A stretch of DNA of 53,945 bases from Spirochaetaceae bacterium (GCA_025355995.1 JANXYQ010000016.1:1-53945), one strand, 5' to 3'; shown: positions 1-53,945, counted from the stretch's first letter. The notes: generated from the sequence alone by a model not told the origin. Numbers and translations are program-made.

Positions 1-96
1 TGGGCTGGGCATCCGAAGAATCATGGTAAGTAGCCCGTCGAAAAATGCTTTGCAGAACTGTCTGATTCGTCGTAGAAGATTCCTTTTTCTAATTCA

Positions 97-429
97 ATGA
101 GAAAACAAGATTATTTATTGGTTTTTCGAGGTGCCCATAATTCAATTAGGTTCATTAGTTTGATATTTGGAGGCGTAATCGGTAGATATTTAGGGAAAAT
201 TACATATGGTTTATATGTATTTCATATTTTCGCGATAGCACTGACTGAACGAATATATAAAATCATCGGTATAAATCCGAAAGTAATTAATTCGAAGTAT
301 TGGATTTTATCCTTTGCAATATCCTTAGGTATGACAATTGGTATTTCATCGATTTCCTATGAAATATATGAAAAACATTTCCTGAAGCTAAAAAAACGAT
401 TCACAAGCATTATTTCAAGGCCGGTATAA
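97..429 (+). pseudogene. C-terminal remnant of an acyltransferase 3 membrane protein
   Basis: A 110-residue reading frame with about three hydrophobic segments resembles only the C-terminal end of acyltransferase 3 (OafA/NodX-type) O-acyltransferases. It contains the typical late segment in which a Tyr-Gly-Leu-Tyr-Val-Phe-His helix precedes the tail (YLGKITYGLYVFH). Intact family members are roughly 350 residues long and begin with an H- and R-containing N-terminal helix; the intact copy at 3516-4604 shows this. The 96 bases upstream contain stops in this frame and no recognisable N-terminal part, so this is most likely a truncated relic. The base composition is AT-rich, like the rest of the first 5 kb. 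A short functional membrane protein cannot be excluded. Confidence 0.55.
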
Positions 430-617
430 ATATTTAATAATCAATACTACGTATTAACTTCATGGTATATTAGTGGAATAGCTTCCAAGGCATTCATAGA
501 TTTGCAGCCATTTTAGAAAATCGTAGTAGGCAAGAACAAAAAATCAGCTGAAAACGCTTTGTAAATACCATCATTTGTGGGCCAATGCTTTCGGTAACGA
601 ACCAACAAGAGGCAGAT

Positions 618-1571
618 ATGTGTTTATCAATGGTTGGGGAATATGTCATAATCACTCCTGTATTTAATGAAGCGGATAATATTGAAATTACGATCAAAAG
701 CGTACTCATTCAATCCTTAAGACCCTCATTATGGCTGATCGTCGACGATGGATCGACAGATCGAACTGCCGAAATCATCAAGACATATTCAATGCGGAAC
801 AAATGGATACGCTATGTTTACAGGGACAAGGTCGCTGACCAAAGTTACTATAGCAGTAATGTATATGCAATCCTGAGTGGCTATCAGAGGTTCCTAAGCG
901 TACGAATGAATGATCCGGAATCAGATTCTGCAGATCGAAGCGACGCCCCAAGCATTGATTGTAAATATCTCGCGATCCTGGATGGCGATATTTCCCTGCC
1001 TCCAAACTATTACGAGCAGATCATAGCACGACTGGACGCTGACTGTTATTTGGGTATTGCGTCAGGTGTTTATGTGGATCGTATTGGCGAGAATCAATTC
1101 AGAAAAGTGCAAAACGACCGGCGATCTACCCCTAAAGCAATAATGGTATTTCGGAGGAAATGCTATGAGGATATCGGCGGGTTTATCCCAATGAAGCATG
1201 GCGGCGAGGATACTTGCGCCTGTTTTTCAGCTCGGATGAAAGGATGGAAGACTTGGTCGTTCCCGGATATCATCGTGATTCATAATAAACCAATAGGAAT
1301 GGGGCATTCCAGAAGCATCCTACAAGTCCGTTTTAGGCATGGGGTTGGTGAGTACTATATGGCTACGCACCCCGTGTTTATGCTCGTAAAAACCTTGAGG
1401 CGATGTTTCGTGGAATATCCAATCATTTTAGGCGGATTAGCTAGACTGTCAGGCTATATATTCGCATGCCTGCGAAGAGAGAAAAGACAGATCTCGGGTG
1501 AGCTCATCCGATATATTCACAAGGAGCAGCTTGGGCGTGTGTTAAAGCTCAATTCTATTTCGAAAAAATAA
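618..1571 (+). CDS. Family 2 glycosyltransferase
   Basis: Predicted GT-A fold glycosyltransferase (GT2) that would transfer a sugar from a nucleotide donor during surface polysaccharide synthesis. The N terminus has the GT2 signature ITPVFNEADNIEITI followed by LIVDDGSTDRT. A DGD triad lies in LAILDGDISLP (the metal/donor-binding DXD equivalent), and GGEDT fits the acceptor-side ED motif. There is no long membrane anchor, so it probably acts at the inner face of the membrane. I chose ATG 618 because AAGAGG lies 5 bases upstream; an in-frame ATG at 585 would add 11 residues but has no Shine-Dalgarno. Residues 2-13 of the longer form look non-conserved. It converges on the GT4 gene at 1742. The acceptor sugar cannot be told. 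Confidence 0.85.
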   Translation: MCLSMVGEYVIITPVFNEADNIEITIKSVLIQSLRPSLWLIVDDGSTDRTAEIIKTYSMRNKWIRYVYRDKVADQSYYSSNVYAILSGYQRFLSVRMNDPESDSADRSDAPSIDCKYLAILDGDISLPPNYYEQIIARLDADCYLGIASGVYVDRIGENQFRKVQNDRRSTPKAIMVFRRKCYEDIGGFIPMKHGGEDTCACFSARMKGWKTWSFPDIIVIHNKPIGMGHSRSILQVRFRHGVGEYYMATHPVFMLVKTLRRCFVEYPIILGGLARLSGYIFACLRREKRQISGELIRYIHKEQLGRVLKLNSISKK

Positions 1572-1684
1572 TGAAATTACCCAGGTTCCGAAGACAGGCG
1601 ATAAAACCTCACTAAATCTACTATCATCCTTGCCATCAATCTCGACTTGTTTACGAAATATTCGTAAGGCTATACGTCACAAAT

Positions 1685-1700
1685 CCTAAGGTGCCTTAGG
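1685..1700. repeat. 16-bp palindrome between convergent glycosyltransferase genes
   Basis: CCTAAGG and its exact complement CCTTAGG are separated by TG, giving a near-perfect palindrome. It lies in the 170-bp gap between two convergent genes. The 2-base spacer is too short for a stable hairpin loop, so a protein-binding site is as likely as a terminator remnant. Nothing else was seen in the gap. Confidence 0.4.
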
Positions 1701-1741
1701 TCTGTGCCTCGCAGCTATGCTTCCCTATCCCCCATATGTCG

Positions 1742-2956
1742 CTAAGTTGAAGCGTCTACGATCGGAACGGTTACTTCAGAATAGTTAGGGTGTCCAGCTC
1801 TCACCAAGAGATCGTACATGCGTGCGCCCACTTTTTGCCAAGTATATTCCTTTGCACGCTCCGCTGCTTGTGCCGCAAATCGATGACGCAAGCTTGCGTC
1901 CTTCGCCAAGATGCGAAGTGCTGCCACCCAAGCATCGGTGTCATATGGATCAACCACGTAGCCTTCCTGTCCATCGCGGACGATAGGTACTTTTCCCATC
2001 GGACTCACGATCGAGGCGAGCCCGCATCCCGCCGCCTCGTAAGAAACTTGCGGACTCCCTTCTTCGTGAGTGGGCAAGACGAAGACATCAGCAGCGGCAA
2101 AAACGCTTGCTATATCACGTACATAGCCGAGGGCTTCGACGTCAGGACGCGCAAGTTGTCGCGCGCTGACCGCTTCAATGTCTTTGTCGATAGCGCCTGC
2201 AATCAGCAGTTTCCCTTTTACTTCTGCCTTTTCCCAAGCTTCTAGTAGCAAATTGAGTCCCTTGCGAACAATCCCATATCCCACAAAAGCAAAAACTGGT
2301 AGTCGTTCAGGACGTTCAAGGCCGATAGCGGAGGACAAGCGCATAGGGCTCCAGCCATAGGAAGTCCGAAGAATCCGGTCGGATGCGATCCCTGCGTCGA
2401 TAAGGCTTTTCGCCACAAATTCACTGGGCGCAGCGACGTAATCACACATTGACATTTGCGTTTTCTCTTCTGCCATGTCTTTCGGCAGACACCAGCCATC
2501 GGGTAATGGATTCCCGATTCGGGAATAGGCTGATTCGAGAATCGTTTTGCAAGTATATGCCATGCAGTTTATCTTTTCTGCGATTAATATCCCCCCGCGA
2601 TCCTTGACTCGCCTCATGAAAGCGGTATTGTATGGCGGCCATAGATAGACCAGATCGCCTGCTTTGATGTCGCGCAACGCTCTTCTCATGACAGCCCGAT
2701 TCATCCAAATATTGGGAATATGAGCTTTTCGTAGGCCTCGCCAAAGCAGGCGCGGAAATACTGCGCGGTGATACGCGCGTGATAGCGTAGGATCACACTG
2801 AGGAATCCAAAGGCGAGGAGCAAGAAGCGGGCCTGTCATATTGTCGAGCAATTCCCTAACAGTGTTGCTAACCCCACCATGGACTAGAGTGTTACTGAAA
2901 ATCGTCTGTACGTTTAGCGGTGATCGAATCGGATCCTGAATACCATCGTGTTTCAT
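1742..2956 (-). CDS. Family 4 (GT-B) glycosyltransferase
   Basis: Retaining GT-B glycosyltransferase of the GT4 type, probably adding one sugar to a lipid-linked oligosaccharide in the cytoplasm. The C-terminal Rossmann half is clear: FAFVGYGIVRKGLNLLLEAW is the start of the donor domain, then VEALGYV and DVFVLPTHEEGSPQVSYEA, which holds the E-x7-E nucleotide-sugar motif. The N-terminal half begins with the glycine-bearing acceptor loop (NTLVHGGVSNTVREL). The start is taken at the ATG at 2956 because GGGAGG sits 6-7 bases upstream. An ATG two codons earlier (2962) abuts the Shine-Dalgarno and is less likely. Length (404 residues) is normal for the family. Sugar specificity is unknown. Confidence 0.85.
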   Translation of the reverse strand: MKHDGIQDPIRSPLNVQTIFSNTLVHGGVSNTVRELLDNMTGPLLAPRLWIPQCDPTLSRAYHRAVFPRLLWRGLRKAHIPNIWMNRAVMRRALRDIKAGDLVYLWPPYNTAFMRRVKDRGGILIAEKINCMAYTCKTILESAYSRIGNPLPDGWCLPKDMAEEKTQMSMCDYVAAPSEFVAKSLIDAGIASDRILRTSYGWSPMRLSSAIGLERPERLPVFAFVGYGIVRKGLNLLLEAWEKAEVKGKLLIAGAIDKDIEAVSARQLARPDVEALGYVRDIASVFAAADVFVLPTHEEGSPQVSYEAAGCGLASIVSPMGKVPIVRDGQEGYVVDPYDTDAWVAALRILAKDASLRHRFAAQAAERAKEYTWQKVGARMYDLLVRAGHPNYSEVTVPIVDAST

Positions 2957-3515
2957 TGTCATCCTCCCAAGTAAACGGATAGTACGCTACTTGTATGAAA
3001 GTATCACCGTTTCGCTTTACTATTGATATTATATAATTGCTCAGATATGTCGCAGGCTGGGCACTAATACTATCCAAGAAGCGTCCCGAATACCGAAAAA
3101 ATATACACAAACGACAATAAGTCACGTTAGGCTCAATCAGGTAAAGCAGTATCTGTCGATACAAGCTCGCGATTGGCCCAACAGTTCATTCAAGTAACCT
3201 AATCCGTCCTACTCAAAACTGTCAACTGAAAAGCGTCGAAACAGCTATTCCCGTCGCGTGAATGCGCCATTCGGCTTTTGGCGCAGCTCGGATGCCTTCG
3301 AATATTAAATTCGAATAGGTCAACTGATTAATTAGCAAAAGTGTTCTGAAGGCAATCGTATTGCATCCGCCTACTGAAATCGGAATAGCGGACTTTGCTG
3401 AGAAAAAGTCGTGGCCGTAGGAGCTGGACTAAAAATCTCGCTACTGGGAGCTGAGGCAATTCAAGGTTTACTACTAAGCCGACAATTGTTTTAGTCCGAT
3501 TTATTTGGAGTATTT
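2957..3515. other. AT-rich intergenic region without a convincing gene
   Basis: About 560 bases between the divergent GT4 and acyltransferase genes. Short open frames here have no recognisable protein features and no good ribosome-binding sites. The region should hold the promoters of both flanking genes. Only the TTTGGAG Shine-Dalgarno just before 3516 is clear. Confidence 0.5.
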
Positions 3516-4604
3516 ATGAATCGCTTGGTATTCATGGATGGCCTCAGAGGTATCGCGATCCTGCTGGTTGTTTTTTATCATTCGTTCTCTCGCTGGCCTG
3601 ATTTGGTTCCATATGGATATCATTATACCAATTTTCCTTTGTTTAAATTTGGCTGGTTTGGCGTAGAGTTGTTCTTCCTAATCTCGGGTTTTGTTATCCT
3701 AATGACCCTCGAAAAAAGTCGTAACTTCGCCGATTTTATAAAGAGGCGATGGTTGAGATTATTCCCGGCGATGCTTGTCGCGACAGTGATCGTATTCGCG
3801 AGCGCCCCATTTTTCAGAGAGCGTCCCGCAGGAATACCGGCATTCCGGGATATAATCCCTGGGTTATTATTCATCGATCCAGAATGGATTGGAAAAACAT
3901 TTAATGGGAGGCAGGGTGTATTAGAAGGGGCATTTTGGTCTTTGTTCGTAGAGGTGAAATTCTACATCGTTTTCGGGTCCCTGTACTTTCTCTATGGTAA
4001 GAAAAGGGCAAAACTAGGACTTTTTTTATGTTTCTTTATCGGAGCCATCGCATCGTTTATGGACAAAAAATCCCTATTCTCCACGGTACACAACATAGAT
4101 TATTACGTTAATACATTATTTAGTTTTTATTACTTCGGATGGTTTGCCCTTGGGGCTATCTCGTATGATATGTTTAAGGAAAAAAATGGGAGAAAGTTTT
4201 TCTTGGCAATTGTTATTGGAGCCATTATTTCATTTAGGATGGCGATGGACAGTTCTAGTATTTCTATTTTTATCGTAGCGATGTTGATTACGGTTTTTTT
4301 CCTCTCTTCACTGTTCTCGAAAACCTTACAGAAAATCTTGGCAAACAAGTATTTCGTTTTTTTTGGATTTATTAGCTATCCTCTATATTTGATTCATGAA
4401 AACCTAATGGTTTCCCTGATAATAAAGTCAGGTAAAATTACTAGTTACATACCGGGGATATTATTACCGGTTATTCCCATCGCAATAGTCTCGCTGATCG
4501 CATTATTGATCGCCAAGTACGCGGAACCGAGTATTAAGAAGCTCTTGCTGGCCTTTTTCCCAATGAAAGTAAAAAGCCCCCCCCCAATGTCCTCGCTCAA
4601 ATAA
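3516..4604 (+). CDS. Acyltransferase 3 family membrane O-acyltransferase (OafA/NodX-like)
   Basis: Integral membrane acyltransferase expected to O-acetylate, or otherwise acylate, a surface or exported polysaccharide using cytoplasmic acyl-CoA. The N terminus has the family hallmark FMDGLRGIAILLVVFYHSF, including the conserved His of helix 1. A second marker, FGWFGVELFFLISGFVI, is followed by about eight more hydrophobic helices, for example YPLYLIHENLMVSLII near the end. Length (362 residues) is full for the acyltransferase-only form; there is no SGNH extension. TTTGGAG lies 5 bases before the ATG. Codon use is markedly AT-rich compared with genes to the right, which suggests horizontal acquisition together with its neighbours. 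A run of nine C residues near the 3' end encodes a short proline stretch and could be slippage-prone. Confidence 0.9.
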   Translation: MNRLVFMDGLRGIAILLVVFYHSFSRWPDLVPYGYHYTNFPLFKFGWFGVELFFLISGFVILMTLEKSRNFADFIKRRWLRLFPAMLVATVIVFASAPFFRERPAGIPAFRDIIPGLLFIDPEWIGKTFNGRQGVLEGAFWSLFVEVKFYIVFGSLYFLYGKKRAKLGLFLCFFIGAIASFMDKKSLFSTVHNIDYYVNTLFSFYYFGWFALGAISYDMFKEKNGRKFFLAIVIGAIISFRMAMDSSSISIFIVAMLITVFFLSSLFSKTLQKILANKYFVFFGFISYPLYLIHENLMVSLIIKSGKITSYIPGILLPVIPIAIVSLIALLIAKYAEPSIKKLLLAFFPMKVKSPPPMSSLK

Positions 4605-4607
4605 GAT

Positions 4608-4654
4608 AGCCTTCAAACAATGTATCGGTTCGTATACTATGGCGCTTGAAGGCT
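4608..4654 (+). terminator. Possible terminator hairpin after the acyltransferase gene
   Basis: AGCCTTCAA and TTGAAGGCT form a perfect 9-bp inverted repeat around a 29-base loop, starting four bases after the stop codon. An A/T-rich tract follows, but the T run is interrupted. The long loop makes this a weak candidate for an intrinsic terminator. Confidence 0.35.
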
Positions 4655-4757
4655 GGCTTATAAAATAATTATTGTTTTGCATAATATTGTTATTTTGGTA
4701 GTATTGTACTTTGATAACGAAAAATAAATCGAATGGTAGATGAGTGATAAAATACTT

Positions 4758-4970
4758 TCAACCCAGAACCATTGAGAATCTTCTTCCGATTATTGATGCC
4801 CTGCTATTTTGTAGTAGTAAACGTATCTTGTTGAACGTGTTCTGGACCTTCACCATATCTCCTTCAAGCCTACTGTTTGGCCCGATTACCTCGAGTATTC
4901 CCGGGACCAACCGGCAGGCTGGGCTATTCCTAAAATCGAACTCCGCATAGTTCAAGCGCTTTCCTTCCAA
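4758..4970 (-). pseudogene. Possible degenerate RidA/YjgF-like fragment
   Basis: The reverse strand encodes about 70 residues containing RLEGDMVKVQNTFNKIRLLL. By eye this resembles the central part of RidA/YjgF-type proteins, where a GD-x-Q-T-x-x-x-x-x-N-I pattern precedes an amphipathic helix. The flanking parts do not continue the family, the frame has no Shine-Dalgarno, and the rest of this 985-base gap is non-coding. It may be a decayed gene, or a chance resemblance. Confidence 0.2.
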
Positions 4971-5527
4971 ACTGGATTCCTCGAATATTTAACCTCATCC
5001 ATGTAAAAGAAATAGAACATTTTGTCATCATCCCGCTATTTTTCATGCGGGTGTGCCGTAATAATTCCTGTTCACTAGACGCTACGTTCCCTACTCCTAT
5101 CTATCGAGCGGGATGAGGTTTACCAGTTGGGTGAATTTGGAATCCTACCTTTATTATTTATCACTAAAACATCAAGCGCCGATGACAATTGTTTCTAAAG
5201 GATGGAAGGGACATGAGGAAGGGCTCGATCATCGCATTGCAGCCTAGTGGCTGCCTGCTGTGTTCGCCCAAGGACCTAATCAGCTTCTGAACTAGTAGCC
5301 GGGGCGAATTTCCCGATCGGAAGTAGTAGATTGAAAATCCGTAGATTTGCGATTGGGTGTTGGAAGAGAGGCGGTGTAAAGATAGTTGGGACTAAAGAAG
5401 GAGAGGGTGTTCGGAACCAAACGTCTATTCCTAGTTTTATATCCGCATGATGGTAGAAAAGGGAGGAAGATTGCAGATGATGAGGTTGAGTAGTAGAGAA
5501 AAATGTTTCAATCCTTGATTTACCAGT
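4971..5527. other. Gene-poor AT-rich region upstream of the NRPS-PKS gene
   Basis: No open frame with protein-like character, repeat pair or insertion-sequence end was recognised here. Together with the preceding 350 bases it forms almost 1 kb without an intact gene, at the boundary between the AT-rich left end and the giant NRPS-PKS gene. The 3' end holds the candidate promoter of that gene. Confidence 0.4.
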
Positions 5528-5533
5528 TATAAT
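5505..5533 (+). promoter_or_regulatory. Candidate sigma-70-type promoter of the NRPS-PKS gene
   Basis: A perfect -10 hexamer TATAAT is at 5528-5533. The -35 region is poor: GTTTCA at 5505-5510, 17 bases upstream, matches only three consensus positions. This predicts a leader of about 50 bases and may need an activator. Confidence 0.4.
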
Positions 5534-5589
5534 ATGCGAGCTGATATTTTTGCGTTTTAATATAGTTTATTGGAGAATGAGGTTGCTTG

Positions 5590-8500
5590 ATGCTCGACAG
5601 ACAATTAGTACTCTGGAATGAGACATTCAGGGATTACCCCTTGGACAATCCCCTCACCTCGTTCCTGGAAGAGCAAGCCCTCAAGACTCCTGAAAACGCG
5701 GCTGTCGTCTTCGAAGACGATAAAGTTAGCTACGCCGAGCTTAACCGGCGGGCCAATCGGCTCGCCCGATACCTGGTAGAACGCGGCGTGACCGCCGATT
5801 CGCTGGTCGGCGTCTACATGGAACGCAGCGTCGAGATGGTCGTCGCGCTGATCGGCATCGTCAAGGCGGGCGGGGCCTATGTCCCATTCGATCCCGATTA
5901 CCCAGCGGAACGACTCGCTTTCATGTTCGAGGATTCTGCCGTCTCGATCGTCGTAACCCAGCATCGGTTCGAACATGGGGCCATCCCGGCGAGTATCGAT
6001 CGCGTCTACCTCGACGAAAAGGCATGGCATATTTCCGAGGATAAGGACAACAAGAACCTCCCCCTCCGGTCCGGACCGGAGAACGCTGTCTATATGATCT
6101 ACACCTCCGGATCGACCGGGAAGCCCAAGGGGGTCGTCAATATCCACAAGGGGCTAGTCAACCGTCTCCGGTGGATGCAGGACGAATACCTGCTCACAGG
6201 CGATGACCGCGTCCTGCAGAAAACGCCGTACAGCTTCGACGTATCGGTTTGGGAATTTTTCTGGCCGCTTATGACAGGCGCCAGCATCGTCATGGCCAGG
6301 CCCGGCGGCCATCGCGAAACCGGCTATCTCATCGACGCCATCGTGCGCTATCAAATCACGACCATGCATTTCGTGCCCTCGATGCTCAACCTCTTCGTCG
6401 GCTCCGAAGGCCTGGAGAGAATATCCAGCTTGAGACAGGTGATGTGCAGCGGGGAAGCCTTGCCCTTGGCTCTGGCAAAGCGATTTTTCGAGCGCCTGAG
6501 CCATACCAGGCTGCACAACCTGTACGGACCGACAGAGGCATCCATCGACGTCACCTACTGGGAGTGCGAAGCCGACTCGACGAAGAACGTCGTGCCCATC
6601 GGCCGCCCGATCGCGAACACCCAGATGTACATCCTTGACGAGACGATGAACCCGGTGCAGGTCGGGGAGGAAGGCGAACTCCACATCGGGGGAATCGGAC
6701 TGGCCCGAGGCTATTGGAACCGGCCTGAGCTCACCGCCGAGCGTTTCGTCGAGGACCCCTTCTCCTCCGCACCCGGATCCCGACTCTACAAGACGGGCGA
6801 CTTGGCGCGCTACATGCCGGACGGGGCGATCGAGTACCTAGGCCGTCTCGACTTCCAGGTCAAGCTGCGCGGATTCCGCATTGAGCTGGGCGAAATCGAA
6901 GCCGCGCTGCTCAAGCATCCCGACGTTTCCGAAGCGGTCATCCTCGCAAGCGAGGATGACCTTGAGGAGAAGCGGCTCGTCGCCTACCTCGTCGCGAAGC
7001 CCAAGGCCAATCCATCAATCGGCAAACTGAAGTCCTTCCTTCTGGTCAGCCTCCCGGACTATATGGTCCCAGCCCGCTTTATATTCCTTGCTGAAATGCC
7101 CTTGCTTCCCAACGGCAAGGTCAATCGCAGGGCTTTGCCCAAAGACTTGCAGGAGCGACCCGAGCTGGCGGAAATGTTTGTGGCGGCTCGGTCCGAGACG
7201 GAAAAAACCCTGGCGCGCGTCTGGTCGAGCCTCCTCGACATCAAGGACGTGGGGATTCGGGACAATTTTTTCGAACTCGGCGGCAACTCGCTTTTGGCTA
7301 TACGCCTCGCTGCCGAATTGCGCAGGGCTTTCCAGCGCGAGGTTCCCGTGGTCAAGGTATTCCAATACCCTACGATCGAGAAGCTCGCCATCCATCTTTC
7401 GGATGACGATTCGGGCAGCCGGAAATTGATCGAGGACGTTTTCGAACGGGCTACCCGGATTCGTATCGGGCGATTTACGGGCGACGCCAATGCGGACGGC
7501 GTCGCCGTCATCGGCATGGTCGGCCGGTTCCCCGGCGCGCCCACGGTGGACCAATTGTGGGAGAATCTGATCAACAAGGTGGAGTCGATCACCCGGTTCT
7601 CGCCGGAGGAGCTGGGACCAGGCATCGACGACGAGACCAGGAACGATCCGAACTACGTACCCGCTCGAGGGGTCGTCGCGGACGCCGACAAGTTCGACGC
7701 GCCTTTCTTCGGGATCGGCCCTCTCGAGGCCAAGGTCATGGACCCCCAGCACCGGATTTTCCTGGAACTCGCCTGGGCCGCTCTCGAGAACGCCGGCTAC
7801 GATCCCGACCGTTTCCCGGGAATGATCGGCGTCTTCGCCGGGGTCGGCGACAATCATTACTACGTCAACAATGTCCTCGGCTATCCCGAGCTCATCAAGA
7901 CGGTCGGCAAGATGATCGTCGGCTACGGGAATGAAAAGGACTATATAGCCACCAGGGTCTCCTACTGCCTCAACCTGACGGGCCCGAGCGTGAGCGCCAA
8001 CACCGGCTGCTCCACCTCCTTGCTTGCGATCGATCATGCATTCAAGTCCCTCATCGATTTCGAGTGCGACATGGCCCTTGCGGGTGGCGTCGACGTGTTC
8101 TTCCCGCAGAACAGCGGTCAACTCTACGAAGAAGGCGGAACTTTTACCAAAGACGGCCACTGCCGTCCCTTCGACGAGCAGGCCACCGGTACGATGTTCT
8201 GCGACGGCGCGGGCATCGTGGTGCTCCGGCGCCTGGAGGACGCCATCGCCGCCGGAGACCGCATCTATGCCGTGGTACGCGGCGTGGCCAAGAACAACGA
8301 CGGGGCCAACAAGGTCAGTTTCCTGGCTCCCAGCGTCGAGGGGCAGGCCCAGGTCATAGCCTTGGCCCAGGCCCAGGCCGACGTCCCGGCCGAGACGATC
8401 TCGTACATCGAGGCCCACGGGACGGGCACTCCGTTGGGCGACCCCATCGAAATCGAAGCCCTCACGAAGGCTTTCCGCGCCACCACCGATAAGACCCAAT

Positions 8501-11500
8501 TCTGCCGTATCGGGTCCATCAAGGGGAACATCGGACACCCCACTATCGCCTCGGGCGTGGCGGGTTTTATCAAAGCCTCGTTGTCCCTCTACCACGAGAC
8601 CATCCCCGGCACGCTCCACTTCGACAAGCCGAATCCCAAGATCGACTTCGCCAACAGCCCCTTCGTCGTCGTCAAGGACACGCTTCCCTGGCCGCGGAAC
8701 GCCCAGCCTCGGAGGGCTGGCGTGAGTTCATTCGGCTTTGGAGGAACCAACGTACATGCCGTGCTGGAGGAGGCCCCTCTACTTGCGCCATCCGGGCCTT
8801 CGCGCCCCAAACAGCTGCTGTTGCTGTCGGCGAAGACCGAAGCTGCCCTGGGACGCCTGCGCCAGCAATACATCGACTTCCTGAACGCGAACGCTGGCGC
8901 CAATCTGGCCGATATGGCCTATACCCTGATTATCGGGCGACGCCATCTTGCCTTACGCGAGGCCATCGTCGCCGCTGATCCGAAGGACGCCATCGCCCAG
9001 CTGCGAAGGAACGCAGAGCGGAAGGCTCCGGCACCCAAGCTAGCCAACTTGAACCCGGAAATCGTCTTTCTCTTTCCGGGCCAGGGATCCCAGTACGTCA
9101 ACATGGGGCGCAACCTCTACGTTCAGGAGCCGCTATTCCGGCGGTATGTCGACGCCTGCTGTGACATCCTCAAGCCCCACCTGGATCGCGACCTGCGAGA
9201 GCTTCTTTTCCCGGAAGCGGGGGACGAGAACACGGCCGCCGAATCGCTCAGGGACACCTACTACACCCAGCCTGCCTTGTTTACCATCGAATACTCGCTA
9301 GCCCAGTTCTGGATGAGCCTGGGAGTCGTCCCTTCAGCCCTGATCGGACACAGCGTAGGCGAATTCGTCTGCGCCTGTCTCTCGGGGATCGCCTCCCTGG
9401 AGGAAATCCTCCCCATGGTAGCGCTCCGCGCCAGGCTAATCCGTAGCCTGCCGAACGGCTCGATGCTGTCGGTGCGTTGCGCCGCCGAGCAAATCCAGGA
9501 CCGGCTTCCGCCCCTCATTCAGCTGGCGGCCGCCAACAGCCCGAACCTCTGCGTCGTCTCGGGACCGTACGAAGCGATCGACGCCTTCGGCCGGGTACTG
9601 GATGCGGAAGGCCTGATGACGAGCAAGCTTCACACTTCCCATGCCTTCCACTCAGCCATGATGGATCCAATTGTGGATGAGTTCGTCGCGGCCATGAGCC
9701 GCGTCTCCTTCACCAAAGGAAAGATCCCCATCGTGTCGACCTGCACGGCAGAATGGCTTAAGGATACCGAGGCTTCGTCGCCCGAATACTGGGGTCGGCA
9801 CCTGCGAATGCCGGTCCTTTTCTCCGACGCCGTGTCGCAATTATTGAAAGAACCGGGGAAGGTCTATCTGGAGGTAGGTCCGCGAGATGTCCTCACTACG
9901 CTTACTCGTCAGCACGTGGAAATAAATGAGCGCGACCGCATGATCGCGTCCCTATCCGGGAGCGCCGACGACGATGCCGAATGGACTGCCCTGCTATCGG
10001 CGATCGGACGGTTGTGGTCGCTCGGGGTCAGCCTCGATTGGACGGCCTTCTTCGAGCACGAACAGCGAGGCCGCATCCCTCTTCCAACCTATCCTTTCGA
10101 GCGAACCAGCTACTGGCTCGCCCCCGTTCTCCAGACCGTCGCGCCGGGCTCGAAAGCTATGACTTCTGCCGTTTTTCAACAGCAATTTACCGTCCCTACG
10201 GAGACAGAGTCGATTGACAGCACGCCAGTCTCCGCTTTCGACCCGGTTCTATCCGTCCTATCGAGCATATTGAAGGAAACACTGGGCGTCACACTGGATC
10301 CTCAAGGCTCGGATACTCCATTCTTGTCTCTGGGCGCCGATTCCCTTATGCTGATGCAGCTTGGAAGAACCGTCCAGAGTCGCTTCGGTCTGGGCGTATC
10401 CTTCCGACAGCTCGTCGAGGAATTCGCGACGCCGAGGCTTCTGGCTGATGCAATCCGTGCAAAAGCAACTGCTGCGGAACCTTTGAAAACAATCCCGACG
10501 ATATCGAGTGAACAGACTCAATACACCATCGCCGGATCTGCGGAAACGGCGCGGCTCGGATCGGACGAATATGGAAAGGCAGCGTGGTTCCTGCCTCATC
10601 CGGCGCTCCAAGGTCGCTTTTGCCGCATCGTGGGGCCAGGCCTGGCTAGGGGAGGCGAGTTCATCTATCCAGTCGTCGAGGCCACGAACGATCCGTTTGC
10701 AGGCAATGATAGGAAGGATTTCCCCCTGACGCCAAGCCAGCGGACGATCTGGCTTTCAACTCAACCCATAGATCTGGGGCTCGAAGCCAGTTGCGCCAAT
10801 AATGAATCATTCTCAGTGCATCTTAAAGGGCCTGTGGACGATCAAGCTGTCCTACGGTCCTTGCAGGCCTTGGCTGACATTCACGAGGCATTAAGAGGTC
10901 ACACCAACAGCGACGGGACGCGAATGATTCTGGAACCGACCGTCACTGTTTCAATCAGCAAAGAAAATATTGCCTCGCTTCCCATTGCGGACCGGAATGT
11001 TGCCCTAAGCCAGCTTCGGGATTCCGAAGCGCGCGCACAGTTTGCGCTCGACAAGGGCCCTTTGTTCCGGGCTTCCGTCATTCGACTTGCCCCGGACGAA
11101 CGGGTCGTCCTTCTCGTCGTCCATCGGATCGTCTGCGATGGCTGGTCATTGGATGTTTTGCTCGAGGATTTCGGGAAACTCTATTCGGCCTTCGTAGGCT
11201 CGATGCCCCTCGTCGCTCTTCCGCGACACGGTTACTCAGACTATGCAAAGTACCGGCTAACTGCCGAGTTCGAGTCAAAGATGCTCGCCAGCACGGATTA
11301 CTGGAATCAGCTTTTCCTTGATTCCCCGCAAAGACTCGAATTGACGGGACACCGGACGCATGGAATACGACAAACCTGTAGAGCCGTAAGCAGTTCCCTT
11401 CGACTGTCGGAATCCGTCGTCAGCTCGGTTCGAGGCTTTGCCCGCAGCCAAGGCGTCAGCTTGTTTTCCGTGATGCTGTCCGCATTCGCGACTCTCATTT

Positions 11501-12861
11501 TCGAGCTCTCGTCAAGGAAAGACTTCGTGATCGGCGTGCCTATCGCCGGCCATCCCGATGCCCTGATGGAAGACGCGGTGGGACCATTGGCCAATGTCGT
11601 TCCGCTCAGAATCAGGATCACAGCAGGACAAACATTCGTGGAATTCTGCCGGATCATCCATCAAATGATCCTGAGCGCTCAGGAACATTCAGCGGTGAGT
11701 GCCGTAGAACTGGAGCCGGACAATTCTCTCATCACGATAGTGTTCTCTCATACGCATAAATACCCGCAGGAGAAACTGAGATTCGAGGGATGTCGCACGG
11801 ATTATCAGCTCAATCCCCGGACTTTCGAGATATACGAAATGAGCCTGAATGTTATCGAATCGCACGATAGCATGGAGCTCTTGGCCCATGCCAATATAGC
11901 TTTCTACGACGAGGTATGGTTGAGGGAACAGCTGGATGAACTCGCGCGACTCCTTCGGGGAGCCTGCATCACGTCCTCTGCTGCTTACCCCTCCATTGCC
12001 CAGCAGGTCGATCTTGCGAGCCCGAACATGCCGACAGACATCAAGATAGCGGCGAATCGAGTCATCGCTGAACCTCCGATCGTGATTACTCTCCAAAAAG
12101 GCAGTCCCGGGCATTCTCCTTTGATTTGCCTTCTGGGGATCCAACTCTACTTCGACCTCGCGATGGCCATAGACGATGGGACTCCTGTCATTGGTATCCA
12201 TATTCCGATGCTGCATGATGCGCATCATCGGCCTGCGCTGAATGATATCGTACACCATTACCTGGATGTGGTCCGATCGGTGCAGCCATCAGGACCATAT
12301 TACCTGGCTGGGCTCTGCTTGGGTGGAATGGTGGCTTATGAAGTGGGTCGCCTACTACAGGAGCGGGGAGAAAAGGTTCATCTAGTTGTGTTGTTCGACG
12401 CTGTTCTGCCGCGAGGACGACATACCGACCTGCTTCGGTTCCTGGTACATAATCTAGCCCGTCCCGATCGGATACTCCGCAAGGCAATCCAGAAAGTAGG
12501 GCGCTTCGCAAGTCGAGCAGTATTCTTTCCTTGGTCGAAGCCTTCCCCGGCCGCGGAGGAATCATTTGTCGAACTAATTATTGGAACCCCGGGCATCATC
12601 AGCGGTGTAGAATGGCTGGCTGCCACTGGGCAAGCATTGGACGGAGACTTGATTGCCTTTCGAGCCGCAGGCGAAAAGCTGGCTCCTTGGGATATCGTCC
12701 ACCCCGATATGGGATGGGCCTCAGCAGCGCATTCGGTGCAATTTTTCTCGATTGATAGCGATCACTTGGGAATTGTTCGTCCGCCCCAGTCTCAGAAGCT
12801 TGCGGAAATAATAAAGCAAGCCATAGCGAAACGAAAGGAAACCGGACTTCCCTCGATTTAG
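5590..12861 (+). CDS. Hybrid NRPS-PKS megasynthase, A(Ser)-PCP-KS-AT-ACP-C-TE
   Basis: Single-chain assembly line of 2,423 residues. Domains: adenylation ~20-515 (YTSGSTGKPKG at 171-181, Lys510); PCP (Ser567 in LGGNSL); ketosynthase ~636-1062 (Cys807, His943, His983); acyltransferase ~1158-1455 (GHSVG Ser1255 and HAFH 1351-1354, which indicates malonyl-CoA); ACP (Ser1585 in LGADSL); condensation ~1700-2120; thioesterase ~2178-2415. Pocket residues D217 V218 W221 H260 M285 S287 L311 I319 D320 K510 closely match the known serine code. Oddities: there is no upstream C domain, no KR/DH/ER, the C motif is HRIVCDG (second His is Arg1846), and the TE nucleophile is Cys2243 in GLCLGG with Asp2270 and His2392. 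ATG 5590 has TGAGG 7 bases upstream; the TTG one codon earlier is too close. No tailoring or export genes adjoin. The product, perhaps a serine-malonate-derived small molecule, is unknown. Confidence 0.95.
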   Translation: MLDRQLVLWNETFRDYPLDNPLTSFLEEQALKTPENAAVVFEDDKVSYAELNRRANRLARYLVERGVTADSLVGVYMERSVEMVVALIGIVKAGGAYVPFDPDYPAERLAFMFEDSAVSIVVTQHRFEHGAIPASIDRVYLDEKAWHISEDKDNKNLPLRSGPENAVYMIYTSGSTGKPKGVVNIHKGLVNRLRWMQDEYLLTGDDRVLQKTPYSFDVSVWEFFWPLMTGASIVMARPGGHRETGYLIDAIVRYQITTMHFVPSMLNLFVGSEGLERISSLRQVMCSGEALPLALAKRFFERLSHTRLHNLYGPTEASIDVTYWECEADSTKNVVPIGRPIANTQMYILDETMNPVQVGEEGELHIGGIGLARGYWNRPELTAERFVEDPFSSAPGSRLYKTGDLARYMPDGAIEYLGRLDFQVKLRGFRIELGEIEAALLKHPDVSEAVILASEDDLEEKRLVAYLVAKPKANPSIGKLKSFLLVSLPDYMVPARFIFLAEMPLLPNGKVNRRALPKDLQERPELAEMFVAARSETEKTLARVWSSLLDIKDVGIRDNFFELGGNSLLAIRLAAELRRAFQREVPVVKVFQYPTIEKLAIHLSDDDSGSRKLIEDVFERATRIRIGRFTGDANADGVAVIGMVGRFPGAPTVDQLWENLINKVESITRFSPEELGPGIDDETRNDPNYVPARGVVADADKFDAPFFGIGPLEAKVMDPQHRIFLELAWAALENAGYDPDRFPGMIGVFAGVGDNHYYVNNVLGYPELIKTVGKMIVGYGNEKDYIATRVSYCLNLTGPSVSANTGCSTSLLAIDHAFKSLIDFECDMALAGGVDVFFPQNSGQLYEEGGTFTKDGHCRPFDEQATGTMFCDGAGIVVLRRLEDAIAAGDRIYAVVRGVAKNNDGANKVSFLAPSVEGQAQVIALAQAQADVPAETISYIEAHGTGTPLGDPIEIEALTKAFRATTDKTQFCRIGSIKGNIGHPTIASGVAGFIKASLSLYHETIPGTLHFDKPNPKIDFANSPFVVVKDTLPWPRNAQPRRAGVSSFGFGGTNVHAVLEEAPLLAPSGPSRPKQLLLLSAKTEAALGRLRQQYIDFLNANAGANLADMAYTLIIGRRHLALREAIVAADPKDAIAQLRRNAERKAPAPKLANLNPEIVFLFPGQGSQYVNMGRNLYVQEPLFRRYVDACCDILKPHLDRDLRELLFPEAGDENTAAESLRDTYYTQPALFTIEYSLAQFWMSLGVVPSALIGHSVGEFVCACLSGIASLEEILPMVALRARLIRSLPNGSMLSVRCAAEQIQDRLPPLIQLAAANSPNLCVVSGPYEAIDAFGRVLDAEGLMTSKLHTSHAFHSAMMDPIVDEFVAAMSRVSFTKGKIPIVSTCTAEWLKDTEASSPEYWGRHLRMPVLFSDAVSQLLKEPGKVYLEVGPRDVLTTLTRQHVEINERDRMIASLSGSADDDAEWTALLSAIGRLWSLGVSLDWTAFFEHEQRGRIPLPTYPFERTSYWLAPVLQTVAPGSKAMTSAVFQQQFTVPTETESIDSTPVSAFDPVLSVLSSILKETLGVTLDPQGSDTPFLSLGADSLMLMQLGRTVQSRFGLGVSFRQLVEEFATPRLLADAIRAKATAAEPLKTIPTISSEQTQYTIAGSAETARLGSDEYGKAAWFLPHPALQGRFCRIVGPGLARGGEFIYPVVEATNDPFAGNDRKDFPLTPSQRTIWLSTQPIDLGLEASCANNESFSVHLKGPVDDQAVLRSLQALADIHEALRGHTNSDGTRMILEPTVTVSISKENIASLPIADRNVALSQLRDSEARAQFALDKGPLFRASVIRLAPDERVVLLVVHRIVCDGWSLDVLLEDFGKLYSAFVGSMPLVALPRHGYSDYAKYRLTAEFESKMLASTDYWNQLFLDSPQRLELTGHRTHGIRQTCRAVSSSLRLSESVVSSVRGFARSQGVSLFSVMLSAFATLIFELSSRKDFVIGVPIAGHPDALMEDAVGPLANVVPLRIRITAGQTFVEFCRIIHQMILSAQEHSAVSAVELEPDNSLITIVFSHTHKYPQEKLRFEGCRTDYQLNPRTFEIYEMSLNVIESHDSMELLAHANIAFYDEVWLREQLDELARLLRGACITSSAAYPSIAQQVDLASPNMPTDIKIAANRVIAEPPIVITLQKGSPGHSPLICLLGIQLYFDLAMAIDDGTPVIGIHIPMLHDAHHRPALNDIVHHYLDVVRSVQPSGPYYLAGLCLGGMVAYEVGRLLQERGEKVHLVVLFDAVLPRGRHTDLLRFLVHNLARPDRILRKAIQKVGRFASRAVFFPWSKPSPAAEESFVELIIGTPGIISGVEWLAATGQALDGDLIAFRAAGEKLAPWDIVHPDMGWASAAHSVQFFSIDSDHLGIVRPPQSQKLAEIIKQAIAKRKETGLPSI

Positions 12862-12913
12862 GGGAGATTCGGGCAAAGCCTCGTGGTCGAAGAGGCGGTT
12901 TCAACCATTATCC

Positions 12914-12941
12914 TTGAAGATTCAGTTAAGTGGTGTATACT
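12914..12941 (+). promoter_or_regulatory. Candidate promoter of the lipoprotein/barrel/membrane-protein operon
   Basis: TTGAAG (12914-12919) and TATACT (12936-12941) are separated by 16 bases, resembling a sigma-70 promoter. The predicted start lies just before the AAGGAG ribosome-binding site of the gene at 12965. It would separate this operon from the NRPS-PKS gene that ends 50 bases upstream. Confidence 0.5.
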
Positions 12942-12964
12942 TCGTTCGATAAGGAGTCCCTATC

Positions 12965-13387
12965 GTGGCGGGTAGAGGAATGCATAAAAAAGTAATATTT
13001 GGATTCTTCATTTCTCTCCTCTTGTGCTCTTGTTCATTTTTTCAGCCTACAAATGCCCCCCTGGAATTGATCGTCAAAGGCGACCATTTCTCTTTGGCGT
13101 GGGATGATACTTCCTGGTCAATCAGCAACAATACGGGAAGGGCGGCAGCATATCGCGTCTATTACCGGAACCACGGCGATTCATCCTGGAAAATCCTAAA
13201 AGAAATGACTGCAAGCGCGGGATCTACTACCCTAAAAGTTACGAATGGAGATCTTGGATACGGTCTATATGACTTTGGAGTGAGCGCGCTAGATGATTCC
13301 GGTGCAGAGTCGATGATTCATTCATCAACGGATATGAACGCCGATCCTGTCTGCGGATGGTATATCAACTGGATTGGATCCAAATAA
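12965..13387 (+). CDS. Small lipoprotein with fibronectin-III-like domain
   Basis: Predicted lipoprotein of 140 residues. The N terminus has positive charges, a hydrophobic core (VIFGFFISLLL) and a lax lipobox LCSC, with Cys the probable lipidated residue. The mature part has an FN3-like pattern: FSLAWDD, AYRVYYR, and YDFGVSALDDSGAES. Such domains usually bind protein or glycan. The GTG start at 12965 is chosen because AAGGAG lies 8 bases upstream; an in-frame ATG at 12980 abuts its only purine-rich stretch. It is followed after 10 bases by the barrel-like gene. The role is unknown; an envelope-surface or periplasmic partner of the next protein is plausible. Confidence 0.7.
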   Translation: MAGRGMHKKVIFGFFISLLLCSCSFFQPTNAPLELIVKGDHFSLAWDDTSWSISNNTGRAAAYRVYYRNHGDSSWKILKEMTASAGSTTLKVTNGDLGYGLYDFGVSALDDSGAESMIHSSTDMNADPVCGWYINWIGSK

Positions 13388-13397
13388 GGAGAAATGA

Positions 13398-14000
13398 ATG
13401 AAAAGAGGAATATTCTTGACCTTGTTTTTCGTCGGGCTCGCGTCAATTACCGCGCAGGAAGTAAAACAGCCCCAAGCAGTTGGGTTGATTTTTAACTCAA
13501 GTAACCTGATAAATCTGGAGAGCTACCAAGCGGGCATAGGTGTAAAATTACGAACCGTCGATAATTCCGCGTTTCGCTTTTTATTGGATGTCTTTTATTC
13601 CAATAGCTTGGATACTTTCTCTAGCACTCTCGGGGTTGCCTACGAGAAGCATTTTTTACCGGGACAGGTTTCTCCCTACTGGGGAGGGCTTATCCAGGGA
13701 GGCTACCTAGGCCAGACATCCAAGACGGATTCGGACAACTGGACGAAGAATGGTTCCTTCCTCGTTTCTAGCGGATTGGTTGTAGGAGTGGAGTATTATG
13801 TTCTAGAAAATATTTCCGTGTTCGCAGAATATGGAGCTTTGTTTAGCGGAACCATATTGAACACGACTACCAGCGTCGCCGGGACTGAGGCCAAAACGGG
13901 TCCCACATTCAACTACAGCATCGATACGGGCCTCGGTAACGATGCGAAGTTAGGCATAGTTATATATCTGGATACTCCGGCGAAGAAAGGGAAAAAATAG
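13398..14000 (+). CDS. Outer-membrane beta-barrel-like protein
   Basis: A 200-residue protein with a cleavable signal sequence (GIFLTLFFVGLASITAQ). Alternating polar and hydrophobic strands follow, of the kind seen in small outer-membrane barrels: AFRFLLDVFYS, STLGVAYEKHF, YWGGLIQGGYLG, GVEYYVLENISVFAEYGA and AKLGIVIYLD, ending with a Lys-rich tail. The segment YEKHF..G..SPYWGG is reminiscent of OmpW/OmpA-like barrel families, but I cannot assign one. AAGGAG precedes the ATG. It is sandwiched between the lipoprotein and membrane-protein genes in one short operon. The C-terminal KKGKK is unusual for a barrel, which normally ends in an aromatic residue, so export to the outer membrane is inferred, not shown. 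Confidence 0.65.
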   Translation: MKRGIFLTLFFVGLASITAQEVKQPQAVGLIFNSSNLINLESYQAGIGVKLRTVDNSAFRFLLDVFYSNSLDTFSSTLGVAYEKHFLPGQVSPYWGGLIQGGYLGQTSKTDSDNWTKNGSFLVSSGLVVGVEYYVLENISVFAEYGALFSGTILNTTTSVAGTEAKTGPTFNYSIDTGLGNDAKLGIVIYLDTPAKKGKK

Positions 14001-14005
14001 AATCG

Positions 14006-14662
14006 ATGGGAGAGTCTTGTTTGTATCCTCAATACTTGAAGGGTAATGCCATCGCATTCTGGCTGCGACTGCTCGGGGACAATTATTTTTGGGGTTGGGC
14101 GATCACGATCGCCTATGCAGTGGCTATTATTCTCGCTTGTCACCGTTATCTCTCGCTCAAAGAAAAGGATCAACCCAAGATACGGGCATTTTGGCTTCTG
14201 ATCGCCATCGTGTTGCTTCTACTGGGAATCAATAAGCAGCTGGATTTTCAGACGCTTTTTTTTCTTATCGCGCAGAGAATGGATGCGGTCTTGCAGCGAT
14301 GGGGATTGAGCCTAGGGATAAGTCACGGTCATGGACGAAGGTTCCAAAGCGGCTTCCTCGTGGAAACGATCATGCTGATCTTTGTATTCTTCGGGACGAT
14401 AATAGGGACGATCACGGTCATCAAGGTTTTTTGGGGATATTTTTCGAGAATGTCACGCGAGGCCACCGGACTGGGACTATTGGTTCTCTTCACCTTCTTG
14501 CGGACTCTAGCCATCTATGGATTTGGATATAGGATGGGGATGGGATTCTTGTTTAGCCATCTTCATGCTCTGGAATTTTTTAGCCTGTTGGTGATTATTT
14601 GGGCATTTTCGCGCAAAGCGAAAACGCAGGGCGAAACTCTATCTATCAGTCGGTGTGATTAA
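14006..14662 (+). CDS. Polytopic membrane protein of unknown function
   Basis: A 218-residue protein with about five transmembrane helices, for example WAITIAYAVAIILACHRYL, AFWLLIAIVLLLLGINKQL, LIFVFFGTIIGTITVIKVF and FFSLLVIIWAF. The motif GINKQLDFQTLF after the second helix and a His/Gly-rich loop between helices 2 and 3 stand out, but I recognise no catalytic motif. It begins six bases after the barrel-like gene, so translation is probably coupled; there is no strong Shine-Dalgarno. Its place in a three-gene envelope operon suggests an inner-membrane partner. No function is assigned. Confidence 0.65.
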   Translation: MGESCLYPQYLKGNAIAFWLRLLGDNYFWGWAITIAYAVAIILACHRYLSLKEKDQPKIRAFWLLIAIVLLLLGINKQLDFQTLFFLIAQRMDAVLQRWGLSLGISHGHGRRFQSGFLVETIMLIFVFFGTIIGTITVIKVFWGYFSRMSREATGLGLLVLFTFLRTLAIYGFGYRMGMGFLFSHLHALEFFSLLVIIWAFSRKAKTQGETLSISRCD

Positions 14663-15107
14663 TGCGCTCTCTTGCGTCTCTGGGAATTATCTTCTCTACG
14701 ACATATGCAATATTATGGTAAAAATTCTTTAGCCAAGTTGATGAAGAAAATAAATCAACCTGTCGCTTCTACGGCCTTCGAGGATACCGCGATGAGTGGA
14801 AGGCTCAACGCCTGACGGCTTCATCGCCTCTGCTGGGCTTTCATGCGATGCCTGTTGTGGGAGAGAATCCCTCAGGTGAGGCCTCGTTGGCGGGGTCGGC
14901 GCATTTCCGCGACTTGGCATCTGGCGGAAATCAAAAATTGGCAATGCCAATTTCTTGAGCTAGAGCGGATTGAATTCCCACGCTGCACTAGGCAATTGTT
15001 TCTTGCGTCTGCTATCGTATTCGTTAAATAGTCCGGGCTACTAGTCCCAACCACTGTTGCTGTCCTTCGGATGGTGGGCACTCCCGATGATCAGGAGAAT
15101 ACCTCCT
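14663..15107. other. Intergenic region with inverted repeats
   Basis: No credible gene in about 445 bases. The region contains two dyads near 14904-14953 (listed separately) and ends with a ribosome-binding site inside a small hairpin. It separates the envelope operon from the ArnT-like gene and probably carries that gene's promoter, though no clear -35/-10 pair was found. Confidence 0.4.
14904..14953. repeat. Two adjacent inverted repeats (possible operator)
   Basis: TTTCCGC at 14904-14910 pairs with GCGGAAA at 14924-14930. Directly after it AAATTGGCA (14935-14943) and TGCCAATTT (14945-14953) form a 19-bp palindrome with a one-base centre. The second has the form of a dimeric-regulator operator and is too tight for a hairpin. 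Confidence 0.45.
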
Positions 15108-16676
15108 ATGGCAGACAAGTCATTTTTAGCCGACCGACAGCGTGTAGCTATCTTTTGCACCGTTGTCGTCGCTGTATCCCTAATATTCATTTCCCACCTG
15201 AGGACAGAACCGACTGCGGATGCAGCGGTCTTTCTTTATATGGGACAAGGACTGCTTCAGGGAGAGGTCCCGTATATAGACCAGATCGACGCAAAGCCAC
15301 CTATGATTTTCTATTTAAGTGCTTTGATCGAATCTCTCCCCGGACCCGCGCGAATATGGATCGCCGTACTAGAGGCGGCTTCTATCTTGGCGACATGCGT
15401 ATTGCTATACAAAAATATCAAGGCTCGCACGGCAGGCCTGTTTTTCGTCCTGGCATTCATGGGAATGACGAACACGGCCATGACTTTGACACATATGACA
15501 GAAACCTACACGATGCCCTTGCAGGCGATCGCTTTCATTTGTATGACTCGCGTCCTCGGACAACCTAGGAGCTCTTGGAAGGACCTGCTCATTTTCGGAG
15601 TTACCGGAGGGATTGCTTTCTTCCTCAGGCAGAACTTGATCGGGATGTGGATCGCCGGGGCAGTTGTCCTGATCATAGAGCGCGTAAGGGCAAGAAAATA
15701 TTCCCGTATTGCTCCCGAAATCGGCCTGATTGTCCTGGGCGTCTTCATCGTACTGGTGCCGGTGTTAGTCCATCTTGCAGCAGAGTACGCGCTAGATGAT
15801 TTTTTTAGGGAATCATTCGCGACGTATTTTAAATATTCGGCCTCTGCATCCCTTTCGCTCCGGGTTTGGAATATCTTGGTAGTCGCGTCAAAATTCCCAT
15901 GGCTATTTGCGGCGGGATCAGTACTGGCTGTGCTGGCCTTAGGTTGGGCTCGAGGGCGACGTCCCGAGCTAGCTCAGCGAGTTCTCCTCCTCGCCTTTCC
16001 AGTCGAGCTTCTATTAGCGGGACTTTCCGGAAACACCTTTGATCATTACTACATTCCGGTGATCGTTCCAACGAGCTATCTGATCGCGGTATCCATCAAC
16101 GGGCTCGCGCAATCGATCCCCGATCGCGTACAGCGAAAGCTCGCCGTAGCTACACTCGCTGTCGGCCTATTTGCGATCGCGTTGCCGGGCATTAATGTAC
16201 GCCTGTCCGAATTGTATCATTCTGCGCTAACGCCCGCCCAACGACAATTAAAAGCAGTCGCGACTAATCTAGTAGGCCAGGAGACACGCTCGTTTGTCTG
16301 GGGATATGCCCCCGAATTTTACCTGTGGTCTAGTACTCGATCTCCAATACCGTATTTCCATCAGTTACCGCTAAATATTGATGGATTTGACCGACGCCGA
16401 ATTATCGGTACCATCACTGACTCTTTATCTGCTGATCCACCGAGATTTATCGTCGATGGCAACGCAGCCGGTTTCGGTCTCCCACCATTAATGAAGACAT
16501 CTCGGCTCAAATGGCTTACGGAACACCAAGGCGACGATACCGCGCGGTTACGACATGATATTGACCTGGCCGCGGCCCCAGTATTACGGATTATCGACGA
16601 ACAATATGAACCGATAATGACGGGCCTTGATTTCGCAATATTTAAAAGGATCGAAATCGCCACTAGGGTCGATTGA
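15108..16676 (+). CDS. ArnT/PMT-like GT-C membrane glycosyltransferase
   Basis: Polytopic protein of 522 residues with about 10-12 hydrophobic helices and a soluble C-terminal domain, typical of GT-C enzymes that use a polyprenyl-phosphate sugar at the outer face of the inner membrane. The first periplasmic loop has the ArnT/GT39-type pattern TADAAVFLYMGQGLLQGEVP followed by DQIDAKPP, including the conserved acidic residue (DAAV) and the D-x-KPP motif. The start at ATG 15108 has AGGAG 10 bases upstream; codons upstream in frame lack one. That AGGAG can pair with CTCCT immediately before the ATG, which might dampen translation. Substrate unknown; it could decorate the glycan made by the neighbouring leftward operon. 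It converges on that operon. Confidence 0.8.
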   Translation: MADKSFLADRQRVAIFCTVVVAVSLIFISHLRTEPTADAAVFLYMGQGLLQGEVPYIDQIDAKPPMIFYLSALIESLPGPARIWIAVLEAASILATCVLLYKNIKARTAGLFFVLAFMGMTNTAMTLTHMTETYTMPLQAIAFICMTRVLGQPRSSWKDLLIFGVTGGIAFFLRQNLIGMWIAGAVVLIIERVRARKYSRIAPEIGLIVLGVFIVLVPVLVHLAAEYALDDFFRESFATYFKYSASASLSLRVWNILVVASKFPWLFAAGSVLAVLALGWARGRRPELAQRVLLLAFPVELLLAGLSGNTFDHYYIPVIVPTSYLIAVSINGLAQSIPDRVQRKLAVATLAVGLFAIALPGINVRLSELYHSALTPAQRQLKAVATNLVGQETRSFVWGYAPEFYLWSSTRSPIPYFHQLPLNIDGFDRRRIIGTITDSLSADPPRFIVDGNAAGFGLPPLMKTSRLKWLTEHQGDDTARLRHDIDLAAAPVLRIIDEQYEPIMTGLDFAIFKRIEIATRVD

Positions 16677-16780
16677 CCGGAGGATAAACCGGAGTGTTTT
16701 GCCTGTGCGTTAGGTTGATATTCACGGGAAGTGCTAGGTAATTCCGTCTCGAGGGCGAAATCCAGGATTGGCATAGGCGC

Positions 16781-17128
16781 TCATACATTCAAAATAATGA
16801 CTCCCGCAACGATGACCAATATTCCCGACCAGCGTCGCGGCGAGAGTTCCTCCGAAAACAATCGCGGCGCCGCCAAGCCGATAACGACATAGGTGAGCGC
16901 CAGCGAAGGATAGGCCACCATGAGGTCCACCCCGAGCAGCGCGATTAGCCAGAGGACGGCGGCAAGGCCGTAGAGGAAGAGGCTCACTATCAGCCTTATG
17001 TCGAGGAGCCGGCTAATCATTGTCCTATCATAACTAGGAGAGCCCGTCGAGACGGCGTAGGATTTCAGCAGGATCAGGCTGATCGCGTTCATCACTATGC
17101 TTACGCCCAGGGCGGTATAGAAAATCAT
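16781..17128 (-). CDS. SMR/ArnF-like four-helix membrane protein
   Basis: A 115-residue protein with four transmembrane helices (FYTALGVSIVMNAISLILL, LIVSLFLYGLAAVLWLIALL, LMVAYPSLALTYVVIGLAA, WSGILVIVAGVIIL). This is the size and topology of small multidrug-resistance proteins and of ArnE/ArnF, which together flip undecaprenyl-phosphate-linked aminosugar. The loop VDLMVAYPSLALTYVV matches the conserved third-helix region of the EamA/SMR superfamily. Its ATG overlaps the stop of the upstream gene (ATGA). I infer that the two proteins form a heterodimeric flippase for a lipid-linked sugar of the operon; a drug exporter is the alternative. It is the last gene of the leftward operon. Confidence 0.75.
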   Translation of the reverse strand: MIFYTALGVSIVMNAISLILLKSYAVSTGSPSYDRTMISRLLDIRLIVSLFLYGLAAVLWLIALLGVDLMVAYPSLALTYVVIGLAAPRLFSEELSPRRWSGILVIVAGVIILNV

Positions 17129-17535
17129 GGCTTTCCCGCTTCCCCTCGACGGTAGAGCATGGCTACGCCGATTATGATGATCGACATGCCTACGGCGCGA
17201 GTGATCGTGATCGGCTCTCCGAAGAGAATCCACGCGAGCGGCGCGATTACGATGTAGGAGATCGCCGAAGTCGGGTAGGCGAGGCTTAAGGGCATCTCCT
17301 TGAGGGCTTGGACCCAGAAATATATGCCTCCGACGAAGCAGAGGCCACCAGCCCAGAAGAGCCAGTTCGAAAGTGCCTGCATCAGGAGCCCCAGCGAAAC
17401 CTCCCCCGATCCCGTCGATATCGCGCCGACTACGGCGCGAAGCAGGATCATCGCTGCCGAGTTGAGGGCTATCGACAGGGCGAGCTCGAAGAAGGCGGAG
17501 GCTTTCCTCCGATTCCGATCATGCCCCGATCGCAT
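17125..17535 (-). CDS. SMR/ArnE-like four-helix membrane protein
   Basis: About 136 residues, with four hydrophobic helices: FFELALSIALNSAAMILLRA, LFWAGGLCFVGGIYFWVQAL, SLAYPTSAISYIVIAPLAWI and AVGMSIIIIGVAML. The Leu-Ala-Tyr-Pro-(T/S) segment of helix 3 and GEPIT-(I/L)-x-(R/K) match EamA/SMR-type transporters. I start at ATG 17535 because AGGA lies 6 bases upstream, which makes the gene overlap the 3' end of the epimerase gene by 17 bases; an ATG at 17559 is possible. It pairs with the next gene by an ATGA overlap, the usual arrangement for two-component SMR or ArnE-ArnF pairs. The likely role is flipping a lipid-linked sugar intermediate. Confidence 0.75.
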   Translation of the reverse strand: MRSGHDRNRRKASAFFELALSIALNSAAMILLRAVVGAISTGSGEVSLGLLMQALSNWLFWAGGLCFVGGIYFWVQALKEMPLSLAYPTSAISYIVIAPLAWILFGEPITITRAVGMSIIIIGVAMLYRRGEAGKP

Positions 17536-18595
17536 CGATGATCCTATCGGCGACCCCATGGTCGAGCCGTTGGGGGATGGCGCGACGCGACTGCCATTCC
17601 GCGTCCACCAGGAGGAGCTTCGCTTCGTCGACGATGGCCTGCCTTCCGATGCCGGCCAGCCGATGCAAGCCGCTCTCGACGTAGCGCCGATGCTCGGTCC
17701 GATCGCGCAAGATGAGGGCGGGCACGCCGAGAATGGCAGCTTCCTCCTGCAGTCCGCCGGAATCGGTCAAGCAGAAGCGCGCATGCTTCAGGAGGGCCGT
17801 CATCTCGCGGTAGCCCACGGGCTCGCGTACGTCCATCCCGGGCGGGCTCGGATCGAGCCCCGCGAGCTTGATCATCTTTCGCGTGCGGGGGTGGAGCGGA
17901 ATCACGACCCGCAGGCGTTTCGCGATTTCGGAGATGGCGGCCCATATATCGGACAGGACCGCCGGGATATCGACCGACTCCTGCCGGTGAAAGGTGGCGA
18001 CGGCGTATCCGTAAGCGGTCAACCCCGCGGGCAGCTCCCCATCCACGAGCGTGGCCATGCGCCGGCAGCTCTCCACGACGGTATTGCCGGTCACGATGAC
18101 GCGCTCGGGGCGGATGCCCTCGGCAGCGAGGTTCGCCGCGTCTCCCTCGGTAGGCGCGAAGAGGAGGTCGGCCATGCGGTCGACGAGCACCCGGTTCAGC
18201 TCCTCGGCCTGAAGGTCGTCGAAGGACCTCGCCCCGGCCTCCACGTGGGCGAGCCGAACTCCGCTCCGCCGGTGCTTTGCCGCCGCGAGTGCGCCCCCGA
18301 GCGTCGTATTCGTGTCGCCGTGCACGACGACCCAGTCCGGAGGGGACTCCAAGATGATCTTCTCCACGCCGGCCGCGATCAAGCCGACCTGCCGCGCCGG
18401 ATCGACCGAGCCGACGCGCAGGAAATGATCGGGCGCGCGGAGCTCGAGCTCGCGGAAGAAGATGGCGTCCATTTCGGCCGAGTAGTGCTGGCCCGAGTGT
18501 ACGACGATATGCCGGCCGAGCCCGTCGAACCGAGGAAGGAGCGGCGACATCTTGATGATCTCGGGTCGCGTACCGAGGACCGTGATGATCGTCAT
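17519..18595 (-). CDS. wecB: Non-hydrolysing UDP-N-acetylglucosamine 2-epimerase family (WecB/WbpI-like)
   Basis: A GT-B-fold epimerase of 358 residues. It begins at the family signature MTIITVLGTRPEIIKMSPLL and continues with VHSGQHYSAEMDAIFF, VVVHGDTNTTLGGALAA, AHVEAGARSFD, EELNRVLVDRMADLLFAPT and LTDSGGLQEEAA, all standard WecB-family motifs. The enzymes interconvert UDP-GlcNAc and UDP-ManNAc. The WbpI/FnlC branches act on diacetylated glucuronic or 6-deoxy sugars. The neighbouring dehydrogenase, aminotransferase and acetyltransferase genes make the WbpI reaction (UDP-GlcNAc3NAcA to UDP-ManNAc3NAcA) the likeliest, but the sequence alone does not separate the subfamilies. The ATG overlaps the upstream stop (ATGA), so translation is coupled. 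Confidence 0.88.
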   Translation of the reverse strand: MTIITVLGTRPEIIKMSPLLPRFDGLGRHIVVHSGQHYSAEMDAIFFRELELRAPDHFLRVGSVDPARQVGLIAAGVEKIILESPPDWVVVHGDTNTTLGGALAAAKHRRSGVRLAHVEAGARSFDDLQAEELNRVLVDRMADLLFAPTEGDAANLAAEGIRPERVIVTGNTVVESCRRMATLVDGELPAGLTAYGYAVATFHRQESVDIPAVLSDIWAAISEIAKRLRVVIPLHPRTRKMIKLAGLDPSPPGMDVREPVGYREMTALLKHARFCLTDSGGLQEEAAILGVPALILRDRTEHRRYVESGLHRLAGIGRQAIVDEAKLLLVDAEWQSRRAIPQRLDHGVADRIIDAIGA

Positions 18596-19551
18596 GTGGA
18601 CGATGCCCAAGCGGAGGGGTTTCTCGGGGTGCCGGCTCGAGCCGCTACCTGGGAGCGGTTGCGGTAGATGGTCTCGAGCGTATAGGATCCGTCCTCCAGC
18701 GAGGCGAGATCGCCGCGCTCGCCCGTCCGGACGTAGCGGAAGAAAGCCTGAAGCTCTCCGAGGAGGGGCTCTCCCCTCGGGACATTGCACTTTCTTACCA
18801 GGAACGAGTTGTTCAATGCGTACTCGGAGTACTCGGTGAGCTCCTGGGTCATCAGGTCGGCCGTGTAGAAAGCCTTGTCGGTCGCCACCTCGATGGTGCG
18901 CTTCTTGAAGGGCGTCAGCCAGTTCGTCGTGATGCTGGCCACTACGTCGTTCGCCAGCAGCATGGTGACCACAGCGTTATCCTCTCGAGACCCGATCCTT
19001 TTCGTGGACTTGTACACGCGCGACTCTAGGAGCCCTACCCCGTTCGTCAAGCAGCGGACCAGGTCGATATCGTGGACCGATAGATCGACGAGGACGCCTA
19101 CGTCGTTGATTCGGGGAGGGAAGGGCCCGATCCTCGTGATGTTGATCGAGTAGATCTCCTTCCCCGCGAGCTCGGACATCAACGATCGTACCACGGGGTT
19201 AAAGCGCTCCACGTGCCCGACGGCGGTAAGGGTCTCATTCTCTGCCGCGAGCTGCATCAGCTTCTGTGCCTCCTCCGACGTCGAGGCTACCGGCTTCTCG
19301 ATGAGGACCGGAATTTTGCGCCGTATCACCTCGGAGCCGACGGCGAGGTGGGAGCTCGTGGGGACGCATACGATAGCCGCTTCGAGGACTTCTTCGTCGA
19401 GCATCTTCTCCAAGCTTTCGTAGCTGCGCTCAGGGAATTCCTCGGTAAGGCGAGGATCGCATACCGCGACGAGCTCTATACCGGGCATCGATTTCAGGAC
19501 CCGGTAATGGTTGCGGCCCATGACTCCCAGGCCGATCAAGCCTACCTTCAT
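18592..19551 (-). CDS. Gfo/Idh/MocA-family UDP-sugar 3-dehydrogenase (WbpB-like)
   Basis: NAD-dependent oxidoreductase of 319 residues. The N-terminal Rossmann fold has VGLIGLGVMGRNHYRVL; the active-site lysine lies in VLIEKPVA; and HVERFNPVV plus DLSVHDIDLVRCL give the catalytic region. This composition fits WbpB/WlbA-type enzymes, which oxidise C3 of UDP-GlcNAc uronic acid so that a PLP enzyme can aminate it. Both its start and its stop overlap neighbours as ATGA: the aminotransferase gene upstream and the epimerase gene downstream. That placement strongly supports the diacetamido-uronic acid pathway. AAGG lies upstream of the ATG. The substrate is inferred from context. Confidence 0.85.
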   Translation of the reverse strand: MKVGLIGLGVMGRNHYRVLKSMPGIELVAVCDPRLTEEFPERSYESLEKMLDEEVLEAAIVCVPTSSHLAVGSEVIRRKIPVLIEKPVASTSEEAQKLMQLAAENETLTAVGHVERFNPVVRSLMSELAGKEIYSINITRIGPFPPRINDVGVLVDLSVHDIDLVRCLTNGVGLLESRVYKSTKRIGSREDNAVVTMLLANDVVASITTNWLTPFKKRTIEVATDKAFYTADLMTQELTEYSEYALNNSFLVRKCNVPRGEPLLGELQAFFRYVRTGERGDLASLEDGSYTLETIYRNRSQVAARAGTPRNPSAWASST

Positions 19552-20681
19552 GAATCTGCCGCCTTGAAGCTCAATAGGCCCGTGACGACCCGATCCTGAT
19601 CGGACTCGCTCAGGAACGGGCCGAAGGGCAGGCTGAGGACCTCCGCCGCCGCGGCCTCGCAGTTCGGACAGAGCTCGATGGCGCGCGTCGACCAATCTTG
19701 ACCGAAATGCGCGTAAGCCTCTTGGCGGAAAATGGGCTTCGGGTAGTGGACGGCGGTCGGCACGCCGAGCGCGGACAGGTGCTCCCTCAGGGCCGCGCGT
19801 CGCGAAGCGCGGACCGTATACTGCGCGTATACCGAGACGCAATCGTCGCAGATGACGGGCAGGGCGAGCCCGGCCGTATCCATCAGAGCCTCTCGATAGC
19901 GCGCGGCCACTTTCTGGCGGATGGCTAGCTCCTCGTCGAAGTGGGCGAGCTTCACTCTCAGCACCGCCGCCTGGAGCGAGTGCAAGCGGCCGTTTATCCC
20001 CACGGTGACATGATCGTAGCCCGCCTTCTGGCCCTGGTTCATGATCTGCCGCATCCGCTCGGCTATGGCGTCATCGTTCGTAAAGATGGCGCCCCCCTCC
20101 CCGAAGGATCCGAGCGGCTTGGCGGGGTAGAAGCTCGTGCAACCGACCGCGGCGAGGCCGCAGCTTCGCCGCCCGCGATAGAGCGAGCCGAAGCTCTGGG
20201 CCGCGTCCTCTACGACCATAAGCCCGCGCCTCGCCGCGATCGCCGCGATCGCATCCATGTCGGCGGGCTGGCCGTAAAGGCCGACCGGCATTATTGCCTT
20301 CGTGCGGCCGGTAATGAGCGCCTCGATTCGCCTCGGATCGATGTTGCAGGTGCCCGGCTGTATGTCCGCGAACACGGGCCTCGCGCCGACTAGGGAGATC
20401 GCGGCGGCGGTGGCGAAGAACGAGAAGCCGGTGGTTATCACCTCGTCCTCGGCGCCGATCCCGATGGCGCGGAGCGAAATGTACAGGGCGTCGGTGCCGC
20501 TCGCGCAGCTGACGCAGTGCTTAACCCCGACGTAGGCGGCGAGCTCAGCCTCCAGTGCGGCGACCTCGGGCCCTTGTACGAAGCCTCCGCTCTGCACGAC
20601 TCGGCCCATCGCCTCGTCTAGCTCCATTCGATACGCCGCGTATTGAGCCTTGAGATCTATGAACGGCACCTGTTGCAACAT
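19548..20681 (-). CDS. DegT/DnrJ/EryC1/StrS-family PLP aminotransferase (WbpE-like)
   Basis: Sugar aminotransferase of 377 residues, cytoplasmic, normally a dimer. It opens with VPFIDLKAQYAAYRMELD, then VSCASGTDALYISLRAIGIG (cofactor phosphate site), DEVITTGFSFFATA, VVEDAAQSFGS (Asp that contacts the pyridine nitrogen) and SFYPAKPLGSFGEGGAIFT, which holds the Schiff-base lysine. ALGVPTAVHYPKPIF is a typical C-terminal motif. WbpE-type enzymes transfer an amino group from glutamate to a 3-keto UDP-sugar. The gene follows the acetyltransferase gene by six bases and overlaps the dehydrogenase gene. Its AGGAG ribosome-binding site overlaps the preceding stop codon. Confidence 0.9.
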   Translation of the reverse strand: MLQQVPFIDLKAQYAAYRMELDEAMGRVVQSGGFVQGPEVAALEAELAAYVGVKHCVSCASGTDALYISLRAIGIGAEDEVITTGFSFFATAAAISLVGARPVFADIQPGTCNIDPRRIEALITGRTKAIMPVGLYGQPADMDAIAAIAARRGLMVVEDAAQSFGSLYRGRRSCGLAAVGCTSFYPAKPLGSFGEGGAIFTNDDAIAERMRQIMNQGQKAGYDHVTVGINGRLHSLQAAVLRVKLAHFDEELAIRQKVAARYREALMDTAGLALPVICDDCVSVYAQYTVRASRRAALREHLSALGVPTAVHYPKPIFRQEAYAHFGQDWSTRAIELCPNCEAAAAEVLSLPFGPFLSESDQDRVVTGLLSFKAADS

Positions 20682-20687
20682 GAGCTC

Positions 20688-21254
20688 CTATCCTGAGATC
20701 GCCGTGGGATTGCCGCATATCGGGCAGGTAATCGTGCCTCGGCCGTCAGGGAGGCGGGAGCCGCAATCGCAGACCCAGCCGACCTTGCGGGCCGGATTGC
20801 CCATTACGAGGCAGTTCGCCGGGACGCTTTTAGTTACGACGCTTCCGGCCGCGACCAGGCAGAATCTGCCCAACCGTATACCGGGTAGGATAACCGAGTT
20901 GGCGCCCACCGAGGCTCCCGTTTCCACGACCGTCTCGCTCACGACCCAATCATCGCTGCCCTTCAGCGAGCCGTCCGGGTTGATCGCGCGGGGGAGGCGA
21001 TCGTTCGTGAAGCAGACGTGAGGCCCTAGGAAGACGCCATCGGCCACGGTGACGCCATGGAAGATGGAAACGTTATTCTGGATTTTGCATCGCGCCCCGA
21101 TGGTTACGCCGCTGTCGACATAGCAGTTCTTGCCGATGATCGTCTCGGCCCCGACCTTCGCGCCCTCCCGTACCTGCGCCTGGTTCCAGACGCTGACACC
21201 GGGGCCGAGATCGGCCGCGGGCGAAACCTCCGCCGTGGAGTGAATCCTAGCCAT
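20688..21254 (-). CDS. Hexapeptide-repeat N-acetyltransferase (WbpD-like)
   Basis: A left-handed beta-helix acyltransferase of 188 residues. It has many imperfect hexapeptides (VSVWNQAQVREGAKVG, IGKNCYVDSGVTIGARC, VSIFHGVTVADGVFLG, GASVGANSVILPGIRLG) and the active-site-type segment HVCFTNDRLPRA. This is the usual pattern of WbpD-type UDP-2-acetamido-3-amino-glucuronate N-acetyltransferases. The C terminus is extended by a Cys pair pattern (CDCGSRLPDG then CPICGN) that looks like a small zinc ribbon, which occurs in some members. It overlaps the preceding FAD enzyme gene by 8 bases. It would complete the diacetamido sugar before the 2-epimerase acts. Confidence 0.88.
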   Translation of the reverse strand: MARIHSTAEVSPAADLGPGVSVWNQAQVREGAKVGAETIIGKNCYVDSGVTIGARCKIQNNVSIFHGVTVADGVFLGPHVCFTNDRLPRAINPDGSLKGSDDWVVSETVVETGASVGANSVILPGIRLGRFCLVAAGSVVTKSVPANCLVMGNPARKVGWVCDCGSRLPDGRGTITCPICGNPTAISG

Positions 21255-22590
21255 GGACTGCCCCTTTATGGTCCGTCATGACCTCCACCGCGGATTCGGC
21301 CAGGGCGATCGCGGCGTTGTTGTTGAGCGTGGAGTTATAGAGCATAGTCGAATTGGCCAGGTAGATTCCATGAATAGGTGTTTGGATCCCGCGGGCTTGG
21401 TCGAGGTAGCTCACTTCCTGAAGGGGCTGGACGTGGAGCTCGCGGAAAAGCCTCGTATGTAAAACAGCCTCGGCAGGAAGCTCGGGATGCACTTTCCGGA
21501 GCCCTGCGAGAAGCGCCTCGGTGACCGCCTGGTCAGGCTCAAAAAGAAGCGGGTCGTCCGCGCTTACGTACTTGGGAAGGTAGACCAGGTGTCGTCCGTC
21601 GAAGTCGGCGGTGTCGGCGATATTGGTCGTCTCGATGATACCCGTGAAGGGCAAACTGGCATCGAGCAGATTAGTCACGTAATAGGGCGAGAGCCTTCGG
21701 TCCAGCACGACGAAGAGGCAGAGAACGCCGAGATAATGCGCATCGGCGAGAGCCCTCCAATAGGGGCCATCCGAAACAGAACGCCCCGTAATGCGCAGGA
21801 CCGCGGGCGCCGGAACGGTCAACAGGACTTTGTCATAGGATTCGCTGCCATACCCGGAACGCAGCTTGACGCGGCCTTCTCCGCCTTCGCTCGGCTCTAC
21901 CGCGTCGACCGGCGCCCCGATGCGGACTCGCACGCCCAAGCTTTCTAGCCGGCCTGCGATGGCGGCGAGGATGGTCGCGTAGCCGCCGCGAACGTGTCCC
22001 ATCTGTTCAGTCTTGGACTCGCCGCTTCGCGCTCCGTGGAGGCGCGTGATGGTCGCCCATATGAAGGCGGCCGAGGTTTGGTGCCGGGCTTCGCCGAGCT
22101 TGCTGCGCAACAGAGGATCCCATATCCGCTCGTAGACGCGGCGGCCGAAGACGCGCATGAGCCATTCGCGGACGTAAAGCCGATCGAGCTTGTCCGCGTC
22201 CTTGATTCCGATGCAGAGGAGTATGCCCAGGCCCAATCGGAATTTTTGCCACAGCGAGAGGAAGGGAAAAGTCAGGAAGTCGCCGATGGACGACATCGAG
22301 GCTAGCCTGCCGTCGCCGAAGAACCCGCTCTTCGTCTGCCGCCAGAAGATCCGGTCGGCGAGGCCGAGTTCGCGGAGGAGCCGCAGCAGGCGCTCGTCCG
22401 TAGAGAGGACGACATGGTAGAACCTGTCCCAGGTCAGGCCGTCCCAGCTGTAAGCATCTGAGAGCCCGCCGAGATGGTCGCGCGCCTCGTAGAGGTCGAC
22501 CGAGTGCCCTGCCTCGGCGAGGCGGATCGCCGCCGTGATGCCCGTCATGCCGCCGCCGACGATCGCGACCGATGCTTGTTTGGTAGGCAA
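21247..22590 (-). CDS. FAD/NAD(P)-dependent oxidoreductase, amine-oxidase-like fold
   Basis: Flavoprotein of 447 residues. The dinucleotide-binding start is VAIVGGGMTGITAAIRLAEA followed by VDLYEARDHLGGLSD, typical of the protoporphyrinogen-oxidase/amine-oxidase/UDP-galactopyranose-mutase group. YERIWDPLLRSKLGE and the C-terminal GIYLANSTMLYNSTLNNNAA fit the poorly characterised branch found in polysaccharide clusters. The start is a TTG at 22590: AAGGAG is 7 bases upstream, and no ATG lies near the Rossmann motif. It sits between the deacetylase/glycosyltransferase fusion (4 bases upstream) and the acetyltransferase (8-base overlap), so a sugar-modifying role is likely, but the substrate is unknown. 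Confidence 0.8.
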   Translation of the reverse strand: MPTKQASVAIVGGGMTGITAAIRLAEAGHSVDLYEARDHLGGLSDAYSWDGLTWDRFYHVVLSTDERLLRLLRELGLADRIFWRQTKSGFFGDGRLASMSSIGDFLTFPFLSLWQKFRLGLGILLCIGIKDADKLDRLYVREWLMRVFGRRVYERIWDPLLRSKLGEARHQTSAAFIWATITRLHGARSGESKTEQMGHVRGGYATILAAIAGRLESLGVRVRIGAPVDAVEPSEGGEGRVKLRSGYGSESYDKVLLTVPAPAVLRITGRSVSDGPYWRALADAHYLGVLCLFVVLDRRLSPYYVTNLLDASLPFTGIIETTNIADTADFDGRHLVYLPKYVSADDPLLFEPDQAVTEALLAGLRKVHPELPAEAVLHTRLFRELHVQPLQEVSYLDQARGIQTPIHGIYLANSTMLYNSTLNNNAAIALAESAVEVMTDHKGAVHG

Positions 22591-22594
22591 AAAG

Positions 22595-24250
22595 CTACTC
22601 CTTCCCCAGCGCGCCCTCGCGCATGGCGCGGGCCTGGGCCCGGTATCGGCCCATGCGCGAGAGCAAACGTAGATGATCCTTTATCGTCTTGAGGGTCTTC
22701 ATCTTTGAATACCCGAAAATCCGGCTCTGCAGGGTGGTCGGGTATTCCTTGATGCCTTCTCCACCCATATCCAGGAGGGTGAGCAGCTCTACGATCCCGC
22801 GGAAGTCGCCGAATTGGGGCTTGAATCGCTGCATGGCGCTGCGCCGATACACCCTGAAGCAGGAGGTATAGGTAGCCAGCTTATGCCGGAGAAAGAGACG
22901 ATAGATGCCGGATAGGCCTCGAGAGAGGAAAAGGCGCCAACCGGGAACCCCGAGCACCGCGCCGTCCGGGTGGTAAGGCGAGGCGGTTACCAGCGCGGTC
23001 CGCTCATCTAGCATAGGGATCATTTTCAGCAACTCGAGGGGATCGTAGGAACAATCGGCGTCCATCGAGCACACTACTTCCGTCGCGGCTGCCTCGATCC
23101 CCGCGCAGATGGCGCCGGAAACGCCGCGGTTTTGCTCAAGGGGAAGTATGTTGTATCGGTCGGTATCGGTGAAGGTCTGGCGGAGCAGCCGCACTGTATC
23201 GTCCTTGCTCTTGTCGTCTACGAGAATGAAGCGCAGGGCGTAGTCATGGCCGGCGCTCGCGATCATCTCCTCCAAGGCGCGGCTAAGGTAGCCGATCGAG
23301 GCCTCCTCGTTGTAGCAGGGAATGACGATGGTCACGGGCAGTTCGCGTCCGTCGGGAGAGCTAGACGAAAAGCGCGGTATCGAGGGCTCGGGAGTCGGCT
23401 TCCCGCTAGCCGCAGGGCGGGGCGCGAGACCGAGGTACTCCCTTGCAGTCCCGAATTGCGCTTCCTCGAAATACCGCGGCAGGGTCTGACGGAGCTTTCC
23501 GAGGTTCCTGTATTGCCGCAGGCTGGTCAGCCCGTCGAAGGCGCTCACGGCGGGGATGTCGCTGTCGAGCTCCCAGGGGTGGAAATAAAGCATGAACGGC
23601 GCCTCGTCCCGCTTGATCCATTCCTTGAAGGCGCGGAAGGTGAAGCTGCTCGGCAGCTGCCTGATGAAATTCCCGCCGCCGATCGGCACGCGGTAACCGA
23701 GGATCGAGCAGCTTGTATGCGGCAGCTCGTTGATGGGCCCGCTCCGCGATTCTCGGACGAAGGGAAGGCGCGGGGCGATCTCTCGCGTTCCCGGGAACCC
23801 GATGGGCATGAGGCTGGAATCGTAGCGGAAACCCTCCTCCGCGACCAGGTCAATGAGCCAGAGCTCGCGGTCGGTGAAGGAACGCCTGATCGATCGGTAG
23901 CCATCGAGCTGCTTCCCCGTGACGTACTCGAGCGCCTCCTTTCCGATCCGCATATCCTCGCGGAAATCCGCCTGGGTGACCGCTTTTCGGTCGGCGCCCC
24001 AGAACCCCGCGCAGGCGATCTCGTGGCCCAGCTTCTCGAGGGAGGTGATCATATCGGGGAACATCTCGGCGATCCAGCCGAGGGTGAAGAAAGTAGCCTT
24101 GATCCCATAGCGATCGAAGAGCGAGATGGTCACGTCGAGGTTGCGCCTGAGGCGGCTCTCGAATCGAGTCCAGTGGCGCTTGGTTATCACCGTCTCGAAA
24201 ACCTTATGCTGATAATAATCCTGGAGCTGGACCGTGACGATGTTTTTCAT
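22595..24250 (-). CDS. Fusion of a degenerate polysaccharide deacetylase-like domain and a family 2 glycosyltransferase
   Basis: A 551-residue two-domain protein. Residues 1-280 follow the DUF3473/exosortase-associated polysaccharide deacetylase fold (ATFFTLGWIAEMFPDMI, FRYDSSLMPIGFPG and FMLYFHPWELD), but catalytic motifs are altered. The expected D-V-E-D near residue 8 is QLQD (8-11); the H-x3-H zinc pair is lost at 81-85 (CAGFWG after HEIA); and GYRAPS is GYRSIRR (117-123). After a linker, residues ~310-551 form a GT2 domain (VTIVIPCYNEEASIGYL, ILVDDKSKDDT, SMDADCSYDP), like dolichol-phosphate-mannose synthases. The ATG overlaps the upstream stop as TAATG. I infer a glycosyltransferase whose N-terminal domain binds rather than hydrolyses glycan. 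Confidence 0.88.
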   Translation of the reverse strand: MKNIVTVQLQDYYQHKVFETVITKRHWTRFESRLRRNLDVTISLFDRYGIKATFFTLGWIAEMFPDMITSLEKLGHEIACAGFWGADRKAVTQADFREDMRIGKEALEYVTGKQLDGYRSIRRSFTDRELWLIDLVAEEGFRYDSSLMPIGFPGTREIAPRLPFVRESRSGPINELPHTSCSILGYRVPIGGGNFIRQLPSSFTFRAFKEWIKRDEAPFMLYFHPWELDSDIPAVSAFDGLTSLRQYRNLGKLRQTLPRYFEEAQFGTAREYLGLAPRPAASGKPTPEPSIPRFSSSSPDGRELPVTIVIPCYNEEASIGYLSRALEEMIASAGHDYALRFILVDDKSKDDTVRLLRQTFTDTDRYNILPLEQNRGVSGAICAGIEAAATEVVCSMDADCSYDPLELLKMIPMLDERTALVTASPYHPDGAVLGVPGWRLFLSRGLSGIYRLFLRHKLATYTSCFRVYRRSAMQRFKPQFGDFRGIVELLTLLDMGGEGIKEYPTTLQSRIFGYSKMKTLKTIKDHLRLLSRMGRYRAQARAMREGALGKE

Positions 24251-25215
24251 TAAAATTTTACCGCTGAAACTAGCCGGCTCGAGGCGGAAGCCGAGACCAG
24301 CTCGGCGTATCGGCTCATGTTCACCACTTCGAAATGCCGCCTGAGGGTTTTCATCACTTTGACGAACTGCCTGCGTTTCGTCGAGCCATCGATATCCATC
24401 CCCGGGAAGAATTTTAGCTCGGGGACCTGATCGCCCCCCAGGACATCGAGGGGGTGCAATAGAAAGCTCAGCGTCGTACCCGTGCTCTTGCACATCATGA
24501 CCGCGACGTGGAGATAGCGCTCCATGAGGACCTCGGAAAAACGGCTAAGGTAGAGCAGGTAGCTCAGGTGAAAGGGAGTCCGAAAGACCGGTATCGTGGT
24601 GACCGGCAATTCCAGCAAGGTTCGCGAATCGGGAAGGATCCACGTATAGGGTCGCACCGGCCTCAAGCCGTCCGCGATGGTGCCGAAAAGCTTTTTGCGC
24701 TGTTCGCGCTGGTCCTTGTCGAGCTTGGAAGTCCAAAAATAATACATGCGCGCGATGGGGCCGATGAAGGTCGGCAGCGTGGAGGCATCGTAGCGATATC
24801 CTAATTCCAGCAGCACCTCTAGGAGGTCCGGGCTCCAGCTGAAGCCGGGACCCCGGAACCCGATCGGCGCCGCGCCGGAAACCTCTTCGATAGCGCCGTG
24901 AGTAGCGCGTAGCTCCTCCCGTATTTGGTCTTTGGGAAGCAGGTGAAGCCAGGGTTCGTGCTTTAAACTATGGTTGCCGGGCTCATGGCCTCGCTTCGTT
25001 ATCATTTTTACGAAATCCTGGTTTTCCGCGCGCTGGACGTCGAGGCCGACCAGGAAGAAGGTCGTGGATAGGCCAAGCTCATCCAGTAGGTCGAGCAGGT
25101 GTGGAATCAGCGCGGGGAAATAACTAGGATAGGATTCCCATCCGGCGTCTCCGTGGGTCTTCATGTAGGACCACTGATTGTCCATGTCGATCGATAGCGC
25201 CGCGATATTTTTCAT
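24250..25215 (-). CDS. Polysaccharide deacetylase (NodB-like), catalytically intact
   Basis: Carbohydrate esterase 4-like protein of 321 residues. Motif 1 is LSIDMDNQW (acidic metal/base pair), motif 2 is GHEPGNHSLKHEPW with the zinc-binding H-x3-H, and motif 3 is GFRGPGFSWS. SFLLHPLD near the end supplies the late His. It would remove an N-acetyl group from a hexosamine in the glycan or in a lipid-linked intermediate. There is no signal peptide, so cytoplasmic action on a precursor is implied. It is followed immediately by the degenerate deacetylase-GT2 fusion and preceded by the acyl-ligase gene, a 77-base gap without a clear promoter. The pairing of one active and one degenerate deacetylase is notable. 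Confidence 0.85.
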   Translation of the reverse strand: MKNIAALSIDMDNQWSYMKTHGDAGWESYPSYFPALIPHLLDLLDELGLSTTFFLVGLDVQRAENQDFVKMITKRGHEPGNHSLKHEPWLHLLPKDQIREELRATHGAIEEVSGAAPIGFRGPGFSWSPDLLEVLLELGYRYDASTLPTFIGPIARMYYFWTSKLDKDQREQRKKLFGTIADGLRPVRPYTWILPDSRTLLELPVTTIPVFRTPFHLSYLLYLSRFSEVLMERYLHVAVMMCKSTGTTLSFLLHPLDVLGGDQVPELKFFPGMDIDGSTKRRQFVKVMKTLRRHFEVVNMSRYAELVSASASSRLVSAVKF

Positions 25216-25292
25216 TATTAACTCACTCGCCGAAAATATAACTCATAATATCATGATCACTTATTTCGCGCTAGTATTCATCGAGGGGTCGG

Positions 25293-27263
25293 TTAAGCGC
25301 CCCCCAGGTCGACGTGGGCTCGTAGTTGCTCCAGGCAGCCAGGGTTGCGCAGGGCGGCTAGGTTGGCTGGCAACCGGCCGTTCACTGCGTCTCGCGCAGC
25401 GCGTTCGGAGAGCTTGCCGTTGTGCGTGGCGGGCAAATCGTCGACCGCGGCTATAACGGCCGGAACGTGGAGCATGGAGGCCCGGCGAGAGAGTTCCTTC
25501 TTGATGCGAAGCGTCAGCGGACGGTCGAGCGTCACCCCCTCGCGCAAAACCAGGAGCAGGATCAATCGAGACCCTCCGATCTCGCCCGGCGACAATTGCT
25601 CGACCGCCATCGCCTGGCGAATCTCGACGAAATCCTGGAGGACCGAGTAGATCTCGGCAGGGCCGATTCGGACTCCCCGGATGTTCATCACGCCGTCGCT
25701 GCGACCCAGGATGCGGGCGCCGCCGCGCGGCGTGAGGATTACGAAATCGCCGTGCGTCCAGATGCCCGGATTCTGGGAAAAATAGGCCGCGTGGAATTTC
25801 GAGCCGTCGGGGTCGTTGAAAAATGCGATGGGACGCGAGGGAAAGGGATTGCAGCAGATAAGCTCGCCTACCTCGCCGCCGCCATCCGACTTCAGGGAGC
25901 GCAGGTCGATGCCCAGGCTGATCGATTGGGCCTCGCCCCTGAAGACGGGCAACAGCGGATTTCCGAGGACGAAGCAGCCCAGGATATCGGTGCCGCCCGA
26001 AATGGACTGCAGGGGGAGCGATCCCGCATTCTCGGCGACCCAATCGTACATCTTGTCTCCCAGGACCGAGCCCGTGGACTGAATCGCCCGCAGCCGCGTT
26101 AAGTCGGCGCAGTCCCTGGGTACGATCGCCGCGTCGCGGCAGTATTGAAGGTAGGCTGGACCCGTCCCGAAGACGGATACGCGCTCCTGGCCTACCGCGC
26201 GCCACAGCGAGTCGAGCGCGGGGAAGGTGGGAGAGCCGTCGTAGGCTACGATCGCCGTTTGCGAGGCGAGCGCCGACAATTGCCAGTTCCACATCATCCA
26301 GCCGCAGGAGGTCGTGAACAATAAACGGTCGCCGGGCTTGAAGTCCGAATGCAGCCTCTGCTCCTTCAAGTGCTCGAGGAGAGTGCCGCCGACCCCGTGC
26401 ACGATGCACTTCGGGGCACCCGTGGTGCCCGACGAGAACATCACGAAAAGCGGGTGGTTGAACGGGAAGCGGGGCCAATTAAAGGCTTCGGAGGAAGAGC
26501 CCTTCGCCTCCAGCTCCGCCAAGGTGACGACCTCTCGGCCCAGGCCCGAAACGGCCGCGAGGTCGCGATCCAGCGAGACGAGGATCCGCGCCGTCGGCAG
26601 GCCCGCGACGACGGCCTCCAGGCGATCGCGCAGCGGACGGATCGAGCCTTGGTAGGGATAGGATCCCACTGTTAATAACAGTCCTGGATCCAGCTGCTTG
26701 AATCTCGCCAGGATGGCCTCGTGGCCCTGGTCTGGACCGACCGACGACCAGGTCGCGCCCAAGCCCGTCGCCGCGAGGCAGGCGACGATTGCCTCGTCGT
26801 CGTTCCTCGCGATGGCAGCGACGCGAGCGCCCGGTCCCACGCCCAGTGCGCGAAGGCTCCTCGCCGCCGCCTCGACGCGCGCGCGAAGCTCGGCCCTCGT
26901 CCATTCCGATCGACGTCCCGTCTCGTCGAGCGCGATGAGCGCCACGGTCTCATCCTGATCGGGGGACGTCGAGCGCAGGAGGTTGCCCGTATAGGACAGG
27001 CGGAGCTCGGGGAAGAAGACGGCGCTCTCGATGGCGTCGCCCGCGCAGACGGGTTCCGAGGTGCCTTCCGTCTCCGGCGCGGCCCAAGCCAGGAAGCATC
27101 GCCAGAAATCCCGCCAGGAGGCGGCCGACCACTTGGAGAACTCGAGCCAGTCTTCGAAGTCGATGCCTGCAGCGCGGGCGCAGTACGCCATGAAATAGGC
27201 CATCTGCGAGCGCGATGAAACCTCGGGTTCGGGGACGAAAATCGGCCGGTCGGACTCGGTCAT
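25293..27263 (-). CDS. Acetoacetyl-CoA-synthetase-like adenylate-forming ligase
   Basis: Adenylating enzyme of 656 residues with full acetoacetyl-CoA synthetase length and layout. There is a cap region before the fold, then VMFSSGTTGAPKCIVH (P-loop, A3), TTSCGWMMWNWQLS, a further binding motif ISGGTDILGCF, THGDFV (A7) and LPATHNGKLSE carrying the late catalytic Lys. Such enzymes activate acetoacetate or related short beta-oxo/hydroxy acids with ATP. Here the ATG overlaps the stop of an acyl carrier protein gene (ATGA), so the natural acceptor may be that carrier rather than CoA. This is analogous to DltA charging DltC. The acyl group (acetoacetyl, 3-hydroxybutyryl or other) is inference. Confidence 0.85.
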   Translation of the reverse strand: MTESDRPIFVPEPEVSSRSQMAYFMAYCARAAGIDFEDWLEFSKWSAASWRDFWRCFLAWAAPETEGTSEPVCAGDAIESAVFFPELRLSYTGNLLRSTSPDQDETVALIALDETGRRSEWTRAELRARVEAAARSLRALGVGPGARVAAIARNDDEAIVACLAATGLGATWSSVGPDQGHEAILARFKQLDPGLLLTVGSYPYQGSIRPLRDRLEAVVAGLPTARILVSLDRDLAAVSGLGREVVTLAELEAKGSSSEAFNWPRFPFNHPLFVMFSSGTTGAPKCIVHGVGGTLLEHLKEQRLHSDFKPGDRLLFTTSCGWMMWNWQLSALASQTAIVAYDGSPTFPALDSLWRAVGQERVSVFGTGPAYLQYCRDAAIVPRDCADLTRLRAIQSTGSVLGDKMYDWVAENAGSLPLQSISGGTDILGCFVLGNPLLPVFRGEAQSISLGIDLRSLKSDGGGEVGELICCNPFPSRPIAFFNDPDGSKFHAAYFSQNPGIWTHGDFVILTPRGGARILGRSDGVMNIRGVRIGPAEIYSVLQDFVEIRQAMAVEQLSPGEIGGSRLILLLVLREGVTLDRPLTLRIKKELSRRASMLHVPAVIAAVDDLPATHNGKLSERAARDAVNGRLPANLAALRNPGCLEQLRAHVDLGGA

Positions 27264-27526
27264 GCGTTGCCTCCGCCATGCGCGGTCACGTAATCGAGAA
27301 TTTTATTAACGCTGTCGAAATTCTCTCGATTCAGCAGCTTAAGTTCGATCTTGATGCGGAATTTATCCTCGAGGTACACGACCAGCGCGACGAAGCCCAG
27401 GCTGTCGAGCACGCCCCTATCCAGGAACGAGGCCTCGTCATCGCCGATCTTCGCCTCGGCGTCCCCGAAGTGATACTTGTCGTCCAGCCAGTCGATCAAT
27501 AGCCGGCGCATGTCGGCGCGGGTCAT
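27260..27526 (-). CDS. Acyl carrier protein (DltC-like role)
   Basis: An acidic carrier of 88 residues. The phosphopantetheine site is Ser42 in GVLDSLGFVAL, followed by a helix II-like segment (VVYLEDKFRIKIE) and NFDSVNKILDYV as helix III. GGAGG lies 6-7 bases before the ATG at 27526. It lies between the MBOAT gene and the ligase gene, the order expected of a dlt-type acylation operon. The ligase would load it, and the loaded carrier would donate the acyl group to the MBOAT protein at the membrane. It requires a phosphopantetheinyl transferase; a Sfp-type one is encoded at 34603-35301. Confidence 0.88.
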   Translation of the reverse strand: MTRADMRRLLIDWLDDKYHFGDAEAKIGDDEASFLDRGVLDSLGFVALVVYLEDKFRIKIELKLLNRENFDSVNKILDYVTAHGGGNA

Positions 27527-27550
27527 CCGTGCCCTCCCTTCGCCTCGCGG

Positions 27551-29050
27551 TCAAAACTGCGCATAGATGAACGTGCTCGCGCCGAGAGGCACGAAAACCA
27601 GCAGGAATACCATGGCGAGCCCGTATGACACGCCCCGAATCGGCGTCGGCAGGGCCCGGAAGCGTTCCATCAATGCTGGGCCTCTCCCGACCTGGAGAGA
27701 ATGGAAGACTACCATGAAGGCGGCGCAGAACAGAGCCATGAAGCCGAAATGCCCGACCCGGCCCGAGCCGCCGCCCAGGCCCAGAAGACCCGCGGCGAAA
27801 TCCGCCGCCGCGCGAAGGCCGGGGGATCGGAAAGGTACGAGCGTAAGCAGGAAGAAGGCCTGCGTAAGAACCCAGGCGGCCGCTCCGTAGGGTTTGGACC
27901 TGCGTGCCTCGACCCAGCGGCGATCCTTGCGGCAACGGCGTTTGTACCACTCGTCGTAGGCATGGTGGACGGCCATCGCGATGCCATGCGACAGCCCCCA
28001 TAGGACGAAGGTCCATGTCGGCCCGTGCCATAGGCCCGATGCCAGGAATACCACTACGAAGCCCGCGCCTACCCGCCCGCGGAACCGGGACCGTCCCGTC
28101 GTGAGCGGCGCGAAGATGTAGTCGAAGAGCCAGGTATTGAGGCTGATATGCCAACGCCGCCAGAATTCCGGAAGGCTCTTGGACAGGAAGGGATAGCGGA
28201 AGTTCTCGGGCAGGGTCAACCCGAACAGCCGGCCGGTTCCGATAGCCATCAGGGAGTAGCCCGCGAAGTCGCAAAAGAGCTGCGTCGCGTAGGCCGCCAG
28301 CGCTATCCATAAAGCTCCGGCGGAGTAGGCTCCGGGGTTCGAGAAGGCGGGGGCGACCAGGTTAGGCGAGAGCCAGTCTGCGACCAACGCTTTCATCGCG
28401 AAGCCGAGGAGAAACGAGGCCGCGCCTTCCGCGACGTCATCGGTGCGAAGCGCCCGGCGTTCGTAGTATTGCGGCAGCATCGCGCGCGTCCGGACTATCG
28501 GGCCCGCGATGAGTTGCGGGAAAAAGGCCACGAAGGCCGAGTAGGCCAGGGGATCCCTACAGGCCGGCGAGCGCTCCCAGTAGACCTCGAGAAGGTAGCC
28601 TACCTGGATGAGGGTCGTGTACGAGATGCCCAGGGGCAGGGCCAGGCGCAGGACAGGCATCGCGTCCGATATGCCCGCGGCGTCGAGAAGGGCGTTGAGC
28701 GATTGGGAGAAGAATCCCGCGTATTTGAATAGGCCCAGGAAGCCCAGCTGCATGATGACGGCGATGACGGCGATGGCCTTTCTTTTTTTCCGCATAATCG
28801 CGGCTTGCGCCTCATCCATCCCCTCGGTCGGCCGGGCGTCCAGCCAGACTCCCGCGGCGAAAGAGGTCGCGACCGCGGCTGTCAGCACCACCAGGAGCCT
28901 CGGGCTCCAGGTTGCGTAGAACGCGACGCTCGCCAGGAGCAGGATGGCGTTCTGCCAGTTCCTGCCGGAGGCTCCTCGTCGAGGACCGACCCAGTACAGC
29001 AGGAAGACGGTCGGGAAGAAGACGGCGAATTCCACTCCGGTGAAGCTCAT
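27551..29050 (-). CDS. MBOAT-family membrane O-acyltransferase (DltB/AlgI-like)
   Basis: Polytopic enzyme of 499 residues with about ten helices. Family marks are EFAVFFPTVFLLYWVGP at the N terminus, GISYTTLIQVGYLLEVYW, FFPQLIAGPIVR, WRRWHISLNTWLFDYIFAPL, and FLASGLWHGPTWTFVLWG with the invariant catalytic His. AlgI and DltB move acyl groups across the inner membrane onto extracytoplasmic glycans. Its ATG overlaps the stop of the SGNH gene (ATGA), and the carrier protein gene follows 24 bases after its stop. With its neighbours it forms a complete Dlt-like set. The donor is probably the acylated carrier protein. Confidence 0.92.
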   Translation of the reverse strand: MSFTGVEFAVFFPTVFLLYWVGPRRGASGRNWQNAILLLASVAFYATWSPRLLVVLTAAVATSFAAGVWLDARPTEGMDEAQAAIMRKKRKAIAVIAVIMQLGFLGLFKYAGFFSQSLNALLDAAGISDAMPVLRLALPLGISYTTLIQVGYLLEVYWERSPACRDPLAYSAFVAFFPQLIAGPIVRTRAMLPQYYERRALRTDDVAEGAASFLLGFAMKALVADWLSPNLVAPAFSNPGAYSAGALWIALAAYATQLFCDFAGYSLMAIGTGRLFGLTLPENFRYPFLSKSLPEFWRRWHISLNTWLFDYIFAPLTTGRSRFRGRVGAGFVVVFLASGLWHGPTWTFVLWGLSHGIAMAVHHAYDEWYKRRCRKDRRWVEARRSKPYGAAAWVLTQAFFLLTLVPFRSPGLRAAADFAAGLLGLGGGSGRVGHFGFMALFCAAFMVVFHSLQVGRGPALMERFRALPTPIRGVSYGLAMVFLLVFVPLGASTFIYAQF

Positions 29051-30072
29051 TGCGCAGCCCCCGCGAGGAATGATAGATCCCCCGCCAGGGCCCAGGCGGC
29101 CAGGCGTTCATTCCCGTCAGGGAGGACATGGTCGAGGTCGGGCGCGAAGTCGTCGTCGGTCAGCGGGCTGGAGGCGGTTATGTCCACGAATCGGATCCCC
29201 TTCTCTTGCGCGATCGCCCGCATCCTCTGGGAAAACTGGCGCAGGGTTGTGTCCTTCGCCTTCTGGGTGAGGGTGCCAGGCATGCGCGGGTAGAGTAGCA
29301 GGGTAACGTCCAGATCTCGCCCCTTGAAATACGAAACCAATTCGTCGAAGGCCTTCATCTGCGAAGGCTCGAAGAGGGACTGCTCGCCTCCCTCGATCAT
29401 AGCTTGCCAGAATTCAATGGATTTTGGGTCTTTCGCGCTCGAAGGCGCCTTCCTGCTGATCGAAGCTCGCAGACCCTCTATGATGCGGTCATGGCCGCGG
29501 TCCTGCACCAAGATGGATTTCGGCCAAAGCTCCCGCCATATCTTCTGGAGGAAGTTACGGTTGTAGTTGTTCAGGTTGTTGGCGCACAGATCGGCGAGGA
29601 AATCCCGCCAGCGCCAGGCTCGAGCCGGTAGACCCATCGTGATGGAAGAAGTGCCATTGCCTTGGGAGGTCGAGTCCCACCACTCGGTCACGATTAGGAC
29701 GTGACGAAGGGACGGCCGCCGGAGCGCGCCCGAGCTCGTCCGGGCCTCGATGAGCGGCTTGATTCGGTTTTCCAGGACCCACGCATAGTTCGTGAGCTTG
29801 CCCCACTCCACGGGAACGGACTGCACGCGAACCTCGCCGTGGGTCCGTTCGTAGAGCGCGCGGCCCAGCGCGACGAAGCTGCGGGCGTGGCTGGATCCCA
29901 CGACGAGTACGGTCGGATCGCCGGCCGCGTACTGCAGTATCGCCGAATCGACCTCGAGCAGGGGGTTCAGGGGCACGACGGTCTGCAAGGCCGCATCCGT
30001 GGCTGCCACTGTCGCGAAAGCGCAAAATCCTACCAACAGCAGATTTCGCCAACCTCCAAGCATGCCCGACAT
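29047..30072 (-). CDS. SGNH-fold membrane-anchored acyltransferase/esterase (DltD/AlgJ-like)
   Basis: A 341-residue protein with one N-terminal membrane anchor (LLLVGFCAFATVAATDAAL) and an extracytoplasmic domain. It has the SGNH motifs VLVVGSSHARSF (nucleophile Ser near residue 61), VTEWWDS, and DLDHVLPDGNERL near residue 315, supplying the Asp-x-x-His-like pair. The same arrangement is seen in AlgJ/AlgX and DltD partners of MBOAT proteins, which complete acyl transfer to the polysaccharide. GGAGG lies 5 bases upstream of the ATG, and its stop overlaps the MBOAT start. A 126-base gap separates it from the ABC permease gene upstream, so an internal promoter is possible. Confidence 0.85.
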   Translation of the reverse strand: MSGMLGGWRNLLLVGFCAFATVAATDAALQTVVPLNPLLEVDSAILQYAAGDPTVLVVGSSHARSFVALGRALYERTHGEVRVQSVPVEWGKLTNYAWVLENRIKPLIEARTSSGALRRPSLRHVLIVTEWWDSTSQGNGTSSITMGLPARAWRWRDFLADLCANNLNNYNRNFLQKIWRELWPKSILVQDRGHDRIIEGLRASISRKAPSSAKDPKSIEFWQAMIEGGEQSLFEPSQMKAFDELVSYFKGRDLDVTLLLYPRMPGTLTQKAKDTTLRQFSQRMRAIAQEKGIRFVDITASSPLTDDDFAPDLDHVLPDGNERLAAWALAGDLSFLAGAAQ

Positions 30073-30198
30073 CGCGTCCTCCAGAAAAGATTCCTTTTTC
30101 GTTTATCGTGAGAACATATATCACGCCCAATCTGGCTGCCGATAGGGGGAGGCGGATAGCCCGGGAACTCGCGCTAGCCGGCCAAACCGGTTCATCGC

Positions 30199-31002
30199 CT
30201 AGAACTGCACGAGGCTGCCTTCCATCTTCGCCCGCGCCAGGGCGAGCTTGAGCAGGTAGAAGCCGGCGGGGCCGACCACGAGCGTGAATATGGCGAGGAA
30301 GCCGAGGGCCGGGAGCCATTCGCCACCATTCCCTGGCACAAGGAGTATCTCTCTGACCGCCTTCGCCGCCTGCGTGATAGGCAGGAAGAAAGAGATCTTC
30401 TGCACGGGGAGGGGAAGGACTTCCACCGGGAATACGAGGCCTCCGAGGAGGTAGCTCGAGGTTCCGAAAATAAAGTTGATAGGGTTCCCCCGTTTGAAAA
30501 CCATGATGAAGGCGGCGGAGATCATTCCCAAGGACAGGAAGCAGAGGAAGGTGAGGGCGAGGATCAGCAGGACCATCGCGACTTGGGCGATCGAGACCTT
30601 CAAGCCGATGATGAGTATCGCGATGCCGAGATAGAAGACGCTCTCCAGGAAGGACTCCACGAAGGACCAAAGGGAATTCCCGAATAGGATGGCGTTGGCC
30701 GAGGTCGGCGTTATGAGGAGGGCCTCGAGGGTTCCCTGGACCTGAGCCTCTCGCACCTGTCCCGACAGGGAGTATAGGCCGGTCGACACGAAGGTGCTCA
30801 CCGACATGCCGAGCAGGGTGAAGGCGAAATAACTATTGCCGTAGCGGGCCAGGTATTCCGAAAAGCTGTTGTTGAAGGTCTTGCCGATGAAGAAGAGGAA
30901 CAGGATGCCGACGATCAGGCTGCCGAAATTGAGGATAAGCCGGAATCGATAGCTCATGAGCTCATAGAAGTCCCTTTTGATGAAACTGAGCATTTTACGC
31001 AT
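30199..31002 (-). CDS. ABC-2-type transporter permease
   Basis: Inner-membrane permease of 267 residues with six helices. An ABC-2 core is visible in QVREAQVQGTLEALLITPTS, which corresponds to the cytoplasmic coupling region, with FGTSSYLLGGLVFPVEVLPL near helix 5. The protein belongs to the group that includes Wzm/TagG-like glycan exporters and DrrB-like drug exporters. The start overlaps the ATPase stop by 8 bases, so the two subunits are coupled. Position at the head of a glycan operon suggests export of the polysaccharide or its lipid-linked precursor. Export of the peptide encoded just across the divergent promoter is an alternative. Confidence 0.88.
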   Translation of the reverse strand: MRKMLSFIKRDFYELMSYRFRLILNFGSLIVGILFLFFIGKTFNNSFSEYLARYGNSYFAFTLLGMSVSTFVSTGLYSLSGQVREAQVQGTLEALLITPTSANAILFGNSLWSFVESFLESVFYLGIAILIIGLKVSIAQVAMVLLILALTFLCFLSLGMISAAFIMVFKRGNPINFIFGTSSYLLGGLVFPVEVLPLPVQKISFFLPITQAAKAVREILLVPGNGGEWLPALGFLAIFTLVVGPAGFYLLKLALARAKMEGSLVQF

Positions 31003-31975
31003 CGGGCCGTATCCTCCTATTCAGCAGTTCCAGGAGGTCATCCTGCGGGCGGAAGGCTTCCAGGAGCGCCCCGCCTTCCAGGACGAAGGTTCGGATGAGC
31101 TCTTCCTGGTCCGTTCCCGCCGGATCGAGAGTCACCCTAAGGCAGCCCTTATCTCGCGCCGATACGCCGGCCCCGTGCCGGCGCAGCCACGCCGCCGGCG
31201 CCTGACCCTCGAAGCGCAGCTCCAGCTCAGGGTTGCCGCCCATCAAGTGCCGCAATTCGCCGAGCCTGCCTTTTTCTACAATCAGCCCCCGATCCAGGAT
31301 GATGACCTGATCAGCTAGGCGCCGGGCTTCCTCGAGGTCGTGGGTGCAGAGGAATACGGTCGCGCCGCGCTTGCCGATCAAGGTCTTCGTTATGAATTCC
31401 CAGAAATCCTCCCGCGCCAAGGGGTCGAGGTGGGAGGCCGGCTCATCGAGGAGGTAGAGCTCAGGGTTGCCGACCAGCGCGCGCGCGATATTTAGCTTCT
31501 GCTTCATGCCGGTTGAATAGAGGCGATACGGCTTATCCGCCGAATCGAAGATGCCGCTTTCGGATAGGGCCTCATCGACGCGGGCTTTCAAGGCCTTGCC
31601 GGCTAAATCGTACAACGAGCCGAAGAACAGGAGATTCTGCCGCCCAGTCAGTCGCCAGTAGAAGGCTCTCTCGTTCTGTGTGACTAATCCTATCTTCGCC
31701 TGGATAGACCTATCCCAGCGCTCGCGGGGGATGCCGTCATACCTGATGTCGCCCGAATCGGGGGTGATCAAGGATGCGAGGATCTTGATGAGGGTGGTTT
31801 TCCCGGCGCCGTTGGGCCCCAGGAGGCAGGATACCTTGTTGCGCGGAATCTCGAGATCGACTGCGGTCAATGCTCGCTTGATGGGCCGTTTCCGGAAAGG
31901 ATTGCCGATCGGTTCCTTGAAGGACTTGGATACGCCGCTCAGAGCTAGCAGTATTTTGTTCTCTTGTTGGTCCAT
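30995..31975 (-). CDS. ABC transporter ATP-binding protein
   Basis: ATPase subunit of 326 residues. Walker A is LLGPNGAGKTTLIKIL, the Q-loop is GLVTQNERAF, the signature is YSTGMKQKLNIARAL (variant LSGGQ), Walker B with the catalytic Glu is LYLLDEPASHLDP, and the H-loop is CTHDLEEA. A C-terminal extension of ~90 residues after the nucleotide-binding domain could be a regulatory or substrate-sensing part, but it is shorter than the carbohydrate-binding domain of Wzt. It pairs with the ABC-2 permease. It is the first gene of the leftward operon, and its ATG lies only a few bases after the predicted transcription start, so the mRNA may be nearly leaderless. Confidence 0.92.
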   Translation of the reverse strand: MDQQENKILLALSGVSKSFKEPIGNPFRKRPIKRALTAVDLEIPRNKVSCLLGPNGAGKTTLIKILASLITPDSGDIRYDGIPRERWDRSIQAKIGLVTQNERAFYWRLTGRQNLLFFGSLYDLAGKALKARVDEALSESGIFDSADKPYRLYSTGMKQKLNIARALVGNPELYLLDEPASHLDPLAREDFWEFITKTLIGKRGATVFLCTHDLEEARRLADQVIILDRGLIVEKGRLGELRHLMGGNPELELRFEGQAPAAWLRRHGAGVSARDKGCLRVTLDPAGTDQEELIRTFVLEGGALLEAFRPQDDLLELLNRRIRPDA

Positions 31976-31993
31976 GTCGGCGCATTATATACT
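31964..31993 (+). promoter_or_regulatory. Rightward promoter of the peptidase-HPrK-PqqD operon
   Basis: TTGTTG at 31964-31969 and TATACT at 31988-31993 are separated by 18 bases. The predicted start at about 32000 lies at the ATG at 32003, so the transcript would be leaderless, in keeping with the lack of a Shine-Dalgarno. The -35 box lies inside the 5' end of the opposing ATPase gene. Confidence 0.45.
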
Positions 31994-32013
31994 TCCGCGG
32001 ATATGCAAGGCAA
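31984..32013 (-). promoter_or_regulatory. Leftward promoter of the glycan/acylation operon
   Basis: On the reverse strand TTGCCT (32013-32008) and a perfect TATAAT (31989-31984) are separated by 18 bases. The two -10 boxes of the divergent promoters overlap, so the two operons would compete for polymerase. Predicted leader length is only about two bases. Confidence 0.5.
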
Positions 32014-32464
32014 TGAACGCCTGAGGAGCGCGGAAGCTCACGAGTGGCTGGATTTTTACAGCGGCGGGCACGAGGGCGAAATACTTCTTCCGATGCTGTC
32101 CGGTAGCATGGCCGACGTGCTCCTTCCCGGCGATATCCTGACCGTACTGCCCTTGGGGAAGGAGGGGGTACATGCCGGCGATATCGTCGTATTCCGCGAA
32201 GGCGGCAAGCTCGTAGCCCATCGGCTCATCTTCGTTTTCAGGCTGTTCTCTTTCTCTCTCTTCATCGAGAAAGGGGATGCCAACCCGAATGCGTCGATCT
32301 TGAGGGCGAGGAGCATCGTTGGGAAAGTCTCCGCCGCGCGCAGACAGGGGAGGATTATCCCGATCGGGAGAGGCCCTTCGGCCGGTACCAACGCATGGCA
32401 CTTGTTGCTCGAGCTCCGGAAGCGCTTACAGAAGAGGATATCGGGGCGCGATGCACGAGTATAA
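32003..32464 (+). CDS. S24/S26-type serine peptidase without membrane anchor
   Basis: A 153-residue protein with the signal-peptidase-like core LPMLSGSMADVLLPGDILTV (nucleophile Ser in SGSM), AGDIVVFREGGKLVAHRLI and FIEKGDANP. The HR of AHRLI occupies the place of the Ser-His dyad of the archaeal/ER (SipW-like) branch. Classical signal peptidase I has a Lys there. Unlike SipW it has no evident transmembrane helix, so it is probably cytoplasmic or peripheral. It is the first gene of a three-gene operon with HPr-kinase-like and PqqD-like proteins. Such trios accompany ribosomally made, modified peptides. It may cleave the leader of the peptide encoded at 33645-33800. ATG 32003 is the first in-frame start after the promoter. 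Confidence 0.75.
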   Translation: MQGNERLRSAEAHEWLDFYSGGHEGEILLPMLSGSMADVLLPGDILTVLPLGKEGVHAGDIVVFREGGKLVAHRLIFVFRLFSFSLFIEKGDANPNASILRARSIVGKVSAARRQGRIIPIGRGPSAGTNAWHLLLELRKRLQKRISGRDARV

Positions 32465-33299
32465 TCTACGAATTGGGAGCGTAGTCGTATCCCTCGATTT
32501 TCGCTATGAGCGGTACAAGCTGGCATTCATGGATTATTTCCAGCGGCCATCCCATCCTTCGCCAGGGGATATCCGGCTCAAGCTCAAATTCAAAGACGAT
32601 ATCAAAGGCCTCGCGGAGATCCCAAACTCGCTTTTCCTGACCAAGCGAGGCGACGGTAAGGGCTTCTCGGTCGCGGAGGGGCTGATCGAGGGCAAGTACT
32701 CGCCGAAGAGCGGAGAGGGCGAGCTCGTCGTCCAATCGATCATCATGGAAGGCAATTTCGCCCGCATCTTCGAGCAGATCCTCTACCAGGCCTTTTGGTC
32801 GGCCGTTCGGAGAAAAGGACTGAGCGCGCTCCTCATTCATTCCAGCGCCGTCGTCCGAAACGGGAAGGGCTATATCTTCACGGGCAGGTCGGGCTCCGGC
32901 AAGAGTACGATAGCTTCACTATGCGCGGGTTCGAAGGTTCTGAATGACGAGATCGCCCTTATAGATCTTTCGGGAGAGCAGGCCATCGTCTCCGATACGC
33001 CATTCAACGGTCTTTTCCCGGATAAGGTCGAGGGCTCGGCCCCGCTTTCGGCCGTACTGCTCCTGAAGCAAGCGCCTTTCCATCGAGTGGCGCGCGCATC
33101 CTCGGCGGAGAGCATCAAGACTCTCTCCAAGGAAATCATCCCCCCCATGGGGCTGGAAACGCCGCTTGCCTCGACCGTATATTGGGATATGCTGGATTGC
33201 GCCAAGAAGATCAGCGATGCGGTTCCGCTCTACCTCATGGAGTTCTTGCCGAATCCCGGTTTCTGGGAATGCATCGATCGCGAAGAAAGGAATCCCTGA
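32451..33299 (+). CDS. HPr-kinase-like P-loop protein
   Basis: A 282-residue protein. Its second half resembles the HPr serine kinase C-terminal fold: LLIHSSAVVRNGKGYIFTGRSGSGKST holds the P-loop at 145-153, then VLNDEIALIDL and GLFPDKVEGSAPLSAVLLLKQ. The first 120 residues are an uncharacterised beta-rich region. HPr-kinase-related proteins of this type regularly accompany PqqD-like proteins in peptide-modification loci (the HprK-related/PqqD systems), although their substrates are mostly unknown. It overlaps the peptidase gene by 14 bases, and its stop overlaps the next start as TGATG. I infer a peptide or carrier kinase; direct HPr phosphorylation is unlikely without PTS genes here. Confidence 0.8.
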   Translation: MHEYNLRIGSVVVSLDFRYERYKLAFMDYFQRPSHPSPGDIRLKLKFKDDIKGLAEIPNSLFLTKRGDGKGFSVAEGLIEGKYSPKSGEGELVVQSIIMEGNFARIFEQILYQAFWSAVRRKGLSALLIHSSAVVRNGKGYIFTGRSGSGKSTIASLCAGSKVLNDEIALIDLSGEQAIVSDTPFNGLFPDKVEGSAPLSAVLLLKQAPFHRVARASSAESIKTLSKEIIPPMGLETPLASTVYWDMLDCAKKISDAVPLYLMEFLPNPGFWECIDREERNP

Positions 33300-33574
33300 T
33301 GACCGAGGACAGCCGTACCCCGAAAAAGATGGAAAAGCTCCTGGAGCGAGAGATCGACGACGAGATAGTGGTACTCTCCCCCGAGGGGAAATTCTTGCAT
33401 AGCTTCGAGGGGTCGGCGCGATTCATCTGGAGCTTGATAGACGGGCTCCGCACGATCGATTCCATCCTCGATTCCATTATCGAGGAGTATCAGGTCGAGC
33501 CTGGAACCGCCCGAAACGACCTGGAAAACTTCCTTGCGGAACTTCAGGACCTGTCGCTGATCCGGTTCCGGTAG
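33299..33574 (+). CDS. PqqD-like peptide chaperone
   Basis: A 91-residue PqqD-family protein, a winged-helix fold that binds the leader of a precursor peptide and presents it to modifying enzymes. Typical features are DDEIVVLSPEGKFLHSFEGS (the usual hydrophobic beta-strand pair and leaving-turn), ARFIWSLIDG (the family W-x-L-I/L-D-G), and a helical C terminus ending with LQDLSLIRF. TGATG coupling to the HPr-kinase-like gene ensures co-expression. The convergent short gene at 33645-33800 has a leader-like N terminus and is the obvious partner. No radical SAM or cyclase gene is in the window, so the chemistry it would serve is unknown. Confidence 0.85.
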   Translation: MTEDSRTPKKMEKLLEREIDDEIVVLSPEGKFLHSFEGSARFIWSLIDGLRTIDSILDSIIEEYQVEPGTARNDLENFLAELQDLSLIRFR

Positions 33575-33575
33575 G

Positions 33576-33611
33576 CCTTAATAAAAAATAACCCCAGCTT
33601 TCGCTGGGGTT
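33576..33611 (-). terminator. Intrinsic terminator of the short-peptide gene
   Basis: Reading the reverse strand, AACCCCAGC and GCTGGGGTT form a perfect 9-bp stem (33611-33603 and 33598-33590) with a 4-base loop, followed at once by ATTTTTTATT. This is a textbook Rho-independent terminator for leftward transcription. No T tract follows on the other strand, so it should not efficiently stop the pqqD-like transcript. Confidence 0.85.
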
Positions 33612-33644
33612 ACGGGAACAAGGAAAAACGAATAGTTGCCGAGC

Positions 33645-33800
33645 TTACCACTGCCACGGCCACCAGCCGCCTTTCTTTCCCTTCGGCATTGGCGGGAATT
33701 TAGGCCCGCTGCCGGGTCCGCAAGCTCCGTAGCTCCCAAAGACGCCGATCTGGACGCTCTCCGTCTTTACTACGGGCGCGGAATACTGCTTTTTCCCCAT
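33645..33800 (-). CDS. Candidate RiPP precursor peptide (51 residues)
   Basis: A short gene encoding a probable ribosomally synthesised, post-translationally modified peptide. The N-terminal part (MGKKQYSAPVVKTESVQIG) has the Y-x-x-P-x-V/L pattern seen in leaders recognised by PqqD-like domains. VFGSYGACGPGSG could hold the cleavage and modification region with its single Cys. The C terminus is Gly/Pro/Lys-rich and ends in GGWWPWQW. A strong Shine-Dalgarno (AAGGAGG) lies 4 bases upstream of ATG 33800; 17 earlier in-frame codons lack one. It has its own consensus promoter and an intrinsic terminator and converges on the peptidase/HPrK/PqqD operon. Mature structure and activity are unknown. Confidence 0.7.
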   Translation of the reverse strand: MGKKQYSAPVVKTESVQIGVFGSYGACGPGSGPKFPPMPKGKKGGWWPWQW

Positions 33801-33841
33801 GCTACCTCCTTCTTTTACGATTTGGGTACGATTATTACGAT

Positions 33842-33870
33842 ACTGTATCACTAATTTGAGGATCTGTCAA
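33842..33870 (-). promoter_or_regulatory. Sigma-70 promoter of the short-peptide gene
   Basis: On the reverse strand a perfect TTGACA (33870-33865) and TACAGT (33847-33842) are separated by exactly 17 bases. The predicted start is near 33835, giving a 35-base leader with an AAGGAGG site. This is the best promoter match in the window. Confidence 0.75.
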
Positions 33871-33993
33871 AAAAAGGACATACTATTACATCGGAAATAG
33901 TGCCCAGCTAAAATTTAGGTATCTGGACAATCCATATTCAATAACACCTTCAGCACGTATTTGACCGCCGATCTGGTTCGGCAAATCTCTTCC

Positions 33994-34024
33994 CCAACGT
34001 GGGCAGGGCTCGCGCCCACGTTGG
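33994..34024. repeat. Perfect 11-bp inverted repeat with 9-base loop
   Basis: CCAACGTGGGC at 33994-34004 and GCCCACGTTGG at 34014-34024 are exact complements. No T tract follows on either strand. The element lies between the short-peptide promoter and the HU-like pseudogene and may be an operator or a transcript hairpin of the pseudogene's former leader. The rest of 33871-34117 shows no gene. Confidence 0.6.
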
Positions 34025-34117
34025 CCATGGTTCGTACCCAACTTGGAGATTAGGCGAGTCCGCGTTAGGTACGTATATTTTCCTTATCTTCGGAGCCCGC
34101 TTTACTGAAAACGATAG

Positions 34118-34590
34118 GAATTCGCCGCATGGTCCGATTTCATCGAGACCGAGGCCTTCATCGATCGCATGGCCTTCGGACGGACGAACATCTCGAAGAC
34201 TGATATCATCGCGGTATTCCAGCTGGCGCGCGAGGAGCTCACGAGCCTCCTCGCCGAAGGCTGATATGTAAAGTCTCCGCTAGGCGCCACCATCCCGAGG
34301 GCTACCGGAAAACTCGACTCTCCCTCCGACCGATTCAGTCCCGACAGGGAGGGCTCGGGCCACGCTGCATTGCCAGAGGGCGGAAACCTTTGATCGCAGC
34401 TCGCCGCCCCTCGGTCTACGGCCATATCCAGCCTTCGATCGTAATCGCCGGCTTACTGGACGACCTAGTAGAGGGCGAGTATAAGCTCGTCCTTAGGACG
34501 GTCTCGAAAAGCGGGGACAGGGCTTGGGTATATTTAACAAACCGCGATGAGGGTTATCGAGCAAAAACGAAAAGACCGAGAACGCGCATT
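34118..34590 (+). pseudogene. Decayed HU-like DNA-binding (DUF4469-type) gene
   Basis: The frame read from 34118 gives FIETEAFIDRMAFGRTNISK followed by DIIAVFQLAREELTSLLAEG. That is a typical HU-like domain in which a helix pair precedes the DNA-binding arm. It then meets an in-frame TGA at 34262. The same frame continues with YVKSPLGATIPRATGKLDSP and RFSPDREGSGHAALPEG, as in DUF4469-containing proteins. It stops again, and DDLVEGEYKLVLRTVSKSG in another frame (about 34463-34520) fits the C-terminal domain. Two stops, at least one frame change and no start codon indicate a dead gene. Family assignment is by remembered pattern. Some of the DNA is still protein-like, so decay looks recent. Confidence 0.65.
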
Positions 34591-34602
34591 TTCAGTTCGC
34601 TG

Positions 34603-35301
34603 CTATTCGACAAATGGAAGGTTATCAATTTGAAACTGCCCAATTTCGCCTCCTTCCCCGATAGACGCGTCCACAGCCAGGAAGTAGCGGCTTCTCCGCC
34701 CTACCTCAAGGAGCATCCGTCCGGTACTTTGCGCGGGGGGCAGCGCCAAGCCCGCGGGGGCCTCGACCAAGGGTTGGCTCAAGCCGCGCCCTGTAGCCTT
34801 GAGCCAGGCCTCCTTTTGGACGAATAGCGAGAGGAAGCGCTCCCAGGAAGCTTCTCCGGGTTCCTGTTCTATCCACTCCCGTTCCTGGTCGCCGAAGAGA
34901 CTTCGCGCGATGCCGAGGTAGTCGCCGCGCGGATGCCCGGCGCCTTCGATGTCGATGCCGATCTCGCGGTCCGCGGCGAGGGCCAGCGCCAAGCAACCGT
35001 TAGCGTGGGACCAATTGAAGCGAATGGCGCAACCGCGTATGAAGGGCTTCCCGTATTCCCCGAGTTCCAGCCGCCGATTCGCGTCGGGAATTCCCTCCAG
35101 GTCGGACAGCGCGTCGCGGAGCAGCCGTCGGCTCAGGCACCAGGAAGTCTTGGCGCCTTGGTGCCTGAACCTCGCCATGCGCTCGCGCTCCTCGGGGGAC
35201 CAGTCTGCCAGGCTGAGGAGGCGATCGTCGCCCAAGGAGCCCTCGTGCTCGAGAACCAGCACGAGGGCGGTCCCAGGCTCGAGCCGTCGTCGAGATGCCA
35301 T
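34603..35301 (-). CDS. Sfp-type 4'-phosphopantetheinyl transferase
   Basis: A 232-residue enzyme that moves phosphopantetheine from CoA to the Ser of carrier domains. The core motifs are present: RFNWSHANGCLALALA, EIGIDIEGAG (Asp117 and Glu119, Mg binding) and FLSLFVQKEAWLKATGRGL (Lys163, Glu164, Lys168). Length and the tandem half-fold match the Sfp/Gsp branch, which serves NRPS and PKS proteins and often other carriers. Within this window the PCP and ACP of the megasynthase (5590-12861) and the Dlt-like ACP (27260-27526) are candidate substrates. It follows the cadherin-like lipoprotein gene after 33 bases; functional linkage to that gene is unclear. The ATG at 35301 has no strong Shine-Dalgarno. 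Confidence 0.88.
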   Translation of the reverse strand: MASRRRLEPGTALVLVLEHEGSLGDDRLLSLADWSPEERERMARFRHQGAKTSWCLSRRLLRDALSDLEGIPDANRRLELGEYGKPFIRGCAIRFNWSHANGCLALALAADREIGIDIEGAGHPRGDYLGIARSLFGDQEREWIEQEPGEASWERFLSLFVQKEAWLKATGRGLSQPLVEAPAGLALPPAQSTGRMLLEVGRRSRYFLAVDASIGEGGEIGQFQIDNLPFVE

Positions 35302-35334
35302 ACCGAAGTCGTTTCCCCGAAGCCGCCCGCCGTC

Positions 35335-37197
35335 CTAGAAAGGCGAAGGGATGTAAATGCTTATCAATTGATTCGTGATGTCGCTCGTCGCGACCGAGAT
35401 CGACGAGATCAAGCCACCCCCGTCCGGCGGGTTGCTGGAAACCAGCGCCGGATCGGCCCAATACCCCGCTTCTATCTCATATGCGGCGTTTTGTGGGACC
35501 GTGAGGCTGAAGTTGACCGGGTAGCTCATTAGCGGCAAGGCGAAGGTTTGCATCGCGATCAAGACGCCTCCCGACGGGGGAATGGGCAGAGGCAGGGCCA
35601 GAAGGTACACGACGCCGCCCGATGGCGGAGCGGCGGCAAAGCTGAAGCTTCCCGATATCGTCTGCCCGGAAACGCCGCCGGCGAGGGTGACAGGGAGCAG
35701 GCTTGAGACGGCGAGTTTGGCGCTGGCCCCGTCATACGCAGTCGCGATAATGCATTTTTCTCCATTCGTTAGGGATGTAGTATCGAAGCTCGCGGACCAG
35801 GTAGTTCCGGTGATCGTCGCGGAGGCCACTTCCAGGCTGGCGAAAACGACACCGATTCTCGAGGGCGTAGCTCCCGAAAAACTGCCGGTGACGACGACAT
35901 TTGAGCCGCTGGAGATGGTGCTTCCGCTCGTCGGTGAATCGATGCTCAGCGAATTGCTCGCAGCAGCCCTCGTGATCACGACGGTATAACTGTGCGTGGC
36001 AGTGCCGTCGGCTGCCGTGACCTTGAAGGTAAATGTGTTTGGGCCGACATCGAGCCATGTATAATCTGAGCCGTCGATCGGTACCAAGTCGAGGCTCCCG
36101 CTCTTCTGGGCCGTTATGCTGGCTCCCGTGCTGTCATTCGCCTGTACGGTAAAGTAGGCTAGGTTTTGCGCGTAATTTGCCGAGGCGGTGTAGTCGTAGT
36201 TCGCTGAACCGAATGCCGGGGACAAGGCAATGGCGGCTCCTGAGGCGATGGACAATGCCGACAAGGTCGCGTCAGCGGAAGCGCCCGCCGCCGCGCGGAG
36301 CACATTCAGGCGATAGGTCGCGGCCGCGCCGCCATCCTCCGGGGTTACGACGATATCGATGGTATTAGGGCCTTCTCCGAGGCTGTGCGCTCCTGCCCCC
36401 GCTATCGCGGCTGCGCCGTTCAAGGCCGTGGCCCCGACCGTGATGGTCGATGTCGAATTGGAAACATTGACCGTGTAGGAAGTGATTGTCATATTGAAGG
36501 CCGGCGCTAGTATTCCGTCGCTGACCGTCAGCGACGAGAGGTAGGCGAGGCTCGATTTGGTCCTCGTCAGGGTAACCGTATATGTCTTGGTATTGCCGGC
36601 GGCTGCTGTCACCACGATGGCGATTGCGTTATCGCCCACCGGTAGGGCATGAAGACCGGCGCCGGTAACGAGGGCGCCGCCATCGGTGGCGCTGGCGTAG
36701 ACGGTAATTGAGGAATAGGCGTTGGCGACGCTTGCCGTGTAAGAGGTTTGACCGCTCGAAAAGACCGGATTCAGGCTCCCCGAGGATAAAGACAGGCTGG
36801 ACAGGGTCGCGTCCGTCGACGCGCCGGGAGCGGCTCTGGAAACCTGGATTGTGTAGGTCTTCGTGGAGACCCCGTCCTCCGCCTTCACGACCACATTGAT
36901 GCTGTTGCTTCCCACTGATAATGCCTGAGCCCCGGTCCCCGTGATCGTCGCGCCGGCGTTGGCAGCGGTCGCGCTAACCGTTATGGTTTCAATCGAATTG
37001 CCTACGGTCGCGGAGTAGGCGAGAACCGAAGCGGAGAACGCTGGAGAAAGCGTGCCGCTATCTATCGCGAGCGAAGCCAGAGAGGCATCGCTGCTCTTTC
37101 CTGGCGTATTAGGCTGTTTGCAGGCTGTCATTCCTAGGGATAAAAGGCTTATGCATAGCACAAAACGAAAAGTAAATTTCATGATGTTTTTTCCCAT
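35335..37197 (-). CDS. Lipoprotein with repeated cadherin-like beta-sandwich domains
   Basis: Secreted lipoprotein of 620 residues. The signal sequence FRFVLCISLLSLGMTACK has lipobox MTAC. From residue ~36 there are four tandem cadherin-like beta-sandwich repeats of about 90 residues. Each opens with a pattern like DATLSSLSLSSGSLNPVF and continues through Y-x-A-x-V and an S/G-rich turn to K-T-Y-T-(I/V)-x-(V/L)-(S/T)-R. A diverged fourth unit is followed by an Ig-like segment (SIDSPTSGSTISSGSNVVVT) and a Gly/Pro-rich C-terminal domain. Such repeats are abundant in spirochaete surface lipoproteins and act in adhesion or glycan contact. GGGGGA precedes ATG 37197; an ATG five codons later is possible. 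Confidence 0.85.
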   Translation of the reverse strand: MGKNIMKFTFRFVLCISLLSLGMTACKQPNTPGKSSDASLASLAIDSGTLSPAFSASVLAYSATVGNSIETITVSATAANAGATITGTGAQALSVGSNSINVVVKAEDGVSTKTYTIQVSRAAPGASTDATLSSLSLSSGSLNPVFSSGQTSYTASVANAYSSITVYASATDGGALVTGAGLHALPVGDNAIAIVVTAAAGNTKTYTVTLTRTKSSLAYLSSLTVSDGILAPAFNMTITSYTVNVSNSTSTITVGATALNGAAAIAGAGAHSLGEGPNTIDIVVTPEDGGAAATYRLNVLRAAAGASADATLSALSIASGAAIALSPAFGSANYDYTASANYAQNLAYFTVQANDSTGASITAQKSGSLDLVPIDGSDYTWLDVGPNTFTFKVTAADGTATHSYTVVITRAAASNSLSIDSPTSGSTISSGSNVVVTGSFSGATPSRIGVVFASLEVASATITGTTWSASFDTTSLTNGEKCIIATAYDGASAKLAVSSLLPVTLAGGVSGQTISGSFSFAAAPPSGGVVYLLALPLPIPPSGGVLIAMQTFALPLMSYPVNFSLTVPQNAAYEIEAGYWADPALVSSNPPDGGGLISSISVATSDITNQLISIYIPSPF

Positions 37198-37509
37198 GGC
37201 ATTCCCCCTGTGAGAATTATCGCCGACAATGAGGCTAGCGCGGGACTGCCCTTGCAGGCAGCGACCGAATGCTTCTATTCGCCGATTCCGAGTCAGAAAC
37301 CGTCACCGGATTTTGTAATGACTTTTATAACTCCGCCGGAAAAATCGCAGTATACACCAGGGATCGCCGATTCGTTCCAATAAAATACCGCGATTAACAG
37401 GATTTTCTTGTCGTTTTTCATTTTGAAATTCTCGATCCGCCTGATATTTCATCCGCCCTCCGAGCCCTCGCCATAGCCGCGAAAGCGTTAATTCTGCTAC
37501 CGTTCTCCG
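37198..37509. other. Divergent intergenic region between the cadherin-like lipoprotein and proA
   Basis: About 310 bases with no gene. On the reverse strand TGGTGTATACT (37359-37349) repeats exactly the 11 bases around the -10 of the lipoprotein operon promoter at 12931-12941 and could be the promoter of the cadherin-like gene, though no good -35 is present. No attenuator or riboswitch was recognised upstream of proA. Confidence 0.4.
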
Positions 37510-38796
37510 ATGACTACACGGGAAAAGGCCCAGAGGGGCAAGCGAGCGGCCGAAGCCTGCCTCAATCTCAGCACGCAGGCAAAGGACGAGGCTCTCGCGG
37601 CGATAGCCGCCGCCCTGCGCGAAGGCGAGGGGGCGATCATGACGGCCAACGCGGCCGACCTGGCCGACGCCGAGAGCGAAGGCCTCCCTCCGCCCCTCCT
37701 CAAGCGCCTGCGCTTCGACGCGAGCAAGCTCCGGGAGGCGGTCGAGGGCATCGAGGCCCTCCGGCGGCTAAGGGACCCGGTCGGGCGAGTGCTGTCGGCG
37801 CGCCGGCTCGACCGAGGCCTGGTGCTCCGCCAGGTGAGCTGCCCGATCGGCCTCGTCGCCATGATCTTCGAATCGAGGCCCGACGCCCTGGTGCAGATGG
37901 CCTGCCTCGCGGCCAAGAGCGGGAACGCCGTCATCCTCAAGGGCGGCAGCGAGGCTGCGCGCACGAACGGCGCGTTGAGCGGCCTCATCGCCCCGGCGGG
38001 CGAGGCGGCGGGCCTGCCCGAGTCCTGGCTTTCGTCGCTGGGGACGAGGGAGGAGGTCGCCGAGCTCTTCGCCCTCGAGGAGTTCGTGGACCTCATCGTA
38101 CCACGCGGCTCGAAGGAATTCGTCGCCCGCATCAAGGTCCTGAGCCGCATACCCGTCCTCGGCCATGCCGACGGCATCTGCCACGTCTACCTGCACGAGG
38201 ACGCGGATCCCGCGATGGCGGCTGCGATCGCGGTGGACAGCAAGGCCCAGTATCCCGCGGCCTGCAACGCCGCCGAAGTCCTCCTCGTGCACGAGTCCTT
38301 CGCCGCCCTGCCCGCCGTCGCCGCGGCGCTCGAGGCCGCGGGCGTCAGCCTCGAGCCGGACCCGAGGAGCGCCGCCGCGCTGGGTCGCGAGCCGGTCAAG
38401 ATGGACGACGATTGGTCGGTGGAGTACCTCGACCTGCGCATGGCGGTGAAGGTCGTCGGCTCCCTGGGCGAGGCCATCGCGCACATCAACCGATACGGGA
38501 GCCGCCATACCGACGCCATCGTCGCGCGGTCGCGCGAGGCCGCCGAGGCCTTCATGAACGGGGTGGACTCGGCCTCGGTGTACTGGAACGCGAGCACGCG
38601 CTTCGCCGACGGCTACCGCTACGGCCTCGGGGCCGAGGTGGGCATCTCGACGGGCAAGCTTCACGCGCGGGGCCCGGTCGGCCTCGAGGGCCTGTGCACC
38701 TATAAGTGGAAGCTGGAGGGAGAGGGCCAGGTTGTCGCGGACTACGCGTCGGGCGCGCGCTCCTTCCTCCACGAGGACATTCGCGATGGGGATTGA
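37510..38796 (+). CDS. proA: Gamma-glutamyl phosphate reductase
   Basis: Second enzyme of proline synthesis: it reduces gamma-glutamyl phosphate to glutamate semialdehyde with NADPH. The 428-residue protein shows the aldehyde-dehydrogenase fold of ProA: PIGLVAMIFESRPDALVQMA, GNAVILKGGSEAARTN, DLIVPRGSKEF and the catalytic Cys in QYPAACNAAEVLLVH. ASVYWNASTRFADGYRYGLG plus GLCTYKW at the end are diagnostic. It precedes and overlaps proB by 11 bases, the reverse of the common proB-proA order. The ATG lacks a strong Shine-Dalgarno. Very GC-rich codon use, in contrast to the left end of the window, marks it as core chromosome. Confidence 0.97.
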   Translation: MTTREKAQRGKRAAEACLNLSTQAKDEALAAIAAALREGEGAIMTANAADLADAESEGLPPPLLKRLRFDASKLREAVEGIEALRRLRDPVGRVLSARRLDRGLVLRQVSCPIGLVAMIFESRPDALVQMACLAAKSGNAVILKGGSEAARTNGALSGLIAPAGEAAGLPESWLSSLGTREEVAELFALEEFVDLIVPRGSKEFVARIKVLSRIPVLGHADGICHVYLHEDADPAMAAAIAVDSKAQYPAACNAAEVLLVHESFAALPAVAAALEAAGVSLEPDPRSAAALGREPVKMDDDWSVEYLDLRMAVKVVGSLGEAIAHINRYGSRHTDAIVARSREAAEAFMNGVDSASVYWNASTRFADGYRYGLGAEVGISTGKLHARGPVGLEGLCTYKWKLEGEGQVVADYASGARSFLHEDIRDGD

Positions 38797-39991
38797 GGAA
38801 GGCTCCGCCGAGGCGAGGGCGTCCCTGGCCTCGGCCAACCGCATAGTCGTCAAGATCGGCACGAACACGATCATGCGGAACGAGGACTCGCCCCAGCGGC
38901 TCTGCGGCGCCCGCGCCGAGGCCGTCAGGGGCTTCGAGGGCGGGATCGACGTCGAGTACCTGCATCGGGCGGCGGCCCAGATCGCGGAGCTCGCGCGCGC
39001 CGGCAAGCAGGTGATCGTCGTCACCTCCGGCGCGATAGGGATGGGCGCCCTCGAGCTGGGCCTATCCAGGCGCGTGACCGAGCTAAGGATGCGGCAGGCC
39101 TGCGCGGCCATCGGCCAGATAGCCCTCATGGACGAGTACCGCCGCGCCTTCGGGGTCTTCGGCCTGACACCCGCCCAGCTCCTCGTCACGCGGGACGCCT
39201 GGGACAACCGCTCGGCCTACCTCAACCTCAGGGCCTCCGTGGAAGCCCTGCTCGAACAGGGCGCCGTGCCGGTTTTCAACGAGAACGACGTGGTGTCGAC
39301 CGCCGAGATCGGCAACGCCTTCGGCGACAACGACCAGCTCTCGGCCTATATCGCGAGCAAGGTGGACGCGGAGGTCCTGCTCATCCTCTCCGACATCGAC
39401 GCGTTGTACGACGCCGACCCGAAGAGCGACCCTGCGGCCCGCCCCATCCCCTACGTGCGCGAGCTGACCGCCGAGATCCTGGCCTCGGCCGGGGGAGCGG
39501 GCTCCGAGTTCTCCACGGGCGGCATGGCCACCAAGCTCAAGGCCGTCGCGATCGCGCGGGACGCCGGCTGCAAGGTAGTCATCGCGGACGGGCGCGAGCG
39601 TCGCGTCATCGCGCGCGTGCTTGCGGGCGAGGCCATCGGCACGCTTTTCGACGCCGTGCACGCCCTTAAGAACAGGCAGCGGTGGATCAAGAATTCCCGG
39701 CCGCAGGGCTCGATTTCCGTCGACCAAGGCGCGTTGGCCGCCATCAAGGCCAAGAAATCGCTCTTGCCCCGGGGAATAGTCGGCGTCGAGGGGCGCTTCG
39801 GCCGAGGCGACGTCGTCCTGGTAGCGGGCGCGGATCGCGAAACGGGCGCGGCCAAGGTGGTCACGAGCCTCTCCTCGGACGAGCTGGAGCGCGTGATCGG
39901 GCGGACGTCCGCGGAGCTCGAGGCGATACTGGGCGCCGGCGCGCCCAAGGTCGTAGCAAGGCCCGAGGAGACGGTCTTCCTGGAGGAGTAA
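38786..39991 (+). CDS. proB: Glutamate 5-kinase with PUA domain
   Basis: First enzyme of proline synthesis: ATP-dependent phosphorylation of glutamate, normally feedback-inhibited by proline. The 401-residue protein has RIVVKIGTNTI at the start of the kinase fold, VIVVTSGAIGMG, VPVFNENDVVST, FGDNDQLSAYIASKVDA, LLILSDIDALYDADP and FSTGGMATKLKAV. The last ~75 residues (GSISVDQGALAAIKAKKSLL, GDVVLVAG) form a PUA domain. I start at ATG 38786, which lies in the 3' end of proA and has GAGGA 8 bases upstream. An insertion near residues 30-45 (NEDSPQRLCGARAEAVRG) is longer than in E. coli ProB. Confidence 0.96.
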   Translation: MGIEEGSAEARASLASANRIVVKIGTNTIMRNEDSPQRLCGARAEAVRGFEGGIDVEYLHRAAAQIAELARAGKQVIVVTSGAIGMGALELGLSRRVTELRMRQACAAIGQIALMDEYRRAFGVFGLTPAQLLVTRDAWDNRSAYLNLRASVEALLEQGAVPVFNENDVVSTAEIGNAFGDNDQLSAYIASKVDAEVLLILSDIDALYDADPKSDPAARPIPYVRELTAEILASAGGAGSEFSTGGMATKLKAVAIARDAGCKVVIADGRERRVIARVLAGEAIGTLFDAVHALKNRQRWIKNSRPQGSISVDQGALAAIKAKKSLLPRGIVGVEGRFGRGDVVLVAGADRETGAAKVVTSLSSDELERVIGRTSAELEAILGAGAPKVVARPEETVFLEE

Positions 39992-40080
39992 GCGCGAAGC
40001 CTTTGGTTAGCGTTCGCACCTCGGCGCCTTTGGCGCGTGCTTGGCCCTGCAGGCCGAGCAGCGGCCGCGCAGCTCGCATC

Positions 40081-40713
40081 CTACCTTGGCGCATCGCGCC
40101 TCGCGTTCTCGGCGACGCTCAAGATGTGCAATATCGGCACCGACCAGCGGGGCATGGGCCTCACGGTCGACAGGATCTCGAAATGGACCCGTCCCGGCGA
40201 GTTGGCGGCGTCGCCCGGGCAGAGGTCGTACTCGAGGCCGCCGATGCGCGCGCGCAGCCAGGCGTGGCCCGAGAGGCCGCCCGGCCATTCCTCGCCGTGG
40301 ATGGCCTTGGGCGGGAAGCGGCAGCGGAAGGCCTGCACGAGTCGCGACTCGATTCCGAGGCCGGTCAGGAGGAGCTCGAGGGCGCGCGCCTGCTGGATGC
40401 AGTAGCCGTAGCCCCTCTCGAAGCAGCGCGCGGGCGAGTCCCAGGGGTTGCGGCGCGAGTACTCGAAGCGCCGGGCCGCTATGCCCTGCGCCCAAGCGGC
40501 GAGCTCCGCTCCCTCGAGGCCCGTGGCCTTCCCGGCGGCCACCGCCTCGTCGATGGACTTGATTCCCTCGACGGACTTGGGTCCGGCGTCGGGAAGGAGC
40601 CTCGCGCCGAGGCTCGTCAGAGGGAGGAAGACCGCGAGGTAGAGGGCGGTGCCCGCGAGGAGGATGGCCGCCAGGCCGGCGGGCGCAAAAAGGATGCCAG
40701 CGATCAGGCTCAT
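40081..40713 (-). CDS. Transglutaminase-like domain membrane protein
   Basis: A 210-residue protein with a hydrophobic N terminus (about two helices: IAGILFAPAGLAAILLAGTA and LYLAVFLPLTSL) and a papain-like/transglutaminase-like domain. The triad is visible as Cys105 in GYGYCIQQARALELLL, His150 in GGLSGHAWLRA and Asp163 in LEYDLCPGD. Such bacterial proteins are usually peptidases or amidases of unknown substrate. The ATG overlaps the stop of the MarR gene (ATGA). Just after its stop codon another frame encodes a Cys/His-rich tail, suggesting a frameshifted or lost C-terminal part (see findings). Confidence 0.7.
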   Translation of the reverse strand: MSLIAGILFAPAGLAAILLAGTALYLAVFLPLTSLGARLLPDAGPKSVEGIKSIDEAVAAGKATGLEGAELAAWAQGIAARRFEYSRRNPWDSPARCFERGYGYCIQQARALELLLTGLGIESRLVQAFRCRFPPKAIHGEEWPGGLSGHAWLRARIGGLEYDLCPGDAANSPGRVHFEILSTVRPMPRWSVPILHILSVAENARRDAPR

Positions 40714-41162
40714 TTTCCCAGTGCCTCCTCGGTCTTGAGGATCCCGTACAATTTTCCCAGGGGCTGCTCCGCCGCCGCCAGCTCTTCCTCGGCGAAGAGG
40801 GCGGCCAGTCCCCGATAGAGCGGCTCGACAGCCGCGTTCGCGGCCTCGAGGGCGGACCGGCCCGCGGCCGTCAAGGACACGAGGCGGACTCTCCTGTCCT
40901 CCTCGTCGGGGAGGCGCTCGACGAGGGCCTTGGCCTCCAGGGCGTCGAGGACGACCATCACGGTGTTAGCGTCGGTCTCGAGCCGCTCCGCGATCGCCCG
41001 CTGCGGCACGCAGCCGTGCTCTCCCAGGGCGACGAGGACCCCGTACTGGGAGTAGGTCAGGCCGGAGGGCTTGATCGCCCTTTCGGCCAGGCGTCGCGAC
41101 TTAGCCTGGATTCCTCCGATGAGGCCGAAGAGGCGGGTGATCGGCAGCTGGTTGAAAATCAT
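40710..41162 (-). CDS. MarR-family transcriptional regulator
   Basis: A 150-residue winged-helix regulator, probably dimeric. Helical N terminus (LPITRLFGLIGGIQAKSRRL), recognition region LTYSQYGVLVALGEHGCVPQ, then AIAERLETDANTVMVVLDAL, and the wing VERLPDEEDRRVRLVSLTAAG, the best-conserved MarR motif (D-x-R). It probably represses its own operon, which includes the transglutaminase-like gene. The ATG at 41162 is preceded by an AT-rich stretch (TTGTTATTGTCATAATTGTG on the reverse strand, near 41180-41199) with imperfect dyad symmetry that could hold promoter and operator. The ligand is unknown. Confidence 0.88.
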   Translation of the reverse strand: MIFNQLPITRLFGLIGGIQAKSRRLAERAIKPSGLTYSQYGVLVALGEHGCVPQRAIAERLETDANTVMVVLDALEAKALVERLPDEEDRRVRLVSLTAAGRSALEAANAAVEPLYRGLAALFAEEELAAAEQPLGKLYGILKTEEALGK

Positions 41163-41221
41163 GGAGTGCTCGATATAATCACAATTATGACAATAACAAA
41201 TGTGACGGTAAGCGTAAAGGC

Positions 41222-42130
41222 CTAGCTCCTTTCCGCTCCGGCCGGGCGGGGCTTCGCGGCCCGGTACTCGAGCGGGCTGGCCGCGTACCGCTTCCGGAAT
41301 AGCCTGATGAAGTAGCTGTGGCTCGAGAAGCCGCAGGCCCAGGCGATCTCCTTGCTGGAAAGCTCGGTCGAGCTCAGGAGATCGACCGAGCACTCCATCC
41401 GGAGTCCATGGATGTACTCGATCATGCCCTGGCCGGTGCATTCCCGGAAGCGATGGGAGAGATAGTCCGCCGAACAGGAGAGGAGGGCCGCCAGGGAGGC
41501 GACGGACAGGCTCGCGTCTCCGATCCGGTCCTTGATCAGGCGCCGGGCGCGGCCGATGAGGCGTGGCTCGAAATCCTCATCGGGGAGGGCCTCGTCGAGG
41601 GCCGAGGAGAGGCCCGAAAGCGCCGCGAGCACGAGGCCGACGGCGAGGGGCGAATCGCGCTCGCCCCAGGCCGCCGCGTCGTTCAGCCAGCGGGCGAGGG
41701 CGGAGGCGATCCGGGGCTTGCGGTTCTCGGTGTAGAAGACCTCCGGCTTCCCGTCCGCGCCGGCGTGCGCGATGTGGCAGAGGAGGCTCTCGGCCTCGGC
41801 GAGCACGACGATGTCGCGGAAGGGGCCGTTCCAGGCTTCGGCCCGCTCGGCGTGGGGGACTCGCGGGGGAACGATCAAGGCCTCGCCCGGGTAGAGGGCA
41901 AGGCTCTGGTCGGGAAAATCGAAGAGGGTGAAGCCCGTTAGCTGCAGGAACAGCTCCGAGTTGGAATGGAAATGCCCTCGGGAACCCCTCCTGTACTCCT
42001 GCCCCGCCTTGGGCAGGCGAAGTCGAATTGTCCCGCCGCGCAAGCCTGCCTCGAAGAGGCGAATGCCCCCGCGGATCTCGAGGGAATTGTCGTTGCCGAC
42101 CGTGCCGATCGGATACCGCTCGCTTAGCAC
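41222..42130 (-). CDS. AraC-family regulator with cupin domain
   Basis: A 302-residue transcription factor. The N-terminal ~140 residues are cupin-like (GHFHSNSELFLQLTG, LALYPGEALIVPPRVPHAER) and would sense a small molecule, probably a sugar. The C-terminal ~100 residues hold the two AraC helix-turn-helix motifs: VASLAALLSCSADYLSHRFR, then KEIAWACGFSSHSYFIRLFR with KRYAASPLEYR. The best start is GTG 42130, as no ATG lies near the N terminus. TATAGT a few bases upstream suggests a very short leader. It is divergent from the ThuA and Gfo/Idh/MocA genes, which it most likely activates in response to their substrate. Confidence 0.88.
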   Translation of the reverse strand: MLSERYPIGTVGNDNSLEIRGGIRLFEAGLRGGTIRLRLPKAGQEYRRGSRGHFHSNSELFLQLTGFTLFDFPDQSLALYPGEALIVPPRVPHAERAEAWNGPFRDIVVLAEAESLLCHIAHAGADGKPEVFYTENRKPRIASALARWLNDAAAWGERDSPLAVGLVLAALSGLSSALDEALPDEDFEPRLIGRARRLIKDRIGDASLSVASLAALLSCSADYLSHRFRECTGQGMIEYIHGLRMECSVDLLSSTELSSKEIAWACGFSSHSYFIRLFRKRYAASPLEYRAAKPRPAGAERS

Positions 42131-42233
42131 CTCGGAAAAATACTATACATATCGGTTTTTTGCCATCGATCGCCTCTCGCAACTCCCTGAAATGCTGATA
42201 ATCTGTCGAAATACCTAATTACAGGGAGAATAT

Positions 42234-42992
42234 ATGGCTAATAAGATACGTGTTACGGTTTGGAATGAATTCGTGCATGAGCGCGAGGACGAGGCAGTAA
42301 AGAAAGTCTATCCTCGGGGCATCCATGAGGCGATCGCGGATTTCCTAGGCAAGGACGGGTCCCTGTCCGTGAGGACCGCTACCCTCGATCAGGCCGAGAA
42401 CGGACTGCCGCCCGAAGTTCTCGACTCGACCGACGTGATGATCTGGTGGGGCCACATGGCCCACGACAGGGTGAGCGACGAGGTGGCCGGCCGGGTCCAG
42501 GCCCGAGTCCTCGAGGGCATGGGCTTTATCGCCTTGCATTCGGCCCATTTCTGCAAGCCCTTCAAGCGCCTTATGGGCACGAACTGCTCCCTGGTCTGGA
42601 GGGAGGCCGACGAGCGGGAGCGCCTCTGGGTGATTGAGCGGGGACACCCGATCGCCGCTGGCCTGGGCGAACATTTCGAGCTACCGATGGAGGAGATGTA
42701 CGGGGAGCGCTTCGACGTGCCGGCGCCCGACGCGACCGTCTTCATATCCTGGTTCGAGGGCGGCAATGTTTTCCGCTCGGGCTGCGCCTGGGAGAGGGGC
42801 GCCGGCCGCGTCTTCTATTTCCGCCCGGGCCACGAATCCTACCCGACCTACTACGACGCGAACGTCCAGCGCATAATCGCCAACGCGGTAGCCTGGGCTG
42901 CGCCGAGGGTCATGCTCCCAGGAGCGGCGGGCTGCCCCAACGAGCTCGTCGCCCTCGAGCGGATCGAGGCGAAGCTCGGGGCGAAGCGATGA
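42234..42992 (+). CDS. ThuA-like protein (glutamine-amidotransferase-like fold)
   Basis: A 252-residue ThuA-family protein. Markers are KIRVTVWNEFVHE at the N terminus, TDVMIWWGHMAHDRVSDEVA, GMGFIALHSAHFCKPFKRLM, PMEEMYGERFDVP, and GAGRVFYFRPGHESYPTYYD. ThuA-type proteins take part in catabolism of sugars such as trehalose, mostly with unknown chemistry; some act with 3-keto-sugar pathways. AGGGAG lies 6 bases before the ATG. It is coupled by ATGA to the following Gfo/Idh/MocA gene and divergent from an AraC regulator, so a small sugar-utilisation unit is likely. Confidence 0.9.
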   Translation: MANKIRVTVWNEFVHEREDEAVKKVYPRGIHEAIADFLGKDGSLSVRTATLDQAENGLPPEVLDSTDVMIWWGHMAHDRVSDEVAGRVQARVLEGMGFIALHSAHFCKPFKRLMGTNCSLVWREADERERLWVIERGHPIAAGLGEHFELPMEEMYGERFDVPAPDATVFISWFEGGNVFRSGCAWERGAGRVFYFRPGHESYPTYYDANVQRIIANAVAWAAPRVMLPGAAGCPNELVALERIEAKLGAKR

Positions 42993-44026
42993 ACCTCGCC
43001 ATAGTCGGGACCGGCGGCATGGCCGCGAGCCACGCGGCCGGCTTCCTCGGCATCAAGGGCGTGAAATTGAGCGCCTGCTGCGACATCGACGAGGGCCGCG
43101 CCAAGGCCTTCGCCGAGCGCTTCGGCATCCCGAGGACCTATGTCGACTATGGGGAGCTGCTGGCCCATGAGAAGCTCGACGGCCTCTCCGTCGTTTCCGT
43201 GGACTCCACGCACGCGCCGATCGCGATTGCCGCCCTGAAGGGCAAGGTGAACGTCCTCTGCGAGAAGCCCATGGCGACCACGACGGCTGACGCGGAGGCG
43301 ATGCTCGCCGCCGCGAGGAAATCCGGCCTGGTCAACATGGTCCATTTCTCGAAGCGGAATTCCCGGGCCCTCGCCGCAGCCAAGGGCCTTATCGAGAAGG
43401 GGAGGCTCGGCCGGATCCTGCACGTCGACGCGAGCTACTACCAGAGCTGGCTCTCGACCAAGTGCTGGGGAGACTGGGCGACGGAGAGCGCCTGGCAGTG
43501 GCGGCTGTCCACCAAGCACGGGAGCGGGGGCGTCCTCGGGGACATCGGCTGCCACATCTACGATATGGCGCAGTACCTGGCGGGGGACGTCTCCGGGATA
43601 TACTGCGGCTTTAGGACCTTCGACAAGGGGATCGAGGGGAATCGGGTCGGGGAGTACGTCTTCGACGCGAACGACTCCTTCTGCTCGAGCGTGGAATTCG
43701 CGAACGGCGCGATGGGGACGGTGCAGGCGACGAGGTGGGCTACGGGCCACCCGAACCGGGAGTACATCGGAGTCTACGGCGACGAGGGCTCCGTGGAGAT
43801 CGACTACGAGAGGGGCGATCGGATTCTCCGGTATTGCGACAACGCGCGGAACGAATGGGACGAGGTCTCGGCCCCTCTCGTACCCAGTCTCTACGAGCGC
43901 TTCGTCAGGGCCATAAAGACGGGCAGGCAGGACGAGTGCGACTTCGCGAACGGCCTCAAGATACAGAAGTGCCTGGAGGCGAGCTTCGAGTCCGCGCGGA
44001 CTCGGCGACCGGTAACTTTAAGCTAG
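42989..44026 (+). CDS. Gfo/Idh/MocA-family oxidoreductase
   Basis: NAD(P)-dependent sugar oxidoreductase of 345 residues. The Rossmann start is MNLAIVGTGGMAASHAAGFL, the active-site motif is VLCEKPMATT (Lys), and GGVLGDIGCHIYDMAQYLAG is the typical D-x-x-x-H region of the catalytic domain. With ThuA such enzymes often interconvert hydroxyl and keto groups of sugars during catabolism. The ATG overlaps the ThuA stop. Its 3' end overlaps that of the convergent serine hydrolase gene by 9 bases. It differs clearly from the biosynthetic dehydrogenase at 18592-19551. Confidence 0.92.
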   Translation: MNLAIVGTGGMAASHAAGFLGIKGVKLSACCDIDEGRAKAFAERFGIPRTYVDYGELLAHEKLDGLSVVSVDSTHAPIAIAALKGKVNVLCEKPMATTTADAEAMLAAARKSGLVNMVHFSKRNSRALAAAKGLIEKGRLGRILHVDASYYQSWLSTKCWGDWATESAWQWRLSTKHGSGGVLGDIGCHIYDMAQYLAGDVSGIYCGFRTFDKGIEGNRVGEYVFDANDSFCSSVEFANGAMGTVQATRWATGHPNREYIGVYGDEGSVEIDYERGDRILRYCDNARNEWDEVSAPLVPSLYERFVRAIKTGRQDECDFANGLKIQKCLEASFESARTRRPVTLS

Positions 44027-45514
44027 GCTCTCGATCGCGGGGAATTCGGTCGGGCCGAAGCCCACGTTTCTCTTCCCCTCCACGCGCAGGGAGTCGCCCT
44101 GGAAGCGGAAGGCCAGGGTCGTGACGAAGGGAGTCTCCCGCGCGAAATGCCTCATCGTGAAGGTGTCGGGGCCCGTCCAGGCGCCCGAGCAGGAGGCCTG
44201 CCTGGGGCCCTCGCCCTCGAGGTAGGATACGCAGTCCTCCCACTGGCCGTAGCCGCAGCGCAGGCTCCGCCTTCCGGATCCGCGACGGACCATCGGCCCC
44301 CCGGGCGCGACGCGATAGCCGAGCTCGAGGCGGTCGGCGCGGAAATCGAAGCTCAAGTCTCGGAGGCCGGCCCAGTTATCGCCGAAGCTGTACTCCTTCC
44401 TCGCGCTCGGGGCCGTGATCGGCACCGCCGCCGGCGATGCGCCGGGCGCCATCGCGCGTTGCGCGGCCGAGGGAGGGCGCAGCCAGAGGCTCGACGCGAA
44501 GCTCGAAAGAGCGCGCGCCGCTTCCGGGGCCGGGGGCAGGTTCTCGCCGCGGAAGGCGGGCAGGAGACGGTCCCACACGAGGTCGAGGGGGCGCTGCAGG
44601 TCGCTCACGCCGGCTACGACGGCGAGGACGGCGTCCTGCTCCGGCAGGACGAGGCAGTACTGGCCGAAGGCGCCGTCGCCGCGATAGGCGCCGTGCCGGC
44701 AGCGCCAGAACTGGTAGCCGTAGCCCTGCTGCCAATCCGAGGAGGGATCGGGCTTGTCTCCCGAGGCGTTGACGGAATGGACCGAGCTCGCCTCGTCGAT
44801 CCATGCCGAGGGGAGGATTCGACTTCCCGCACGTTCGCCCTTCTCGAGAAGGAACTGGCCGAAGCGGGCGATGTCCTCGACCTTGATATTGAGTCCCCAG
44901 CCGCCGAATTCGACGCCGCAGCGATGGCGTTCCCATCTCGCGCCCTCGATGCCGAGGGGCTCGAAGAGGCGGGGCCTCAGGTAGTCGGAGAGCCGCTTGC
45001 CCGTGAGCTCCTGGACGATGGCCGATAGCATGAAGCTGGCGCCGGAGTTGTAGACGAAATGGCTGCCGGGCTCGCGTTCGACCGGCAGGGCGAGGAAGGC
45101 TTTAGCGGGATCGCGGGTCCCCATGATCCGGTCGGTCGTGTCCGCCTCGTGGCCCGTGTTCATCGACAGGAGGTGCCGGACCTTCATCGCCCGCAGGTTG
45201 GCCGAGGGGGCCTCCGGGCTTCGCTTCGGGAAGAAGGAGAGGACCGGATCCTCGACGGAAAGCCGCCCCTCGGTTACGGCGAGCCCTACGGCGGTCGAGG
45301 CGAAGCTCTTCGAGAGCGAGAAGAGCATGTGGGGCGATTCGAGGCGGAAGGGCTTCCAGGCCCCTTCCGCGACCACGACGCCGTGCCGGAGGAGCATGAA
45401 GCCGTGAAGGGAGTCGACCTCAGCGTCAACCGCCTCGAGGAAGTCGAGGATCGCCCTCGAGTCGACGCCCTGCGATTCCGGCTCGCCTCGGGGAAGGGAA
45501 TCGGCCTTGGCCAC
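44018..45514 (-). CDS. Beta-lactamase-fold serine hydrolase
   Basis: A 498-residue class C/penicillin-binding-protein-like hydrolase. The catalytic S-x-x-K is in MLFSLSKSFASTAVGLAV, the Y-x-N equivalent is in FVYNSGASFML, and RHLLSMNTGHEAD and GYGYQFWRCRHGAYRGDGAF are typical of the 6-aminohexanoate-dimer hydrolase/EstB group. A C-terminal domain of ~130 residues, beta-rich (LSFDFRADRLELGYRV), has no clear assignment. The start is a GTG at 45514: AGGAGG is 7 bases upstream. No signal peptide is seen, so a cytoplasmic esterase or amidase is more likely than a cell-wall enzyme. It follows purU by 17 bases. Confidence 0.85.
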   Translation of the reverse strand: MAKADSLPRGEPESQGVDSRAILDFLEAVDAEVDSLHGFMLLRHGVVVAEGAWKPFRLESPHMLFSLSKSFASTAVGLAVTEGRLSVEDPVLSFFPKRSPEAPSANLRAMKVRHLLSMNTGHEADTTDRIMGTRDPAKAFLALPVEREPGSHFVYNSGASFMLSAIVQELTGKRLSDYLRPRLFEPLGIEGARWERHRCGVEFGGWGLNIKVEDIARFGQFLLEKGERAGSRILPSAWIDEASSVHSVNASGDKPDPSSDWQQGYGYQFWRCRHGAYRGDGAFGQYCLVLPEQDAVLAVVAGVSDLQRPLDLVWDRLLPAFRGENLPPAPEAARALSSFASSLWLRPPSAAQRAMAPGASPAAVPITAPSARKEYSFGDNWAGLRDLSFDFRADRLELGYRVAPGGPMVRRGSGRRSLRCGYGQWEDCVSYLEGEGPRQASCSGAWTGPDTFTMRHFARETPFVTTLAFRFQGDSLRVEGKRNVGFGPTEFPAIESLA

Positions 45515-45531
45515 GCTTCGCCTCCTTTCGA

Positions 45532-46380
45532 CTACGGTAGTATGAACGTGCGGCCCTCGCGGACGAAGACCGAGTTATCTAGATATAACCGCAGTGCCTC
45601 GTACAGGACCTTCCGCTCGACGTCCTTGCCGAGCCGTATGAACTCCGAGACCGAGCGGGTATCGGCCACGCGGAGCACGTCCTGGGCGATGATCGGGCCC
45701 TGGTCCAGCACGTCGCTCACGAAGTGGGCGGTCGCCCCGATCATCTTGACGCCCTTGGCCCAGGCCTGGTGGTAGGGCTTGGCGCCCTGGAAGGCGGGGA
45801 GGAAGCCGTGGTGGATGTTGATGACTTTCTCCCTCCACCTGGCCACGAGTTCCCCGGAGAGGACCTGCATGTAGCGCGCGAGCACGACGAGGTCGACGCC
45901 GTAGTCCTTCAGTATGCCCTCGAGGTCGACCTCGTAGGCGGCCTTGCCCTTCTCGGGGTCGACCTGGAAGAAAGGGACGTGGAACTGCGTGGCGACCGAG
46001 GCGAGGTCGGGATGGTTCGAAACGATGACGGGGATATCGCAGTCGAGCTCGCCGTCCTGGTGCTTGAGGAGGAGCTCGTAGAGGCAGTGGCTGGTCTTGC
46101 TCGCGAGGATCGCCACGCGACGCCTGCGCTCGCGGTCGAGGAGCCGCCACTCCATGCCGAAGCTCTCGGCGAGGACGGCGAAGGCGGCCTCGAAGCGGCC
46201 GACGTCGAAGCCCTCGGAGGTCTCGAAGTGCGTCTTCATGAAGAAGGCCCTGATGTCCACCGCGGTGTACTGGCTCAGGTGGAGCACGTTGCCCCCCGAC
46301 TCGGCGATCGTCCTCGTGACCGCCGCGATGAGCCCGCTCTGGTCGGGGCAGACCACCATCAGCGCGTAGCTTTTAGGCAT
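45532..46380 (-). CDS. purU: Formyltetrahydrofolate deformylase
   Basis: A 282-residue enzyme that hydrolyses 10-formyl-THF to THF and formate, balancing one-carbon pools and supplying formate. An N-terminal ACT domain (LMVVCPDQSGLIAAVTRTIA) is followed by a formyltransferase-fold domain: RVAILASKTSHCLYELL, IPVIVSNHPDL, VVLARYMQVLS, INIHHGFLPAFQGAKPYHQA and ATAHFVSDVLDQGPIIAQD. His and Asp of the catalytic N-H-D set are present. The usual HHSFLP is HHGFLP here. It starts 13 bases after the HEAT-repeat gene and ends 17 bases before the serine hydrolase gene. Confidence 0.95.
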   Translation of the reverse strand: MPKSYALMVVCPDQSGLIAAVTRTIAESGGNVLHLSQYTAVDIRAFFMKTHFETSEGFDVGRFEAAFAVLAESFGMEWRLLDRERRRRVAILASKTSHCLYELLLKHQDGELDCDIPVIVSNHPDLASVATQFHVPFFQVDPEKGKAAYEVDLEGILKDYGVDLVVLARYMQVLSGELVARWREKVINIHHGFLPAFQGAKPYHQAWAKGVKMIGATAHFVSDVLDQGPIIAQDVLRVADTRSVSEFIRLGKDVERKVLYEALRLYLDNSVFVREGRTFILP

Positions 46381-46393
46381 GGCTCGGGTACCC

Positions 46394-48697
46394 TTATTGC
46401 GAGAGGCGGGCGTCGAGGGTCTCGAGGACAGATATGGCCTCTTTGCTCGTCTCGGTGCGGAGCCTTCGCGCGACCAGGGGCGCCATGAACGACGCCGGGT
46501 AGCCCTCGAGCAGGGCCTCGGCGAAGTCCTGCAGATGGGCGTCGCGCGAGGCGTCGAGCAGGGCCGAGGCGGAGGCCTCGTCGGGCGACTCGGCGAGGGC
46601 AGCGAGGATCCTTCGCTTCTGGGCGAGGCTCGCCGCCTTGCCGGCGATGAGATCGGCCGCCAGGGCGGCTCCCCTGTCCGAGCCCATGTCGGCGAGGGCT
46701 TCGAGGATGAGGACCTGGAGCTCGACGTCCTCGGCCTGCGGGTAGGACGAGGCCAGCGCCTCGATGGCCGCCTTGTCGGGCGCGGCGATGTCCCTGAGGG
46801 CGGCGACGGCCTGCTTGCGCTGCTCCGCGTCGGGGTCCCGGGCGGCGATGCGCGAGAGCGCGGCTATGGCCTGGGGCTTCGCCCCTCCAACCCGGCCGAG
46901 GGCCCACACTGCGTAGTAGCGGAGGGCCGCGTACTTCTCGCCGCGCATCTGGGCGGTGGTGACGAGGGTCTGCCAGAGGTTGAGCTGGGCGCTGTCGTAG
47001 GCTATGGCCCCGACGGCGCGGACGGCGTTGACTCGCACGGCGACGGTCTCGCTCTCGTTCGTGATGAGCTTCTGCAGCTCGTCCACGACGCGGGGATTGG
47101 AGGCGCTGCGGATCTTGTAGAAGGCCCAGGCGACGTTGCGCCTGACCTCGGGCTGCGGCTTCTGGAGGAGGGTGAGGAGGGCGGGCATGCTGGTAGGATC
47201 GGCGAGGACGGCGAGCAGCTCGGTGCCGAGGGCGAGGAAGGGCTCGTCCTGGCTCGCGAGGAGGCTCCGCGTGAGGGCGCCGGAGACGAGGGCCTGGTTC
47301 GGCGGGTAGAGCTTGAGTAGGGCGGCCGACGAGGCGGCCCTGACGCCCGGGTCCTTGTCGGCGAGGTTGTCGACGAGGAGGCTCACGGCCTGCGAGCCCT
47401 GGGGCGAGTCGCCCAACGCGTTGACCGCGGCGATCTCGAGGACGGGGTCGAGGTCCTTCTCGCGGAGCACTTTTATGAGGGCCGGCGCTATCGCGTCGCT
47501 CTTCTGCCTGCCGAGGGCGGCGACGGCCTGGGCGCGGACTCCTGGGTCCTTGTCGGAGCCGAGGACGGCGAGGAGGGCGTCGGTCGATGCCGGGGTCGCC
47601 GAGGCGCCCATGCCCGCGGCGGCGGCCCTGCGCACCTGGGAGTCGTCCGAGGCGGATAGGTCCTTGAGCGCGGCCTGGACGCGGGAATCGGAGTTGCCTT
47701 TCTGCGCGATGCCCGAGAGGGCCTGGGCTATGAACGCCAGGAAATCCTTGGGCAGCGCCGCGCGGTTGGCGGGCTTGAGGAGCTCGAGGATCGCGTCGAG
47801 CCCGTCGGCGCCGCCTATCGCGCCGAGCGCCTGCAGGGCGGCCTTCCTGAGCTCGGGCGCGGCGGAGGACTTGATAAGCTTGGCGAGGGAGGGGACCGCC
47901 GGCTTGTAGCCGATGTCGCCCAGGGCCTTGATGGCCTCGACCTGGAAATCGGAGCCGCTCGCATCGGCGAGGCCTGCCAGGTAGGGAGCCGCGTCCATGG
48001 ACCCCAGGCGGCCGAGGGCCTTGATGGCCGTCCGTGCCTTGGCCGGGTTGGACTTCTGCTCCTTCATCGCCGTATTGAGCATGGAAGTCGAGAGGGCGGC
48101 CCTCTCCTCGGCGGGAATGTCCTCGGGCAGGGGATAGCCCTTCTCGATCATGCCGAAGAGGGCGTCCCTGCTGGCGACGTACTCGCTCTCGCTCTTCGAC
48201 CCCTCTTTCTTGTAGGCGGCGGACATTGAGGCGATGATCCCGCTCATCTTGGCCATCGCCTCCTTGTACGCCGCGGGCGTGAGGTAGAGGGCGTCGCCCA
48301 TCGCGGCCCTCTGGCGTATCGCGTCCTCCAGCGAGGCGGAGAAGTCGATCGCGATAAGCTCGTTGAGGGCGCCGGGAGTGGCCTTGACGGCCGCCTGGAC
48401 GGCGCGGAGCCTGTCGAGGGGGATGAAGCGCCAGTTGGCGACGATGAAGTCGAGTATCTCCTGGGCCTGGAGCTGGCCGTCCTTGACCCTCGATTCGGGT
48501 ATCGTCTCGCTTAGGTCGGAGTTCTGGTCCATCTTGCCGTTGCCGTTGAGGTCCACGTAGCCCGACGGGACCTCGGGGAAGAGCTTGGCGAGCTCCTGGT
48601 TGAGGGCTGAGCCGACGAGCTGGGCGGCCTGGGCGGAGGCGCCGGCGGGGCCGAGGGCTAGTGCCAGGGCGAGGAGGGCGACCGGCGCGCGCCTCAT
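46394..48697 (-). CDS. Secreted HEAT-repeat protein with EF-hand-like loop
   Basis: A 767-residue protein with a signal sequence (APVALLALALALGPAGASAQ). An EF-hand/dockerin-like loop follows near residue 50 (YVDLNGNGKMDQNSDLSE). After an alpha-helical region come some 12-15 HEAT repeats, for example AIKALGDIGYKPAVPSLAKL, ALQALGAIGGADGLDAILEL and AVAALGRQKSDAIAPALIKV. HEAT arrays are protein-binding scaffolds. ATG 48697 overlaps the stop of the TPR gene (ATGA); the open frame continues upstream over that gene but is not coding there. Divergence from exbB-exbD-tonB-like genes suggests that the TPR-HEAT pair works in the same periplasmic system, but this is inference. Confidence 0.85.
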   Translation of the reverse strand: MRRAPVALLALALALGPAGASAQAAQLVGSALNQELAKLFPEVPSGYVDLNGNGKMDQNSDLSETIPESRVKDGQLQAQEILDFIVANWRFIPLDRLRAVQAAVKATPGALNELIAIDFSASLEDAIRQRAAMGDALYLTPAAYKEAMAKMSGIIASMSAAYKKEGSKSESEYVASRDALFGMIEKGYPLPEDIPAEERAALSTSMLNTAMKEQKSNPAKARTAIKALGRLGSMDAAPYLAGLADASGSDFQVEAIKALGDIGYKPAVPSLAKLIKSSAAPELRKAALQALGAIGGADGLDAILELLKPANRAALPKDFLAFIAQALSGIAQKGNSDSRVQAALKDLSASDDSQVRRAAAAGMGASATPASTDALLAVLGSDKDPGVRAQAVAALGRQKSDAIAPALIKVLREKDLDPVLEIAAVNALGDSPQGSQAVSLLVDNLADKDPGVRAASSAALLKLYPPNQALVSGALTRSLLASQDEPFLALGTELLAVLADPTSMPALLTLLQKPQPEVRRNVAWAFYKIRSASNPRVVDELQKLITNESETVAVRVNAVRAVGAIAYDSAQLNLWQTLVTTAQMRGEKYAALRYYAVWALGRVGGAKPQAIAALSRIAARDPDAEQRKQAVAALRDIAAPDKAAIEALASSYPQAEDVELQVLILEALADMGSDRGAALAADLIAGKAASLAQKRRILAALAESPDEASASALLDASRDAHLQDFAEALLEGYPASFMAPLVARRLRTETSKEAISVLETLDARLSQ

Positions 48698-49416
48698 GGG
48701 GTCACCTTGGCCTTGGCCCGAGCCTGGGCGGTCAGGGCCTCCGCGTAGGCTGGGCTGAGGGCGAGGGCCTTGTTGTAGGCGTCCATGGCGCGCTTCCAGT
48801 CTCCCGCGGCCTCGCAGGCGTTGCCGAGGCGGAACCACCAGCGGGGCATGCTCGGCTCCTTTAGGACGGCGGTCGAGTAGGCGATATCGGCGTGGGAGTA
48901 TTTCTTCAGCCTGAGATAGGCCTCGCCCATGAAGAAGTAGGCGGTCGGGCCGCGGTCGCCGTTGTCCCCGGATGCCTCGATGTATTTCTGGAGGTATTTG
49001 ATGGAGTTCTCCATTTGGTTGAGGAAGTAGTAGGACTCGCCCATCACCTCGGAGATGCGAGCGTCGAAGGAGACCTTCATGCCGGCCTGCCCGGTGGAGA
49101 TGACCTCGGCGTGCCTGCCGAGGCGGAAGAGGCTCCAGCATTTGACGACGTAGGCCTCGAGGCGCTTGGGGTCGCCCGAGAGCTCCTGGTCGCAGACCGA
49201 GACGGCCTGGGCGAATTTGGCCTGGGCGTCGGCCTGCTTGCCCGCCGTCTCCAGGTCCCTTCCCTGCCGATACATCAGGAGGGCGTCGAGCTTGGGCTGC
49301 GCGGCTCCCGAGGCCGCCTCCGCGACCGGCGCGGCGGCCTGCGGGTCCGCCTGGGCGAGGGCCGGCAGGGGCGATACCGCGAGGAAAAGTGCGAGGGCAG
49401 CGTTGCGTCGGCGCAT
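48694..49416 (-). CDS. Secreted TPR-repeat protein
   Basis: A 240-residue protein with a signal sequence (AALALFLAVSPLPALAQA) and about four to five tetratricopeptide repeats, such as RQGRDLETAGKQADAQAKFA, VVKCWSLFRLGRHAEVISTG, YFFMGEAYLRLKKYSHADIA, and WFRLGNACEAAGDWKRAMDA followed by YNKALALSPAYAEAL. TPR proteins assemble complexes, here in the periplasm. A GGAGG site lies 10 bases before the ATG. It is the first gene of the operon TPR-HEAT-purU-serine hydrolase and is separated by about 200 bases from the divergent ExbB-like gene, so the two operons may share control. Confidence 0.85.
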   Translation of the reverse strand: MRRRNAALALFLAVSPLPALAQADPQAAAPVAEAASGAAQPKLDALLMYRQGRDLETAGKQADAQAKFAQAVSVCDQELSGDPKRLEAYVVKCWSLFRLGRHAEVISTGQAGMKVSFDARISEVMGESYYFLNQMENSIKYLQKYIEASGDNGDRGPTAYFFMGEAYLRLKKYSHADIAYSTAVLKEPSMPRWWFRLGNACEAAGDWKRAMDAYNKALALSPAYAEALTAQARAKAKVTP

Positions 49417-49612
49417 GGGGACGGGACCTCCGGGAGTGCTGGATGCTCGTCAATATTGCCCGGAAACGGAGAAAGGGGCAAGGGCGCGACGGGAGAGCGC
49501 GCGACTACCGTCGCGAACGCACTTGTCGCGCGGGTGGAGGCGGGATACCTTAATGGGGACCTCGCCCGATTCCGGGCGCTGGCCGACGATTCCAAAAGGT
49601 TCGGGAGGAATC

Positions 49613-50320
49613 ATGCTGGAGTTCATGCAAAAAGGCGGCGTAGTCCTGTGGCTGCTCGTAGCCATCTCGGCCTACGTCATCGCCCTCATCATAGAGCGCC
49701 TCCTGTATTTTAAACGGATATCCGTCGACGAGAGGAAGCTCTACGATCGCATCAAGGTCGCTGTCGAGAAGGGCCACCTCGACGAGGCCCTGGCGATATG
49801 CGACCAGAACCTCTCGCCCTTCGCGGCGCTCATGCGCACGGGCATCGAGAATCGCGACTACCCGCGCACCATCCAGAAGGAGATGCTCGAGGACTCGGCC
49901 GCCCAGGAGGCGCCGCGCCTCGAGAAGAACATCGTCCCCCTCGGCACCATCGCCAACATCGCGCCCCTCATCGGCCTCCTCGGGACGGTGACGGGAACGA
50001 TGAAGTCCCTCGGCGTACTCGGGAAATTCGGCGCTGTCAGCGACCCCTCGATCCTCGCGGGAGGCCTCTCCGAGGCCCTCATCAACACGGTGTCGGGCAT
50101 CATCGTCGCGGTAGTCGCCACCATTTTCTACAATTACATGGTCTCGAAGGCCAACAACTACCTGCTGCGGCTCGAGGGGCAGGTGAACAGCCTCATACTC
50201 ATGATCAACAAGAACCGGCCCGCCTGGACGGGCGAGGAGAGGCGCGGGTCGCCCGAGCACACCGTCCCCGAGCGCTCCGTCCCCGAGCGCCCCGTCCCGG
50301 AGCGAAGGGCCAAGCCATGA
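49613..50320 (+). CDS. ExbB/TolQ/MotA-family proton channel protein
   Basis: A 235-residue inner-membrane protein with three helices (GGVVLWLLVAISAYVIALII, IANIAPLIGLLGTVTGTMKS and ALINTVSGIIVAVVATIFYN). The family motif is PLIGLLGTVTGTMKSL. With ExbD it uses the proton gradient to drive a TonB-like protein that opens outer-membrane transporters. The start at 49613 is set by GGGAGG 5 bases upstream. The C terminus is unusual: a short V-P-E-R repeat (see 50261-50307) ends the chain. The stop overlaps the ExbD start as ATGA. Confidence 0.92.
   Translation: MLEFMQKGGVVLWLLVAISAYVIALIIERLLYFKRISVDERKLYDRIKVAVEKGHLDEALAICDQNLSPFAALMRTGIENRDYPRTIQKEMLEDSAAQEAPRLEKNIVPLGTIANIAPLIGLLGTVTGTMKSLGVLGKFGAVSDPSILAGGLSEALINTVSGIIVAVVATIFYNYMVSKANNYLLRLEGQVNSLILMINKNRPAWTGEERRGSPEHTVPERSVPERPVPERRAKP
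50261..50307 (+). repeat. Three tandem 15-bp repeats in the ExbB-like gene
   Basis: Three copies of a 15-base unit around CCGTCCCCGAGCG encode TVPER-SVPER-PVPER at the C terminus of the ExbB-like protein. Such in-frame units can vary in number by slippage without frameshift. Confidence 0.75.
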
Positions 50321-50730
50321 CGAGGAGGCGGATGCAGCCGAACGTCGTGATCAACCTCGTGCCCCTCATCGACGTCCTCCTCCTCATCATCATCTTCTTC
50401 ATGATAACCACCACCTTCAAGCTCACCCCCGGCATCTCCCTCGACCTGCCCTCGTCCAGCACGGCGCAGAACGTCAAGAGCTCGGTGCTCAGGATCGTCG
50501 CGGTCTCCGACGCGGAGATCTACGTCGACAAGACCCGCTCGGACCTCGCCGGCCTTCCCGCCCTCATCAAGAAGCGGATGGGCTCCGGCGACGCCGCCGG
50601 GCTGAAGGCCACGGTGGAGGGGGACCGGAGCGCGACCTACCAGCTGATGGTCTCCGTACTGGACGCCCTGCGCCGCGGCGGCATCGATTCCGTCGGCCTC
50701 AGGACCAGGGTAGACCAGGGCGCGCCATGA
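50317..50730 (+). CDS. ExbD/TolR-family transport protein
   Basis: A 137-residue protein with one N-terminal helix and a periplasmic domain. VINLVPLIDVLLLIIIFFMI carries the conserved membrane Asp that conducts protons, followed by TTTFKLTPGISLDLPSS, the ExbD family start of the periplasmic part. It is translationally coupled by ATGA to the ExbB-like gene upstream and the TonB-like gene downstream. MTRRRMQPN gives the positive cytoplasmic tail. It completes a standard energy-transducing complex. Confidence 0.92.
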   Translation: MTRRRMQPNVVINLVPLIDVLLLIIIFFMITTTFKLTPGISLDLPSSSTAQNVKSSVLRIVAVSDAEIYVDKTRSDLAGLPALIKKRMGSGDAAGLKATVEGDRSATYQLMVSVLDALRRGGIDSVGLRTRVDQGAP

Positions 50731-51911
50731 ACTCGGGCTGGATCAGGGCCCAGGACCGCAAGCGAAGCTTGACGGCCGCCGGCTCCACGGTCTGCCTCTA
50801 CGCCATTGCCTTTCTCGGCGCCTGGCTCATAGGCAGCCTCGCGCCGGCGACGCTCGCCTCCGTCCCGGGTACCGTGATCGTCGACCTCGGCGGGATCGAG
50901 GGGCCGCCGGGCGAAGTGCCCCTCGGCCTCGAGAACGCTCCGGATCGCCCCGTCGGCGCGCCGCTCGGGGCGGCGCCCCTACCCGCGGCCGCCGAGACCC
51001 CCGCCCAGGCGAGCGCCGCGGCGACCTCGGCCATCGCTCCCATTCCGGAGCCTCCGGCCCAGGCGACTCCCGCCAAGACGGTTCCTCCGGAGCCCAAGGC
51101 CGCTCCCGCTCCCAAGCCGGCTCCCAAGGCCGTTCTAGCGCCTAAGGCAGCCCCCAAGGCCGTTCCGGCTCCCAAGAGTGCGACCAAGGCCCCGTCCGCT
51201 CCGGAAAAGGCGACGCCCGCCCAGGACGCGACCGCGCTAGCCGCCGCGCAGGCGGAGCAGGAGCGCGCCGCCCAGGAGGAAGCGGCCCTGCGCGCCGCCG
51301 CCGCCTCGGCCGCCGCCGCGCCGGCTCCGCCCAAGACCAAGACTTTCGGCTCGGGCGCTCCCGTCGCCTCGGGCGGCACGGGATCGGCCCCCGGGGTCTC
51401 GGGCGGAACGGGTTCCGTCACCTTCCGCGGATCCGAGATGGGCAGCGCCCTCGCGACGACCTTCGGCGCCTCCTCGGGCCAGGTCGGGCGAAACATCTAC
51501 GTGCCCATCTACCTGTACATGCCCCTGCCAGCTAAGATCGACGACTCTATCTACCGGAGCATCCTCGCGAAGGAGACCTTCCGGTCCTATTACCAGCAAT
51601 CGGGCGCCGAGTGGCGGCTGAAGTCCCAGGCGCCGCTGCCCCTGCGCGGCGACTTCTGGACCATGCTCGAGAATGCCGGCTACGACGCCTCGACCGCCGA
51701 CTACAGGACCGGGCGCAAGCTGTCCCCCGTCGTGCTGGAGTTCGCCGTCGGCCCGCTCTCGAATAACAAGGTCGAGCTAGTGGACATTCGCCTGGTCTCC
51801 TCCTCCGGATCGGCGGAGGTCGACGAGGCGGTCATGTACGGCTTCCGGCAGGCCTCTTACTTCAATAAGACCGGCAACGCCGTAGCCGGCAAATTCGTCT
51901 ACGGGTTCTAG
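50727..51911 (+). CDS. TonB/TolA-like periplasm-spanning protein
   Basis: A 394-residue protein. It has one N-terminal helix (VCLYAIAFLGAWLIGSLA) and a long Pro/Ala/Lys-rich stretch at about residues 85-170 (repeats of A-P-K-x-A-P-K) that can span the periplasm. An Ala/Glu helix and Gly/Ser/Thr repeats follow, then a C-terminal domain of ~130 residues. The end (LSPVVLEFAVGPLSNNKVEL, then FRQASYFNKTG) has the TonB-like strand-helix pattern in which V-x-F-x-V precedes a helix and A-x-x-x-F. Context after ExbB and ExbD supports TonB function. The C-terminal domain is not a canonical TonB box, so a TolA-like role is possible. Confidence 0.82.
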   Translation: MNSGWIRAQDRKRSLTAAGSTVCLYAIAFLGAWLIGSLAPATLASVPGTVIVDLGGIEGPPGEVPLGLENAPDRPVGAPLGAAPLPAAAETPAQASAAATSAIAPIPEPPAQATPAKTVPPEPKAAPAPKPAPKAVLAPKAAPKAVPAPKSATKAPSAPEKATPAQDATALAAAQAEQERAAQEEAALRAAAASAAAAPAPPKTKTFGSGAPVASGGTGSAPGVSGGTGSVTFRGSEMGSALATTFGASSGQVGRNIYVPIYLYMPLPAKIDDSIYRSILAKETFRSYYQQSGAEWRLKSQAPLPLRGDFWTMLENAGYDASTADYRTGRKLSPVVLEFAVGPLSNNKVELVDIRLVSSSGSAEVDEAVMYGFRQASYFNKTGNAVAGKFVYGF

Positions 51912-51926
51912 CCCGAAAAGGACAGC

Positions 51927-53387
51927 ATGCGCCTGAGGCCCAAGGTCTTCGCGATATTCGGCGCCGCACTCGGCCTCGTGGCCGCCTTCGGCGCCCTGGC
52001 CTTTCCCCTCGTCGTCGACAGGCTGACGCAGGCTCAGCTATTCTCGCTTTCGAGGACCCTGGGGGCCTACCTGGTCCACGACCTCGAGTCCCTCGAGTTC
52101 AAGGGCGATCACGCGGCCTTCGAGAAGGCCATCGACAAGCAACTCGAATTCGTGCAGGGCCTGGGCGCAAGCTCGGGCAACTACAGCCTCCGAGTGGCCA
52201 TCGTCGTCAGTCCCGACTACAAGGTCGAGATAGGCCATCCAGACTCCACTCTCGGCGCCGACTACTCGGGACACGCCGACATCCGGGCGGCGATGGCGGG
52301 GGCGCCTATGGCGACGGCCCTCGAGGCTCCCGACGGAGGGAAGGGCGTCGCGACCGACGCCGACATCGTCGCTCCGCTGAGGTTGGCCGACGGCGACAAG
52401 CGGGTGCTCGAGGTCAAGCTCGACCTCTCCTCGAGCCTTTCGATGATCCAGGCCCAATATTCGAAGATCCGGCTCCTCGTCATCGCCTTCATCGCCCTCG
52501 GCTTCGCCGTGGTCGCGCTCGTGATCGCCGACGGCATCCGCAGGGCCGTCCTCCTTCCAATCCTGAGGGTCTCCGCGGCCATGGAGAAGGTGGGCTCTGT
52601 CGACCTCGACGCGAGGGTGGACCCATCGGCCCGCGGTAGCGGCGCGCGCCGCGGCCGCGGCGCGAGGGACGAGATCGGGGCCATGGCCGAGCGCTTCGAC
52701 GAGATGGTCATGGGCCTCAAGGAGAGGTTCCAGCTCGAGCGCTACGTCTCCCGCTCCACGGTCGGCGCCGCGCGCTCGCGCGCCGAGTCGGGCGGGGCGG
52801 ACGCGCCGGTCACGCGCATGAGGCGCACGGTCTTCTTCTCCGACGTCAGGGGTTTCACCTCCTTCTCCGAGAGCGCCGATCCCGCGCGCGTCGTCGCGGT
52901 GCTCAACCTCCTGCTCGGCATGCAGGAGGAGGTGATCGCGCGGGCGGGGGGCGAGGTCGACAAGTTCGTCGCCGACGAGGCCATGGCCGTCTTCGAGCGC
53001 CCCGCCCTGGCGGTGGCCGCGGCCCTCGCGATCCGCTCGCGCGTGGCGCGCATGGCGGGCGAGATCGAGGGCCTCAAGCTGGGCTTCGGGATCCACGTCG
53101 GCGAGCTCGTCGAGGGCGACATAGGCTCTCCCAGGATGATGGACCATACGGTGATCGGGGATACGGTCAATACCGCCGCGCGGCTGCAGGCGGCGGCGAA
53201 GGCCCATCAGATCATCGTCTCGGAGGCCGTCGCTGCGGACGAGGAGGTCGCAGCCCGCTTCCTTCTCGAGCCCATGGCCAGCATCACCGTGAAGGGCAAG
53301 GCCGAGCCCCTGCGGGTCTTCTCGGTCGCCTGCTCCAAGAGCGCGCTCTCTCGCGCCTCCCCGACTAGCCGGCCCCGCCTCGCCTGA
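51927..53387 (+). CDS. Membrane-bound class III adenylate/guanylate cyclase with HAMP linker
   Basis: A 486-residue signalling protein. Helix 1 (IFGAALGLVAAFGALAFPLV), a periplasmic sensor of ~140 residues, helix 2 (IRLLVIAFIALGFAVVALVI), a HAMP domain and a C-terminal cyclase domain. The catalytic parts are RTVFFSDVRGFTSFSE (metal Asp), GGEVDKFVADEAMAVFE (Lys for adenine; Ala-Asp in place of the usual Gly-Asp around the second metal Asp) and HTVIGDTVNTAARLQAA (Asn and Arg of the transition state). I favour ATP as substrate. AAGGA lies 4 bases before the ATG, 15 bases after the TonB-like gene, so it is probably co-transcribed. The ligand is unknown. Confidence 0.88.
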   Translation: MRLRPKVFAIFGAALGLVAAFGALAFPLVVDRLTQAQLFSLSRTLGAYLVHDLESLEFKGDHAAFEKAIDKQLEFVQGLGASSGNYSLRVAIVVSPDYKVEIGHPDSTLGADYSGHADIRAAMAGAPMATALEAPDGGKGVATDADIVAPLRLADGDKRVLEVKLDLSSSLSMIQAQYSKIRLLVIAFIALGFAVVALVIADGIRRAVLLPILRVSAAMEKVGSVDLDARVDPSARGSGARRGRGARDEIGAMAERFDEMVMGLKERFQLERYVSRSTVGAARSRAESGGADAPVTRMRRTVFFSDVRGFTSFSESADPARVVAVLNLLLGMQEEVIARAGGEVDKFVADEAMAVFERPALAVAAALAIRSRVARMAGEIEGLKLGFGIHVGELVEGDIGSPRMMDHTVIGDTVNTAARLQAAAKAHQIIVSEAVAADEEVAARFLLEPMASITVKGKAEPLRVFSVACSKSALSRASPTSRPRLA

Positions 53388-53402
53388 GTACATTTGACTG
53401 CA

Positions 53403-53945
53403 ATGACAGCAACGGTCAATTCCGAGTTCCGCTCCGGCGAGGAGATACGCTACGACCTCCGCAGCCCTGGCCGCTGGATAGTCTCCCACCTCCTCCGCTA
53501 TCCCTGGCTTCCGGTCCTCGCGGCGGCCTGCTCGATAGTCAATAACGTGGGCTACTCGGGGCTCCAGCTCCTCGTAGGGAAGGGCTTCGACGTGCTGGCC
53601 AAGCCGGGCTGGGCCGTCGCCCAGCTGGCGGCCGTCGCCCTGCTCATCGCAGGCGCGGCGGCGGTGCAGGGCGTCGCGGGGATCGGCCGCAACCTGTCTT
53701 TCGAGTTCCTCGCCCAGCGTATAGAGCGCGACTCCAGGGCGGAGCTCTTCTCGAGCCTGCTGGGCAAGAGCCAGACCTTCCACTCTCGGCAGCGGGTCGG
53801 CGACATCATGGCCCGCGCGACGAACGACGTGCACTTCCTCAACCTCATGTTCTCGCCGGGGCTCTCGCTGATCATGGACTCCTGCCTCACGGCCGTGGTT
53901 CCCCTCGTCATGGTGGCGACGATAGACCTCAGGCTGCTCCTCGAG
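53403..53945 (+). CDS. ABC exporter, N-terminal transmembrane part (cut by window end)
   Basis: An open frame from ATG 53403 to the last base gives 181 residues with no stop, so the gene is truncated by the window. It has at least three hydrophobic helices (PWLPVLAAACSIVNNVGYSG, VAQLAAVALLIAGAAAVQGV, SLIMDSCLTAVVPLVMVATI) and the type I exporter intracellular-loop pattern RVGDIMARATNDVHFL, as in MsbA-like transporters. The ATP-binding domain should lie beyond the edge. It starts 15 bases after the cyclase gene, with no strong Shine-Dalgarno. Substrate unknown; lipid or drug export is typical for the family. Confidence 0.85.
   Translation, partial: MTATVNSEFRSGEEIRYDLRSPGRWIVSHLLRYPWLPVLAAACSIVNNVGYSGLQLLVGKGFDVLAKPGWAVAQLAAVALLIAGAAAVQGVAGIGRNLSFEFLAQRIERDSRAELFSSLLGKSQTFHSRQRVGDIMARATNDVHFLNLMFSPGLSLIMDSCLTAVVPLVMVATIDLRLLLE

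Follow-up and report, generated by a model that had tools for sequence, protein, structure and literature searches.

A conserved RiPP cassette from a Spirochaetaceae bacterium whose most likely product is a phosphorylated linear peptide

The closest described systems are the Linear Polyphosphorylated Peptides (LPPs) of Bacillota, which are known from the lppA-K-B-S-D-N cluster of Paenibacillus alginolyticus (Popov et al. 2026; PMC13381572, May 2026). The components are a SipW-type peptidase (LppS), an RRE protein (LppB), an HprK-like kinase (LppK), an NTP transferase (LppN), an MsbA-like exporter (LppD), and the precursor LppA, whose leader contains the motif YxxPxVLxHQxIxFETxxS (PMC13381572). 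Experiments showed that LppK polyphosphorylates Ser3 of the core of LppA; that LppS and LppB cleave after Thr-1, with S29, H68, and D93 of LppS being required; and that Y-16 and P-13 of LppA are needed for binding by LppB (PMC13381572). LPP clusters are flanked by capsule loci and are stated to be restricted to Bacillota; neither the final product nor the role of the NTP transferase was found by the authors, and the main text of the paper does not mention radical SAM enzymes (PMC13381572). In the literature that we searched, we found no other paper about LPPs. When we searched a plasmid collection for the LPP proteins of Bacillota, LppB had no match and the kinase had only weak partial matches.

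Similar components are found in two other kinds of cluster. Those for the lasso peptides paeninodin and pseudomycoidin have a discrete RRE, an HprK-like kinase, an NTP transferase, and a leader with [Y/W]xxP, and the paeninodin kinases phosphorylate serine in similar gene company. The SynChlorMet models (NCBIfam) include the HPrK-like ScmC, the PqqD-like ScmD, and two radical SAM enzymes (ScmE and ScmF); we found no mention of this cassette in the literature searched.

Here we describe a conserved cassette within a stretch of 53,945 nucleotides from a Spirochaetaceae bacterium (GCA_025355995.1, JANXYQ010000016.1:1-53945), which we will call the window. We conclude that the cassette is real, and comparisons with the known systems indicate that its most likely product is a phosphorylated linear peptide. 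Three genes on the plus strand encode an S26-like peptidase (32003..32464), an HPrK-like kinase (32451..33299), and a discrete RRE with the PqqD fold (33299..33574). These genes overlap successively by 14 bases and by 1 base, and they converge on a 51-codon gene on the minus strand (33645..33800, with an ATG start) that encodes the precursor. The coordinates of the open reading frames confirm this arrangement, which had been described in the original prediction from the DNA sequence. The interval given in that prediction begins at 31964, where a TTG could also start the S26-like gene. This alternative start lies inside a divergent ABC gene, and an alignment with the relatives gives the extension no support, so the ATG at 32003 is more likely to be the start.

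The short gene was expected to have its own promoter, Shine-Dalgarno sequence, and terminator, and all three can be located on the minus strand. A consensus scan gave a promoter-like site at 33842..33870 (TTGACA-17-TACAGT, with TG ahead of the second hexamer), which matches 10 of 12 positions; such a match is not rare, as 1.7 sites are expected by chance in the 4 kb that we scanned. AGGAGG lies at 33805..33810, which is 4 bases ahead of the ATG; AGGAGG-N4..9-ATG occurs seven times in the window, so the Shine-Dalgarno sequence alone is not rare either. An intrinsic terminator at 33588..33613 has an 11-pair stem, a loop of 4, and a run of T (local RNA fold z = -3.0). No individual expression signal is rare enough to identify a gene, and we consider the short gene to be real because it is conserved beside homologous trios.

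Specifically, we found homologues of the set in nine further genomes, and all nine encode a homologous precursor. Searches with the kinase matched five genomes of Spirochaetota, one from the same family (G002) and four from elsewhere in the phylum (G098, G109, G161, and G175), along with one genome of Latescibacterota (L010) and three other genomes. We found no further kinase among 64 genomes of Latescibacterota. The peptide from G002 has 50 amino acids, lies in the identical converging position, and is 53% identical to the precursor in the window. Precursors are also present at all of the other Spirochaetota loci and in L010. The remaining three genomes have the precursor on a separate contig from the trio, and in two of these genomes its neighbour is an ABC exporter. 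Thus, the short gene accompanies the trio's homologues in every genome where we found them, which was the test of co-occurrence proposed with the original prediction, and the conserved precursor in all ten genomes supports reading the trio and the short gene as a RiPP system.

We also compared a model of the precursor to 393 genomes of Spirochaetota. It matched five of them, and these are exactly the genomes with a full-length match to the kinase. These precursors were the training set of the model, so the informative part of this result is their absence from the other 388 genomes. The probability of this coincidence would be about 1e-11 under the assumption of independent genomes, which does not hold here.

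The precursor in the window is MGKKQYSAPVVKTESVQIGVFGSYGACGPGSGPKFPPMPKGKKGGWWPWQW. We take residues 1-22, approximately, as the leader and 23-51 as the core. We did not find a second copy in the same genome, and the precursor's profile had no match in the PDB. Across the ten precursors, K4, Y6, P9, GVFG (19-22), and Y24 are invariant; all ten have the leader motif KxYxxPx[VIL], and the distance from the tyrosine to GVFG is always 13 residues. The cores are variable in sequence and range from 21 to 34 residues. The original prediction noted a leader-like start and a core with Cys and Trp; the first of these is conserved in all ten precursors, but the core's Cys and Trp are not. The serine directly behind GVFG is a better candidate for modification. 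Every precursor has a serine at most 5 residues past GVFG (the expectation with shuffled cores is 0.0003 if the rows are treated as independent, and these rows are related). The three Spirochaetota precursors without a radical SAM enzyme have GVFGSY. Ser23 is replaced by Asp, Cys, or Ala in 7 of the 10 precursors; the four that have a radical SAM enzyme have Cys or Ala in its place and YGS further along. By its position, Ser23 is a candidate phosphorylation site.

The PqqD-like protein is a clear member of PF05402 (4.6e-17). Its D74 and F78 align with D70 and F74 of LppB, which contact the Tyr and the Pro of the leader, and both residues are invariant in the ten genomes, while N33 of LppB is not retained. 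The RRE is no closer to LppB than to B1 proteins from lasso clusters: in a profile comparison, TbiB1 and PbaB1 scored above LppB, and a tree of 15 rows had long branches and was not resolved.

The S26-like protein is probably a soluble leader peptidase of the SipW/Sec11 type, judging from weak profile matches (the archaeal signal peptidase model TIGR02228, 3.2e-10, and SipW, 5.5e-6, both below the cut-offs) and from a structure model of modest confidence (pLDDT 67) whose best match is the human signal peptidase complex. It retains the catalytic set Ser35, His73, and Asp92, which are equivalent to S29, H68, and D93 of LppS. This set is kept across the relatives except in L030, which has Tyr in place of His.

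An ABC-2 exporter adjoins the trio. In the window, it comprises a DrrA-like ATPase (30995..31975, minus strand; TIGR01188, 1e-60) and a permease (30199..31002, minus strand; PF01061, 1e-16). Homologues of both subunits are present at all seven loci with a local precursor. Only the genomes of L077 and L079 have an ABC_membrane/ABC_tran exporter adjoining the precursor. The conserved exporter was missing from the gene set that was originally proposed.

Another potential partner is encoded on a different contig. The window does not encode an NTP_transf_5 protein, and the genome has a single gene for one, which lies in a locus for polysaccharide synthesis and export on contig C100. Over 396 residues, this protein and the NTP_transf_5 protein of the G002 cassette share 51% identity. 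A gene from this family is present in all ten genomes, with the copy in G419 being remote and not clearly orthologous. The original prediction offered two ways to account for the modification, either by the kinase-like protein or by partners that lie elsewhere. Both of these fit, given the precedent of LppK (PMC13381572) and the NTP_transf_5 protein on C100.

The HPrK-like protein had profile matches that were below the cut-offs (HprK_rel_A, 1.8e-8; ScmC, 1.2e-5). A confident structure model (pLDDT 88.5) shows the PEPCK/HPrK fold, and H130, K151 (the Walker A Lys), D166, and E167 are invariant in the ten kinase sequences. The modifying enzyme of the cassette is probably this kinase-like protein, as experiments showed for LppK in LPPs (PMC13381572). 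Alternatively, it might use ATP for some other step, such as preparing the core for NTP_transf_5 or aiding the peptidase, and the main modification would be a glycosyl transfer, a nucleotidyl transfer, or another reaction. Points in its favour are the presence of an NTP_transf_5 gene in all of the genomes (allowing for the remote copy), the unfixed position of the phosphate across relatives, family scores under every HPrK cut-off, and the ranking of PEPCK above HPrK in a fold search with the kinase model. We consider it unlikely, because the four residues mentioned above are invariant and because LppK and the paeninodin kinases phosphorylate serine in the same gene company.

We prefer a phosphorylated linear peptide because the precursor and the kinase match across genomes; because the key residues of the RRE, the peptidase, and the kinase are kept; because a serine lies near the register of Ser3 of LppA; because there is a homologue of NTP_transf_5 and there are polysaccharide genes nearby; and because of the experiments with LPPs. 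It seems likely that the cassette works as the LPPs of Bacillota do. The RRE would grip the leader at KxYxxPx[VIL], and the HPrK-like kinase would use ATP to add one or more phosphates to Ser23, behind GVFG. With the RRE as its guide, the SipW-type peptidase would then take off the leader at or beside GVFG, and the ABC-2 exporter would secrete the linear Trp-rich core. The NTP_transf_5 protein may attach a sugar or a nucleotide to the phosphate. We infer the location of the cut from the register: Ser3 of LppA is at Tyr+18, and the serine is at Tyr+17 (the window, L007, and L031) to Tyr+21 (L010) in these precursors. A cut between GVFG and the serine would place Val in position -3 and Gly in position -1.

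As originally predicted, no radical SAM enzyme, cyclodehydratase, or cyclase is found at the locus in the window. In four of the relatives (L010, L030, L032, and L033), a radical SAM/SPASM enzyme of 334-346 residues is encoded directly between the PqqD-like gene and the precursor. Homologues of this dedicated enzyme score about 600 bits where it is present and at most 93 bits elsewhere; G000, G002, G175, and G420-422 do not have it. We considered if a radical SAM enzyme from the window's own genome could act in trans, but the best match has just 60 bits and is generic. The relatives' enzyme is similar to ScmE (2.3e-36, below the curated cut-off). The kinase and the RRE have ScmC and ScmD, respectively, near the top of their family matches, with scores that are far below the curated cut-offs (24.8 bits against 125 and 32.9 bits against 100), and these loci encode one radical SAM enzyme or none instead of two. 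All four precursors with the radical SAM enzyme have Cys near the C-terminus of the core, as compared to none of the other six (p = 0.005, not corrected for kinship). From its gene content, this family shows that one adapter-kinase-peptidase platform could be combined with other chemistry.

The window's cassette could be the decayed remnant of such a system: if the ancestral enzyme that cross-linked the core had been lost, then the peptide would be unmodified or useless. In favour of decay, the gene is present in four relatives and missing from the window, L007, and L031, and L031 shares its genus with two genomes that carry the gene. However, decay seems quite unlikely: the genomes without the enzyme have kept the trio, the exporter, and the precursor intact and conserved, and their leaders are conserved as well as the others. 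Also, their cores lack the C-terminal Cys, as would fit a product that is different but functional, and LPPs function without a radical SAM enzyme (PMC13381572). A lasso peptide cluster that lacks its cyclase or has it at another place in the genome is very improbable: although paeninodin-type clusters also have a YxxP leader, an RRE, a kinase, and a nucleotidyltransferase, and the genome has two Asn_synthase matches at contig ends, there is no macrolactam cyclase or B2 protease in the window or at any relative's locus, an S26-type peptidase stands in for B2, and the window's core lacks both an acidic residue (Asp or Glu) for ring closure and a C-terminal Ser as a target for the kinase.

Returning to the phosphorylated linear peptide, the view that the cassette works like an LPP is well supported by its components. 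Both systems have a SipW-type peptidase with Ser-His-Asp, a discrete RRE, an HprK-like kinase, an NTP_transf_5 protein, an ABC exporter, a YxxP precursor with a variable core, polysaccharide-related surroundings, and no cyclase. The experiments with LPPs also make it outdated to say, as the original prediction did, that pairs of HPrK-related and PqqD-like proteins have little biochemistry (PMC13381572). Several differences count against this reading. The leader ends in GVFGxY instead of HQxIxFETxxS, with the KxYxxPx[VIL] half being kept; the exporter at the Spirochaetota and L010 loci is of the ABC-2 type instead of resembling MsbA; the NTP transferase is encoded away from the locus in the window's genome, while in LPPs it is in the core cluster; and the position of the serine shifts. 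Because lasso B1 proteins outscore LppB and the RRE tree is not resolved, we accept that the cassette works like LPPs and do not claim that it descends from them. The cassette is too close to LPPs to be categorically new, and it is set apart by its phylum (Spirochaetota and some further phyla, where LPPs belong to Bacillota), its leader, its exporter, and its association with a dedicated radical SAM enzyme in four relatives.

We speculate, with considerable doubt, that the GVFG leader marks a RiPP family of its own, apart from LPPs and spread across several phyla besides Bacillota. In this family, the platform of RRE, kinase, and signal peptidase would be used with phosphorylation alone, as in the window, or along with a radical SAM enzyme that links the C-terminal cysteines, which would yield phosphorylated thioether hybrids. 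The phosphate would be where a surface sugar is attached by NTP_transf_5. In any case, an LPP-type gene set outside of Bacillota offers new test cases for the purpose of the phosphate: the spacing in the leader is fixed, some members have a dedicated radical SAM enzyme, and an NTP transferase lies within a polysaccharide export locus.

As to the genes around the cassette, we left out the Dlt-like acylation genes (25293-30072) and the phosphopantetheinyl transferase, which are missing from the G002 locus. Models of defence systems gave no convincing match. The flanks of the window's cassette encode a glycosyltransferase, a polysaccharide deacetylase, an aminotransferase, and a hexapeptide transferase. 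In G109, the S26 and NTP transferase genes are adjacent to each other, on a separate contig.

Another genome of the phylum, G197, carries an HPrK-like gene that is distinct from the cassette's and adjoins an ABC exporter; a 40-residue open reading frame, MEQKIKTAYKKPEMTKHEPIKIVQGSGCSGLYYASLYYYY, separates the two (L034:5312-8559). This locus is a possible further YxxP-type RiPP in the phylum. The S26-like protein of the radical-SAM-bearing relative G098 (L030:8414-8920) has a tyrosine in place of the catalytic histidine: it reads TTYRF instead of TTHRL or VAHRL.

The window's own genome contains a single NTP_transf_5 gene, on contig C100 (region L097:2947-13790), flanked on one side by genes for a dTDP-sugar epimerase and a UDP-glucose/GDP-mannose dehydrogenase and on the other by one for an SLBB-domain export protein. 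It also has two Asn_synthase-family matches (L005 and L006, on contigs C63 and C104), both incomplete and broken off close to contig ends.

The ABC exporter beside the cassette is adjoined by a Dlt-like acylation block (25293-30072, reverse strand) with genes for an acetoacetyl-CoA-ligase-like enzyme, a carrier protein, a DltB-like MBOAT, and an SGNH-like protein. On the opposite side of the cassette is a 4'-phosphopantetheinyl transferase gene (34603-35301, reverse strand). Neither the block nor the transferase is found at the homologous locus of G002, a genome from the same family. Elsewhere in the window, an open reading frame of 2424 codons spans 5587-12861 on the forward strand.
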